Below are positions 1-64,000 of a stretch of 64,000 nucleotides of DNA, piece by piece (the stretch's first letter is position 1; the number at the start of each line of letters is the position of its first letter). The translations under genes and the position numbers were made by a program. Below the pieces are notes generated by a model. It was not told the origin of the DNA and ran no database searches. It worked only from the letters and a program-made list of their open reading frames with translations. This stretch comes from Atriophallophorus winterbourni (taxonomy: Eukaryota; Platyhelminthes; Trematoda; Plagiorchiida; Microphallidae): the NCBI GenBank assembly GCA_013407085.1, contig JACCGJ010003001.1, forward strand, positions 1-64,000, in the 5' to 3' direction.

Positions 1-94
1 TCACAATTACCATATCATAGTAAATATGCGTTCAATAAGAGGTATAAAAAACAATTATACAATGTCACTGGAGTCGAGTAATATGCTTACCCTG

Positions 95-1010
95 AGTCAA
101 TACACAGGCATCGTCAAATCGTTATGTAACAAATACGTATCCAAGTTTCGAGGTGATAATTGCTTCGGGAAGGGCATTCCACAGGAAACAGACACGTACC
201 GAATAGAAATGTCAGCGACAGTTAGTACGGGAATGGGGAATTTTTATTGCCGCTGAGTGGCTACGTGTAATTCCTGACTCTCGGTATTTGAACAAGTGTT
301 TGAGTGGATGATCTGGAGTATTCAATATTTTCTACGTAATGATAACGTCACTTCGAAGTCTACGTTGAAGGGGAGTGGGGAGCTTTAGCTTTTTCAACTA
401 TTCCTCGTATGTAAGATATCGAAAACCACGCACGAGTTTGGTTGCACGATGATATATTCTGTCAAGCAAGAATATATCTTTTTTCATCCACGAAGTCCAT
501 GCTTGCGATGCATGTTCCATTGTGGGAATTAAGTAGGTCTTCATGATGCTTGGCAACGTTCCAGGCGTAAAGGTTCTGAAGATCCGTCGCAGCATACCTA
601 GAAGCTTTGAAGTACGCTTGTAAATGACCTCACAATGTCTACTGTTCTTTAGGCTGCCACTTATCCAGACTCCAAGATCCTTCTCCGATTCGGTCCAGCT
701 CAAAATCGTCTGCCTAAAGTGATATTCTTATTGAAATGGCTTATCGATTTGCAGTAACTTGCATTTTTGAAAATTGAACGGCAGATAATATTTCTAACTG
801 ACCATTCGTGTAGTGCATCTAAATAGCTTTGCAGTTTTACGCAGTCTGCAGTTGATTTTATTCGCATCCAAAGTTTAACATCATTCGCAAAAAGGGCTAC
901 CTTGCATGATAGCGTCTCAGGTAAATCATTGATGTGTGTTATGAGAGCAATGTAACAAATGTCTGTAAGCGTGATTTGTTAAATTGAGTACAGTTTAAAT
1001 AAAGATTTGA
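95..1010 (-). pseudogene. CR1-like reverse transcriptase, C-terminal part, decayed
   Basis: Remnant of a CR1-type non-LTR retrotransposon RT (copies RNA into DNA at the target site). Read on the minus strand from about 1010 downward it shows ALFANDVKLW (motif C, where the usual FADD is FAND), a thumb region with EKDLGVWISG, RRIFRTF and MKTYLIPTMEHA, and the family tail PLKHLF, HSRTNCR and VCFLWNALPEA near 100-300. Frames shift several times and stops occur, so it is dead. The motif C aspartate substitution would inactivate it alone. The EN and finger/palm parts are absent, and CR1 ORF1 sequence in the opposite orientation lies beyond 1860. Confidence 0.8.
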
Positions 1011-1858
1011 GCTCCTCGTTATCGTCTCTATTATACTGAATGCTGTTCCAGTTATGCTGGTTTTCCAAAGCAATAGCGTCAGTACCGCAATATTGAATCA
1101 TTGATTCGCAGTCGGTGTTTTAAATACAGATGTTAGCATGGCATTGGTTGTTAAACCCATCTCACACATTCAGATATGCTATGATTAACATTAGCTCATC
1201 GGTTTAGCAGGAAAATTTTTATTTTGTCTTTTAATGAACAGATTATACAAATATTTATGAATTACAATCATTTAGCTGTGAATTGATTGAACACATCAAC
1301 GGGGAACAATAGGATGAAAGTAGTACAATCCAGCTGTTCAATCATGGATATGTTGGGTGAGGCGTCCTCACCCAAGACACGTGCGACCTTGTTAATCTCC
1401 TTATCCGAACATTGCGGATGCATGCTGTGACACGTGCTAACTTTACGCTTCAATGACCTCACCGCTTACTTCGCACACCCCTTTGTGTGGCCCTGTCCAG
1501 CTCTAGGACCTGTGAACCGGTTTCCTGAGTCTCGGCTTGGTCATTTCATAACGATCCTGTGTTGTTCTGTTCTCTGTCTCGGTGGGCTTGGCCCCTCGTA
1601 TCTTCTAGCTGATCACCTGGCACGACTGTCTCTCAAAACCACTTCATAGCAACTTGGCGACGGGGATGGGACTCAAATAATCTAACTATATTTGCAAGCA
1701 ACCACATGTTTTTTTTCGAAATTTGTTTGTCTACTGCGTACGTCTACGTATTTTTCGTTGCCCTGACAATTTTGATCATATCTTCGTTTCACTTGCTCGG
1801 ATTTATACCATTTAAAGAATTCCGTTTATCGCTCGACGATATCTATCGGATTTCATAA
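1011..1858. other. No gene recognised
   Basis: Short open frames occur on both strands but none shows a recognisable motif or codon pattern. It may be unidentified repeat or spacer. Confidence 0.4.
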
Positions 1859-1859
1859 T

Positions 1860-2398
1860 TTTCGATCGTGCAAGTCGACTTACAGCAAAGTTACCAGTTT
1901 CGACGGAAAATATCAATTTGTTCACACCCACAAAGTTTTTCCAACAAAGAACAATTTCAGCTACAAGTTTCAATACCTTATTTCGTGATTTATCTTCTGT
2001 GGTTCACAAGTTATTGCGGATTAACTGTTCAATGCCGAAATCCCGCCACCGAACACAGTCAAACCACTCAACAAACAAAACCCCCATTATCGATCAGCCA
2101 ACGAGCCCTATACAACCCACAAACATGTGCGAACGTGTTACGAGATCCACTGCCCAGGCCTAGAAAAAAGTCGATCCAACTGTGACCGTGAGAAGTATTC
2201 ATGCGACGGCGACACGGAATGGTCGTGACCTTTGCATCACGTGTTTAGATCCGGTAAGCGTTGATAATGTTCCAGTTAAATGCACATTCTGCGTGTTCCA
2301 CCAACGCGCGTCTTGTGACGAGAATTTAACTGAGAATTGCGTGAGGCTTGTTAACGATGAGAAACACCCATCAATTTTGCAACGGAATTTGAGTGCAA
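1860..2398 (+). pseudogene. CR1-type ORF1 N-terminal fragment with PHD-like zinc finger
   Basis: After a serine/threonine/proline-rich stretch (about 2040-2170) the plus strand encodes a cysteine cluster at about 2230-2345: LCITCLDP, VKCTFC, then FHQRASC. The C-x2-C...C-x2-C-x3-H-x3-C spacing resembles the PHD-like finger at the N terminus of many CR1-clade ORF1 proteins, which are nucleic-acid-binding partners of the retrotransposon RNP. A stop interrupts the frame before the finger, and similarity ends abruptly near 2398 where a different repeat begins. Assignment to CR1 ORF1 rests on the finger and on the abundance of CR1 here; a domesticated or other zinc-finger source cannot be excluded. 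Confidence 0.5.
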
Positions 2399-2414
2399 TC
2401 GGTTAGAGTAGTTT

Positions 2415-2462
2415 TTGGGTAACGTTTCGCTTCTGAACACAGAAGCTTCGTCAGACCAAGGG
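2415..2462 (-). ncRNA. Hammerhead ribozyme-like motif, Penelope-associated type
   Basis: On the minus strand the order is TTGGT, CTGACGA (the CUGANGA core), a 7-bp stem GCTTCTG/CAGAAGC closed by a TGTT loop, GAAAC, then GTT. Bases following the predicted cleavage site (ACC...AA) can pair with TTGGT to form stem I. The ACGT after GAA is self-complementary, as expected for very short stem III hammerheads thought to act as dimers; such minimal ribozymes are known in Penelope-like elements. One extra A lies between the core and stem II, a departure from the strict consensus. It lies just before the Penelope RT fragment but on the opposite strand. Confidence 0.5.
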
Positions 2463-2470
2463 TGTCGGTA

Positions 2471-3386
2471 CGAACAGTGTTCAGGTATAACTGGCATTCT
2501 CACTCAACTCCGATATGAGGCTGGCGGATCGTACCAACTTGAGTGTACAACAAATCATCAGCGGTGTAGCAATTTGTCTAAATATGAACCACTTCTTATT
2601 TAATGGACAGCTATACAAGCAAAACGATGGTTTAGCGATGGGCTCACCGATTTCTCCAGTGCTAGCGAACATGTACATGGAGCACTTTGAAAAGATAACT
2701 TTGAGAAACGAAGCGTTAAAACCAAAGATATGGTGGCGCTATGTCGACGATACATTCGTCATCATAAAGCGAAACAGACTAGAAGCATTTCATAGTTATC
2801 TCAATAGTTTGAATCCAAAAATCCAGGTCACAAAGGAAACCGAGTCTACGGAAGGGACACTTCCGTTCTTGGACTGTCTCGCGCAAAAAGACAACGGCAA
2901 GATAAGAACAACGGTATATCGTGAGCCTCTCGACACGGATGCCATTTTGAGATTCACATCTGCGCACCCTAAAAGGGTATTTTAGTCCATAGCAAAATCG
3001 CTATTCTACAAGGTTGACCGCCTCTGCAGCGATGATGCAGATAAGAGACGAGCTCATGAAGAAGTCAGTCGCCGACTTGCAAATCATGTTTACCCCAAGA
3101 GCTTAATTAAGCGACAGTTAAACCGAGTTAATCATCCGCAACCGAAGACGGCAAAATTTTGGCGAGCTACGGTATCTCTACCGTATGTCAAAACGCCTCT
3201 GAAGAAATAAGTCGAATCTTGAATAGCGCAGGTATTAGAGTAACATATAAGGCAAGTAGAACTCTCCGCCCCGTATTAATGCACCTCAAAGATAAGACTC
3301 CTTTAGGTTGTGCGACGAAATCCATCTACAAAATCAACTGCAAGGGTTGCGAGGGTGTTTACATTGGACAAACGTCTAGAGAACTG
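2471..3386 (+). mobile_element. Penelope-like element: RT palm, linker and start of GIY-YIG endonuclease
   Basis: Penelope-like elements encode a single RT plus GIY-YIG endonuclease. Visible on the plus strand: RTNLSVQQII (2530s), LAMGSPISPVLANMYME (about 2635-2690), the catalytic motif WRYVDDTFVI (about 2735), LPFLDC (about 2865) and VYREPLDTD. After a frameshift near 3150 come LKDKTPLGC and YKINCKGCEGVYIGQTSREL, the cysteine-containing entry to the GIY-YIG domain. The frame stops at 3388, exactly where an LTR begins, so the endonuclease is cut. The N-terminal RT part is missing and the YVDD active site is intact. A dead, 5'-truncated and interrupted copy. Confidence 0.85.
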
Positions 3387-3549
3387 TGATGATTGTTTGA
3401 ATAATAATCAATACTGATCAATAATTCCGTAATTCAAATACTTGTTGTTAAAGCTACATTATTCAATACTCTAATTCGAGTGAGCGTCGTTTTTATCTCA
3501 CTTACATTCTTGGGTTGGTTATTCAATTCAATTCAATTCAATTATCACA
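3385..3549 (+). repeat. Candidate 5' LTR of a Ty3/gypsy element
   Basis: A segment of about 165 bp begins TGTGATGATTG and ends near TCACA, followed two bases later by a TGG-starting primer-binding-like site. It splits the Penelope GIY-YIG frame. Near its 3' end (about 3521-3545) is an ATTCA pentanucleotide array. No second LTR was found because the element is truncated at about 4310, so the boundaries are inferred. Confidence 0.6.
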
Positions 3550-3551
3550 TT

Positions 3552-3569
3552 TGGCGTCGCTAACAGCAA
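3552..3569 (+). other. Candidate tRNA primer-binding site
   Basis: TGGCGTCGCTAACAGC starts with TGG, complementary to the CCA end of a tRNA, immediately after the proposed LTR. The tRNA species was not identified. Confidence 0.4.
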
Positions 3570-3575
3570 TTCTTC

Positions 3576-4310
3576 ATGGCAAATTCAAGTCTGAAACCTC
3601 TCGATATAAACTCAAATGCTCTAGAAATTGAAGACTATTGTGAAAGATTCGAAATTTGGTGTATGACACGACCGGAAGCTGAGAATGATAAAAAATCGGT
3701 TCATTTTCTAAATGCAGTCGGAAAATCTGCATATACGTTAATCAAGAATTTAGCCTATCCTGATTGTCCTATTTCTCTTCCATACGAAACGCTGAAGACG
3801 CTTTTAATGCAACACGTGAAATCTGTACATTTCGAACCATCCGAACGTGTAAAATTTAATTCCATGCTGCGTCAGTCCAATCAAGGAATTCGCGATTTTA
3901 TTCTACAATTGCTAATTCATGCAGCGAAATGCAACTTCGGTGACTTGTTAGATATGCAATTGAAAGATCGTCTAATCGCTGGTATAAATGACAGTGTTTT
4001 GCAGAATGAGCTCTTGAAACTGCCAAAACCTTCTTTTAAAGATGTTCGAGCTCATTGTGAACAGTATGAAGATGCGCCTGTGGCAACGACAGATTTGTAG
4101 CCAACAGAAAGTTCTGTCATGTTTAATACACATAAACGGGAAATAACGAAGAATGCAATAGCAGGTCAACAGCTGAAGTATCAACCGAATTATCGTCGCG
4201 TTACTGATAATCATTCGAATTCAATCAAAATTGGGAAACGCCGCCTTATTCATCTGGACTCCGAGAACCTGTCAGAAAAGCCAAGGCTCTAATGCAGACT
4301 AACGATGATG
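3576..4310 (+). pseudogene. gag: Ty3/gypsy gag, truncated
   Basis: An open frame of 174 codons starts with ATG about 25 bases after the LTR. It has the gypsy capsid pattern: LDINSNALEIEDYCERFEIW near the N terminus, then FLNAVGKSAYTLIKNL, MLRQSNQGIRDFILQL and LKDRLIAGINDSVLQNELL, the retrotransposon gag core seen in fluke gypsy elements. A stop at 4098 interrupts it, but coding-like sequence continues in frame to about 4300 (KREITKNAIAGQQLKYQPNY). Zinc knuckle, protease and pol are missing. At about 4310 it abuts an RTE fragment in opposite orientation. Gag forms the particle that packages element RNA; this copy cannot. Confidence 0.8.
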
Positions 4311-4690
4311 ATACCTCTACTTGTCCGAAAATGTGTAAACTCTTTCTGTTAGTTTACCAGTGTCTGGTAATCGCGTCTCTTGCAGGGCAGCCACGTCGAC
4401 ATTCAGCCTCTTTAACTCATTGTTAATCACGGCTGACTTTCTTACGCCCCTGATATTCGAGACTTCGTGATGAAACCCCGGAAACGGACCGGACGTTCCA
4501 GGTTCCCAGTTTCAGAACTGACATTTGTTGTTCAGTATTTCGATTCGCTGGTGCGGAAAAATACAGTCTGCTTGTCGCTTGATTCCTAATCCCCATGCAC
4601 CAATGAGGATAGCTGACCATGGAGAGACGGCGCCTTATTGACTGGGGCTGCCCATCTTGAAGCGGGCGGTAGTCATCCAATGAGACCTAA
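4300..4690 (-). pseudogene. RTE-like endonuclease N-terminus (APE type)
   Basis: Minus-strand reading gives a leader with RNQATSRLYFSAPANRN (about 4540-4600), then LKLGTWNVRSV (start of the AP endonuclease-like domain, about 4500), and after a frameshift KSAVINNELKRLNVDVAALQ and ETRLPDTGKL, the RTE signature containing the catalytic glutamate. It ends near 4300 at the gypsy gag junction. The leader closely resembles 7180-7245, so both belong to one RTE family ('RTE-A' here). Confidence 0.8.
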
Positions 4691-5130
4691 AAGTCTCTCC
4701 ACCGTTGAAACCAGCCCCAGGCGCTTAGCTTTACGCCAGTCGAGCCATAGCTTTTAACCGGTATCAGCTGCTTCCCGTGTTATTTTCCGTAGAAGCGGAA
4801 TGGAGTGTCCTCTCCATTGGTGCGTTGTGATGTCGCCATGGCAGCTTAATATAGAGAACAAGCTGTTGCTCGTGCAGCAAGTGCTCCCTCTCCACGGAAC
4901 CAAAGGAACAGCTAGGCTGATATGTTTGGACAACGATGCCGTCGCAGGAGCTGGCAAGATGTATTTGAATAAACTTCGAACTGCCTAACGGGACTCCATC
5001 TCCGATTTTTCCTCGAGGTTGACTCCTGAGGCCTTTTTCATGGTTGGATGTAGCCACAAGGCAATGGAGGTTTCAGATAAGTGTTTTCCTTCCCCTAGGT
5101 GATCCGCCTTCATGGAATTACGAGCTAAAT
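4691..5130. other. Probable RTE 5' region, no gene recognised
   Basis: Sequence upstream of the minus-strand RTE endonuclease fragment. It shares short blocks (such as CACAAGGCA followed by GGAGGTTT) with 16350-16390. No protein motif was found. Confidence 0.35.
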
Positions 5131-5300
5131 CTGCCGGAAGCATGCTGGACTTTAGGCGCCAGTCAGCCACCTTTTCCCTTTCTCCTGTTGGTAAACACAG
5201 TTCCGCCGGGCTCGGGGAGCCACTTCCGCAGGTCAGGAGCTGGACTTGGTTGTCAGAGGCTATATGAGACGCGTGCCATTGGAGCATTTTGGAATTGTGA
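5131..5300 (+). repeat. Dispersed repeat, copy 1 (second copy at 16416-16580)
   Basis: Shares ordered blocks with 16416-16580: GGCGCCAGTCA, CTTTCTCCTGT versus CTTCTCCTGT, TTCGCCGGGCT, AGGAG(C/T)TGGACTTGGTTGT and GAGACGC. Both lie in the same orientation upstream of RTE-type tails (6150 and 16635), so it is probably the 5' or internal non-coding part of that RTE family. Confidence 0.6.
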
Positions 5301-6120
5301 GCTTATCCTCAACCTTGGAACATGTTACTAATGAGTAGTCACAAATATAAATATGTGTGCAAAACGAAATAAGCAAGAAAGCGGTGAGGGATGTTGCTGT
5401 CAAAATAGTTTTACATTGAGCGTCGTAGGCGTACAAATTCATTTCGGAATCGAACGCGTAAACCATCTATTCACGCTGTGAAGGATTCTGATGCATGTTC
5501 TCGGCGGTTAACGACAGTGAGTTTTAACGATTTCACGCTGCATCTGACTATGTGAAGTGCGGCTGTCTATGTGATATCATATAATCAGATTGGGCCACGC
5601 ATAACGCATGAGCCTGGCTAAAGAGAATTCCCACTGTACGAAGACTCGGGTTCCTTTCTATAGGAATGAATTCGCACACAAGGATCAAACAAAGACGCTC
5701 GTTATCACCAGTTGTGCTTAATTATGTCTTCGACTGATTCATGGAGCAGGCATTAGCGGACCACCAACGAATGCAAGTTTTGACGAAATACTGGATCGAA
5801 TAAATAGTTGACATTGTCGTTCTTGGTTAGAATGCCTGAATGCAACATACGCTTATATACTCAATCAGTAGTTTCGATCCAAAAGTAAGCCTTGATATAA
5901 AAAGGTGTGAAGACAAAGGCTATACGTCAGGATTTAATTTATCTTTTCAATAATAATGTTTAGAAAGTTGACAGTTTTCTAGTCACTTGGTTTCAGAATG
6001 CTGCTCAATAGTCAAACGGAAGATGAAGCAAAGTCAAGGGTTGATTATACCTCTTTTAAAGTCACAAAAATAAAAAGTGGTTAGTAGGGAGAGATTCGTC
6101 TTGTAGTGTTTCACGGGTAA
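5301..6120. other. No gene recognised
   Basis: AT-rich, with only short open frames lacking known motifs. Confidence 0.4.
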
Positions 6121-6149
6121 CATGTGGCAGCTCAAGTCACAAGATACAC

Positions 6150-6410
6150 AATTGTAAGTCCGAGATACCGATCAAGTATCCAATGTTGTTCTTTATATGC
6201 GATGTCATCAGGAGCACATTTGTTACACAATGTATGGAAGCAACTACGTTATCGTTTATACTCACGGGAGAAAGATGCAATGGTTTGGCCGCACCATCAT
6301 AAGACAGGCTTAGTCCTTATGAAACTCGTCCTCGACTATAAACGACAATTGAACACTTGGTTGTTAACTGTCATCATCGTCATCACAGACAGCAGTGCAC
6401 AAGTAGCATG
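6150..6410 (+). pseudogene. RTE-like ORF C-terminal tail, family B, strongly decayed
   Basis: Aligns by eye with 16760-17000: a run matching the RRRLQWFGHALR region (here only AMVWPHHHKT), then LVLDYK and TWLLTV, matching LVLDPKPV and TWLSTV of the better copy. Frame and spacing are broken. Confidence 0.65.
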
Positions 6411-6739
6411 CACCGAATGCTAAACTGCCACAGAACCATGAGAAAGTAAAATCCTAAAAGAGGGGAAAGGTGAGTTGCTTGTCATCGTCGACTATTTCCT
6501 ATTTCGTTCGTTTAGTCAAACACCAACGCACTGTCGACGATCATCCGGTTGATTCTTGTGCTCTTGCTTTTGACGGGAACCAATGTTTGACTCTCACATA
6601 TGTGTTCAATTTGCTGTCACATCTAATTTTACCCAGTCTGACTTGTGCGTTTAATTCAGAGTTTGTCTCTGGAAGAATTCATGGGCGGACCCGCTAATCC
6701 ATTCGAGGTGTAAGCACCTCTTCCCAGTTTGTTTGTGCT

Positions 6740-7150
6740 TACTCTTCTATAGAATCGGTAGCTATTTGAGTCATGTCTACAGAATGGAAAATGGTCGTAT
6801 TCCGAAAGATCTACTCTATGGTGAGTTGCAACTAGGAAGTCGACCATTGGGCAGACCGCAATTGTGGTACAAAGACGTTTGCAAAAGAGATATGAAAGCT
6901 CTTGGCATTGACCCGGCGAGTTGAGAAGAACTTGCTCTTGACAGCTCACATTGGAGGCACTGTGTAAAGCGTTGTCTGCAAGCTGGGGAGGAGCAGATAC
7001 AGCTCTTGGCGGTTGAACGCAGATCACACCGCCGACGTGCAACTGACGCAACACAACCGAGTTCTGACTAACGTTGCCAGCACTGCGGGAGAGATTGTTC
7101 CTCCCGAATCGGACTGTTTAGTCACTCAAAAAGCTGCAAAACTTGAACAT
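6740..7150 (+). pseudogene. RTE-A ORF C-terminal tail with terminal zinc finger
   Basis: Plus-strand reading shows HVYRMENGRIPKDLLYGELQ, GSRPLGRPQLWYKDVCKRDM and KALGIDPAS, the conserved region after the RTE reverse transcriptase, then (after a frameshift) a region equivalent to AERRSHRRRATDA and the final C-x2-C...DCSSRIGLFSH-type finger near 7080-7110. This is the 3' end of one RTE copy; the next segment is the 5' part of another. Confidence 0.8.
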
Positions 7151-8860
7151 TCACGCGTTTGTGATGTACATCTATGGTACATTGGGTGCATGTGGATTAC
7201 GAATCAACCGACCAGCAGACTGTATTTTTCCGTTCCAGCGAAACGAAATGATAACCGCGCAACTGTCCTCAAAAACGTGCCACAAATAAACTCTGTAGTG
7301 GTATTGGGTGATTTCAATGCCAGAGTTGGTGCAGATTACGAGTCTTGGCAAAACTGTCTCAGGAGGTTCGGTGTAGGTAAAACCAATGAAAATGGACAAC
7401 GCCTTTTAGAATTATGCACACAGTTTAGTCTGTGTGTCAGTAACAATTTCTTTCAAACAATATCGCAGCATAAGGTCTCTTGGAAACATCCTCGCTCTAA
7501 GCATTGGCATCAGCTTGATCTTATTCGTGTTAGGCGCACTAATATAGGAAGCGTACTTCTCACCAGATCATTTCAAAGCGCAGACTGTGATACTGATCAT
7601 TCACTGGTCTGTGCAAAACTGAAGCTTCCCCACACGAGATTTCACCGCAACAATTTGTCTGGTAAGCCTTGGATTGACGTCACTCGCATGTGCGAAATAA
7701 TCTAGCTGCGCGATTTGCAAAAGCCTTCACAACAGAGTTCAACAAGACAAGCCCACTTGAATCGGCTTCAGAAAATTGGGAATCGATAAAAATCTGCATA
7801 TGCCGAGTCGCACATTCTACTTCCGGTCCGAAGAAAGCTCGAACGAGCGACTATTTCGAGGCAAAAGCTTCTGATATGACTGCTGTGTTAGATGAGAAAC
7901 GGTCAGCATTCTTGAGGTTCAAAGGTATGCCAACAGATGAAAACTTACGACTTTTAAGAGCAGCTAGAAATAAGTTTTAACAGACTGAAAGGCGATGTGC
8001 AAACGACTATTGGACTGAAATTAGCCTCAATATACAAATGATGCGGATACCGGAAATATTCACGGTATGTATGGTGGGATCAAGAGAGCCATTGTCCCAA
8101 GCAAACTCAAAACGGCTCCCATTAAGTCTGAATCTGGTTACCCGATTGTCGACAAAACTAAGCAGATGGAAAGATGGGTAGAGCACTTCCCCTTTTTCTA
8201 CCACAGGGACATTACGGTTCTACTGCATGTCGAGCGGTTACCGACTATTTAATATCTAGATACTCCCTCACTCTTGATGAGCTCCAATGGGCAATCGACC
8301 GCTTAGCGAATTGGAAGGTCCTTGGTGACGACAGTTTTCCACCTGAGCTAATCAAATGATTGAGAGCAACATTATTACAAACTATTAACCGTTTGCATCT
8401 TCAGTGCTGGCAGGCATAGTGTGTCCGACAAAAGATGCGAGACAGAAATATCATCAAGCTAAGAATAGAATAAGAATAAGGGTGACAGAGGTGACTGCAA
8501 CAATTACAGAGGAATCTCCCTTCTGAATGCCATTATACGCTGTTTTTATTGATTTAACTAAGGCATTCGACTACGTCAGCAGGCATGATTTTTTCAAAAT
8601 GATTGATCTGATAGGCTGCCCCCAATGATTTTAAACTCGTTATTTCATTCCACTCAGGCATGAAAGTCTCAGTCCATTTTAACGGTTGCAGTTCAGGAGC
8701 TTTTGAGATTTGCCGAGGCGTCAACAAGAGTGTTTTCTTGCTCCCACGCTGTTTGGCATTTTCTTTGCTCTGCCTCCGAAGCACGCTTTCAGGACGAGGA
8801 TAGAAGGTATTTACCTAAGCACGCGAAGTGATGGCAACCGGAAACGCTCTCGCGATTTAT
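7151..8860 (+). mobile_element. RTE-A retrotransposon, endonuclease plus partial RT, decayed
   Basis: Starts with the same leader as 4540-4600, then lacks the endonuclease N-terminus and resumes at VVVLGDFNARVGADYESW (about 7290), ENGQRLLELC, VSWKHPRSKHWHQLDLI and SADCDTDHSLVCAKLKL, the rest of the APE endonuclease. A linker follows (7690-7980), then KQMERWVEHF and LDELQWAIDRLANWKVLG (8270-8330), the RT N-terminus. Between about 8520 and 8530 an internal deletion joins to LYAVFIDLTKAFDYVSR. The frame is broken thereafter (RGVNKSVFLLPRC near 8715), and the FADD motif is not reached. Confidence 0.85.
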
Positions 8861-9084
8861 AGCACCAAATTCTTCGTACCAAAAGGTTTATTGAAACGCT
8901 GTGAGTATTTAAGCGATTCAGGGTTCTAACATTTTTGAGTAATTTCGCTAAATCCAGATATTGTCATATTCGATGCCATTAAACCCGATGGCCTCTGGTT
9001 CTGTTATTGCGAGTTATGTGAACCGCTTTACAGCCAGTTTAGCTACTTGCTACTCGAGGGATGCTAACCAAGCTTGGGACTTCG

Positions 9085-9165
9085 CGTGATTAAACCTAGC
9101 TTAAAAGGCGGCTGCCAATCTGACACTGGAAATTATTGTCCTGTCAAACTATTGCCTGTTACTGG
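9085..9165 (+). pseudogene. CR1-like RT fragment
   Basis: About 25 codons resembling the region before RT motif 1: PSLKGGCQSDTGNYCPVKLL. Sequence after LLPV is unrelated. Confidence 0.45.
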
Positions 9166-9555
9166 TGAGTTCTACTCAAGAAACGTACGCCATATTGTGA
9201 AGATGTGTGCTTCATTCACTATGTTGTCAACATTTTATGGTTCAATTTTATCAGCCAAGAAAACTTTCATTTTCAAAATTTTCATTAAAACGGGATTAAG
9301 GCCAAACTTAGCAGTACTCACCTGTTTTTCAATCAACGAAATGTTTTCCGGCGTTTCACACAGGATAAGAGATGCATGCTAAGAGCTACACCTAGTTGCC
9401 TGAGCATATTTGAGACGCGAGATATAAATACATTTTTCAAAATTAGTAGCTCATCCGCAAAACCGTTCCAGTTATGACGAAATTGGATGCATTGAACAGA
9501 TTTATAATTATTGAAATGTATAATGAAGTGAAGCGAGAAAACTATCGGAAAATGC
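9166..9555. other. No gene recognised
   Basis: AT-rich spacer without recognisable motif. Confidence 0.35.
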
Positions 9556-9559
9556 TAAC

Positions 9560-9910
9560 CGTACTTGCACATTTAATCAGAGCACAAAACAACTCACATT
9601 CTTGAAGTACGTGGAAAGCTTAAAATTTGCATAACAAGATAAATGGAGCGTAAAGTAGGTCAACAATTTAACTTGAGGCTAAACGTTTAATCAGAGCACG
9701 AAAACAACTGATGTTTTTGGGGCATGAGCAGATTTGAGCATACCAGAAGAAATGGAGTGTTATCTTGGCCAGTAGTTTGTACTCAAGTTACACGTTTATT
9801 CAAAGCACAAACTTGAGGCTAAACGTTTAATCAGAGCACAAAAACAACTGATGTTGTTGGAGCATGAAAGAGTTTAAAAGTATGAAGTATGAAGTATGAA
9901 GTTGCTGAAG
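9560..9910 (+). repeat. Diverged minisatellite-like direct repeats
   Basis: A core of TTTAATCAGAGCAC followed by AAAACAACT recurs at about 9573, 9688 and 9825, and a degraded GTTTATTCAAAGCACA at 9790. The last units share ACTTGAGGCTAAACG and GATGTT.TTGG.GCATGA. A TATGAAG heptamer repeats three times at about 9880-9901. Confidence 0.65.
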
Positions 9911-10330
9911 TGTGAGGGATTTGAGTAACATCATACTGTTATCAAATGTATTTTTTCAATTCAACGGTTGGTGGTGCGTGTACATCATTCTTGAATAAAT
10001 CCCTGCATCCTATAGTACGACATCTGATTGCGTCATGGCCACCATAACTCACAGGGTTCTTGCCATTTTCGTAATGCTGCATCGCAAAGCAACAACAATC
10101 TTAACGACTTCTGAAACTCAGCGGAGTGTCCCGGATGGTATAGATAATAAAATATAGATTTCTACCAGGTATATTCATTAGGTTTCCGGAGCTGGCAATT
10201 GTTAGGTTCTTTGATAGTAACTAACTGTCAACCAAGTCGATCCCAATTTTTACTGTCCACCAACGTTGTTGTTGGCCTCATTCATTCGATGTCGTCCATG
10301 GATGTACATTAAAATCGCATGACATATATC
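9911..10330. other. No gene recognised
   Basis: AT-rich, short open frames only. Confidence 0.35.
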
Positions 10331-10334
10331 ATGT

Positions 10335-10735
10335 CATTTATCAGTCCGGTTGTTGCCAGCGGTCTCTAAAGTTCATGAACGATTTGTAGCAGACGAACTT
10401 ATCAAACACATGAAACAAAATAAGCTTCTGTTCAACGCACCGCACGGATTTTGGACAAGCCAATCCTGTCTCACCAATCTTCTATTAACTCTTGATAATT
10501 GGACTCGAGCCGTGGACGATGGATACCATTTCCATGCTTGTTACATGATATGTCTAAAGCTTTGAACGTGGTAACCACAGCATACTGCTACAAAAATTGG
10601 AGCACCTCGGGGTGTGCGGCAAAATACTGGCTTGGATACAGGATTACATGAGTGGTAGAGGTATCAGGGTCAGTGTTGATGGGGCACAACGTGACCGAGT
10701 CGCAGGAATCGCTGTTCAAAGCTGAGCAGAGTGGT
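10335..10735 (+). pseudogene. CR1-like RT N-terminal fragment
   Basis: Encodes LLPAVSKVHERFVADELIKH and LFNAPHGFWTSQSCLTNLLL, the RT region before motif A, matching 61025-61200. The motif A/B region (10560-10720) is recognisable only at nucleotide level: it resembles KAFDRVNHSILLQKL but has frameshifts and stops. It abuts a CR1 ORF1 fragment at about 10740. Confidence 0.7.
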
Positions 10736-10744
10736 ATAAACTCT

Positions 10745-11330
10745 GTAGTCGGGTGAGAATGGCCGCAGTTATTCCCTCATCAATAGTTCGAATAAACCGC
10801 TACCTGAAATCTCCTCACAAGGATGATCTTCGTCTTTTAAGAATAACGCTGCAATCTGCGGAGGACGTGGAAAACGTACTCTCGAATGCTTACCTTCTTA
10901 GAGGTGCTTCAGAGACTACATGTCGTATCCATGCAGAATTACCATGGTGGGAGCGAAAGTCCTCGAAGAAATCTCGAGAAGAAAGTAATCCAAGAAGTTT
11001 TGTAATTTTAGATGCTGTCGACGTACCATCTCAAGAAAAGTCTGAGCACGAAAACAAACAGTGGAAATATCTAGCCGAAACAATTGTTATTAAAAAATGC
11101 CATACATATGGATGTTTTTCAGGATACCGCAGTCTGCCAACTATAAAAGGCAAGGTCCTTGCCCCTTGAAGTTAACATTCTTCCCAACCGAAAAGACCGA
11201 TAATATCAAACACGATTGGAAAGCTAATAGAAAAACCTACCACAAAACGTCATGTTGAGCTTGCCCAAGGTAATAGCCGGAAGCAAGCAAACGGATAGTA
11301 GCGACCCTACAACGACTAGTGATGAGGTTC
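10745..11330 (+). pseudogene. CR1 ORF1 C-terminal part
   Basis: Plus-strand frame 10753-11169 has PHKDDLRLLRITLQSAEDVE, NVLSNAYLLRG, CRIHAELPWWERK and RSFVILDAVD. It corresponds segment by segment to 58700-58930 of the more complete copy (RLLRVNLENERDLENVLLNS and so on). ORF1 of CR1 elements is an RNA-binding protein of the retrotransposition particle. The N-terminal finger is missing and the C-terminus is degraded. Confidence 0.7.
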
Positions 11331-11337
11331 AACATGA

Positions 11338-12235
11338 ATGTCATGCGATAGCTTCAAAATACTTGAGTATTCCGACTCTAACCGAGTCGGCCCTCTGATA
11401 ACTTTCCATGATTTGAACACCACAAACTTTATAAGATGTTTATATAAAAATGTACAAAGCCTTCCAAACAAATTAGCTGAGTTAACTGATATAGGTTCTC
11501 GCTACTCACCTGACATTATCACCATTACAGTAACATGGTATTCTTCCCAATTGATTAAAACGGAGATATCAATTCTGAATATGAATTGCATAAGGAACGA
11601 CCGAGAAAGATGTGGTGGTGTTGCTCTTTATAAGCATAATCGTCTCCAGTGCCCATCAATAGACAACACAGAATTCACGTTTGAGGATACAATTTGGTGT
11701 TCTTTAACGCTGATGTCTGGTGAAGTTTGCATTATTAGTGTGGTCCACCGGGCTCATTCATCTACGGAATCGTACAACGAAAGGTTGATCCAAGTGATTC
11801 AGCGCTTGACTCGCACACAATAAGCAACGACAATTATTATGGGTGATTTCAATCTGTCCACCGTTTATCTCGGGGACGATCACTCCCCACAAACGCTAGA
11901 ATACCGATTAAGAGAAGTACTAGATTCAGTTCCGTATAACAACCATGTTCACGAATGCACCAGGAGGAGAGGTTCTGACCGATCCTCTGTCTTGGATTTG
12001 ATGTTACCATCGGAAGAAAAATCTATCGAAGCGATCGAATTTCATGCTACGCTGGGTCTTAGTGACCATTCAGTGTGTGTCTTTGACTATGTTTGCAGTA
12101 TTGAGCAATCTCTTGCTCCGAATGGGGTGGTTTGGCGGGTAGATAAATTGGCCATGAGTAAATCCCTCGCGCAGATTCCGCATTTTCAGACGCACAAGAT
12201 AAGCCTGACTCGCAATGGAACAAACTTGTAGGTTT
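11338..12235 (+). pseudogene. CR1 ORF2 endonuclease domain
   Basis: Two frames separated by a stop at about 11821. The first has YKNVQSLPNKLAEL, DIITITVTWYSS (normally ITETW, so the catalytic glutamate position reads V) and GGVALYKHNRLQC. The second has IIMGDFNLSTV, RRRGSDRSSVLDLML and LGLSDHSVCVFDY, the C-terminal histidine motif. This is the APE-type nuclease that nicks target DNA. Copy 56450-57030 is the same family, with many identical stretches. Confidence 0.8.
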
Positions 12236-13640
12236 TCTGAAACTGAAGATAGAAGAGAACTCACAGTATCTTCAGGAAATGTGAGTACATTAACTTCTTT
12301 TTGTTGTCCGCATCAGAACAAAAAAGTGGATAGCACTGAAGCAAGCAGCGTGGGTAAAGCATAAAGTGAACAATACTTCTACCTCTTGGCAGCATCTCCG
12401 TATGTTACGCAAGAAAGTGACTGCATTTAGAATAAGACGACTGGACGAAGGAGTTGGATAGAAGTTCTTGCATCCACGTCTGTTACCTAGACATTTTGAA
12501 AGCTTTTGACAGAGTCAATCATCATTTGCTATTTGCAAAACTGATGCGTTTAGGGATATGTGAACCACTCCTCCCATGTTTGCGCGACTATCTGTCAGAT
12601 CGCGACGCCCGAGTTAATTTTGAAGGAGTGCTATCCCAAACGTTCAAAACCACCAGTGGAGTCACACAAGGATCTGTGCTAATCCCACTCCACTTTCTGT
12701 GGTACATAAACGATTTGCCTTCCCACTCATATCGTCCAAAATGGTCTTGTTCGCGGATGATATGAAAATTTGGACGCCAATTAGTTCTGCAGAGAATTGT
12801 GAGAAAAAAACCAAATGGATTTGGATAGCGTGTCGAATTGAGCGGCCATGAATGACATGTCATTCAACATACAGAAATGTAAGATGCTACATCTTTTAGC
12901 AATAATGTTCCTTGAACATATCGATTGGCAACTGAAAACCTAGCATGAAGCTCGTTAGAAAAGAACCAAAGAGTGTGGATTAGCGGAAACCTGAAGTGTA
13001 CAGTGCACTGCCAGTATATATCGACGGGCCAACCGATTGTTAGGTATCTTTCGAAGAATATTTGGAAGATTCTCTCTGGTAACGTTACTGAGAATAATAA
13101 AAGTCTATCTTCGCCCTACGATGGAGTATGCGGTAGAGGTCTGGGATGCTTGGTTGCGCAAATATATTGCTCTCTTTGATATAATTTATCATAGAGCAAC
13201 AAGGATATTGATGAATCTCCGCAATGTTCCGTGTACCGAACAATTGCGACCTCTGGGTCTATGTGCCGTTATTCAAAGGAGGATACGACGCGATATTATT
13301 CTGACCTATGGAATTGTGTCTACCGAAGGACATCCATTAAAGCACTTGCTTGATGTGTGTGATGGAAAAGTGACACGCGGACATACTTTATCCCTTTACG
13401 TCCCAAGTTCCCGTATTGATTGTCGGCGCAATTTTTTCTTGGAAATCCCTACCTCAACATGTGGTGGACTTTCTTGCCAGGCGCAAACGAACATCATTCG
13501 TGAGCCTTAAATTTGATGTTCTCTATTGCTATTTTACTATTGTAATTTTCATGTTTTTATTCATACAGTAATCCTGTGGTGTTGTAAAGTATTACCTTTT
13601 TCAACCATAAATCCTTGAATCCATATATGTTTTTGTAGAT
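12236..13640 (+). pseudogene. CR1 ORF2 reverse transcriptase, internally deleted
   Basis: After a linker, the RT is entered late: SSCIHVCYLDILKAFDRVNH (12450-12510, motif A), TTSGVTQGSVLIP (12650-12690, motif B), then FADD is lost to a frameshift near 12760. The thumb LGIFRRIFGRFS, YLRPTMEYAVEVWDAWLRK and IYHRATRIL and the tail TRGHTLSLYVPSSRIDCRRN run to 13510. The finger subdomain before motif A is deleted (about 12430). The 3' UTR seems to end near 13640, where repeat X begins. Confidence 0.8.
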
Positions 13641-14455
13641 TTTGGCAATATTATATTGTGCGTACGCTAGTTCAGACTTTGATGTCATACGCAAAAATGA
13701 TTTTGCTGCGTACTAATTCAGGGATATCGTCCCGATAGACCAGTAAGAGCAACGGCCCTAAGACTAAGCCTTGAGTCTCGCCACGTTTAACTTTTACTGG
13801 GTTTGATAGCAATCCATCCACTCAAACCTGTAACTCTACCAATAAATTAATCCTATTATATTTTAACCAAAGAATCAGAGTCACGATCTCCCAGCATGTT
13901 GACATTTGGATGTCACGGTATATAGGCATTTTGTTCATCAACCTGCAGCGTATCGTCATCCTCTCGTTACATACGATTTGTCCCGATACACTGAATGACA
14001 ACCACTCAAATCAGCTAGCCTTGCTTTCTCACCGAAAAATTATCCACCTGTCAGTCAATTTTTCACTCCGCGTCAGGCTTTCATAGTTCAAGTCGTCAGT
14101 TGATGATTAACAGATTCATGTAGCACATCTTTTCTGTCGTGCAAACATAATATTGCGATGGCTTTATAAAACACCTGCAAGCATTCAACAAAATACACCA
14201 TGGACGTTGGAACCTGAACGTGTGTTTGAAACTTTCATATTATTTGCTCATATTGTGACTGAAAAACGTTACTACTGGGAATGGTATTATTTATTCATTT
14301 TAAGCGATTTTCCAACAATTAGCAAAGTGTAATCCATTCCGCTGAAAGAAAGCAGCACGACAGAAAATTAAATTCCATCAGGTCTTCGTTGACCGATATT
14401 CAATTCGATTAGAGTGAAAGTATAATGCTGCTCACATCCCCACACTTACACACCA
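13640..14455 (+). repeat. Unclassified repeat X, copy 1, first segment
   Basis: Collinear with 61860-62720: shared blocks include CAGCGTATC, TCATCCTCTCG and TACGATTTGTC, plus TTATAAAACACCTGCAAGCA and ACAATTAGC near 14300. The first 200 bases read on the minus strand are a CR1-like RT piece (DIPELVRSKIIFAYDIKVW). The rest has no recognised motif. The repeat is then interrupted by a reverse CR1 copy (14460-15430) and resumes at 15430. Confidence 0.65.
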
Positions 14456-14459
14456 GAAG

Positions 14460-15480
14460 CGGTTTATTCATAGATTTATTCATTGATGATATGCATGTTA
14501 AAAACTATGCTTTACACGACCGACAGAAATCCTCATCGGGTCGGATGGTAAATAATATCAAAATATTGTTAGATTACTGTCAAACGTGAAAAACATACTT
14601 TTCCATGTGGATATCTAGTGATTTTTTGAAAACTTCAACAGTTCCAGATTGTACCACACGAGTAGGTAAACTGTTCCACAGTTGCACATTGCGAACGGGA
14701 AATGCATATTTGCGGCAGTTCAACCTGCTGTGCTGTTGGTAAAGTTTCGATTGGTGACCTCGCAGATGTGTGTTATCGGAAAGGTGAAACAAACTACCGC
14801 AAGGATGATTTGTCCAAATGAAAATTAGTGCTCCTGGTTTCCGTCTGTATTCAGCCGAATGCAAATTCAATAATTTAAGTCGCGTTTCGTATGGATAATT
14901 TGATAGTCCCTGTACGAGTTTTGTCGCTCTGCGCTGTGGAGTTTCTAATAGCAGAATATCTTTTTCAACCAAGGATCTCATGCCGGTATAGCATATTCAA
15001 CATGAGGGCGGATGTACGTAGCAATCAATTTGCAGGCAATATTGGGGTCAAACGAACCTAGGACTCTTCTAAGGAGACCCGACTTGTTTTAGGCTTTGCA
15101 GGCAGCCAGTCGACATTGAATTGAGTTTCCTAAGTCTGATTGGATAATCACACCTAAATCTCTTTCGGCGGAGGAGGGTTTAATAACAGTGCGACCAAGA
15201 TAATATTCTTTGCTGGACTTCCTGTTTAGAGACAATAGGCTGCATTTCGAAGCATTCAGGGGCATTTCGTTGTCTAGGGACCAAGTGTGAATCATATCGA
15301 AATCCCGTTGCAGGTTCTGCGTGTCGTCTGTGGAGTTTATCTTGCGAAAAAGCTTTGCGTCATCAGCGAAAATAAGCACCGATGACGCAAAGCTTTGTCG
15401 CAAGATAAACTCCACTGACGACACGCAGCTAGATATATTAAGATTGGGATCAGTGCGCATTGAAAGAAATTTCAATGTTC
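14460..15480 (-). pseudogene. CR1-like element (family C), RT C-terminal part with fold-back
   Basis: On the minus strand: QSFASSVLIFADDAKLFRKI (motif C FADD intact), LQRDFDMIHTWSLDNEMPLN, RTVIKPSSAERDLGVIIQSD, and after a gap LLLETPQRRATKLVQGLSNY, with the tail SKLYQQHSRLNCRKYAFPVR and VQLWNSLPTRVV. The 3' end near 14460-14580 matches 41720-41850. At 15317-15428 the same RT segment occurs twice head to head. Stops and frame breaks are present, so it is non-functional. Confidence 0.8.
15317..15428. repeat. 48-bp near-perfect inverted repeat
   Basis: Arms 15317-15364 and 15381-15428 are complementary at about 46 of 48 positions, with a 16-base spacer. Both arms are RT motif C coding sequence of the CR1 copy, so this is a fold-back duplication made during or after insertion. 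Confidence 0.85.
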
Positions 15481-15780
15481 TAAAAATAATGTAGATTCAA
15501 ATAAAACATGGAAAATATTGTGAATGTGCGAGGTGCATGAGACATGCGTGCAAAACTCAATATTTCGAATAAAAAGCACAACTCCACCCACCGGCACAAC
15601 ACATGAACATGATTCGCCGGAAAGATATAGAGCGACAATTACGAACTCGGGTTTCATGATGATAGAACAGTTACAGCAAAAAGATCTTCGAAAGCATACA
15701 ATGATGGAGGACATGTTCCGTAGTCAAACAATATGCAATTCATCAATATCGGTTAAATAAGCCATGCGTGGCGAATGCAT
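15480..15780 (+). repeat. Repeat X, copy 1, second segment
   Basis: Closely matches 62760-63080: ATATTGTGAATGTGCGAGGT, GACATGCGTGCAAAAC, ATATAGAGCGACAATTACGA, GCATACAATGATGG and ATGCAATTCATC are shared in order. No protein motif was recognised on either strand. Confidence 0.75.
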
Positions 15781-15849
15781 AAAGTTTACGTGGTTGTTGG
15801 CCTACTTCTGTCGATATTAACCATGGATGTACATCATAATCCTAGGAAT

Positions 15850-16010
15850 TTTCGTGTTCTACAGCGTTTTGACGACTAAACAGTCCGATTTGAGCGTAAC
15901 AATATCTCCGCAGCGCATGGATTGATAGTCAGAACTCGGTATTAGGGCGTCAGTTGCACGCAGGCGGTGTGATCTGCGTTCAGCAGCCAAGAATAAAGTG
16001 TACATATTGG
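15850..16010 (-). pseudogene. RTE-A 3' end with zinc-finger remnant
   Basis: Minus reading gives AAERRSHRLRATDALIPSSD and a degraded CGDIVTLKSDCL, equivalent to the CGRDC...IGLFSH finger at the RTE-A C-terminus (compare 7010-7110 and 25190-25320). Confidence 0.65.
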
Positions 16011-16415
16011 CCTGAAATCTAGTGACAAATTTGTTTGAAGTGACATCCGATTGGGACTGGATTAATGGCGGGTGTTTTGATTGTTTGTTTTGCGTATTTG
16101 AGATGTGTTTATATGTTGAGACATCGTCATGAAGTTTCTTGGGGATAGTGTACAATCGATGTCCCCAGCACCACTTGGTGTTTGTTCGAGTACACCTCTC
16201 TAGCCTTTGCACAGCCAAGTACAACCTACAAGGCAGCAGGGAGTTGGCAGATAGACGCGCTGTGCGCCAGTTATCTACCTACGGGGCTTCTCTCCGGATT
16301 TTCCCTCTGGGTTTTCTCCCTAAGCCTTTCCCGCAATCGGGTGACCCACAAGGCAGTGGGGGTTTGGAGTCAGGGTTTTCCTTCCCATAGATGGATTGCC
16401 AGTAGCTGACGAGCT
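16011..16415. other. No gene recognised; probable RTE leader sequence
   Basis: Proline/serine-coding but motif-free stretch. Blocks such as ACCCACAAGGCAGTGGG recur in similar form near 5060, so it is probably upstream non-coding RTE sequence. Confidence 0.3.
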
Positions 16416-16580
16416 CCATCTGCCCGGAGCAAACAGGTTTTAAGGCGCCAGTCACCGGCCTTCGCGCCTTCTCCTGTCAGTGAGAGCAGTTTCGCCGGGC
16501 TTGTGAAAGCCATTCATGCAGGCCAGGAGTTGGACTTGGTTGTTTGAATCTATTTGAGACGCACGCTACGTGGGAGCATT
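16416..16580 (+). repeat. Dispersed repeat, copy 2 (first copy at 5131-5300)
   Basis: See blocks shared with 5131-5300. It lies about 55 bases upstream of the RTE family B tail. Confidence 0.6.
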
Positions 16581-16634
16581 TAATTGATAGTAGGTGGCTT
16601 ATTCCTACTATCACCCGCGGCTGTGACAAGCTTT

Positions 16635-17180
16635 GGAACCAACGCGTGTTTATCAAGCAGCGATCCGCCCTGTACTGCTTTACGGATGCAAGACATGGCC
16701 TTTAAGGTCACAGGATGTACGCACATTAGATGTGTTCGACTATTAGTGCCTCAGAGCAATCTTGGGCATCCGATATACGGACCGAGTATCTAACGCAGCA
16801 GTACAAGTGCGTTGCAGCGGACTATCTCCACGTTCCGCTCACATACAACGGCGAAGGCTGCAATGGTTTGGCCACGCCCTCCGAAAGACAGACACAGCAC
16901 TTCCAAAACTCGTCCTCGACCCCAAACCCGTTCGCACCTGGCGTCGGCGGCAAGGTGGTCAAGTGAAAACCTGGCTGTCAACTGTGAAAGAGGATGTAGA
17001 CACCCTGGGTCTGCGTACCGACTACGGAGTTCGCAGGTGAGAACGAGATTGGATCACGATCTGCAACGATCACGCCTCCGACCGACGTGCTCAGGCTGGT
17101 GCGATCCGAGACATCAATGAAGCCGGCTAATCGCCCCGTGAAGCCAGCCGCACAAAAGTAAGTAAAAAAAGTAAGTATTT
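16635..17180 (+). pseudogene. RTE-like ORF C-terminal tail, family B
   Basis: Best copy of this family: AAIRPVLLYGCKTWPLRSQD is readable with one frame change from 16655, then ILGIRYTDRVSNAAVQVR (16757 on), RRRLQWFGHALRKTDTALPK, LVLDPKPVRTWRRRQGGQVK and TWLSTVKEDVDTLG, a stop at 17040, then ERDWITICNDHASDRRAQAG and AIRDINEAG. This is the conserved post-RT region of fluke RTE elements. The copy ends at about 17180 in an AAGTAAGT/AGTAAGTA microsatellite, as RTE 3' ends often do. Confidence 0.8.
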
Positions 17181-17875
17181 GTGATGGGTGCGTGCTTTAT
17201 TATTTGTCCTGTGCTAAATAAACGCGTTTGTACATTCGGCTTATTTTTGTTGTCGGTGAACGCTATTATATCTTGACAGGATGAACTCATGGATGAAGCA
17301 ATAAACAATCGGTGTGTATGCTTGGAACGCGGGGAGATATCTTCTTCGTTTGGTTGATCTGATTTCAGAAACACGAAAGCAAATTGAACAGGCAATCAAT
17401 CAGCATTGAACCACCTAGTGATCACAATATTCAAGTGAAACATGTCTGTAACGGTTGTCTCTTCAATCTGATTTGTCAACCAATCTTGTATCAGAGGGTA
17501 CGTTTTAGGACCTCACCTCAATAGGTGCGTTAAATCAAACTTAAAAATAGCATATCCTTCGAATGCATATGACGTTGCCCACCACTTACTCCTTCGTAGG
17601 CTGACCTCGCTCGTACCGTTAACGATCTGCTTTCTGCTTTTGTATCGTGGCGGAGAGTGGTGTTCCGTATATATTTCGAAAGCTCAAGGTAATCACTCAT
17701 CGCATCTGAATTTCGCACATCCGCAATATGACATGCATTGGGTGCATCGCAAGACGGATATAAGCATTCTTTCAAGGTGATCTTATGCTTGCATGCAAAG
17801 TTCTTACAACTAATTCCCAGCCGTGGAAAACTTATTTCAAATTACTCTGTTAGCAACACCTAAGGTCCTCGTTAC
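17181..17875 (+). repeat. Repeat X, copy 1, third segment
   Basis: Matches the minus strand of 44180-44840 almost throughout (for example ATATCTTGACAGGATGAACT, CACCTAGTGATCACAATATT, CATATCCTTCGA and GCATGCAAAGTTC), and its last 340 bases match 63095-63460. In the 44-kb copy the same DNA is open for about 70 codons (MDEAIKNGVYACHAGRYLLR at its start); here the frame is broken. Function unknown. Confidence 0.7.
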
Positions 17876-17894
17876 AATTTAGAAATACCGTATG

Positions 17895-18815
17895 CATTTG
17901 AAAATGTCGAGCGGTTGCCGACTATTGAATATCTCGATACTCCCCCTAAGCTTGATGAGCTAAATAGAGCAATCGACAGCTTAGCGAATGGGAAGGCCTC
18001 TGATGACGACGGAATTCCACATAAGCTCATTAAATGCTGTAGATCAGCATTATTACAACCTCCTCACCATTTACAAAAGAAGTGTGTCCCACAAGAGATG
18101 CAAGACACAAAGATCATCAAGCTATTTAAGAATAAGGGAGATAGAGGCGACTGCAACAATGACAGAGGAATCTTCCTTCTGTATGTTGTAGACAAATTGT
18201 TTGCTAAAGTCTTACAGATCGGTTGCAAGTTTTAGCTTATAGAATTTTCTCCGTATCTCAATGTGGCTTCCGCAAGGGAAGATCAAACGTTGACATGATT
18301 TTCTCCCTGAGACAACTTCAAGAAAATTGTCGAGAACAGCGTATGCCATTATACGCTGTTTTTATTGATTTAACGGAGGCATTCGACTACGTCAGCAGGG
18401 AGGGTCTTTTCAAAATGCTTGATTTGATAGGCTGCTCCCCAAGACTGCTCAAACTCGTTATTTTATTCCACTCAGGCATGATCGGCTGAGTCCATTTTAA
18501 TGGTTTTCGTTCAGAAGCCTTTGAAATTCGCCGGGGCGTCAAACAAGGGTGTGTTCTTGCTCCCACGCTGTTCGGCATTTTCTTTTCTCTGCTTCTGAAG
18601 CACGCTTCCAGTACGAGGAGAGAAGGAATTCACCTACGCACGCGGAGTAATGGTAAGGTTTTCAACCTGAACAGGTCGAGAGCACAAACCAAAGCACGGA
18701 ATTTGCTAATCCGTGGCCTGTTGTTTGCCGACGATGCAACCGTTATTGCGCACTCCCAAGAGCACCTTCTGTCGCTAATGGACTGTTTCTCTTCGGCATG
18801 CAAAGACTATGGGCC
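17895..18815 (+). pseudogene. RTE-A reverse transcriptase fragment
   Basis: Plus strand: VERLPTIEYLDTPPKLDELN, RAIDSLANGKASDDDGIP, KIIKLFKNKGDRGDCNN and VVDKLFAKVL; after a frameshift QCGFRKGRSNVDMIFSLRQL, MPLYAVFIDLTEAFDYVSRE (motif A), a stop at about 18487, then RRGVKQGCVLAPTLFGIFFS (motif B) and LLIRGLLFADDATVIAHSQE (motif C, FADD intact), ending at about 18815. Both truncated ends and two frame breaks make it inactive. Confidence 0.85.
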
Positions 18816-20096
18816 AACAAAATAACTACATGTACGTCTCCAACCATCAATAGTGATACACAACTTTTTAGCCCACCGTACTGAAGCTAATAGTAACTTT
18901 CATTTTACTAACAGACGTCAGATTGAAAATAACTAATTGGAAACCGGTTAACTAATACAACTAAACTAAAACAATGTAGTCAACCAATAGACAACAATAA
19001 CACCGAAGTTGATCGTAAAAACATATCAAGTCGCCTCGATCATTTCTCCGATAAATTATCATATGCATGAACTTGAAAGAACTGAAATTTGGCCCAATCT
19101 TCTTATCCTTTTCAAGATATGGTGAGTAAGAAATCATTATGAAATTAGAAGAATTAGCCTCCACTGAAGATTACCCTCAAATAACATCGGAGTGACTGGT
19201 AGTGATGAGTTCTTTTTAATTATTCACCACTAAACTCTGGATAGTGAATTTGCCAGTCGTGTTTAGAATGAGTACTATCTATTTTTCGGGGCTCGGAATC
19301 GCCTTTTTTATCACGACGATCGGCACAATGTGTTCTCATCATTGGTGGGGATGTGTAGCAGATCACTTTATTTCATATTTTGCTAACGTCATTCAAATGC
19401 CTGTCAAAGTCACGTGTATATTGATTGACCTTGGTCGCATGGTCAGTGACACAACCTGTTCCAAAAATCAGATGGCGTGACATAGATAAAGATGTGGATA
19501 CTAAGAGCAACGAACAAGTTGATATCGGAAAAAAATAACGTAAACATGCAGCGAACTACAGTATGCCCTTTTCTCTATTCCATCTCTCCTTTTTATTCGA
19601 ACTTGATTGTACTGCATACCGACGTGACCTCGGAAAAGTTTCGTAATACGAGCGTTGTTTTGTGAGTCAATTAGAGGGGGTTCAAAAGACAAAGCCGTCG
19701 CTATAACGCAGTAGTTAGATAACACCACTACGGCCTAACCAAAAATTCTGTATAAACATAATTTTGCTTAACCTTGCAATGACTCGGAGTGTAATGAATT
19801 GAAATCCCTGAAAAATTGACCGATACATAATAAAGACACAATCATTGCCTCAATAAATATCGAATTCATCATCCAACAAATCCTTTAATTCAGCTTTGAA
19901 AGTGTGTCTTGTTATATAAAAAATATTGCAATTGTAACGAAAGCTCTGTATTGATCAAGCGGAATTAGCAAAAATTAAAACAGAAGGGTGATAATTTAAA
20001 ATAAACTGAAATAAAGCGTACAAATGGTGAGCATTTGAAGCGGAGTCTGTGCTCGCGAATTGTTGTAACGGATTATGTAAGTGAGCAAGCGCGACA
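18816..20096. other. Intergenic, downstream flank of the IgSF gene
   Basis: AT-rich, no recognised coding sequence. It should contain the 3' UTR and poly(A) site of the minus-strand gene ending at 20097; no signal was assigned confidently. Confidence 0.4.
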
Positions 20097-20362
20097 TCAC
20101 GGCGTTGATAATTCCATGAGTTCAGGCTGCGTCGGCTTTGTGCGAGCGATTGTTGATCGGATTCGCATCCTTCCGATTGCACGCAGTAAATGTTTTCTGA
20201 ACACGATAGCTAAAATCACACATGCCAGTACTAACACTGCCGTTAAGCAGATGGCTGCGATCGGCCCTGGTGCAAGTCCAGGAATATCAACTGTTCGCGG
20301 TGCCGATTTTGCGCCGATTCCTCCGTAGATGTGTAAATTCAAAATGAATTCATAAGATGAGC
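20097..20362 (-). CDS. IgSF gene exon 12: FN3 end, transmembrane helix, cytoplasmic tail, stop
   Basis: The strong acceptor TTATTTTCGCAG joins phase 1 to give GSSYEFILNLHIYGGIG (FN3 F-G strands) and TVDIP. The helix IAAICLTAVLVLACVILAIV is followed by a stop-transfer FRKHLLR and a tail rich in Arg/Thr (RMRIRSTIARTKPTQPELM...). TGA stop at 20097-20099. Confidence 0.85.
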
Positions 20363-23300
20363 CTGCGAAAATAATGTTGTTCGTTTTAATATCATTCCCA
20401 TTTCAATGTTATTTAAATTGTTATCCAGCATATATGTACTGACATTCACCGCCTGATGATGACAAACGGCAAGAAACCGGATGTGGTTTCTTTTTAGCAC
20501 CACAATCAAATGATTTTTAAATCTCCCACTTTTTTCATTTACCTAAAATTACCACCAGGTTTCTCTATTTAATTATTGCATACGGTTGCATGGTAGTCAA
20601 CAGTGGCGCTCAATAAACCAGTACCTTGTCAGTTCTGAATGTTATTTTGCGTTTTTATTCAGGTTGTGTTGGACATAATGTTTACATTGTATCAGGAATA
20701 ACAGAAATGGTGGAGCAACAATAAGAGCTGTAGGGCGATTATGATCAACGATTCTAGTTAACACAAGGCAGTTATAGAGGGTGAGAATCGTTACCATGGG
20801 CTAAAATGATTTTATGTTTAATCCAAAATTCTTATCCTTATATTTGGTGTAATGAAACTTCGAGTTGAATTACACAAATTAGTGTGCGATCCGTTTTTAC
20901 TTTGAAACTAAAACTTCGTCGGTTATGTTTTTAATGTTAGAATTGGAAAATAAAATAAATAGAACCCCATCTCTGATTAATCCTGCCACTTAGCAGCTTA
21001 TTGAAATCACTGTGGGGTCCAATCACGTAAACAAGTGTCTGAGACGTCGCAGCTTGATTTCGGTGTAACGTCAATTGACACCACTTCATATGTTGATTAA
21101 TCTACGACTATGGCCAATCTAACTATAGATAAATGGTATTAATTGTATAGGCTCAAATTCAACTTCAGTTGTGATTTGTTTGTTAAAGCGTCATTAGCCC
21201 TTGCAGAGATCTCTGTCTATTTCACCTTGGTGACCTCATAGTTGCGAGACTTCGTGATCACTGTTAAATTGTCCCATCCTGGCAGTGAGTATCATTTTTA
21301 CACGAGGTCAAACGTTTATCTTGAGCACATTTGGAAGAGTTATTCAGAAGTTAGTTGACCCCGAGTTGTGCCTAGACCCAACAAAGACCTCTGCTATGCA
21401 ATAGCATTTATAAATTAACAATGTTTTTTTTTATTCTTGAGATTTTCCACTCAAATATTTACTGATGAAAACGTAAATTGTGATACACAGGCGTTTCTTT
21501 TATTATTGTGATTCTGAAAAAATCAGAGTATACGCCATTTCAGATAAAGTACGCACCTTGTTTCAAATTATCCACGGAGATACACCACGCGTTGCAAGGA
21601 ATGTCCTTAACCATCGTTTCTCGACTGCCACGAGGATAATACATGACGTTGTACAAGCCAGAACATTCACCGTTTGAGGCCTTTATCAATTCGTAAATGT
21701 TCTCTGGTCCGAGGCAAACTACCACTTGGCCGTTTCTATTCAAACTTGTGTTGAACTCCACAATTGGTTCTTCTGAAGTTTGGTGTGATTATGTGATTTG
21801 TGGACGAGCGAGCAATGATAAAAAGGAATTCTCAAATTATTTCAAATCTAATTTAACCTTATCGCATCTCGTATTGTCATTGTTAATTTTCAATAAATCA
21901 AGCCGTGCAGATGAATAATTACGAACAGTTGAATATCAGTGGTTTATTTGAGTAGGCTGAACGTAGAAATTAAAATGAACGTTTGTGTGTTTCAGTTAAA
22001 ACTTAAGCAATCATTGTGCTTAAAAGGTAATACAAATTTATAAGATATGATAAAAGAAATTACTAGTAACGACAATAAATTGATCATTCATGACAGATTA
22101 CATTTGGATTGCTGAAATTCATGTTTTTGTCTTCATATAAAACTAGCGAACAGCCAAGTTAGGTAATGTCATTGGAATGATATGAGCGTCTAACAAGTAC
22201 AAAACATCGATTATGTAGAATGAATCTAAAAACATGTATAATTAACGAATATTATATCTGAAAGCATCTAACAGCGTGAAACAAATGTTCAACCTCATTC
22301 AATTCAATTATTGATTGCAAATATTTATAGAGGAAATTTCTGATCGAAACATATATTGTCATGTACTTATCTGAACTTATTTTCGCGGCTTTGAAAATCG
22401 ATACATTCAATCAAAATTTAGACTAATTATTTTATTAGATTTATTGAGTCTCCGGGAGAATTAAGTTGAAATCTACACGAAATAAATCACATTGAAATAA
22501 GAATTGATTTTTTCGTAAAACATTGAATCAAACTTTTGTGAATCAGAGTGAAATTTTGGTGAATTGGGCGGAATCACTCATTAGTATTTATCAACATTAT
22601 TTACGCTACAATCCTAAGACAAAAGAATTAGATCTCATAAAGATCAACCGATAAACAAGAATCAATTTCAAGCTTTTTTCTTCAAATTATTTTGTCGATA
22701 TGGAAGTTCATCATGGCAAGTAAAGGTCACGACCTAGTCGATTTTTGGACCCATAACTTTTGTCTACAGATTTTGATTACAATCGCGTAATCTGTTCACA
22801 AGACACTCCAGCCAACATTTAGAGACACGTCCTGAGAAACCGTGCAGACATCTGAGAACTCCTCAAGGGCTTTATTCGCTTCACCAGTGTTAACCCGGCG
22901 AGATAGAATCAGTCAATTTGCATCTTAGAAGAGCCTTTGATTAATCAACTAAAGTGATGTACTGATATTCTCTTGACAGGTATGATCATCGTACGACCGA
23001 AGTATATGTCCCCAGATAATATGGTGAATTGAAAAATAAACATTACTCTTGTTTGTTGATTTTATAATATGGTTGGTTGAAATTATGGGAATTTTTATTC
23101 CCGTGAAACTTATGATGTTTTCAGAAATTTGAGTATTAAAACAGAAATAATGACCACCAAATATAACTTTCATATCGGAGTAGAGTGTACAATTTATAAA
23201 TTTTAATGAGCAATACTAGGTGTACGACTTTATTTTTAATTTTCTACAACTGAATTGTATTTTCATATTGACGCACCTTTGATCTTAATTATTTGCAACG

Positions 23301-26300
23301 GTAATCCGATATTCACGTTATCGTTGTCCTTACATTCATAATCTTCGACTTGCTTTGATTCAACTTTCGTGAAAGTCATTGCAAGAAATTCTTGAGCCAC
23401 GGTCAACGGAGGATTCCTTCGAAGTTGAAAACATGAAAATTATTTGAAGATTATATATAATATTTAAAATACATCATGCAAATAAGAATTTAATCATATG
23501 ATTTACGTTAGGTGTATGCTTACATTCTAGCGCTATTTTGATGTTTCACAATAGCACAATAATGTTTTATTATAATCATTATTATTCTTATTAGTTGTGC
23601 ATCATTGATTAACCGGATCTGGAGGTTTTTTAGAAAAAAAATTTGACAAACATTTTCGATTCCAAATGCGAGCAATCGGGAAGCTAATTTGATTTGCATG
23701 GAAATATGTTGAGAGCTTTTTGAATCCAATCGAGTAAACTACTTCATTAAAACAAAATTTGCAAAAACGGTTAAACACAAAAGTTTTGCTTTTTAGCGTG
23801 TGTGCGATGCAAATGAATAAAAATGAGCATTATCGTTCATGATAGATCCTTCCAGGTCCGTGTAGGCGATACTACCTCTGATTTCGCAAAACCTACTGGT
23901 GGGTTCACTGGGGGAACCCACCAGTAGTAAATTGACTAACACAACAAATCGCATGGTAACAGCGGCGCAGAGAACAAATCTTGATTTCGCATTCGTTCAA
24001 CTCTCTATTAGTAAGCGGTCAACATGTCTCCGTTTAATGGAAGTTGAGAAAACAACCGTGCTTTGCCCAAGATTGACGGGAACAATAATCATTTCTTTCA
24101 ACTCTGCAATAAGAACTTTTAGTAATCTTTGGAAATGGACCAGTTGACGAAAGTGAACCCATCGCCGTATATTGAATTGCGCTTGGTTTCAATTTCCATG
24201 ACCATGTTTGCATTTTTCATTATTCACAGCAAAAATATGCGCTTAAGGCAATCATACAGTTTACATTCGTGTCTTGCGTGAGATCAAGTGTTGCTTTTTA
24301 TGATATTAATGAAACAGGCTGGTCATTACGACCTAGTTCACAACTTCATCATACGCATAAAATTATCCTTAGTGAAATTAAAGTAAAAGAATATAGGTAA
24401 AATTAGCCTTTTCAAATTTACTGGAAACATGTGTGCGACGTTGATGCAAGGCTTGGATCATTAATTATTTCATTCAGTATTGTATACTTATAAATACACA
24501 TGATTCTTTCAAATTCATATAATCCACCAATACAGATTCAGAAGAAATTAAAACAAAATAATGCAGTTCAAAATATCTGAAACATGCACATACAAGCGCA
24601 CAAGTTGTTTATATTTCCGCTGTTTCCAGTGCATGGAAATTATAATCTTACTCTCCCTACATGAAGAGTAGGTACAGCTGAAAACGTTTCGTGATGGAAA
24701 TGCAAACAATTGAGCTGTTTAAATCTTGAAACGGACATTTTTTGTTATATCAAGATTATTCGGACCAATAGATTTTATTTTACCTCCTTGTAATTGTGGC
24801 AGAATTTCCGGACTTTTTCACACAGTGTATTTCGTAGCTTCCTGGTGAAAAAATCACTACCGTGTTGACATCTGCGACGTTATATAATGGCGTGGCTGAC
24901 CACCGTCCATTTGGCGGAGAAAAAGACACTTGTGGTCCCGGGGAAGCGGCCAGCATGAAATAAATTTTTCGTTCAAAACTCTCGCGTTTGTTTTTGGCTA
25001 AGCATGTGTAGACGTTTTCCAAAGATTTCGTTGCGACCTATTTAAAATAATTATGAGGTTGTTAAATCAATTATATTGAATATGTCAATCTAATTTTCAA
25101 CAACGTTATTCATAATAAATGTATATGACATTTTGGCAAATGTAAGGCCCAAAAACCTGTGCAAACATCAGGAAAAGCAAATACAACACTCGGCTGCTGA
25201 ACGTCGATCACGCTGCAAGATTTCAACTGACGCCGATTTACCGAGCACTGCAAAACGCTGTGAGTTCAACAGGAAAGATTGTCACTTTGAGAACGGACTG
25301 TTCAGCCATTCTGAGGCTGCGTAGCATCAAGCCATTATGTGCTGGTAATGTACATCTATGTTCGACAACGGTGATTGCCTATTTCATAGGGAATATAATT
25401 TCGATTCGCTCGCATTATGTTTTATGGAATGGACCTCCCAAATGTTTATATTTGTTGTATTACGAGCAGAACCTCCAGTTATCTTCTCACTAGGGCTAAC
25501 TATAGCATTTCAAATTGCACGATGGCCTTGTTACTATCAGTAGTTGATTTTATTAATCAATAATAACGTGATTCAATTTTAAAATCAGAATTCTTTTGTC
25601 CACGTTTATATGGATTCGCGGAAACCGTTCACACGATCTATTGTTAATTTACCGGTATATTGTAACGTTCATCCGTCTGAGCAACGCCGGTGACTGGCTG
25701 CCAAGTGAAAGTTGGTTTAGGGTAACCTTGAATACCGCAAGGGAGTTGGACTCGTTGACCTTCTAACGCAAAAACGGTTGATGTGGACGCGGGAATAACC
25801 GAAAGTGCGGTTCCGTAAGCAATCCTGGCGTTGTGTATCGTCCATCCATGGCGGTTGGACAATTTACATTGAATCATAAACGGCTTCTCTTCTAATATAT
25901 TTCGCAACTCGAGAATCTTTTAATAGATAAGGAATTTATCATAATTTTTTATTTTAATACTTATTTTAATACTTTTGATATTTATGTGTTTGGCAAACTC
26001 GTTTTCATTGAGTATAGTAGACAAGTTCATTGATGACAGTTATATCTGAAAGTATTCGCTATACTATTTAATAAAATGTTTCTTCAAATACGTTATAATT
26101 AATGATTTATAATTAAATCGGTACCACGTAACACTTTACCAAGAAAGCACATGAAAAATGGTTGTAACAGATGTCATATAATAATTTGATTTTGATTTTA
26201 ATCTACATGTGTGCAATCGTTCACAAACATCTTGTCGTATAATGTCTTTGCCAATAATTTCATCTTAATATTTCGAATAATTGTCAGTGAGAATCAGCCG

Positions 26301-29300
26301 AGCTACGTCGAATAGCTCGTGAATTGACCTTCTGCGCTTCAGGCAATTAAGCAAAAACTATCACTAACTAAATCAGCGAAATTGTAACCTTCGATAAACT
26401 GCAATTTCGCCACCACAATTCGTAGAATAAGAGAATAGAATATACTTTGCAACCACTGCGATAGCCTCTGAAGCAAATGAAAAAAGTTTGTATTTTGAAT
26501 CCAATGTTAAATCACGTGAAATCCTTAAATAATCAAAATCGAAGAGAAACTATCCACAACACTGTTGGCGATAATTGGTTAATTGATATACTTTATATTG
26601 ATGTGCATTTTTGTATTTTCTCTACTCGTTATTTGAACATTACTTGCCGGAATGGTGTGTGAATGAGGCATCAAAGGTTGTATTCATGATAATATAATCG
26701 TAATTATAAAGACAATATTTGAAAAACAATCGGTTAGAGCACTTTTCGTGCACCGTTTCACTTGGGGCACGGATGCTTCGTTAGACCAACAGTGGTACTC
26801 TGAACATGAACGTGCTATTTAATAGCGTTATCTCTTCTGACTAATAACTTTGATCTGACGATGTTTCTTATTCATATGTGTAAAACGTCACCAAATCTGC
26901 TCTCTCCGATTGTTTTCAAATTACGCTTTCAGAAAAATAATTACTGAATCGCTCCCAAACACATTTCTACATTTTTCCAGTCAAAATGAAACAGTTGATA
27001 GATGTAGCGAACCTTTCCATTCGAGTTGATTGCCGTGGAAGACGAACTGATTATTGGAATCCCATCTTTGAACCAGTCGATTGTGATTGGATTATTTGCT
27101 TCACTAACTGTGTGATCGCACGAGAGTTGAAGCGTTGTTCCAACCCAAGATGTATCTTGAGGTTTTGTTTGGAATAGAGGTTTACCTTTAATGTACAAAA
27201 TACGCGTTGAATGATTTTGATGATGAGGAAGAAAACTCAGAACACAATTCTCAATTCTCAAAATATGTCATACATCGAGTGTCTGAAACAATTCAATAAT
27301 ATTCATAATATTCATAATTGCTAAGCTTTTAATTTTTTATTTGTAATTCAAACACGTAATCATTGTAAAACTGAAATGTATTTCTCCACGACAAACGACC
27401 AATCTTTAAAATTATAATGTAAATATTAGTTTGGTTTGAAATTAAAATATGTTGTTTTTGGGTGTATGAGTATTTAAAATGCAAACAAGCTAGAATCAAT
27501 ATTGATAACAAAGAAACATTCTAAACAAAGTTTAATAAAAATCGATACATCTACACATCCTCTTATTTGAGCGAGGATGGTAGGAGAAATGCATTGAATT
27601 AGAGCTAAAATTGTGTGGTTTGAACGAAAAATGCATGGGGTTCTATCGAAACATGTTCCCATTTGTTTCAAGTCATCAAATATATACATTGCGATGGTGA
27701 GTCGATATAACGTTTTTGAGATCCAAACACCCTGTTCAAGCATGTGAGAATCATCAGAAAGTTTGAAATGTTTTGCGATCGATCGTATGGAATTGCGCTC
27801 CGGGTTTTTGTCAAACAGGACTGCTGTTTTAACTACGCATGTGGATATTGAATATAAAAACGGAATGTACCATAAAATATTTAAAAGCCGTAAACCACTT
27901 TTCCATGCATCCGTTCATCTCGTGTATTACTCAAACAACGTTGTAAAATGCAAAAACAATATATGAACTACCAGAAAGGACTTAAACCCTGGCGATTGGC
28001 ATTGGATCCGTGATGCCTATTTTCGAAATTCTTAGCAAACACTGAATCTCTCCCCATAATGGACCAGAACGCTTTCCTTTGAGCGTATTTATGTACAAAT
28101 CAGTGGGAGCAGTTTTCAAACCAAATCGTGACCGTCATCACTCAACAGAAGCGTTGAGTTTATGGCAAAAACAACGTGTTTCCGCGAATTTATTTGACAC
28201 AAACATTCACGTTAATTGACAATTTTGTGAAAGCGACAGATTGATCGATTATTACGATGATACACATACGTTGCACTTAATCATTTTCTCACGCTAATCA
28301 GTCATTATTTTCTTTTTTCTTTTTCTCACATGACCGCAGCTGTTGTTCGGTAAACTCAATGATTTCTAGTTTCAAATTTATTTGAATATTCTCCAGGTTG
28401 GGAGTGAAACTTTTTAATAGAAGTCTCGAAATCTGCAATGTCTGTGCTTCCAATAAGAATATACTTTTGTACACGATTTTATTTCGTTGGAATTATATTT
28501 ATGTATATGATGAGAACTCAATAATACATATATCTCTAATGTAATTATATAAGCCAAACACTTAATCAAATTCTTACTTTCAACATTGATCGTGAACTCA
28601 ACGTCACCATTTGGAAAGTTTGGATGTTGGCAGCGATAAAGACCGTCGTGTTGTGTGTTTGCTTTCGAAACAAATAGTTCCCACCCGTTTTGTCGCACAC
28701 TCAATCCTGTGGGTTGAAACTGTAAACCCATACGGTTTAATTGTCGGAAAGTGTGAAAACATTTAGAGCGACAGCATTATATTGTAAACAAACGCCAAGC
28801 TCTTACGTTCAGTGAAACACGAGCTAATCTCTCATCAGTCATGGTTCTCGAAATCTGACATGTTAATTTGTGATCACGTAATATTTTAAGATATTCCTTA
28901 GATCCCCGCTGTTAACGTCAGCCATCGTTTACTTAAGTACTTGAGTACTTGAGACTTGAGGACTATAACTTAAGTCGGAATGCGAGGCAAACATATCGTT
29001 TCATAACGAATGACTATATTAAACAAGAAGCGCTTGTATGCCACTGTTCAATAGGGCTGGTACGACCAACCTGTTAAAAGCATGGATCCAAACACATGTT
29101 TAATGGGTCTAAACACATAACCCTGAACCAAAATATTCATTTGCATGCTTTTCCGTCACAAAACACCCCACGACCAGTTTCGTGCTGTTTGCAATCATCA
29201 GGTAGTGACAGTAAGGTCAGGATCCGCATGCGCTTGAAACAGTGGAGGAATTGTAAACAATGAGCGCTTGTATGTCACTGTTGGATAAGGTTGGTACGAC

Positions 29301-32300
29301 CAACCTTTTCAATTACATGTGTCCAAACACATGTTTAATGGAGTTCAATGTGAACAGGTTGGTCGTACGAGCCTTATTCAACAGTGGCATACAAGCGCTC
29401 CTTGTTTATCATTGCTCCACTGTTTCAAGCGTATGCGGATCCTGATCTTACTGTCCCTACCTGATGAGTGCAAACAGCACGAAAAAGATCTTGGTGTGTT
29501 TTGTGACTGAAAAGCAGGCAAATAAATATTTTGAATCACTATATTGTTTCAATATGGAGCTAATGGCAAGATCCCAGTTCTGGATCGCATGGCCGATCTC
29601 TTAGAATCAGAGTGGAATGATCCCAATTCTCTTTCTTCAAGTTTGGTATAGCCCATCGTTTAGGTGAATTCATCTCACAGCATATATGTGTATGCATGTG
29701 AGTTAATCCTGACATTCCATCCGCTTATAGACAAATTATTTCTCGGATGCATCATCTTTAAATTGCAAATGTGATGCTGAGGATTTTCCTTCTGCTGAAA
29801 ACTAAACAAATACAATATTGTCCGATTTTATTAAGATTACTCGCTTTGTGAATATACAAATCGCTAGCGACAGCTTCATCGCATACACATCATAGTCATT
29901 TGTGGCTTCTTGCAATCACGTAGTGGAGGCAGGAATATTAGATTTATTGAACCTGGAAGTCTTATTTCAGTCAGAATAAACGTTGCAATCGAATACTTAT
30001 CTAACATGGTTTGCCTGTAATTCAAAACTGACAACCAAGGATTAGCTTTTATCCGGCTGATGATGTTAAAAATCTTTTCTTGAAGTCTAATGAAAGCCTA
30101 ATGTATGAAATAGCTAGATCTCAAAAACAGAATAGAATTACCGTAGGTTTGGAAACTTGTTTATATAGTATATTGATGTATATAGATGATATGTCATTCA
30201 ACAACAAAATGGAAAGTTGGTACATCTTTTTATAAATTATACTTAATCGAGAGTAAGATTATGAAGTAAAAACCTGGATTAGAGCTTTGTCAGAAAAAGA
30301 TCGACGTCATCAGACACTTGTATTAATCGTGTGTTGATTGAATGACTTGCAGAAACACTCTCGTGGTTTCCATCACACAGACACGACTTATTTTGTGACA
30401 TAATTTCGAAGCCGTGCACGATATGATTTAGATATTCCCTTGCTGTAAATGGGATGAAGAATCGGTGCAATTTGAGGCAAATTTTAACTTGTATATCCAA
30501 CGCGACATCATTCGTTAGACATACACTTATTATAGTCGTTTTATACAACATTGCCGCATTCTGATGATGTGCAAATGTAAATATTAATATTGTTCGCTTT
30601 TTTACCATGAATACTTGAAACCAACGTTCCAATGTCGATACCTATTTATTCTAATACTGTCTGCGTCATAGTTTCTTATCCAAGAGATACGCGAGTTAGA
30701 CTTTCAACGGTGATTTGGGACTCGCACACAAATTAGTAAAATGGACTTTATCATAGACGAGTGGCTGGCCACTTTTAATTATGGCTTATTATTTTTCACA
30801 AAATGCGTAGCTCAGCAGACTTTGACTGAGTTAATTGCCGATTAACAAGGACTCACGCATCCAGACTACGTTATAACAGAATTCAGACGATAAGCAACAT
30901 TACAAACAATCACTATCGTTCCACAGTTGCTACACCAGATATTTGATGAGCGATCTAGCGTCAACATATGAACTTAATCCTGATTGTCAGTCTGTTAGAA
31001 GTCACACTAGAAGAAACAATTTTGACATCATCCATGACGCATAAGCTGACTTTGGAGATAACGTACAAAATTTTACTACGGACATTGAGTCGATCGAACG
31101 CGTAAAACTTCCCTGAGTGCGCAGAATCACACTCGCTTGATTAAAACCTTAAGATCAGCAGCTAAGCTCATTACCGTTTGAATAGCTAAAACATTATATT
31201 TCAGAGCAAGATTTCAAAAGCCTGGACCCCGGGCAATATCACATATTTAAATGTGCAATATTCGTTCACATCCTGAAAATGATCGTCGTGTCACTTTACC
31301 TCATGTGGTGTTTAGAGATTCGGAACTCATGATGACGAGAAACATTTAAAATCACCTAATATTTCAGATTACCCTAGTAACAGCGTAGCATTCCTTCCGA
31401 AATTCTCAGACATGTTCAAGCTCCATTATATTCTTCTGAAGAATAGCTCCAGATTAAAAAACATCGCATATTGACGAAAAGGGTTTTGCGTGTATTTTTT
31501 GCAAATGAACTCACTTCCCCAAGATTCCACTGCTTCTCACTAGTGGATTCGGTGAAACTCCATGATGGTCGATAATTATATTGATCGATTGCGAAGCAAA
31601 AAATGGAGAATGGTTCGTTTTTCAACACAGTCTGTTTTTTTTCTGAGGGTTCCACAATACGACCCCACAATTCTACTTCTGCAACGTTTGAACTTACCTG
31701 GATTGTGTGTTCATTACCAGCGATTGGTGACCGTAACCCGGGACCGGTGATCTCACATTTATAATTCCTGTTGCCATTCGGTGCAGCGTAATTATTTATC
31801 ACAACCATTTTCCCTTAGAGTAATGCGCAGAAAACTTATCGTCAGTAAAGATGTAGAAATCATTATGAATGTTTCATATACAATCATGAATCTTTGCATT
31901 AAAACGAAGTGAAAATTATCTCTATCAATCTTTATTCCGATATCTTCTATCGATATACATATAGATGAAATCAAACTCTTTCATATATAACCCTTTTATC
32001 TGATAGGTAAGAAAAAGTGTGCAATGCAATGTTTCGCATGCCTAAGTCATAAATGGTCAACCATAAATGGTTGGCGCGAAACTGTACCTATTGAAACTTC
32101 CGATATTAAGTGCTGACAAAAACGTAATGAGTGCCACACTGCATTTTAAAGAATTCTAAATATTACAGAATCGGAAATTGTTCTCGGACCTAGGGTTCAA
32201 GAGTTTCAATCTGAGCGAACAGGTCCTTTTCGCAAAAAATTATTTGTTTGCATAACACTTATACTTATACTTGAACAGACAATTGATATCATAGGGTGAT

Positions 32301-35300
32301 TAATTCAAGTGAAAAAATCCACTATCATTCGACATAGTTACCTATCAAGCGATGTATGTACACTTAATGACATAGCCGTATTCATTGTCATATACATGGG
32401 AGTGCGGATTAAATACTTTATTGATACTGAGGCAGAGAGTGTGAAACATGAAGTATTTTAGAGAAAGGTGATTTGTGCCTTGGTTAAGTTTAAAATTAAG
32501 ATAAGATGAAATAGTATCTTTTCTAATTAATTCATATATGATAAAACGAGAATAATCTCAGTCTAATCTAATGTTTACGTTCAAAATTCGATCCATTTTT
32601 AAAAAATCATTTACCATTTGGTGAAACGGCATAATAATTGTTTCTTGCATCAACTGAGATTATGTTTTCGTCAATCTTCCATTGAATATCCAAGCCTGGG
32701 TTATCACTCTCCATCAAACAGCCGAGTGACTCGTATTCACCAAAACGCAACGTTTTTATGACCCGGGGGGACAGTGCTACAAGGAAGAATACGGTACAGA
32801 TTATAAAGAGCAAGTAGCGTTCTTATAGAATATAAATAAAGCTTTTTACATAATATTATTTTGACAACTATCATGTTTATATCCACTGAATCTCATTATT
32901 CATTTATAAATCTATATATGCTTATATATAAACATTCTAATGCGTTTATTTTACTCTGTGATAAGCTAAGAAACAATACAAATCAACGTAAAAAAGGAAA
33001 CGCTCTTCGACCTACTAATATGCTTCAGGATGGTAGGGTTTGAAACTGCAGTGCCGAAAGGGCCTGAAACCTTGCAGACGTATTCGCCAGCATCAGTTGA
33101 TGAATCAACGGAAATCGAATAGGTGTACCTCGGAGGATTGGTAGACAAATCCCCAGCAGACGGTACGCTGGTAGGGGATTTCGTCCACTGCATGCCGTCT
33201 AGAGTCCACGATACTGAGAGTCCGCTGTAACCAGACAAATAACAACCTGAATAGTAAATCTTGTCTCACGTGTTGGTAACTCTATTAAAGATAACATTAA
33301 AAATATGTCTACCATAATTTTGTTGCATTACTCACTATTTAATGAAGGTAAATAAAGGGATGAATAAAAGCTTTTGAAAGTAACTTTCATGACAGACTCC
33401 TGTTTCGAATCTTTCCGAAATCATTCTTCGCTTCAACAAGTCAAAACAAATTTACCCGGGGGCAATACCATGTTGTCTTGCGTTTCCTGCGAAAACGTCT
33501 CAAACAACTGATTTCAAAATTCGCTGTCCTTGAAGTAGCGAAGCTAAAATGCCATTTGATCGTAAAATAACGATTCATTTGGACCCGAAAGTTAGGGATC
33601 CATTTCACGAGCGCGAACGGTGCTTTGATTAAACAGAGATTGGATAATTTATAGAATTTTACCAACTCATTTCGTGAACGGAGCTGCTTTTACTATCCAC
33701 TTGAAAAATAATCAACCATTCGAGGAGTTTTATTGCTTAGCATCACTACACGTTAAGGTCAAAATTCATGGCTTATACCATTCGCGAGGTGCGTGGAAAA
33801 TATTCTAATACAGATTAATATAGCTTGCGGATTCCGTTTTCTCATTGACTTTCATGAATCAAAAGCTGATATTCACAACAAATGCTCACTCGCCTACATT
33901 TTCTGAACATTGTTGTATCTTCTAATGATTCATCAAACATGTAAGTATTTCTTTTAACGTTTCTATTAAAACAGAGGCTATTTTCTGTTTCAATTGATGT
34001 ACACTTTTCTGTGTTTCCAATTATAGAGATTTTGCTCCGCCAGCCGGAATTATTTCAAATAAACACAGACAGTACTTGATTGGGAGTATCGTGCAAGCAG
34101 AAAGTCCGTTAAATTTCATCTATTTTAGTGTTGCTGTTAAATGAATATTCAATATGCCATAGATTTTATAATAGACTGCCAATGTCAATAGAATTGTATT
34201 ACAATAACTCTTGCTGCATAATCTTTGATATTTTTCTGAAATTCAGTGTTGTTAAATAAATGTCGTTCGCAGGAAATTTTATGGACGAAACACGATGTTA
34301 TGTTATCCTCTGCATATTCATAGTATATGTGAATGTGAGGCCAAGTAGATGCGTCGCAACTCAATATAATAGGACATACATTACGCTCATAAAACTTATG
34401 TTGTGGGATTTTAGAATTTCCCATAGCTATGTCACATTATGTCAGCTTGCTCACAATATCGAACCTCAATTCCGCGATTAGCTAGAAGCGCAGCAATGGC
34501 ACGACCATGTATCAGAGTTAAATCACACAAATGGAACATATTCGATTCGATCAATTGGGGCTTAGTTAAGTCCTTCAGCTACTTATAAGAGTACCGAGTA
34601 GACGAGAACTTCGATTCGAATTGCACCATCCGTCTACACAAATACTAGTTCGAAACGCAAAGAGTCCAGCGGATACGCATAGCTGATGAGAGGCAAAAAC
34701 CTTGAAACCGGTCCTGTGCTTCCGGTAAGATTTTAGCGTTTCGGAATGGTATTCGACTTCGAAATATCCTTGGGTTGTGATAATCCTCGCGGCAATACGG
34801 CGTTCGATCAGTTGGGGCTTAGTTTAGTCCCTTCAGATTCTTATAAAATTACCGAGTAGACGAGAACTTCGATTCGCATTGCACCATCTGTCTACACAAA
34901 TACTAGTTCGAAACGTGAAGAGTCCAGCGGATACGCATAGCTGATGAGAGGCAAAAACCTCGAAACCGGACCTGTGCTTCCGGTGAGATTTCAGCGTTTC
35001 GGAATGGTATTTTACTTCAAACATATTTGCTGTCCGTTTTATAATAGTTCCTAACTTTCGAGTTTGGGTTTGTGCACGGTGATTGCCGGTGCACTAAGAT
35101 TTCAATATATATACGGAGGAAGATGATTATGCGATAACGGAAACCAACTTTCGTGAAGATCAACCATTAGAGGTAACTTGAAGCGCTCGGTCAAGTTATT
35201 AAAAGAGATTTGTGCAAACACAACACGGATAATCAAAACGCCTACCAACCGCCATTTATACTAACAGTCATACAAGCATTTCACGATTTGTTAGTGGACG

Positions 35301-38300
35301 AATCGCTAGCGACTTTCTCTGGACGATTTTGAATCAACCTTCTCCAAACCCAGGTTCAACAAATTTACTCCAAATTTAAATGAATATTTTTTGATAAATA
35401 TTGAAACAGTTTTCCCCTTAAAATTATTATCTTTTTTGCTATTGCTTTCAATGTTATGTATCGTGTTTCCCAACTTCCAGTAGGTCTGTTAAGAAATCCA
35501 TCAGTAATACAAATGTAATATTCACATATATTTGAAATTGCTCTCTCAGTAGCTAATATTTGCGTATAACTCGGGTCTTTTCAATCGACCATACCAAAAG
35601 GTGTATACTTCATGCACTGTTATATTACTCATGCAGCGACGTGTATACTTGTTGCATTATAATGACGGTAATATATAAAAGAATTCGTCCTTACGGAGTA
35701 ATATCTGGAAACTATGTTTAAGCGGTATAAATGCTTTTGTAAATTGTTTCGAGAGCTCGTTTCAATGGTTATGATATTTAGGAAGATTACACCGGTTTAT
35801 AGCGACGCTCTATCTTTAAGAAGCGAACAGCCGTGCGAATCTCATTTTTCGAAAACCAGTGATTTGCTTCAATCATCGGTTTTATCGAACTCTCAGATTG
35901 AAGTGAGGCACGATTTCAATGATTATCCTTTAGAGTTTAACTAAGTTTTGATAGGAATGCATCTGATCATGATAATAAAATCAACTCATCAAAATATTTT
36001 TTACTCTTTTGCAATATCTCCTGTGTACGAAAACTTGCACTCCATTGTTCCAGTAGATTCATACGAATAAACCATTGGTGGATTGTCGAACGTTATTTCA
36101 TAATTTTCTGTGAATTCAATGAAACAAAATATTTACTTATTTATTCAACAAAACCTTTTGATTTTTCGCTATTTGAAAATCTCATCTATTTTATAAAATA
36201 TCGGATCGCATTATATATAGTATGAAATATCATCAGATGTACACACAATATGGACGATATCGATTGGAATAAAATGTTGTAACGAAAAGCTATTTTCGAT
36301 AAAACAATGTAACGATGCAAGTGGGAAAAATTACTCTCGTTATCGACACGTTCTAAAACGAAAGATATGTAATTTTATAAATTCTTAGAAGGAGCTTTAA
36401 TTTCGAGGAGAATTCATACAGCGGATAACACGGATGGTTCAATAATGTATCAATGATTCAATTGGGTGATATACAATGGGTGTATTGAGATAATTTCGGG
36501 CATTTTTTCATAAAACAGAGCTTTCCCTTTAAATTCACATGATGAAGTGGTCAACCAACAATATTTCTCAAAAACGATAAAAGAGAAAAATCGCATCAAG
36601 ATGAATGCCATCACTATAGAGACAAAATTAATAGAAAAACTGCATACAAATTTTAGCATGTGGAAGTCATGAGATGATTCGATCTCGTAAAATCTGTGAC
36701 TCAAGCTAATATAATTAGTGCCTGCTCAGTAGTGTTACATGAAGTTCAACACGCAGTTTAGTAAGCATGAGTTAAACACATTTTTCAGGTTTTATAGACA
36801 TGCATTGCTCATTTGCTTTGCTTGTAATTTCATGTTAATCAGCGACAGCTGATTCCTAAAGTTCTTTCCGGGTTCGTCACACTAAATATCTATTACCTAT
36901 TTGCAAGAGTGTAATGATTATGGTTACAATTTTTCCTTGACTTTCCCGGTTTGCGTTGGAGATCAGAGAACTTATAAGTTTGCAAATTCGTTGCATTTGA
37001 TATATATATATATATATAACTAGAAAAGAATATGAAAGATAATTAAAAATTCAATTTTCATAAGACCGCAGTCATATTTGCTGTGCTTCAGTGTAAGGGA
37101 TTGTCGAGCAGTAAAGACATCAAGTTACGAAATGACCGATCTAGGATCCATGCATGCATTGCACAAACAATACAAACGTGTACTATTTACATTTAGCTGT
37201 CTTGAAATTAACCACGATTACACACTTCATCTGGAACATGCATAGCGTGGGCTAAGTGAAAAATGGGTAACAATATTGACTCAAAAGATAGCTGATAGAA
37301 ATTGACACCATGATAGGGAATATAATCGTGTTACCTAAGAAGCATGAAGCTCTGTACACGTACACCCTGAATCAACCGACATAATGAGGAAAGAAAATGT
37401 TTTTTCAAAATAATACTAATCAGTATTTTATATTCATACAATCAACATATTTAATTGCTTCGCTGATAATTTTCTTATTTGCCGGGCAAAACAATTTACT
37501 TACCATTATTCCCACTAGTTTGACCATAAATGCCGACCTGAAGGATTATTAAAAACCGGATGGCGAAGTCCATGCTGCAAAGTTTCTTCATCTATGTAAC
37601 AGTAGAACGCGTATTAACGTTTATATACGAAACGTTTCACACACACACTGACAAATTTTTCTGATGCAATGGTTGACTTTTTAGAGTGCAACATTCCATA
37701 TTTCTGGCCCCTTCAAACTTACGTGTGGAGGAAATATTGCTGAAAATATTTTTGGTGCTCAGCAAAAAGTGATGGTAACAACCAAATTTGGAATTCCACA
37801 ATAAGCATTCAGTATCAATTGATGACCTTGAAAAAGAAAACAACTCACAATGTGTGAAAAGTTGCGGATTATCAATGGCAATTTTCTTGGAAAGCGGTAT
37901 TGAAATACGCAGCTTAGAAGTTGCACTACCTGAATTTGGAGGAATCTATTGTTGTAGAAGTAGAAATAAATGGTTTATTTAGTAAATTAGATGAGCGGAG
38001 AGAAGACATTTATGCTCTGACTCTTGCGAGAATAACTACCTGTCTAAGTCATACACGAATAATTTCCATAATTTTGTGATCGTCACGTCAAGATCTATCA
38101 GATTATACTATTATTGCTAGACGGAAATATAACACGTTATTGTTTCCTATTCCGGATAAATGTTCTCAATCTCCACGCGAGCAACATTTAACAATGTTTA
38201 ACGCATATAGTTGAATTTACTCACACTCGAACGTGCTGAACATTCTACATCCTTCGAGCTCTCTCTACTTTGTATCTTGACCGTGAAGCTCAGAATCTTG

Positions 38301-39446
38301 TATATCATTTTTGTCTAGCTTAGCGAATACGACCCTAACTTGTCCAATTTAATCTTAGTGAAATATAGCGATCAACATTACGTTGCATGCATGAAACTGT
38401 CTCATCCAGTTAACTTGGAAATACAAACAAATGACCGCACATAAACACGAAACGATGACTCAGAAAACCTTACGGAAAAATTAAAAAAACGTTTTTCGAA
38501 AGGACCTTTCCAAAGACTCATCTTGTGACCTGTCATGTCTGCTAAGGAAAAAATTATGCTCTCAGCGATACGACCTTGACGAATGAAGTGATAAATATAA
38601 TCAAAAACGAATGTTTTGTGGCGCTCATATCCCCACCACTTATTGAAAGACTATTCTATAGTGGGAGTTTGCTACGTGTGCGGACAGATTTCACAATGAC
38701 CCAGCGACCAAGCAAGTGTAGTAGAAATTAATCGGGGACTGAGCTTGGATGTGAAAATTGTCAGTGGTGAATCCTGTTTAAAAATTGAAGTTAACCTCGA
38801 TTAATGTATTGTGAAGAAGAAAAAGAAGAAATTGACTTTATTCGTACACACGAAGTTTAAGCTGTTACAATAATTTCACCATAAATTTAAAAAATGATAA
38901 ACATGTCCCGACATCGAGTTACAATTTGTCGGCTGAACGATTTTTCTTGTCCGTCTTAATTGATTGACATACGATCTAGTTTACCAGCAAAAGTTTTTGG
39001 GTCAAACGTTTCACTGCAAGTCCCGGTATCTCGTACTTCGTTCGAAAGTGCACGTCCAAATTTGACATCAGTTGATCCGAAAATATTTGATGCATTTTAC
39101 CCTTGGGAAATTAGTTGTATGCACGGCCGATTTGAAGGCCCCGCAGAAATCACATCCCCATCACTTACACACAAATACCGGTTTCTGGCCGTTTGTTAGA
39201 CAATGATGGTTGTATATTAGTGATTAACAAAGCTAATACTGATTAAAGGAGAAGATGGAAAATGTGAAAGATAATAACCCACCAAACGCGGGTTCCCGAA
39301 GCTAGCACGTAAACCCGGCACAAACAACGAAACCTTATGAAATCGTGCACTCTAAACAATTACGTTTCCGGTGCTGTCGCTTGAGCATATGCAGCTATCA
39401 GAAAGTACGCAAGTGGAATAAACTTCAAAACCATCGAACAATCCAT
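20097..39446 (-). CDS. Multi-exon Ig-superfamily cell-surface receptor/adhesion protein
   Basis: Model of 12 coding exons (2334 nt, 777 residues) with GT-AG introns; reading phase agrees at every junction. Order: signal peptide (about 1-23), six Ig-like domains each with the Cys...Trp...Y-x-C pattern and mostly split by an intron, one fibronectin type III-like domain (about 619-714), a transmembrane helix (about 723-745) and a 32-residue basic tail. Type I membrane protein, presumably in cell adhesion or signalling, like NCAM/L1-type proteins; no closer family was recognised. The tail shows no kinase or phosphatase domain. Exons 3-12 are well supported, exon 2 is weak, and another first-domain exon may be missing. 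It is the only host gene seen; introns hold retroelement scraps and hammerhead repeats. Confidence 0.72.
20363..23276 (-). other. IgSF introns 11 and 10 (apart from exon 11)
   Basis: AT-rich intron DNA at 20363-21556 and 21773-23276. No element, RNA or extra exon was recognised. Confidence 0.5.
21557..21772 (-). CDS. IgSF gene exon 11: fibronectin III-like domain, first part
   Basis: Encodes EEPIVEFNTSLNRNGQVVV, CLGPENIYELIKAS, CSGLYNVMYYPRGSRE and CNAWCISVDNLKQ. The Y-x-V-x-Y centre and the V-x-N-L pattern before the next exon resemble a fibronectin type III domain, here with extra cysteines. Donor GTGCGT, phase 1. Confidence 0.8.
23277..23416 (-). CDS. IgSF gene exon 10: Ig domain 6, second half
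   Basis: A short exon found from splice signals and phase. It encodes NPPLTVAQEFLAMTFTKVES and KQVEDYECKDND (F-strand Y-x-C), ending QIIKIK with a GTGCGT donor in phase 1. The phase-2 link to exon 9 and the phase-1 link to exon 11 are both satisfied. Confidence 0.75.
23893..23927. repeat. Perfect 14-bp hairpin in intron 9
   Basis: CTACTGGTGGGTTC (23893-23906) is exactly complementary to 23914-23927, with a 7-base loop ACTGGGG. It stands out by GC content from the surrounding intron. Confidence 0.8.
24587..24712 (+). repeat. Diverged copy of the 234-bp hammerhead repeat, intron 9
   Basis: Aligns with 29388-29515: ACATACAAGCGC, TTGTTTAT, CGCTGTTTC, ATCTTACT, TCCCTAC and the region of the ribozyme core. 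The core itself has decayed (ATGAAGAGT where CTGATGAGT stands, then CTGAAAACG), so it should be inactive. Confidence 0.6.
24784..25037 (-). CDS. IgSF gene exon 9: Ig domain 5 end and domain 6 start
   Basis: Acceptor TTATTTTAAATAG. Encodes SLENVYTCLAKNKRES (F-strand Cys), FERKIYFMLAASPGPQVSF, then domain 6 with SPGSYEIHCVKKSG (Cys). The donor is GTAAAA in phase 2. Confidence 0.82.
25140..25330 (+). pseudogene. RTE-A 3'-end fragment in intron 8
   Basis: Encodes CKHQEKQIQHSAAERRSRC and, to 25320, CEFNRKDCHFENGLFSHSEA, the degraded zinc finger at the C-terminus of RTE-A. Antisense to the gene. A typical 5'-truncated insertion. Confidence 0.7.
25653..25916 (-). CDS. IgSF gene exon 8: Ig domain 4 end and domain 5 start
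   Basis: Begins ILELRNILEEKPFMIQCKLS (E-F strands with Cys), continues NRHGWTIHNARIAYG, then domain 5 with VFALEGQRVQLPCGIQGYPK (Cys) and PTFTWQPV (Trp). The donor is GTAAAT in phase 0. This is the most Ig-like exon in the gene. Confidence 0.88.
26731..26810 (-). repeat. Remnant related to the Penelope-boundary hammerhead segment, intron 7
   Basis: Shares with 2399-2475 the start CGGTTAGAG, then CGTTTC, GCTTCGT.AGACCAA and GGT..TAC...GAAC, in the same plus-strand order. The ribozyme core is CTAACGA instead of CTGACGA and stem II no longer pairs, so it is a dead copy. Confidence 0.55.
27013..27185 (-). CDS. IgSF gene exon 7: Ig domain 4, first half
   Basis: Encodes KPLFQTKPQDTSWVGTTLQL, SCDHTVSE (Cys), NPITIDWFKDGIPI (Trp) and AINSNGK, then a GTTCGC donor in phase 0. 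The acceptor (ATTAAAG) has a weak pyrimidine tract, so the exact start is less certain. Confidence 0.8.
27186..28577 (-). other. IgSF intron 6
   Basis: AT-rich intron DNA; nothing recognised. Confidence 0.5.
28578..28719 (-). CDS. IgSF gene exon 6: Ig domain 3, second half
   Basis: The acceptor TTTACAG is followed by FQPTGLSVRQNGWELFVSK and HDGLYRCQHP (D-G-x-Y-x-C), then VEFTINVE and a GTAAGA donor in phase 1. It joins exon 5 without any change of frame. Confidence 0.85.
29158..29224 (-). ncRNA. Hammerhead ribozyme-like motif in the 234-bp repeat, sense to the gene
   Basis: Minus strand: CTGATGA (29195-29201), stem II TGC/GCA with loop AAACA, GAAAC (29177-29181), a two-base stem III loop, then the cleavage triplet GTC (29172-29174). 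CACTAC before the core can pair with GTGGGG after the cleavage site (stem I), and GTCAC/GTGAC extend it. The closing pair of stem II is T-C where the sister copy has G-C. The minimal stem III is typical of Penelope/retrozyme hammerheads. Confidence 0.6.
29445..29512 (+). ncRNA. Hammerhead ribozyme-like motif, inverted sister copy
   Basis: Plus strand: CTGATGA (29461-29467), perfect 4-bp stem II GTGC/GCAC with loop AAACA, then GAAA. The following stem III and cleavage triplet differ from the sister copy (AAGATC instead of CTGGTC), so the core is good but stem III is damaged. Antisense to the IgSF gene. Confidence 0.55.
29519..31514 (-). other. Rest of IgSF intron 5
   Basis: AT-rich intron DNA without recognised elements. 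Confidence 0.45.
31515..31813 (-). CDS. IgSF gene exon 5: Ig domain 2 end and domain 3 start
   Basis: Encodes KMVVINNYAAPNG, RNYKCEITGPG (F-strand Cys), then the next domain with ELWGRIVEP, NEPFSIFCFAID (Cys) and YRPSWSFTES (Trp). The donor is GTGAGT in phase 0. A GTAAGT...GCAG pair at 31679-31697 inside the exon is ignored because reading through keeps the frame and the Ig pattern. Confidence 0.85.
31814..32614 (-). other. IgSF intron 4
   Basis: AT-rich intron DNA; nothing recognised. Confidence 0.5.
32615..32776 (-). CDS. IgSF gene exon 4: Ig domain 2, first half
   Basis: Acceptor TTCTTCCTTGTAG and donor GTAAATG. Encodes LSPRVIKTLRFGEY, ESLGCLMESD (Cys), LDIQWKIDEN (Trp) and NYYAVSPNG. 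The split glycine codon continues into exon 5 as SPNGKMVVI, a typical Ig E strand. Confidence 0.85.
33016..33246 (-). CDS. IgSF gene exon 3: Ig domain 1
   Basis: The acceptor follows TTACTATTCAG. It encodes CYLSGYSGLSVSW (B-strand Cys and core Trp), PPRYTYSISVDSS and DAGEYVCKVSGPFG (F-strand D-x-G-x-Y-x-C), and the donor is GTAGGT. Phase 1 in and out. Confidence 0.8.
34665..34730 (+). ncRNA. Hammerhead ribozyme, unit 1
   Basis: Core CTGATGA (34683-34689), stem II GAGG/CCTT (one G-T pair) with loop CAAAAA, GAAAC, stem III ACC/GGT without a real loop, and cleavage triplet GTC. Stem I is CATAG/CTGTG, then an internal loop, then CGGA/TCCG, the layout of natural type I hammerheads with a stem I internal loop for tertiary contact. 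All core positions match the consensus. ACCGGT is palindromic, so two RNAs could pair to form stem III. Confidence 0.78.
34923..34988 (+). ncRNA. Hammerhead ribozyme, unit 2
   Basis: As unit 1, with core CTGATGA (34941-34947) and perfect stem II GAGG/CCTC, but the cleavage triplet reads GAC rather than GTC, which breaks the conserved A-U pair next to the cleavage site. Probably inactive or weak. Confidence 0.75.
35013..37722 (-). other. Rest of IgSF intron 2
   Basis: AT-rich intron DNA with a (TA)9 microsatellite at 37001-37018. No element recognised. Confidence 0.45.
37723..37826 (-). CDS. IgSF gene exon 2 (tentative)
   Basis: A 104-nt candidate with a good acceptor (pyrimidine tract then TTCAAG) and a strong GTAAGT donor. 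Its phases (2 in, 1 out) exactly join exons 1 and 3. The peptide (SSIDTECLLWNSKFGCYH...) does not look strongly like an Ig A-B strand. An alternative is the 31-nt micro-exon at 33456-33486 with an additional exon not found. Confidence 0.35.
38813..38960 (-). mobile_element. 3' end of a GAA/TTC-tailed non-LTR element, intron 1
   Basis: Plus strand starts GAAGAAGAAAAAGAAGAA then GACTTTATTCG.ACACACGAA, matching 52853-52960 (the same tail and TTTATTCG...ACACGAA). On the minus strand this is an AATAAAG-type 3' end followed by (TTC)n, so it is a strongly 5'-truncated insertion of the family whose RT is at 53000-53680. Confidence 0.65.
39364..39446 (-). CDS. IgSF gene exon 1: signal peptide
   Basis: Starts at the ATG giving MDCSMVLKFIPLAYFLIAAY and ends at a GTAATT donor in phase 2. 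A charged start, a hydrophobic core and AYAQA form a typical secretory signal. The frame is open upstream to 39566, so an earlier Met is possible, but this ATG gives a compact signal peptide. A second in-frame Met lies four codons on. Confidence 0.65.
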
Positions 39447-40310
39447 CAGCCACCGGGTTCTATGACTTAACTGTAATATGTACGCGTATGCCAGAACCAG
39501 GTGCTTCAATATTTGAGGTTCGAAACTGGACGATCTCAAGGTTTGGTTTGACTTGTATGATATCATGCATCATCGTAAGCCAACATCATTGTGTCGGCTT
39601 ACTATAAAACGTGATTCGCCACACCACGCTCAAAATAACCGTAGACTATGAAAGATATCCGAGAGAAATATGGCTTAACTCCTACATGCTACGAAGTAAC
39701 TCAGAAACACCCTGCCGTGTCTACCACGATATTACATGTTGCGAGAGAAGGGGCGACACCGCTGGTCCTGAAATCCATTTCTTCCGAAGTCTTTTCTTAC
39801 TCGATAGTTAAGAAATCATTGTTGATTATTCAACTCACAAACGCGCTAGCTACGACCGTAAGTAATGAATATTCCTGGCAGAAATCATTAAGATTTCGAA
39901 GGATAATGCGAGATAATATATCCATTTTGCACGATCACGCAAGATGATTGAAGTGGGTTTAAATCCACTGAAAGTGATTCTACTGAATAGCGCAACTGCT
40001 GCTCTGAAACATAGGTTCCCAAAATGGATTATTCTATCTGGTTTGAGCCTCAAAGTAATAGAGACAACCGTCGAGTTCTGAGTATAGCGGTTAACCATGA
40101 AAACATTGTGATGCACTTGCAGGCGAAAACGTCCACTGGCACGAATAAATAAATGCCACTCGATCCGAAATCAATCGAGATCCAAACGGAGAACCAGATA
40201 AAATTATGGATTTGGACACTTGAGCTATATCAACACAAACAACTCTACACACCACACAATGGATGTCAGTAATTACTAGAAGTATAACGCACAACGTCAT
40301 GCCAAATTCG
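39447..40310 (-). promoter_or_regulatory. Upstream flank of the IsSF gene start (5' UTR/promoter expected)
   Basis: Lies immediately upstream of the proposed signal-peptide ATG. No TATA box, trans-spliced leader acceptor or CpG-rich stretch was identified with confidence, and no other gene is visible. Confidence 0.3.
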
Positions 40311-40364
40311 AATCCAGATGAGTCGAACTAATAATTTAATTTTACACCCGTCATTATTCACACA

Positions 40365-41330
40365 AAATACGATGAAGTGCATCTATACGAACGCGAAAAT
40401 TTGTATCAATAAATTAATCAAACTGTACGTGATTTGTGATAAAAGGATGCCTGATGTAGTCGCCATAACAGAAACTTGGTTTCATGATTCATTGTCTGAT
40501 GATGAACTCTTCTTGTCTCTATTTCGGAGTGTCCATTTAGATAAAGGTGGAGGAGTAGCACTATAATTCGAGCAGTTTCTTTTCTCAGAGTTATGAACGA
40601 TAAGGCCCTTGATATTGCCGAACGATTTGGCGCTCTCTGACTCTTACTTGAGGAGACGAATCTTTTATAAGGATGATCCATCTTCCCCCAACAGCACAGC
40701 ATCACCAAAACAATAAGCTGATTGATGGTTTGCAACTTGTGACAAATGTGTCCGAGGTTCAGTTATTGATAATGGTGAATTCATCCTCGACAACCTACAG
40801 TCGGGATGATCATTCATCATTCCCACTTGAGTATCAACTTCGAAGCGTCATAGATTAAGCACCCCATTATAACCACGTTCTTCGATTTACTCGTTTTAGG
40901 GGCCAAAAACTTATATCAGATTCTACTGCTTTAAAGAATATTGTCTATAAACGCCAGTCGAACAAAGCGATCATGTTGTCTCATAATTCGAGTGCGTTCG
41001 TAGCGCTAGTCGAAACAGAGTGCGTTCGTAGCGCTAGTCGAAACAGTTTCGGAACATTATACGTCAGAATTGTGAAATCTGTTTGCCGATTTTAAATACA
41101 GCAGTTTTGCAGGATTGGATTGCTCAGATCCGACTAGTCATTGGCTCCTTCTTTTACAGAATCTGAAATGCATACTGAACAAAATTTAATAGTCGTTCTG
41201 AAGGAACCTTCTCAATAAAAGACATTCAGACAGACAGAAAAATTGATGAAAAAATGGCAAGCGCATTCGGTTTCCATCAACCTACAATCACAGCTGTTTC
41301 ATAGGCACAATTTTAACTACTGAGAAACAA
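40365..41330 (+). pseudogene. CR1-like endonuclease fragment
   Basis: Starts KCIYTNAKICINKLIKLYVI and PDVVAITETWFHDSLSDDEL (catalytic E in ITETW intact), then DKGGGVAL with a stop at 40565. Further EN-like reading (YSRDDHSSFPLEYQLRSVID, then YNHVLRFTRFRG) is in other frames. A 28-bp tandem duplication lies at 40991-41046. No RT follows. Confidence 0.7.
40991..41046 (+). repeat. Exact 28-bp tandem duplication
   Basis: Two identical copies of a unit AGTGCGTTCG...GAAACAG at 40991-41018 and 41019-41046. Confidence 0.85.
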
Positions 41331-41435
41331 CGTTTCCGCTAAATTTCAGATGATAAACAACATTTTCGATAGCTTTTGATTTCCTGGCTGCACCACAATC
41401 AGTAGCTTTTAAATACATTCGTAAAGTTTAGAACG

Positions 41436-41472
<37 letters not shown>
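41436..41472. repeat. TA microsatellite
   Basis: About 18 TA repeats between the CR1 fragment and an RTE fragment. Confidence 0.95.
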
Positions 41473-41473
<1 letters not shown>

Positions 41474-41529
41474 CACTACCCTATAAATATATAGCCCTTC
41501 GACTCTCTATACTCTAGAGCAGTACTGTA

Positions 41530-41715
41530 TTGCCGCATGCATTTGGAAATGTCGAGCGCTTGCCGACCATTGAATATCTAGTTACTTCACTACTCTTGAT
41601 GAGCTCAATAGGTCAATCAACAGCTTAGCGAATGGGAAGACCCCCGTGACGACGGAATTCCACCTGAGCTCATCAAATGCCGTAGAGCAGCATTATTACA
41701 ACCTATTCACCATTT
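41530..41715 (+). pseudogene. RTE-A RT N-terminal fragment
   Basis: Nucleotide match to 17900-18070: TGTCGAGCG.TTGCCGAC, TTGAATATCTA, AGCTTAGCGAATGGGAAG, GACGACGGAATTCCAC and GAGCTCATCAAATGC. Joined at 41715 to a reverse CR1 3' end. Confidence 0.8.
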
Positions 41716-42155
41716 ATTTATTCATAGGTTTATTCGTTGACGATACGCAGGTAAAAAACTATGCTTTACAAAACCCACAAAAATGTACGTCGGGTCGGAT
41801 GGTAAAAATCATCAAAATATTGTTTGATTACTGTCAAACATGGAAAACATAGTTTTCGATGTGGATATCTAACGGTTGCTTGAAAACATCAGCGGTTCCA
41901 GATTGTACCACGTGAGTAGGTAAACTGTTCCACAATTGCACATTGCGAACAGAAAATGTAGATTTGAGGCAGTGCAACATGCAACGCTGTTGGTAAAGTT
42001 TTGATTGGTGACCTTGCATATGTATTTTATGGGGAAGATGGAAACGGCTGCAACTTAATTTGTTTGATTAAGCACTGTCAAAATAAATATTAGTGCTCCT
42101 CGGACTCCATTACTTTTGGTATGACTGATAACAACTCTATCACGCGATAGTTTAA
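41716..42155 (-). pseudogene. CR1 family C 3' end plus RT scrap
   Basis: The 41720-42010 segment matches 14465-14755 (SKLYQQRCMLHCLKSTFSVR and VQLWNSLPTHVVQSGT on minus). Near 42100-42155 the minus strand reads NNPLNYRVIELLSVIPKVME, the pre-motif-A RT segment also seen at 46150. Most of the RT between is deleted. Confidence 0.75.
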
Positions 42156-42685
42156 TGGATTATTTCTCTCACCGACGATGTTTCCAAGATAATTTATGTG
42201 AAATGTTTCGGAAAAAAATGAGATAGTGACACAGAGACTGTACTGCGTCCATAGTTTTAAAAGTTGCTGAACATTATCGTTTGATACACTTACTCCGAAT
42301 TTCTTTAGAAATTTTGCACTCGAAACTTTAGGTGCAACAAAAACTGGCATTGAAATCACCCAATAGCACAACATCATTTTTGATTAGCACGTTTTTGATG
42401 ACAGTTGCAAGGAGTTGATAAAATCGTCTTTTTCAGCATGTGTCACAGAGAGCATGGATGCAAAAAAACATTGACCAATGTAATTGTACCATTGTTGCTT
42501 TCGAGATTTAGCGTCCAAATCCGTATTCTGCCGGTGCTGAATTGTTCAGCACTAACCTAGGCACTCGAATCTCAGATCCTCTACACTTCATTGTTTATGA
42601 CATATATTTTTCTTACGTATCTGACGATTCCCACGTTAGACCGAACGTTCCAGTTTAACAGTTTCAGAGCCGATCTATCAGGTTT
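42156..42685 (-). pseudogene. RTE-A endonuclease fragment
   Basis: Minus strand: LKLWNVRSNVGIVR (normally GTWNVRS), VINNEV, GTITLVNVFLHP, VVLLGDFNA near 42370, then VQQLLKLWTQYSLCVTISFF, equivalent to GQRLLELCTQFSLCVSNNFF at 7395. Several frame changes. It sits between CR1 pieces. Confidence 0.7.
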
Positions 42686-42689
42686 TCAT

Positions 42690-44174
42690 ATAATCCATAT
42701 TCAATATATATGTCTAGAAGCCAATGATCTTCATCCGAGATTGGAATAATACAAATTACATTTCCACTTGAGAAACCTGAACTAAGCTTTGGTTATAGTG
42801 ATTTGGTTCACGACAGCTCGATCCGCATAAGACTAGGTTAGATTGGATTTTAACTTTTGTTGGTTGACAGTTGGGAATCAAGCATATCTTCAAGCGCAAA
42901 CATTTGAGGCACAACTTGAGAATAATCAACTCAGAATCATTTGAATATCTCCAAATACTTTCTTAGTGCACGGGTGAAGCTCATTCCTATCATGTCATTC
43001 ATACATTTGCAGTGTCTGTTCTAAAGAAATGCGCATACGGATCTTGATCGGCTAACATATTTGCATTTACCTCAAACTTCTGTTACGCTTGTGAATAACT
43101 CTGCAAATGCAAATCATTTTCCAAGATCAATTTAATTAATCGCGTCCAACCGAGAGAGGCACCCCTTAAATTTGGTTCCAGTCATAGGGAATGCAGTCCT
43201 AATACGATCAGTCGGATATCACATTTCCCACAAAACTTACGTCGGTACTTTTATGCAGTCCGTGTATGCTTATTGTGGAAATGTTTACACCGAGAAATTG
43301 CTATCTAACCGATTGTAATTCTCTTCAAATTAAAGGTTACAATTTTGTATTGAATAATACTTTAAACCCTCATTGTCCGCTATTGCCACAATTTGAATTA
43401 AAAATAATATCCAAACATTCATTTCCGACCTACAATTCTCCTCTCCATTTCAAACTTGGTCTTAGTTTCACTCCTCTTTTAACCTCATTGATGCTTACAC
43501 GTTTAAATTTTAAACGAACATTCTATTGTATTGCGGATCGTTTTGCATTAATCCATCATAAATCTAAAATTTTTATAAATTAATTGATAAAATTGCATCC
43601 ATTCAAAACGCGCATAAACCGTGCGACGTAAATATCCCCTCAGTCATCATACAAGTCCAGCCATCTAGAACAGACGTTGTTGTTCATTACGTAGTTCTCG
43701 GATTAGTTATCAGTTTCTGTGTTCATGCTTAACAAAATTACGTTTATAAAAAGAATTGCGTTATCACCTTCTTGCCAATTTCAGGTGAAACAGCAGCATT
43801 TTTCTAAAAGGTCAAGCAGTATATAGAACGATTATGTAATTTGTTTTTATCCTTTTTGTTTTTCATGAGTTCAGTCACAATGAACCAAAGAATGTCTAAT
43901 CCGATGCCAAAATATGTAATTTTCGTATTTTGATCAAGATGCAAAATTTATGGATGAAAAAGAAATTATCTAAATAATATCACGATGTCAAGTTTTAGGT
44001 ACAATATTATAGACGTGTAAATGATTGGAATAGGTCCTCATGACTCGCTGAATGCACATATATCAATAAATGTGGGTACCGTGTATGAGTCACGATATTT
44101 TAAAAAGACTTGCCACACATGCATCAAACCAAAATAACTGCCTCGGATACATTTGTGTGGGCTATTTCTAAATT
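42690..44174. other. No gene recognised
   Basis: AT-rich. An open frame at 43266-43583 (plus) has no recognisable motif and low complexity, so it is not called. Confidence 0.4.
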
Positions 44175-44179
44175 GCAAC

Positions 44180-45150
44180 GATGACCTCAGATGTTGCTAA
44201 CAGATTAATTTGAAATAAGTTATCCGTTTGGCTGGGAATTAGTTGTACGAACTTTGCATGCAAGCATAAGATCTCCTTGAAAGAATGCCGCCACGATACA
44301 AAAGCAGAAAGCGGTCTGAGCGAGACCAGGGTACGAAGGATTAAATGGTTGGCAACGTCATCCGCAATCGAAGGATATGCTACTTTTAAGTTTGATTTAA
44401 CGCGCCTATTGAAGTAAGGTCTTTCAACGTACCCTTTGATATAAGATTGGTTGACAAATCAGATCGAAATGACAACCGTTGCAGACATATTTCACTTGAA
44501 TATTGTGATCACTAGGTGATTCAACGCTGAGTGATCGCCTGTTTAAATCGATTTGTGTTTCTGATATCAGATCAACCAAACGAAGAAGATATCTCCCCGC
44601 GTGGCAAGCATACACACCGTTTTTTATTGCTTCATCCATGAGTTCATCCTGTCAAGATATAATCGCGTACACCGACAACAAAAAAGAAGCCGAATGTAAA
44701 AACGCGTTGATTAAGCACATGACAAATAACAAAGCAAGCACCCATCTTAAATATGCAAAAGAAACAATCAAAACACTGATCTACAAACCTATCAGAATCG
44801 GACGACATTTCGATTTGATTTGTCAGCCGATTTCGTGCCAACAGGTACACTGTAAGCTTCGCCGCCCATAGCTCATTTAAACGATATTGATGAATTGCAT
44901 ATCTTATGACTACGCAATAATAATTTTTTGGGTAGAGAAATTAGGACTGGATGATTTGAACGGTGATCATTCAATGTAGCGAGACAAATCGTATGTAGAG
45001 AGAGGATGAGGATACGCTGCAGGTTGATAAACAAAATGCCTATATACCGTGACATTCAAATGTCAATAAGCTGGGAGATCGTGACTCTGATTCTGTGATT
45101 ACACTATAACAGGTTTACTTGACTGGTAGAGTTAGCATAGTTCCAAATCC
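44180..45150 (-). repeat. Repeat X, copy 3 (reverse)
   Basis: Read on the minus strand, 45150 to 44870 matches 13870-14000 (GAATCAGAGTCACGATCTCC, then GGTATATAGGCATTTTGTT). A short block at 44880-44900 matches 15735-15760. 44840-44180 matches 17190-17870. The minus strand is open at 44640-44424 (MDEAIKNGVYACHAGRYLLR ... CNGCHFDLICQPILYQRVR) and again at 44400-44180 in another frame (VAYPSIADDVANHLILRTLV). No family recognised. Confidence 0.7.
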
Positions 45151-45199
45151 TACGATTTCATTGTTCGAACGATCACTTCATAATACAATCCGAGACCAT

Positions 45200-47690
45200 C
45201 AGTGATTGTGCAACGATTGAAGTTTAACATCCGAGTTCAGTCTGAAGTAGAATCTGTTGTGAATTTTGTGGCTAACCTGAGGCGACTGGTTGAATTTTGT
45301 GCATTTGGAGCAGCTCGGGATGACATTATGTACGTTGAAATCAATTTGCAGACAATATTGGGTCAAACGAACCTAGGACTCTTCTATGGAGAACCAAGTT
45401 GCTTTCATCTATGCAGAAAGCTAGTCGACATTGCGTTGAGTTTCCTAAGTCTGATTGGATAACCACGCCTTAATCGTTTTCGTAGGAGGCGGGTTTAATA
45501 ACGGGTAGATAATATTCTTTGCTCAACTTGCTTTTCAGAGACAATAGGATGCATTTTAAAGCATTCAGTGGCATTTCGTTGTCTAGGAAACATGTATAAA
45601 TCCTATCGAGATCCCGTTGCAGGTTCTGGGTGTCTTCTGTGGAGTTTATCTTGCGACAAAGCTTTGCGTCATCAGCGAAAAAAGCATCGACGACTTCAAT
45701 ATAGTAGGCAAGTCGATTATATATATTAAAAACAAAAGCGGTCTAAGGACTGATCCTTGTGGGAAACCACGGGAAAATTTAATCGACTCGGATATTTCGT
45801 TTTGACTCTCACGTACATCTCACGAGATATCAACCTTTCTTTTATCCATGCATGGTGTTAACCCTGTACTCCTTAGGTGAGTAGTTTCGACGAAAGAATT
45901 ACGTGATTCACATGATCGAAAGCTTTTGAAAAATCAATATAAATCACATCAATGGAGTTGCCAGCATTTAGTAGCTCAGACGAAGTTTCTTTTGCTAATT
46001 GCAAGTTTGTCAGGCAAGATCGTTTTTTTTACTGAATCCATGCTGTGCCTCGGAGATTAAATTATCAATCTTAAAGTCATTCAGCAAGGCATTAACTAAT
46101 GGTGACTCCATTACTTTGGATAGCACTGGTAATAACGCTATCGGGCGATAGTTCAAAGGATCATTTATTTTACCACCTTTGTAGATCGGACTAATCAAGC
46201 AGTTTTCCAAGTTTCTGATACAAAGCTCTGCTCGAACATCATCGTTAATACGCCAGATATCGGTATTGCCAACTCGGAAGATGGATTGCACAAAATGTTT
46301 GCGTGTATAATGTATACACCGGGTGAGCCTGTTCTCTTCATCTTTATTAATTTTGTTTGAACAACGTTGGGGGGAACTCCACCCCGTGAAGAATTGGCAG
46401 GCTGCAGCTGTCAGAGTTTAAGGGCTGTCTATGGGTCGACACTTGTGAGATAACTGATGCGAATTTTTGTTGGAAAACGTTAGCGCAATCTTTAAATGAC
46501 GTCACTATTCCAGTACCACAGACCAGTGGCGGTATTTCCATTTTAACATTCCGGAGGTCGTTGACGTGTCCATACAATGCTTTGGGATTTATAATAAATT
46601 TTTTCGACTAGACTGATTTGGTAATCATTTCTGTCTTTTCGAATGAGATAGACACCCTTTCTCGCAGTAAGGTGAAGTAGCACAAAGTTATGCCAGACGG
46701 ATCGTCCAAGTATTTGGACCAGGCATTGTCACGCTTACGCATCCATTTCCGAGTTCTGCTTCTGAGATGCTTTTTCGAATGCTGTTTGCTGGATATTATT
46801 TTCATCTTCGATGATAAATCAATGATAATACTTAGTTAGCTGATTTGAGTTCAAGGAAATCCCATCAATTTGCAGTAGTAAGTGCTCTAAATGAGTAATA
46901 GTTCACAGTTGTATACGTTCGCTGAGTATTTCCTGAAGGTTTGTATTGATAAAAATAATCAATTGCCATGACAACATGATCACTTAATCAGAGTGGAGTT
47001 GTACAGGAAACAGATTCTATCATGATTTTTTCGTTTTTAAGTATGGTGTACAGGGTAGATGGGGTTTGTTCAGATCGAAATCGCGTTGGTTGAATGAATC
47101 GTCACCTTTAATGTGTGTTGCAAGGGTCGGTACATTGAAATCACCGAGGAGGAGCGAATGTGAATATGTGGGCTTCAATGCAAAATGTATTGCATTAGAA
47201 AGAACAGTATCGGTGGCAGATGATGAAAAAGGGCGTCGATATATCAATGCTAAGACGCATTTACGTTTATCATGTAAGTCAAAAGAGCAAAACAATGTAC
47301 CTGGGACATCTAACTCGGGGGAAAGAAGTATAGTGCAGTTGATGCTTTCATGTAAGTTGAGGAGGACACCGCCACCTTTTGTTGCTCGATCTTTTCTGTA
47401 AATCATCATATGTGGGATTGTGAGTTCAGAGTCGCGTATAGAATTATTCAACCAGGTTTCTGTCACTGCAATCAAATCCCAAGACGCCACGGACGAACGC
47501 GAATACAGTTCAGTGAACTTGCCCAGAAAGCCTTGACCGATAGTGTATCAGCATGGAAGAGATTTGATTTTTATTGCAGAACAAGTGTTCATAGTAGTGG
47601 ATTCGCCGACCCAGAATTGGCCGGCTGCTACAGGTTTTTTGTCTCAGGTGCATTTGATTGACTAGGTAGCGGAGTCATTTCAGGAACAAA
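45200..47690 (-). mobile_element. CR1 family C retrotransposon, longest copy, decayed
   Basis: Minus strand from 47620: SVASWDLIAVTETWLNNSIR and RATKGGGVLLNLHESINC, then HSLLLGDFNVPTLATHIKGD (endonuclease, catalytic E and D-F-N intact, open for 156 codons). A linker follows with SRTRKWMRKRDNAWSKYLDD (46780-46680). RT: ENCLISPIYKGGKINDPLNY, RPIALLPVLSKVMESPLVNA and SEAQHGFSKK (46180-46015). After frame breaks come GFPQGSVLRPLLFLIYIIDL (about 45750) and the region of motif C. The last part matches 15050-15330. No intact ORF2. Confidence 0.85.
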
Positions 47691-48159
47691 AGTGTTCGTA
47701 CATTTTATGTAGTATACAGCCCGAATACGAATTTCAGGAGGTGCGAATTTTCGGCATTGATACCACATCTTGAGTATTTTATCCTTCATCTCATCTGTGC
47801 GGAATGATATTTTGAAAGGAGGGGGCTAATGCGATTCGTTTTTCGGTTTAAGGCGCATAACATGCGTCGTTATTATGTCCTTTTATTAGGTGTACGGAAC
47901 TCGGTTTCATGCCATACAGCTGGTAATAGTCCTAACACCTTTCTATATTGTAATGCCATCGGCAAACATTATTAAATTTCACCCATTATCCTTCAACACG
48001 TCATTCATTAACTCCAAGGACAGAAAACGCCATGCGGAACTCCGCATGTGACGTCTATCATTCTAGAGCGCGTAATTCAAGGTTTAAATGTTCCAAGAAG
48101 CAAATACTGCGGTAAAAATATAGGGAATGCCTAAAAGCAACACAAATTTATTAATCAAG
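47691..48159. other. No gene recognised
   Basis: Spacer between CR1 copies; may be 5' CR1 sequence on the minus strand. Confidence 0.35.
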
Positions 48160-48720
48160 TTCAGATGTGAATTCAGGTGCGAGGTACGGCTTGGTCAAAA
48201 TATACTTGTCAAGTTCAACCATGCGGTATGTGACTGTCCCTATTGATTTTTGAGATATTTTTTATTTTATTATATACTGCATATACCCTGTCATCCTATG
48301 GTAATTGTTAAGCTTACTGCTTTTTCTACCATAAAATTTTCTGAGTTATGAGTTCTGATCCTTGAACACGTTCAGGCTTGATGCCCAAAAGATATGTGGG
48401 GGCAGTGAGTTCCATTTAAAACAAACTCGGACAGCAATAAAGAACCTTCGACAATTTGATCTGGAGTGTGAAATAATTAACTTCTAGCCATGAGATTTGC
48501 TGCCACATGCTTCTCGCCGATGAAACAGGTGTTCAAGTTGATTATCCACTGTATGCAAAATGTTGAACAGCATGTCACCCTTGACACGCCGGTACGAAAC
48601 GTCAAACAGGTTCAGAGTTGCAATCCTCTCCTCGTATTGCCTGTTATATAGACTGGTCACCAGTTTTGTAACACGGTGGTATACGCGTTGCAGCAAGGTC
48701 ATGTCCTTTGTAACCATGGT
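48160..48720 (-). pseudogene. CR1 RT C-terminal tail
   Basis: Minus strand: TKDMTLLQRVYHRVTKLVTS, YRRVKGDMLFNILHTVDNQL, EHLFHRREACGSKSHG, then HSRSNCRRFFIAVRVCFKWN and ELDKYILTKPYLAPEF. Same family as 63600-64000. It joins directly at 48720 to endonuclease sequence, so the middle of ORF2 is deleted. Confidence 0.8.
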
Positions 48721-49055
48721 GACCATGTAAGTTGAGGAGGACACCGGCAAACTTTTGTTGCTGGATCTTTTCTGTGAATAATCATATGTGGGATATTGAG
48801 TTCAGAGTCGTGTATAGAATAACTCAATCAGGTTTCTGTCTTTGCAATCAAATCCCAAGACGCCACGGCCGCACGTGAATACAGTTCAGTGAACTTGCCC
48901 AGAAGGCTCTGAGCATTGGTGTAACAGCATGATAGAGATTCGATTTTTGTTGCAGATGAAGAGCTCATAGTAGTGGATTCACCGACCAAGAATTGATCGG
49001 CTGCTCCAAATTGTTTGTCTCAGGTGCATTTGATGGTCTTGGTAGCGAAGTCATA
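48721..49055 (-). pseudogene. CR1 endonuclease N-terminal fragment, duplicate of 47345-47690
   Basis: Near-identical block-by-block to 47345-47690: CATATGTGGGAT, CAAATCCCAAGACGCCACGG, AATACAGTTCAGTGAACTTG and CCCAGAA, then GTAGTGGATTC.CCGACC. It encodes the same VETW region on the minus strand. Confidence 0.8.
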
Positions 49056-50480
49056 TAAGCTTCTTCAGTGCTGGCAGAAGGAGTGTGTCCCACAAGAGAT
49101 GCGAGACACATAGTTCATCACCTTATATATGAATAAGGGAGATAGAGGCGACTGCAAACATTACAGAGAAATTTCCATCATGAATATTGTAGGCAAATTG
49201 TTTGCTAATGTCTTATAGAACCGGCAGCAAGTTTTAGCTGATATAAATTACTCCGAATCTTAATGTGGCTTCCACAAGGGAAGATCAACCGTTGACATGA
49301 TATTCTCCCTGAGACAACTTCAAGACAAATGTCGAGAACATTCGACTACGTCAGCAGTGAGGCTCTTTTCAAAATCCTTGATTTGATAGCCTGCCTCCAA
49401 AACTGCTCAAGCTTGTTATTTCGTTCCACTCAAACATGATGCACTAAGCCAATTTTAACAATGTCTGCTCAGAAGAATCCGAAATTCGCCGAGGCGTCAA
49501 ACAAGGGTGTATTCTTGCTCCCACGCTGTTCGGCATTTTCTTTGCACTGCTTCTGAAGCACGCTTTTAGGATGAGGACAGAAGGAATTTACCTACGAACG
49601 CGAAGAGATGGCAAGCTTTTCAACCTGAACCGGTTGAGAGCACAAATTAAGGCACGAAATGTACTAATCCGTGACCTGCAGTTTGCCGACGAAGAAGCCT
49701 TTATTGCTCACTCTCAAGAGCACCTCCAGTCGCAAATGGATTGTTTTTCGTTGGCATGCAAAGACTATTGGCTAAAAATCAGCATGGGCAATACCATAGT
49801 CCTTGGTCAAGGGACTGCATCGCCTCATATCATCACCTTTGGAAACTGACAGCTTGAATCAGTACATCATTCCACACACCTTGGTTTAACCATATCGGAT
49901 AACCTCTCGCTAGACACGGAGATGGATAAGCGGATTGGCAGAGCAGCTGTCATTTTGTCCCGATTGAACTCTTGTGTTTGGGGTAACCGCAAGCTGTCTG
50001 TAAAGACAAAGATGCTGATATACAGTGCGTACGTACCGAATGCTTTACTGTACAGCATTGAAACCTGGACCACCCACGCAACACACGAACGGAAGCTAAA
50101 TGCTTACGATCTACGAAGCATACGTTGTATCTTGAACATATCGTAGATGGACAGAGTGACTAGTGATGAAATGCTTTCAAATGCAAGTCTACAGATCTTG
50201 TACGCCCGCGCCGCCTGCGGTGGCTTGGTCATATCTCCAGAAATGAAAATGGTCGTATTCTGAAAGATTTACTTTATGGTGAATTACAATTAGAATGTGG
50301 ACCATTGGGCAGACCGCACTTGCGGTACAAAGACGTTTTCAAAAGAGATATGAAAGCTAATAGCATCAACCCGGCGATTTGGGAAGAACTTACTCTTGAC
50401 CGCTCACACTAAATGCATTAAGTAACGCGTCTTCTGCAATCTGTTGAGAAGGAGATACACCCCTTAGCTGCTGAACGTGG
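49056..50480 (+). pseudogene. RTE-A reverse transcriptase and C-terminal region
   Basis: Begins CQKECVPQEMRDT and GDRGDCKH; motif A KAFDYVS is damaged. Motif B region RRGVKQGCILAPTLFGIFFA, then MRTEGIYLRTRRDGKLFNLN, VLIRDLQFADEEAFIAHSQE (motif C reads FADE, not FADD), STHLGLTISDNLSLDTEMDK, RLNSCVWGNRKLSVKTKMLI and YSIETWTTHATHERK. After a stop at 50144 the C-terminal region (KDLLYGELQLE, KDVFKRDMKA) continues to about 50480. Dead because of stops and the motif C change. Confidence 0.85.
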
Positions 50481-50497
50481 ATCACACCAACGGCGTG

Positions 50498-50527
50498 CAC
50501 ACACACACATATATATATATATATATG
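50498..50527. repeat. CA/TA compound microsatellite at RTE 3' end
   Basis: (CA)n then (TA)n directly after RTE-A C-terminal sequence, consistent with simple-repeat tails at RTE 3' ends. Confidence 0.9.
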
Positions 50528-50529
50528 AT

Positions 50530-51690
50530 GTATGGATGTTCGTTGCTGTATAGGCATTCCGGTATCTCAACGGCGGAAATGGCATACAGCATCGCAGAAC
50601 GCATTGGATCACCAAACGTAAGACAGTAATGCAGACTTACTGGCCTAGGTTGCAGCTTTACGCACTCAGATTCGAAGCCTCACACTCAACCTTAATCCAC
50701 TATCACCCGACCCACCCGACCAAAGCTGAAGTAGCAATACTCGAGTGCCCGTTTGCGTTAAACACTGGAAATACGGCCATAATGCAAGACTTTGCACTCA
50801 ACCTTGCTGCTATCGCACGCCATAATCGAAACACTCAAGCCAGCATTTAATGACGACTACCATCGTCATCCTGAAGCGGCTAGTTCGTCTTTTCTTTATC
50901 AGTAATAGGTGTACTGATCTACATTGTGCTAATGAATAACATGTTTATACTAAATTTTCGGTTGGGCCCTAGTGGTGTTTTCTGGAGACTGTATTAGAGC
51001 GACGATTTCATCTTTAGAACCCCCTCGTCTTGACTTCCAAAACTAACAAATATTATCTTTTCTGGTGTGACGGCGTTATGCAGTACGATCAATCCTGAAG
51101 AAAAAGGAGAAATTGAATAGAAAAAAGTGCAGTACCGTGGTTTGCTATATGTTGATGTTTTTGTCTCCGATATCCTCTTGTTCCTCGCTCTTATTATACA
51201 CGTCTTATACACGTCACATAATGATTTTTGAAGTGGACGATGTCTGATAGACTGTTTAATTAAGTTAGCGAAAGATTTCGTAAACAGGAGTGCACAATAA
51301 TAAATGTGTCTTCCAACCGCCAAGAGTGCTGACAGAACTGGTTGCCGATCATCGGGATAATATAAGGCAATCCCTATGCCCAAACATAGATAGCACCCGT
51401 TCCAAGCAGAGTTTATGGGCGGATAAGTGGAAAGAGGCCAGGCACTCCAATGTTATCTGAGGGTGTTCTTCTATTAAAGTTAGTTGTTCTCATTCCAGTG
51501 TGATTTCTTACTCAAAATACCGTGGAAATAAAAGGAGAGTGGACAAACGTATTGCTCTTTCAAGTACAAGCATATGATAACCTTTCGGGGATATAAACGT
51601 GGTTACCTGATTTTGTTTTACGTTCAACTTTGGTTAGTGATATTTTTTGGTTAAATGCCTTGTTTTTTTTAGGTATATTAGTTTAGCCGC
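50530..51690. other. No gene recognised
   Basis: Open frames of 60-130 codons occur (for example 50994-51383 minus) without motifs. Part of 51400-51690 lies just downstream of a minus-strand gypsy integrase and may hold its LTR, but no LTR end was proven. Confidence 0.35.
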
Positions 51691-51692
51691 CA

Positions 51693-52420
51693 CTACTGTT
51701 TCCCTTTCAGTAAAGGCTGTTTACAATGTATCGATGGAAATCGTTTACTTTCTAAATTTGATGTCGACGAATATTGCTTTGGATGATGTTTGAGGACTTT
51801 GGAATAACCGTGGTACGGAGGTTCACGAGGTATTTCTACTTCGTCCTCACTGACCAACACATGAGAACAGATAGATAACTCTAATGGGATGTACGTTGCA
51901 TTGCTCTGTTGACGCAGTTGTCGTCGTATGTTATGATTGGGCTCCGTGTCTGGCGTTGGGCTTTGGCTTTTTGACCATAGTGATAGACACTCGCCACCTC
52001 CTGCACTTCCGTGATCATTGCTGGCCATACGAAACGCGTGCGATTAGGCCTTGCGTGATGCGGACACCGGGGTGAAACATATTGTGATTGCTGTTGGATA
52101 TGACACATCTAAACGTTTCCGGCACTACTGGTCATGGTGTACCTGTCGTTGTGTCGCGGATTATGTTCCGCATGTACCGTCTAAGGAGAGTTGTTTGCTC
52201 TTCACATTGGTGTTGCACAATTGCTCGTGGACGTTATTACGCTTGCTCTGAAGTTTATCCAGTTCCCTCCGAGCAACTGTGGGGCTGACATTGATGGGGT
52301 CAATGGAAGATCGGACAAGTAATCAGCAACCTCCTTTTTTGAATCCAGGAAGATAATTAATTTTCGGCGTGTACTGCGGGATGTAGTTCAATTATCGTAT
52401 TTCACGTGGATTGTACTTGG
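51693..52420 (-). pseudogene. Ty3/gypsy integrase remnant
   Basis: Minus strand from about 52180: RDTTTGTP.PVVPETFRC, then HNMFHPGVRITQGLIA, RFVWPAMITEVQEVASVYHY and GQKAKAQRQTRSPIITYD, the H2C2 zinc-binding N-terminus of gypsy integrase (the second C pair reads as Y and G). The catalytic core is deleted; it jumps to the C-terminal end CSHVLVSEDEVEIPREPPYH, GYSKVLKHHPKQY and CKQPLLK. Integrase inserts the DNA copy; this one cannot. Confidence 0.8.
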
Positions 52421-52725
52421 CAGAAGCAGAGGATAGCGCGTAGGTCAATGGATGTTATATATGAGTATCTCAAATTTATGTCGTTCCAACAAGTGACTAA
52501 TGTGTCTAATACTGAAATACTGCCACATATTCACGACCAAGCGTGCTATACGTTTGCTCTGCTGGTTATAGCTTCTTTGAAATCAACGCAACTCGTACTA
52601 AGTTGACGTTCTTTATTTAAGATACCATGCAACCTAGAGCGACATATGATGCATCTGTTGATCGAGGTGTGTCAGCAACACCATTTGGACTATTTTCTTC
52701 TTGATTTTCTCGAAAGCTTATCTAC
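52421..52725 (-). other. Probable gypsy RNase H region, not readable
   Basis: Lies between gypsy RT thumb and integrase on the minus strand, where RNase H is expected. No motif was recognised because of frame decay. Confidence 0.3.
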
Positions 52726-52727
52726 CT

Positions 52728-52850
52728 GACTCGTTCATTCGGAAATGATTTTTGTCCAGATTCAGTAGGTCCGGTAGGGGTTAACATATATCTAAACACT
52801 TTGGGATGAAACCACGATAGTACTTGAAAATGCCAACAAACCCATGCAGC
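52728..52850 (-). pseudogene. Ty3/gypsy RT C-terminal scrap
   Basis: Minus strand reads KLHGFVGIFKYYRGFIPKCL then PLPDLLN, the L-G-x-x-x-F-Y-R-x-F-I-P segment after the RT palm. It continues the gypsy RT of 53740-54300, separated by an inserted non-LTR element. Confidence 0.75.
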
Positions 52851-52852
52851 TT

Positions 52853-53735
52853 GAAGAAGAAGAAGAAAGAAGAAGAAAAATGGCTTTATTCGAGTACACG
52901 AATTTTCAGCGATACTGATAATTCGATCACAAAATAAAATGTACATTTTTTTAAAAAAGACATGTCAAATAAGGATGATCCTACTTCAGTTATTTTACTG
53001 TCAGTTTCTTCCTCGAATCGAGAATAACTTTTGTATGATCAACCAAATATCGAGCCAAGTAAGGAATAAAAGAATTTTTGAACTTCTCAGTTCTTGCATA
53101 CGGGATGATATGTTGACTACGCGTAGCTGGGAACGATCTTCAAGCCACAAGGACCTTATGCAGTGGGTGTGCATTATCAGACGATATGACTCTGACCAAT
53201 CTGTCACATTCACGAAAGTGGCGTTCAACGATCATATCACGAATTAACTCGGTAGAGGAAGAGCTCAATCTTGAAATTAATTTGTTTCCTCTTCTGATCA
53301 TCACAAAATCCTTTTCAAAAAGATCAGGAAAAATTATAGGGGATGCGAGGATTAAAATGGGAACAATGCAAGAAAAAACAAAACATCTAACTACATCAGG
53401 AGGAACAGCTAGAGAACGCAGGCGTAAGGCGTAAAATGATAACCTTCTAACCTTCAAGTACTGTGCAGTCACATGGTCGGTCCATTTTGAGACTCTGTGA
53501 TAAAATGACGCCAAGATACTTGGAACGCGCGCTTCTGCTGAAGTTCGAGCCATGGAAGGAAATCGTGGGAATTCCTTGAAGCAGAGTTTTACGACGCTGA
53601 CCAGCCAAATTTGGTGTGATAGTCATGCGATGGAAAGCTTGTAATAGCGCCAACTTTATTACTGAGGGGTGAAATACCCTATGAGTTAACGTAATGACTG
53701 AAAAAATCGATGGAATTCTATACGAGTTGCGTCTT
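52853..53735 (-). mobile_element. GAA/TTC-tailed non-LTR retrotransposon, RT C-terminal part, inserted in gypsy
   Basis: Minus strand: PTISFHGSNFSRSARSKYLG and VILSQSLKMDRPCD; after a frameshift RRLSFYALRLRSLAVPPDVV, PIILILA-like, FPDLFEKDFVMIRRGNKLIS, RDMIVERHFRECDRLVRVIS and HPLHKVLV. Such C-termini (KYLGV, HPLH) occur in fluke non-LTR RTs. The 3' end has AATAAAG and a (TTC)n tail on the minus strand (52853-52880). 5'-truncated. It splits gypsy RT. Confidence 0.75.
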
Positions 53736-53739
53736 GGAT

Positions 53740-54320
53740 GGTTTGGTGACCACTCAGATATGGTGTAAGCGTTCGAACAGTTGTTTGGTGTGTTGTAGGT
53801 GTTCCCTGTGGGGACAATTAGCAAACAGGTTGTCGTCAATAAAGACAAAGGCTAAATATAGTCCATACGTAACCTGGTCCATGGAACGTTTGTACAGCGT
53901 TCTGTAGTAAAATAGGCATGCATTAAACTTGGAGACCAATTGATGTGGTCACTGCAGTTTTGGCATGTCGACTGAGTGAAGCAGAATTTGGATGATATGC
54001 ACGAACAATATATTCCATGCTGAACACTAGCTTATGATGCATGAGATGGAGAAATGGATAACTATCCATGTTGGCTAGCTTATTTAGAGCTCTATAATCT
54101 CCGCATGGTCTCTAGTCTTTGCTTTAAAACTTAGGAACCATTTGTAGTGGACTCGCCATCGTACTGTTGGGACGGCAGATAATTTTCGTTTGCTACATAT
54201 GCTCGAATTAGCTTTTGGTGATTTTGAGCTTATCCGGGACTAACTTGATTGGTTTACTAAGTCATTTGTTCCCTGTAGATATTTCCTTGTGGTTGACATC
54301 ATGCTTTACGCCTGACACCT
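53740..54320 (-). pseudogene. Ty3/gypsy reverse transcriptase
   Basis: Minus strand: KLVPDKLKITK, RPNSTMASPLQMVPKF, RPCGDYRALNKLANMDSYPF, MEYIVRAYHPN (motif A, D lost), KTAVTTSIGLQ, ILLQNAVQTFHGPGYVW, then FSLCLY with IDDNLFANCPHREHLQHTKQ (Y-x-D-D region) and LFERLHHI. Frameshifts occur. Upstream (higher coordinates) a plus-strand CR1 copy separates it from the matching protease at 55720. Confidence 0.85.
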
Positions 54321-54329
54321 GGTAGTTGG

Positions 54330-55709
54330 GACATCTGGTAGGGGATACTCCTACCTTACTAACCTTCTCCTTACCATTGATGACTGGACTCGAGCAGTAG
54401 ATGATGGGGATATATCCATATATGTTACCTCAATATGTCGAAAGCATTTGACCGTGTAAACCACAGTATTCTCTTGCAGAAGCTGAAACGTTGTGGTATC
54501 ACTGGCAGTCTGTAAGCATGGCTAGAAAATTACCTGACTGATCGGCTTGTTGAAGTCTCTGTGGACGGTGTTCTATCGAAGTCGGTAGCCGTGACAAGTG
54601 GAGTGCCTCAGGGATCCGTCCTCGGACTAATCCTCTTCGCGCTTTATGCTAATGACATACCAGCTCTCATCAAATGCAAGATCGTACTGTTCGCGGACGA
54701 TTTAAAAGTGTGGTCGAAGATAAGTAAGTCGGAAGACTGCGAACTGCTCCAGAATGATCTGGACAACCTCCAGGCTTGGTCCCTGAAACATCGCATATTT
54801 TTCAATTTCCAAAAATGTCACATGGTAGACATTGGCAAATATGTGGAGTACCAGTATTTTCTTGGAACACATAGCCTCTCGTGGACCATGGAACAAAGGG
54901 ACTTGTGTGTGTTAATAAGCAACACCCTAGGGATGTCGAGCCACTGCAACTACGTCTATCGCACAACATCACAGAAACTGTCACTCCTAAAGAGAATTTT
55001 CGGTAGGTTCTTAACACAGACAATTCCTTGTATTATAAATACGTACATGAGGCCCACGATGAAATATGCGGTTCGAGCATGGTCGCCATGGCTTAAAAAA
55101 AGATGTTGCGACTTTGCAACGAATATATCATTGAGCTACCAAACTTATCACTGGACTCAGCCGGAAACCCTACAATGAGCGAATCAAAACGCTAAATTTA
55201 TTTGATTATCCACGTCTTCGTCTCCAAGAGGATTTGATTATGGTTTATAATATTTTGAATACTGAAAATCACTCTCTGCAATGCTTATTGAATCTACGGA
55301 GCTCGCATAATACAAGAGCTCACACATTTATTCTAACTGTCCCTCATTCGAGACTCAACTGCAGACGACATTTTTTGCCGTGCGAGTTTGTTTTACTTGG
55401 AACAATCTGCCAGATAATGTTGTGAACTCACCAAACCAGCAAACTTTCAAGAGAAGCCTTGATGCCTATTTGACCCTAAACCCGTGCATCGAAGAAAACT
55501 ATACATCTTAACACCATGCACCTACATTTGTTATCCCACCAATCGAAAACAATTTCTGCCCTTTGGATATTTACTTGATTTTTGAACTGCTCAGTAAGCA
55601 ATCTAATCCCATTTTTTGCTTGTTATATTATTCGTTGTTGTCCAATTATTCTGTGGTTTTTTGTAAAGCTATATGCTTTATATACCATTGAAATTGAATT
55701 GAATTGAAT
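54330..55709 (+). mobile_element. CR1 retrotransposon copy (5'-truncated), inserted in gypsy
   Basis: Plus strand: LTNLLLTIDDWTRAVDDGD, motif A frameshifted around 54425, YLTDRLVEVSVDGVLSKS, VAVTSGVPQGSVLGLILFAL (motif B), IVLFADDLKVWSKISKSEDC (motif C intact), open to 55178, then thumb and tail in other frames (AVRVCFTWNNLPDNVVNSPN, KRSLDAYLTLNPC). It ends in an (ATTGA)n pentamer array at 55686-55709. Closest to 61190-61690. Confidence 0.85.
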
Positions 55710-55714
55710 AGAAA

Positions 55715-56111
55715 ACTGTGTGATATCAATCAAAGACTCTATTAGCTTTTTGTATGGTGGTCTGAAATGTTGCATATCGCATTTGATGGTGGGATACCTA
55801 CATGTAGTTTGTGATCCGTTTATTGTCAGGTTTGTTACGCCATGTACAAGTTTGCGTCGTCTAGGGTCCACCACTATAGCGTGGTGTTCGAATATATTCA
55901 AGTCCACCATAGGACTAGTAACGTCTGCTATAGTGAAAACACAATTATCAGGTTTTCGAAGGAATAATTTGAGGATGAGGCGTATTTTGCCGTATGTAAG
56001 TATAGCTGTAAAATTGGCTGCGCGCAACACGATATAAGATAATTTGTTTCTGTCCTTTGACCGTAGAGATAACACACATATATGATCTTCAGTTCTGACG
56101 AGAACCTTCAT
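55715..56111 (-). pseudogene. Ty3/gypsy protease C-terminal region
   Basis: Open on the minus strand from 56111: LSYIVLRAANFTAILTYGKI, RLILKLFLRKPDNCVFTIAD, VTSPMVDLNIFEHHAIVVDP and RRRKLVHGVTNLTINGSQ. This matches the protease C-terminal half and linker of gypsy Pol (F-x-x-A-D-V...D-F-L...L-V-D). The DTGA active-site part is not seen upstream. With 53740-54320, 52728-52850 and 51693-52420 it forms one minus-strand pol. Confidence 0.75.
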
Positions 56112-56255
56112 GTTTTTATTAGCATCTCATACATTGAAGCGGCGACTCTTAGGACAAAAGCCAGTAATTGCGGCCGCCAAGCATTCGAGTTTCAGGCTTT
56201 CTGAAAGTAGCACCTCTTAGAACACTGTTGTGGTCTACTTCTAAAGCGCGCTTGG
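56112..56255. other. Uncertain; possible gypsy gag/protease remnant
   Basis: Upstream of the gypsy protease frame; nothing readable. Confidence 0.3.
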
Positions 56256-56259
56256 TACC

Positions 56260-57045
56260 ACGAAAAACCTCGTTTATTTGCGCTAACCGTCTTCACAACT
56301 AAATTGACCGAAACCATGAAACGTGAGGGGAAATCTTTTAGTAAACACCTATCACAAAACGTCAAATTGATCTAGACCAGGGCGATTGCCGGATGCTAGC
56401 TAACGGATAGTACCAACCCACAAACGCCTTGTGATGAGGTTCAGCCTGAGTGTCATGCGATAGCTTCAAAAAACTTGAGCATTCCGACTGTAACCGAGTC
56501 GGCCATTTGATAACGTTTCATGATTTGAACACCACAAACTATATAAGATGTTTATATACAAATGCATAAAGCCTTCCAAACAAATTAGCTGAGCTAACCG
56601 AGATATGTTCCCGCTACTCACCTGACATTATCGCCAATGCAGAAACATGGTATTCTTCCCAATTGATTGACACGGAGATATCAATTTCAAATATGAATTT
56701 GATGAGGAACAATCGAGAGAGAAGTGGTGGTGGTGTTGCTCTTTATTATCATAATCGACTCCAGTGCCATCCAATAGACAAGACAGAATTCACGCTCGAG
56801 GATACAATTTGGCGCTCCTTACCGCTGATCTCTGGTGAAGTTTGCATTATTGGTGTTGTCTACCGGTCCCTTTCATCTACGGTATCGTACAACGAAAGGT
56901 TGATCCAAGTGCTTCAGCACTTGACTCGCACACAGCAAGCAACGACACTTATTATGGGTGATTTTAATCTGTCCACCCTTTATCTCAGGGACGACCACTC
57001 CCCACAATTGTACCTGCTATTGCTATGGTCATGGAACGTATAGTC
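56260..57045 (+). pseudogene. CR1 endonuclease, same family as 11.3-12.2 kb
   Basis: Nucleotide-level match to 11200-11900 (for example TGATTTGAACACCACAAACT and ATAAGATGTTTATATA). Encodes DTEISISNMNLMRNNRERSG, GGVALYYHNRLQCHPIDKTE, VCIIGVVYRSLSST and TLIMGDFNLSTLYLRDDHSP, open for 126 codons from 56663. Truncated by a deletion at about 57010, which fuses it to RT sequence. Confidence 0.8.
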
Positions 57046-58110
57046 TCGAAAAGAATGGTTGCACACTGTGAATCGCATACTTTATTGCATGTTTTTCGAT
57101 CTCATGGATCTTGTCTCACAAATCTTCTCATAGCTTTAGACGATTGAACGAAGGAGGTGGATAGAAGTTCTTGCATCCACGTCTGTTACCTAGACTTTTC
57201 GAAAGCTTCTGACAGAGTCAATCATCATTTGCTTCTTTAAAACTGGTGCTTCTACGAATGAGTGAACCACTCCTATCATAATTGTAAGACTATCTGTCAG
57301 ATCGTAACGCCTGAATTAAAGTTAACGGAGCGCTAACCCAAACGTTAAAAACCACCAGTGGAGTCCCACAAGGATATGTGCTAGACACGCATCTCTGTCT
57401 GTTGTACAAGAACGATTTATCCCCCACCTCATATCGTCCAAAATGGTCATGTTCGCAGAAGATATGAAAATTTGGACGTCAATAAGTTCTGCAGAAGATT
57501 TTGAGAAACTGCAAATGGATTTGGACAGGGTGTCGAATTGGGCGATCTTGAACGACATGTCATTCAACATACAGAAATGTAAGATGCTCCATGTTGGCAA
57601 GAATGTTCCATGGACATATCGATTGGGAACTGAAAGCCTAGCATGGAGCTCGTTAGAAAAAGATATTGGAGTGTGGATTAGCGGGAACCTGAAGAGCACA
57701 GTACACTGCCAGAATCTATATCGACGGTCCAACAGATAGGTAGGTATCCTTCGAAGAATATTTGGAAGAATCTCTCTGGCAACGTTACCAAGGATAATGA
57801 ATGTCTACCTCCGCCCAACAATGGAGTATGCGGTGATCGTCTGGCTACGAAAAGATGTTGCTCTCTTCGATAAAATCTATCATAGAGCAACAAAGTTAGT
57901 AATAGGTCTTCGCAATGTTCCGTATACCGAAAGACTGCGACGTCTGGGTCTATGTGAGTTTATCCAAAGGTGGACACGAAGCGACATTATTTTGACCTAG
58001 AGAATAGTCTAATCAACGACATCCACTAAAACACTTGCTTGATGTGTGCGATGGGAAAGTGACACGCGGACATCCCTTATCCTTATACGTTCCAAGATAC
58101 AGCGTAGCGC
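57046..58110 (+). pseudogene. CR1 reverse transcriptase, same copy as 56.3-57.0 kb
   Basis: Motif A region frameshifted near 57190 (ESF/DRVNHH), motif B TTSGVPQGYVLDT (about 57360), MVMFAEDMKIWTSISSAEDF (motif C reads FAED), NIQKCKMLHVGKNVPWTYRL, SLEKDIGVWISGNLKSTVHC, then YLRPTMEYAVIVWLRKDVAL and KIYHRATKLVIGLRNVPYTE. The tail (KVTRGHPLSLYVPR) ends near 58105. Confidence 0.8.
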
Positions 58111-58320
58111 TGTGGGGTCGCATAATTCTGTGCTCGTGCGTTTTTGGATGTACTTCACACGATCTCATCCTATCTGGATAAATTAAACCTTTTTGGATTC
58201 CTCATAACGCATGCATTGTGAGCATCTCATTTCCAGGTGCAAAAAATTATAGTAAAAATCACTTTTCTACATTTTGAACAAAACTAACTTACACGGGCAA
58301 GTTTGTGAGCAACACTGAAT
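58111..58320. other. No gene recognised
   Basis: Spacer between CR1 copies. Confidence 0.35.
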
Positions 58321-59273
58321 ATTGTATTGAATTTTCCACCATTCGAAAGAGCTTGTTTTCCCACTTCGCTTGACACTTCGGACACTCGACTTATAAATTC
58401 AGAAAAACTTAGCTGTTTTATGATCCGCGTGCTTCGGAAAGTTCTGAAACAAATTCAACATAATCCGCGAATAAAAAGCGAGCCGTTGAACAACCAAATG
58501 ATCCCAAAACAGATAATGCTTTGAAGAAACGAAATAGCATTTTCACCAAGCGTAATGCTCACTCTTTGAGTGTCATTTGTACTGACGTTCCTGAGCCTGA
58601 ATGCACTCTCTTAAAAGACCGTCAAAGGCACGATGCGGAAAAATGGAAGGAACTGTGTGAACTCATGAAACTTGGAACTGTAGTGCCGTTAGCATTGACT
58701 CGTTTAACTAGACGGCGTGATTCACCTCATCAGGATAAACCCAGACTGTTGAGGGTTAACTTAGAAAATGAGCGTGACCTGGAAAACGTACTACTAAATT
58801 CTTACCTACTTGGGTCTAACAATTCACTAAATATTCGTATTCATGCTGATATTCCACGGTCCGAAAGGAGGAACAATACATTCGACAAAAGAAAGACATC
58901 TAATCGCAATCTCATCATCCTGGGAGTTCTAGAACTGGCAGGCAATCCGGAGGCTAACGAGCGAGCTGAACATGACCACAGGCAATGCAGTTTTCTGGCT
59001 GATACCATTTTCATCGAAAAGGCCGTTGTCGTGGATAGTTTCACACTGCCTTCCCCAGCAAACTACAAAGGTAATGGGTCACGCCCACTAAAAATGAACT
59101 TCCTGATGAGTACCATGTTTGATAATGTAGGCTCCAACTGGAAATGCTGGAAACACAAAATCCCAAAATATGTAATCCTTAGCGATCACATGAACACTGA
59201 TATAAATGCAGCCCATTCTGCATTATATACTGTCAGGATTGATGAAGCCCTATCAACTGAACCAAGAAAATAA
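58321..59273 (+). pseudogene. CR1 ORF1 (RNA-binding protein), near complete
   Basis: First frame 58327-58524, then frame 58521-59273 (250 codons). RMIRVLRKVLKQIQHNPRIK-like and LLKDRQRHDAEKWKELCELM lead into LTRLTRRRDSPHQDKPRLLR, VNLENERDLENVLLNSYLLG, IRIHADIPRSERRN and NLIILGVLELAGNPE, the conserved ORF1 block also at 10753-11169. A PHD-like finger, expected at the N-terminus, is not seen, so the 5' end may be truncated. Confidence 0.75.
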
Positions 59274-59499
59274 TCTTCAGCTGGGACAGAAAATCAGCAA
59301 TCGAACGCAAAACCACCCTAAATGACTCCCGAGAGTGGACTGAAGCCAGATAAAGAAATCTTTTTTGGCCAAAAAGAGGGAACGATTTGCGCCTCTCAAC
59401 CTGAATCGACCGATATGCTACTAAACTTGTCAAAAAACAGAACAGTGCGGACTCTTCCAGAGTCGGCGTGACAATGACGGTTGTCTCAGATTATGACAT

Positions 59500-60305
59500 C
59501 ACACGACACCATCCATCTTTGCTTACCAAAACTGTTCATGGGTGCCTCTATATCAATGCCCAATTCTTGATTAACAAATTTACAGAACTTGTCGCTCGGT
59601 TTCAGACTAAACGACCTTAGCTAATTGCCATTACTGAAACTTGGCTGAGCCCGGAAATCCACGATTGAGAGTTAGAGATTGCTGGCATGTCACTTCTCCG
59701 CCGAGACCGTGCGTCACGTGGAGGAGGTGTGGCACTCTATTATAATCAGATACTCAAGTGCAAAGAACTGAAGGATTTCGACTTGGTGCTTCAGGACATG
59801 CTATGTTGTTTGTTGACAACGACTACAGGCGATGATTGCACAATCGACGTAAATTATCGTCCACCAGCAGCCCTGGAAGTGTATAATACGAATCTACTCG
59901 ACAAGCTACGCTTGATTGCCATCAGATATCGTACCAGAATCTTGATCATGGGAGACTTTAATCTGTCAAACTTGCTGAATACTAACAAAATTTCTCAGAC
60001 CTCAACTTCTGCCATCTTCCAGCAGCTGTTTGACGAAATTCCCTTGTATACTGACGTTGAAAGCAATACGAGATACAGAGGGAGAGATATGCCTTCAATG
60101 CTCGATCTGATCTTGACAACTGAAGATGACCCCGTCGAAAACATTACATTACGATTGTCCGCTAGGTTCGAGCGACCATTTGGTCTTGAATTTTGGCTAC
60201 CTATATCGAGCAGAGCAAAAAAACGATACAACAAAAATCATCAAAAAGGTATGCCTATCCAAATTATCAAACGGCCTGAGTTTTATGAACGATTGTTAAA
60301 TTGAA
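59500..60305 (+). pseudogene. CR1 ORF2 endonuclease
   Basis: LINAQFLINKFTELVAR-like start near 59550, IAITETWLSPEIHD around 59640 (one stop), then open 59687-60304: RRDRASRGGGVALYYNQILK, DCTIDVNYRPPAALEVYN, TRILIMGDFNLSNLL, DVESNTRYRGRDMPSMLDLI and LTTEDDPVENITLRLSARFE. The final SDHS histidine motif seems replaced (RPFGLEFW). Confidence 0.8.
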
Positions 60306-61808
60306 GCCATCGGAGTAAGAGAGCAGTGGTCTAGCATTTTGACCAAGCTTAACCGGAAAATCAACTCAAACTCAGCATTCGTATCTAAACAGTGTGGAAA
60401 TGCATTTGGATTTAAAATCCGCAGTCGCACTCGGAAATGAATTAAAATGCGAACTTTGGTTTGGAGAAACCAGCACCAGTTGATAAACCACATGAGAGAA
60501 CTTTCGATAACGTAGAACCCAGGTTTTTAAACTTTTTGGTGGAGACAAAATACAGTATCAAGCTGATATAATGGCTAAAATGAAACGGAATCTAAAGCTT
60601 CTTTACCAGATTGTGAACAAGCAGTGTTCAGCGAAACCAGGAGTTGCGGCCATACGGACGCCCTCTTGAATTACCACAAATGCAGCTGACACTGCGGATG
60701 TTCCCGTAAATTACTACGCTACAGTATTTTGTCCAAATAAAAGCGTGGATATACAACTGGATGCAGAAATAACGCACCCTGTATCATTGTAAAAAATAAC
60801 CATTACCAAAGAAGAGGTTATGGGAACTCTACTACCGTTGAACCCCAAAAACCCATGGTTATGATAAAATTACCCCCAATATACTCACGTATTGTGCACA
60901 ATTTCTATGCGGACTTCTGACACCGTTATTCTGCAAAACGCTGTGTGAAATTGTGATAACGATGAAATGGAAATCGGGTATAATCTCCCCGATTTTCATA
61001 GGCAGGGTGCGTTTAGAGCCTGCAAACTACAGGCCCGTTACCTTGTTGTCCGCCGTATCCAAGGTGCACGAAAGGATCGTGGCGAACAAACTGAGCAAAT
61101 ACATTAAGGAAAATGAGCCTTTTTCGGTACCGCTACACGCGTTTAGAAAGGGATACTCCTGACTTACCAACCTTCTCCTAACCCTTGACGACTTGACTCG
61201 AGCAGTAGATGTTGGGGATCCTATCCATGTATGTTACATCGATATGTCGAAAGCATTTGACCGTGTAAACCACAGTATTCTCTTGCAGAAGCTGGAAGGT
61301 TGTGGTATCCCTGGCAGACTGTTAGCCTGGTTAGAATTTTACCTGACTGATCGGCTTGTTAAGTTCTCTGTAGACGGTGCTCTATCGAAGTCAGTAGCTG
61401 TGACAAGTGGAGTGCCTCAGGGATCCGTCCTCGGACCAATCCTCTTCGCGATTTATGCTAATGACATACCGGCTCTCATCAAATGCAAGATCGTATTGTT
61501 CGCGGACGATATAAATGAGTGGTCGAAGATAAGTAAGTCGGAAGACTGCAAACTGCTCCAGAAGGATCTGGACAACCTCCAGGTTTGGTCCCTAAAAATC
61601 CCCTATTTTTCAATTTCAAAAAGTGTCATATGTGAAAAATTTGAAATTTTGTGGAGTTCCATTATTTTATTGGTACACAGCCTCTCGTGAACTGAAGGAC
61701 TTGGGTGTGCTAATAAGCAACACCCTAGTGATGTCGAGACTCTGCAAATCCGTCTATAGCAAAACATCACATATATTGTCTTTCCTAAAGAGAATTTTCA
61801 GTAGGTTC

Positions 61809-61812
<4 letters not shown>
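60306..61812 (+). pseudogene. CR1 ORF2 reverse transcriptase
   Basis: MKWKSGIISPIFIGRVRLEP, ANYRPVTLLSAVSKVHERIV (60965-61075), a stop at 61160, then open 61193-61690: IHVCYIDMSKAFDRVNHSIL (motif A), AVTSGVPQGSVLGPILFAIY (motif B) and IVLFADDINEWSKISKSEDC (motif C, intact), then SRELKDLGVLISNTLVMS. It ends within the thumb at the TA repeat (61812). Confidence 0.85.

Positions 61813-61849
<37 letters not shown>
61812..61849. repeat. TA microsatellite
   Basis: About 19 TA repeats at the junction of the CR1 RT and repeat X. Confidence 0.95.
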
Positions 61850-61852
<3 letters not shown>

Positions 61853-61854
61853 TA

Positions 61855-62090
61855 ATTTCGTAAGAACAACGTATGACTTGCTCTGAAATCTTTTTGAAGA
61901 ATTTGGCAATGTTATGTTGTGCGTACGTTAATCCAGACATATATGTCATCTGCAAAAAAATAATTTTGCTGCGTACGATTTCAGGTATATCTTCCCGGCA
62001 CCCCAGGAAGAGCATCGGCCCAAAAATAAGCCTTGAGGCACACCAGATGTAGCTCATACTGGTCTGGATATCGCTTCATCTACTTCATCC
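61855..62090 (-). pseudogene. CR1-like RT scrap at the edge of repeat X
   Basis: Minus strand: FAVRVRRDEVDEAIS-like, RLIFGPMLFLGCREDIPEIV, RSKIIF and an F-A-D-D-like TTTTGCAGATGACAT. The same piece with the same flank occurs at 13640-13840, so it is part of the repeated unit. Confidence 0.65.
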
Positions 62091-63465
62091 CTTCTAACTC
62101 GTACAGCGAAGTAATCCTGTAATAATGCAAACGCAAAATCACAGTCTCCCAGCATGTTGATATTTTTAATTCACGGTATATAGGAATTTGGATTTTCAAC
62201 CTGCAGCGTATCCTCATCCTCTCGCGACGTACGATTTGTCTCGCTACATTGAATGACCATCATTCAAATAATCCAGTCTCAATTTATCTACCAAAACATT
62301 TTCACCCCGTCAGTCAGAGTTTTCACTACACGTCACACTTTCACCTTCCAGTTTTTGGCGTGAGTTGATAATTAACAGATTCATTTAACACATCTTTTCT
62401 GTCGTAAAAACGTAATATTGCGATGGCTTTATAAAACACCTGCAAGCAGTCAACAAAAATACACTGACGACGTTGGAATCCGAACTGTGCTTAACAATTT
62501 TACATACGCTTTTCTCTGCTGTCCTCGTCGCTCATATTTTGTTTGAATTACCTCACTACTGGGAAGGGTATTATTTGTTCATTTTGAATGATTTCCCAAC
62601 AATTAGCGAAGTGTAATCCATTCCGCTGACAGAACGCAGCACGCAGGAAAATTAAATTTCATCAAGACGTCGTTGACCGATATTAAATTGAAAGTATAAT
62701 GTTGCTCACATCCCCCGAACGTACCCACCAGAACCGGTTTGTAACTAGACAGATTAAGATTGGGATCAGTGAAACCAATAATAATAATATAGGCTTACAT
62801 AAACCATGGAAATATTGTGAATGTGCGAGGTTCGTTAGACATGCGTGCAAAACACAATCTTTCGAATAAAGAGCGCAACTCCACCCTCCGGCACAACACA
62901 AGAACAGGTTTCGTCGGAAATATATAGAGCGACAATTACGAACCTTTATAACTTCTGGTTTCAGGATTAAAGAACGCATAGAGCGAAAACATCTTCGGAA
63001 GCATACAATGATGGCCGACGTCTTCCGTAGTCATACGACATGCAATTCATCGATATCGGTTTAATAAGCCATGAGCGGCGAATGAATCAAACATGAATAG
63101 TAGCACATCCTTCGAATTCGGATGAGGCTGCGCATCATTTGATCCTTCGGAGTTTGGTCTCGCTAAGAACATTAACGATCATCATCGTCGGTCTTCTTTG
63201 CGCTTTCTTATTTTGTATCGTAGCGGAGAGTGGTTGTCTGCATATCATCCAAAATTTTGAGGTAAGCAATCATCGCGTCTGAATTTTGCACATTCACAAA
63301 ACGAAATATATTTGGTACATCGTACGACGGTTATGAGCGTATTCACAAGATGATCATATTCTTGCATGCAAAGTTCTTACAACTATTTCCCAGCCATTGC
63401 ATACCTTATTTAAAATTAACCTGTTACCAACATCTATGGTCATCGTTACAAATTGGAAAAACCGC
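61855..63465 (+). repeat. Repeat X, copy 2 (most contiguous)
   Basis: Runs 61860-62720 (as 13640-14455), 62740-63080 (as 15430-15780) and 63095-63465 (as 17535-17875), without the CR1 and RTE insertions that break copy 1. The segment equivalent to 17190-17530 is missing here. Confidence 0.75.
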
Positions 63466-63599
63466 AGACAAGTGAATGTGCACTGTTATTTCGGTTTTCA
63501 AAGTTATTCAAACTTATTCAAAGTTTTAATGGTCCAAAAAGTAAATACTTTACAGTAACCACAGATTAAAAATATAGGGAATTCATAAAAAACACAAAT

Positions 63600-64000
63600 G
63601 TTTTATACACAAGGAAAGTCAGCACGTGTATTCAGGTGCAAGGTTGGGTTTAGTCAACATATACTTGTCAAGTTCAGCCTTGAACATGTTCAGGCTTGTT
63701 GCGCAAATGATATGTGTGGGCAGTGAGTTCCATAGAAAACAAACTCTGACAGCAAAGAAAAACCTTCGACAATTTGATCTGGAGTGTGGAATAATTAACT
63801 TGTATCCATGCGATCTGCTACCACGTGCTTCTTGCGGATGAAACAGGTGTTCGAGTGGGTGATCCACTGTATGCAGAATATTGAAAAGCAGGATCAAGTC
63901 ACCCCTGAGACGACGGTACGAAAAGTCAGAGGTTAAGTGTTGCGATCCGCTCCTCGTATGGCCTGTTGTATATCCCGGTCACCAGTTTCGTAGTGCGGCG
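63600..64000 (-). pseudogene. CR1 family RT C-terminal tail, runs off the window
   Basis: Minus strand: YRRLRGDLILLFNILHTVDH, PLEHLFHPQEARGSRSHGYK, LIIPHSRSNCRRFFFAVRVC, FLWNSLPTHI and KAELDKYMLTKPNLAPEYTC, then a stop. Nearest to 48160-48720. The upstream part lies beyond 64000. Confidence 0.8.

Follow-up and report, generated by a model that had tools for sequence, protein, structure and literature searches.

The hammerhead-bearing tandem repeat in the 64,000-nt stretch of the Atriophallophorus winterbourni genome that we analysed (contig JACCGJ010003001.1, positions 1 to 64,000; hereafter the window) is probably a degenerate member of a family of non-autonomous non-LTR retrozymes that is cleaved as a dimer and mobilised by the reverse transcriptase of another element. 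The best reading of the family is that it falls within the known animal non-LTR retrozymes as a sequence family, the kind itself being already known. The insertion consists of two tandem units on the forward strand, which are ~92% identical to each other at a spacing of 257-258 bp. Each unit contains a match to the Rfam model Hammerhead_HH9 (Table 1), which bears out a sequence-only reading of this DNA that had described tandem ~257-bp units with hammerheads. In the ORF list of the window, no open reading frame of at least 110 aa overlaps positions 34543-35019. The same insertion is present on contigs C4819, C1945 and C10738, where its neighbourhood recurs at ~91-97% over several kb (matches pooled over contigs), and the number of units is 1.85 or 2.85 among the duplicated copies. 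The insertion therefore preceded the duplication of the locus, and the number of units has changed. Much of the region 28414-45000 has 90-97% similar copies on other contigs, and is either duplicated or represented by separate alleles within the assembly. A perfect 28-bp tandem duplication (GAGTGCGTTCGTAGCGCTAGTCGAAACA) lies at 40990-41046.

Table 1. Hammerhead repeats and related features of the window
Feature	Position	Strand	Evidence or remark
Whole insertion, 1.85 units	34543..35019	+	Bounded by target duplications; unit alignment itself begins at 34546
Unit 1, 257 bp	34546..34802	+	Self-comparison of the window
Unit 2, incomplete	34803..35019 (end approximate)	+	3' end within the class 2 end stretch of the unit
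5' target duplication AACATATT	34535..34542	.	Flank comparison; 11 bp GAACATATTTG in paralogous copies L008, L010, L016
3' target duplication AACATATT	35020..35027	.	Flank comparison
Hammerhead, unit 1	34665..34736	+	Rfam RF02275 (Hammerhead_HH9), 37.7 bits, E 6e-6
Hammerhead, unit 2	34923..34994	+	Rfam RF02275 (Hammerhead_HH9), 35.4 bits, E 3.2e-5
Core, unit 1	34683-34713	+	GUC intact at 34711-34713; predicted cut after 34713
Core, unit 2	34941-34971	+	Cleavage triplet GAC instead of GUC (34969-34971)
Loopless stem III palindrome ACCGGT, unit 1	34707..34712	+	Unit 2: ACCGGA at 34965-34970
Head-to-head pair of family B repeats	29129..29533	.	Self-inverted match 84.9%; cores start at 29201 (minus) and 29461 (plus)
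Penelope-like fragment, candidate helper family	2397..3388	+	RVT_1 at 2491-2985; match to L069
Inverted 5' piece of the Penelope-like fragment with hammerhead relic	2397-2501	minus	Core starts at 2454

CUGAUGA, stem II and GAAA are present in both units and, as had been proposed from the letters, stem I has an internal loop. Stem I is formed by GCAUAG/CUGUGC, followed by the internal loop UAC/U and by an outer stem CGGA/UCCG that continues as a long imperfect helix; stem II of the family is GAGG/CCUC with the loop CAAAAA, followed by GAA and ACCGGU-C. The E values come from an Rfam scan of the whole window, and both scores are below the gathering score of 52, so that a default scan lists no hammerhead; the best score of 47.1 bits belongs to another copy. 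The covariance search suggested by the sequence-only reading thus returns low E values and sub-gathering scores alike. The same reading had called the hammerheads near-perfect; each unit carries a fault. In unit 1 the stem II pair beside the core is G-U instead of the G-C of the family; unit 2 retains G-C and has GAC at the cleavage site, the GTC having been rightly credited to unit 1 only. Because of these faults we regard the window copy as a degenerate member of the family. The faults are complementary: of the two sites only that of unit 1 may remain cleavable, most favourably by the core that unit 2 supplies, and this would be the single cut left to the window copy.

The ACCGGU palindrome has no loop, and therefore cannot form a stem III hairpin inside one unit, while two units can pair with each other in full. 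The stem III proposed earlier for unit 1 is thus a true palindrome, but it is available only between units. Judging from its sequence, the ribozyme should act as a pair, not alone. Our search expression parsed 81 of the 94 hammerheads from loci L001-L030, and CCGGUC (CCGGTC in DNA) stands in 75 of those parsed, so that stem III closes only between two copies, as in dimeric hammerheads. In folding predictions that leave out tertiary contacts, the dimeric hammerhead formed in cis by two consensus units has an energy of -189.3 kcal/mol versus -196.9 for the best fold, that is, 7.6 kcal/mol higher, and the dimer of two short strands reaches -40.7 versus -41.4 kcal/mol. The monomer without stem III has -16.1 versus -19.8 kcal/mol. 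The hammerhead is the lowest fold in none of the energy models used.

The exact, intact 31-nt core of the window's family (family A) occurs in 960 copies in the 537-Mb assembly of 15840 contigs (489 + 471), with no match to a reversed-pattern control, and a search with the unit, in which the best 40 of 436 candidates were scored, gave at least 127 matches. These counts agree with the earlier expectation of further genomic copies. A looser pattern, CTGATGAN{8,20}GAAACCGGTC, which spans several families, recovers 8241 copies (4028 and 4213), again with no match in the control. The hammerhead repeat is therefore present far beyond chance. The consensus of family A, built from 86 units on 23 contigs, has an intact core. 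Cells differing from the consensus make up 18/1118 (1.6%) in the core and 834/16734 (5.0%) in the rest of the unit, or 592/13972 (4.2%) without CpG; the figures for single parts are 12/1032 in stem I, 18/688 in stem II, 8/516 in loop II and 6/344 in the palindrome. The hammerhead thus varies less among the copies than the remaining unit, a comparison that serves as a guide only, the units being related by descent and found by similarity. The copies are too alike for covariation.

Among the matches listed for the looser pattern there are at least three stem II families: A, B (stem II GTGCAAACAGCAC and variants, the commonest among these matches) and C (stem II GCGGCAATAACCGC). The hammerhead is common to families A and C (53-bp match, 87%), which otherwise have no match better than E 0.09. 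At the family C loci L044 (1296-1908) and L063 we observed ~305-bp tandem units with an A-rich end, in which the hammerhead module of family A sits in an otherwise different unit. Both families remain below the Rfam gathering scores, family C matching HH9 (45.2 bits) and family B Hammerhead_1 (25.0-32.9 bits, gathering 34). Copies of family B aligned from 25 loci end ~72 nt past the core start and have varied 5' cut-off points. In the head-to-head pair of family B repeats in the window, both cores are altered near the cleavage site; a sub-gathering match to MIR1919 at 29273-29389 was discarded, as it lies inside this inverted pair, which explains it. Another hammerhead-like relic, CTGATGA...GAAACCGGATG, which is similar to family B and has no standard cleavage triplet, is found at 20453-20486 (+). 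Each of two viral-contig scans for the core gave 0 stretches.

We aligned 38 array loci to the repeated consensus, leaving out six overlapping loci of L001-L030. Six of these loci, judging by their flanks, repeat insertions already counted (L008, L010 and L016 of L001; L028 of L012; L029 of L017; L084 of L030), and eight reach the end of the fetched DNA or of the contig (L024, L073, L075, L076, L077, L078, L082 and L083). The remaining 24 insertions have their 3' ends at unit positions 65-80 (13 insertions, class 1), at 214-222 (10 insertions, class 2) or elsewhere (L015); the two stretches cover 25 of the 257 positions and were defined after inspection of the data. The unit consensus has two exact copies of the motif ACTTCGA, one per stretch, but as a shared 3' motif this is weak: 30% of the compared unit windows align equally well with the class 2 end. 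The predicted ribozyme cut, at position 168, is outside both, which argues that a 3' end made by the ribozyme is not the usual start of reverse transcription. The 22 readable 5' ends, at positions 1, 4, 32, 60, 78, 118, 139, 141, 151, 172, 175, 177, 189, 191, 200, 227, 231, 238, 243, 245, 247 and 247, are spread but uneven: nine lie between 227 and 4, and three just past the cut site. Directly upstream of seven of the 22 (L005, L011, L012, L015, L022, L024 and L074), an inverted piece of the unit was read by eye. The arrays hold from ~1.5 to 11 units.

Target duplications of 8-11 bp accompany five insertions: that of the window (8 bp, extending to 11 bp in the three paralogous copies), L002 (9 bp), L017 (8 bp) and, by eye, L080 (10 bp) and L072 (9/10). 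In a flank test, at least 8 nt were shared in three of seven independent insertions versus four of 42 mismatched flank pairs (8 or 9 nt); no target duplication was found in the other four of the seven (L009, L018, L019 and L030). Taken together, the preferred 3' ends, the spread 5' ends, the inversions and the target duplications point to retrotransposition in which the reverse transcriptase starts at sites within the unit. The repeat combines a type I hammerhead (HH9, below gathering) with 257-bp tandem units, inside the ~150-450-bp range of non-LTR retrozymes, arranged as dimers to multimers; it is non-coding, dispersed and without LTRs, and its target duplications, when present, exceed 4 bp, as in non-LTR retrozymes. 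The earlier suggestion of a non-autonomous hammerhead element of retrozyme-like form is well matched by this multi-copy tandem repeat with target-site duplications and 5'-truncated insertions.

Satellite DNA, whose arrays would multiply and disperse through unequal crossing over and segmental duplication with the hammerhead as a passenger, is an unlikely explanation. Arrays of up to ~11 units (L024) would suit it, as would the duplication of the window insertion together with its surroundings and with a changed number of units. It does not account for two 3'-end stretches common to 23 of 24 insertions whose 5' ends differ, for the inverted pieces and target duplications, or for a hammerhead less changed than the rest of the unit. 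Units differ by 6.2% within arrays versus 6.7% between arrays (3 of 500 shuffles were as low), a slight difference, and for 24 of 83 units the closest relative lies within their own array. Some short arrays are much closer internally (2.3% vs 5.4% on C15233, 1.6% vs 5.8% on C11582), and the two units of the window are not closer to each other (9.9% vs 9.3%). This closeness is what copying from one circle and later decay would give, but local duplication would give it as well. That the repeat is a domesticated intronic hammerhead, processing a host transcript as in amniote genes, is barely conceivable. HH9 is its closest Rfam model, as such a role might suggest, but there are hundreds of dispersed copies and both window units are faulty; moreover, the possible host exons at 28414-28776 and 31416-31814, both on the minus strand, have no Pfam match, and a protein search with the 31416-31814 ORF found no homologue at E 0.001. 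The intron placement given in the sequence-only reading gained no support from these ORFs.

Which element supplies the reverse transcriptase is a separate matter. The genome is rich in Penelope-like elements with a loopless hammerhead of their own: of 6700 reverse transcriptase candidates the best 150 were scored, and all 150 matched. Open frames at their loci reach 878 aa, tandem copies are spaced at 2753 and 2796 bp, and one named match to the fragment in the window is from Spirometra. Their hammerhead, UUGGU-CUGACGA-stem II-GAAACGUU-ACCAA with the loopless palindrome ACGU, sits inside the start of the long open frame. In seven of eight fetched places the copies end 33-126 nt past the hammerhead core start, the eighth (L090) having no match, and the layout is similar to that of the class 2 retrozyme ends, 76-84 nt past the core start, and of the family B ends. 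A single fixed Penelope-like end 57 nt past the core start was considered and dropped, as the letters showed divergence and not an end. At L092 (C10444:70200-70550) the Penelope-like 3' end lies exactly at the predicted hammerhead cut. This shared layout argues against a LINE as the mover of the retrozyme, an alternative that we nevertheless consider quite possible, if somewhat less probable than not. Reverse transcriptase ORFs of LINEs are frequent in the window (for one of these LINEs the named flatworm matches come from Paragonimus westermani, with 68% over 50% and 73% over 30% of the query). The likeness between the Penelope-like tail and the class 2 end is weak, as 2.9% of Penelope-like windows score equally well, and the class 1 end has no likeness to the Penelope-like 3' end. 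It is very improbable that the repeat is instead a fragment, such as a terminal repeat, of a Penelope-like element. Penelope-like elements do bear loopless hammerheads in tandem (as the accessible part of PMC7761336 also describes), but at E 0.01 BLAST finds no similarity between the family A unit and the Penelope-like loci L069 and L070, which stand for two subfamilies, and the hammerheads differ in their stems and cleavage triplet.

For the retrozyme reading that we prefer, we propose that multimeric transcripts are cut by hammerheads that would pair up to fold, as two units share the loopless stem III palindrome. A host ligase would circularise the 257-nt monomers, by analogy with published retrozymes. 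With a circular or multimeric RNA as template, the reverse transcriptase of the other element would then start in one of the two preferred internal stretches and copy more than one unit into the new site; here the end pattern is what we observe, and the template form and the helper are what we propose to explain it. According to the text available to us, reverse transcription by an Anolis Penelope-like enzyme begins at an internal position of its RNA, and mutants of the hammerhead remain able to insert in vitro (PMC11167929); Penelope-like elements are held to be a strong candidate for the mobilisation of animal retrozymes (PMC7229834, in part). With the two preferred 3' ends lying away from the ribozyme cut, the idea of a Penelope-like helper becomes testable. 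The loopless hammerhead also offers a simple possible reason why single-unit circles stay closed, a point left open in the accessible part of PMC7229834. More tentatively, all hammerhead repeats of this genome may share one life cycle, in which loopless hammerheads would need multimers to act, leaving a finished single-unit circle unable to reopen; the Penelope-like enzyme would start reverse transcription shortly after the hammerhead, turning circles into multimeric insertions, and the two retrozyme start stretches would imitate the start signal of the helper. We regard this joint reading as doubtful.

For animal retrozymes, type I hammerheads have been described together with small circles and, in amphibians, dimeric ribozymes (PMC7229834, in the sections available). 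Family A resembles these non-LTR retrozymes in its tandem units of a few hundred bp, type I hammerhead, many dispersed copies, lack of any need for coding capacity, coexisting Penelope-like elements and G+C below 50%. Invertebrate hammerheads, as far as the same excerpts go, mostly have a helix III and are cut as monomers, whereas family A has a loopless palindrome. Relative to the retrozymes treated there, the two internal 3'-end stretches are an addition. Among the titles listed in a literature search, outside subscription papers and repeat libraries, none dealt with retrozymes whose 3' ends are internal and fixed. The HH9 model (RF02275) matches family A best and has the same stem I internal loop and loop II, but it includes a stem III loop that family A lacks. 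The Penelope-like elements of this genome have 3' ends soon past the hammerhead, as the retrozyme does, and unlike them the family A unit has no reverse transcriptase. Lunse et al. 2017 reportedly deals with the hammerheads of Penelope-like elements. Such hammerheads also have no usable helix III in one copy and act as dimers; in the portions of PMC6155905, PMC7761336 and PMC11167929 that we could consult they are called minimal, without contacts between stems I and II, whereas family A keeps the UAC internal loop and the CAAAAA loop II of HH9. The schistosome Sm-alpha and W-element repeats, likened here by description, are likewise flatworm repeats with type I hammerheads, and those of the W-element have an extremely short stem III and in some cases cut in vitro (PMC8490949, partial text). 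The hammerhead repeats of newt and axolotl (PMC7229834 and PMC6155905, each in part) are alike in their very weak palindromic helix III and expected dimeric cleavage, and differ in their 330-350-bp units, vertebrate host and sequence.
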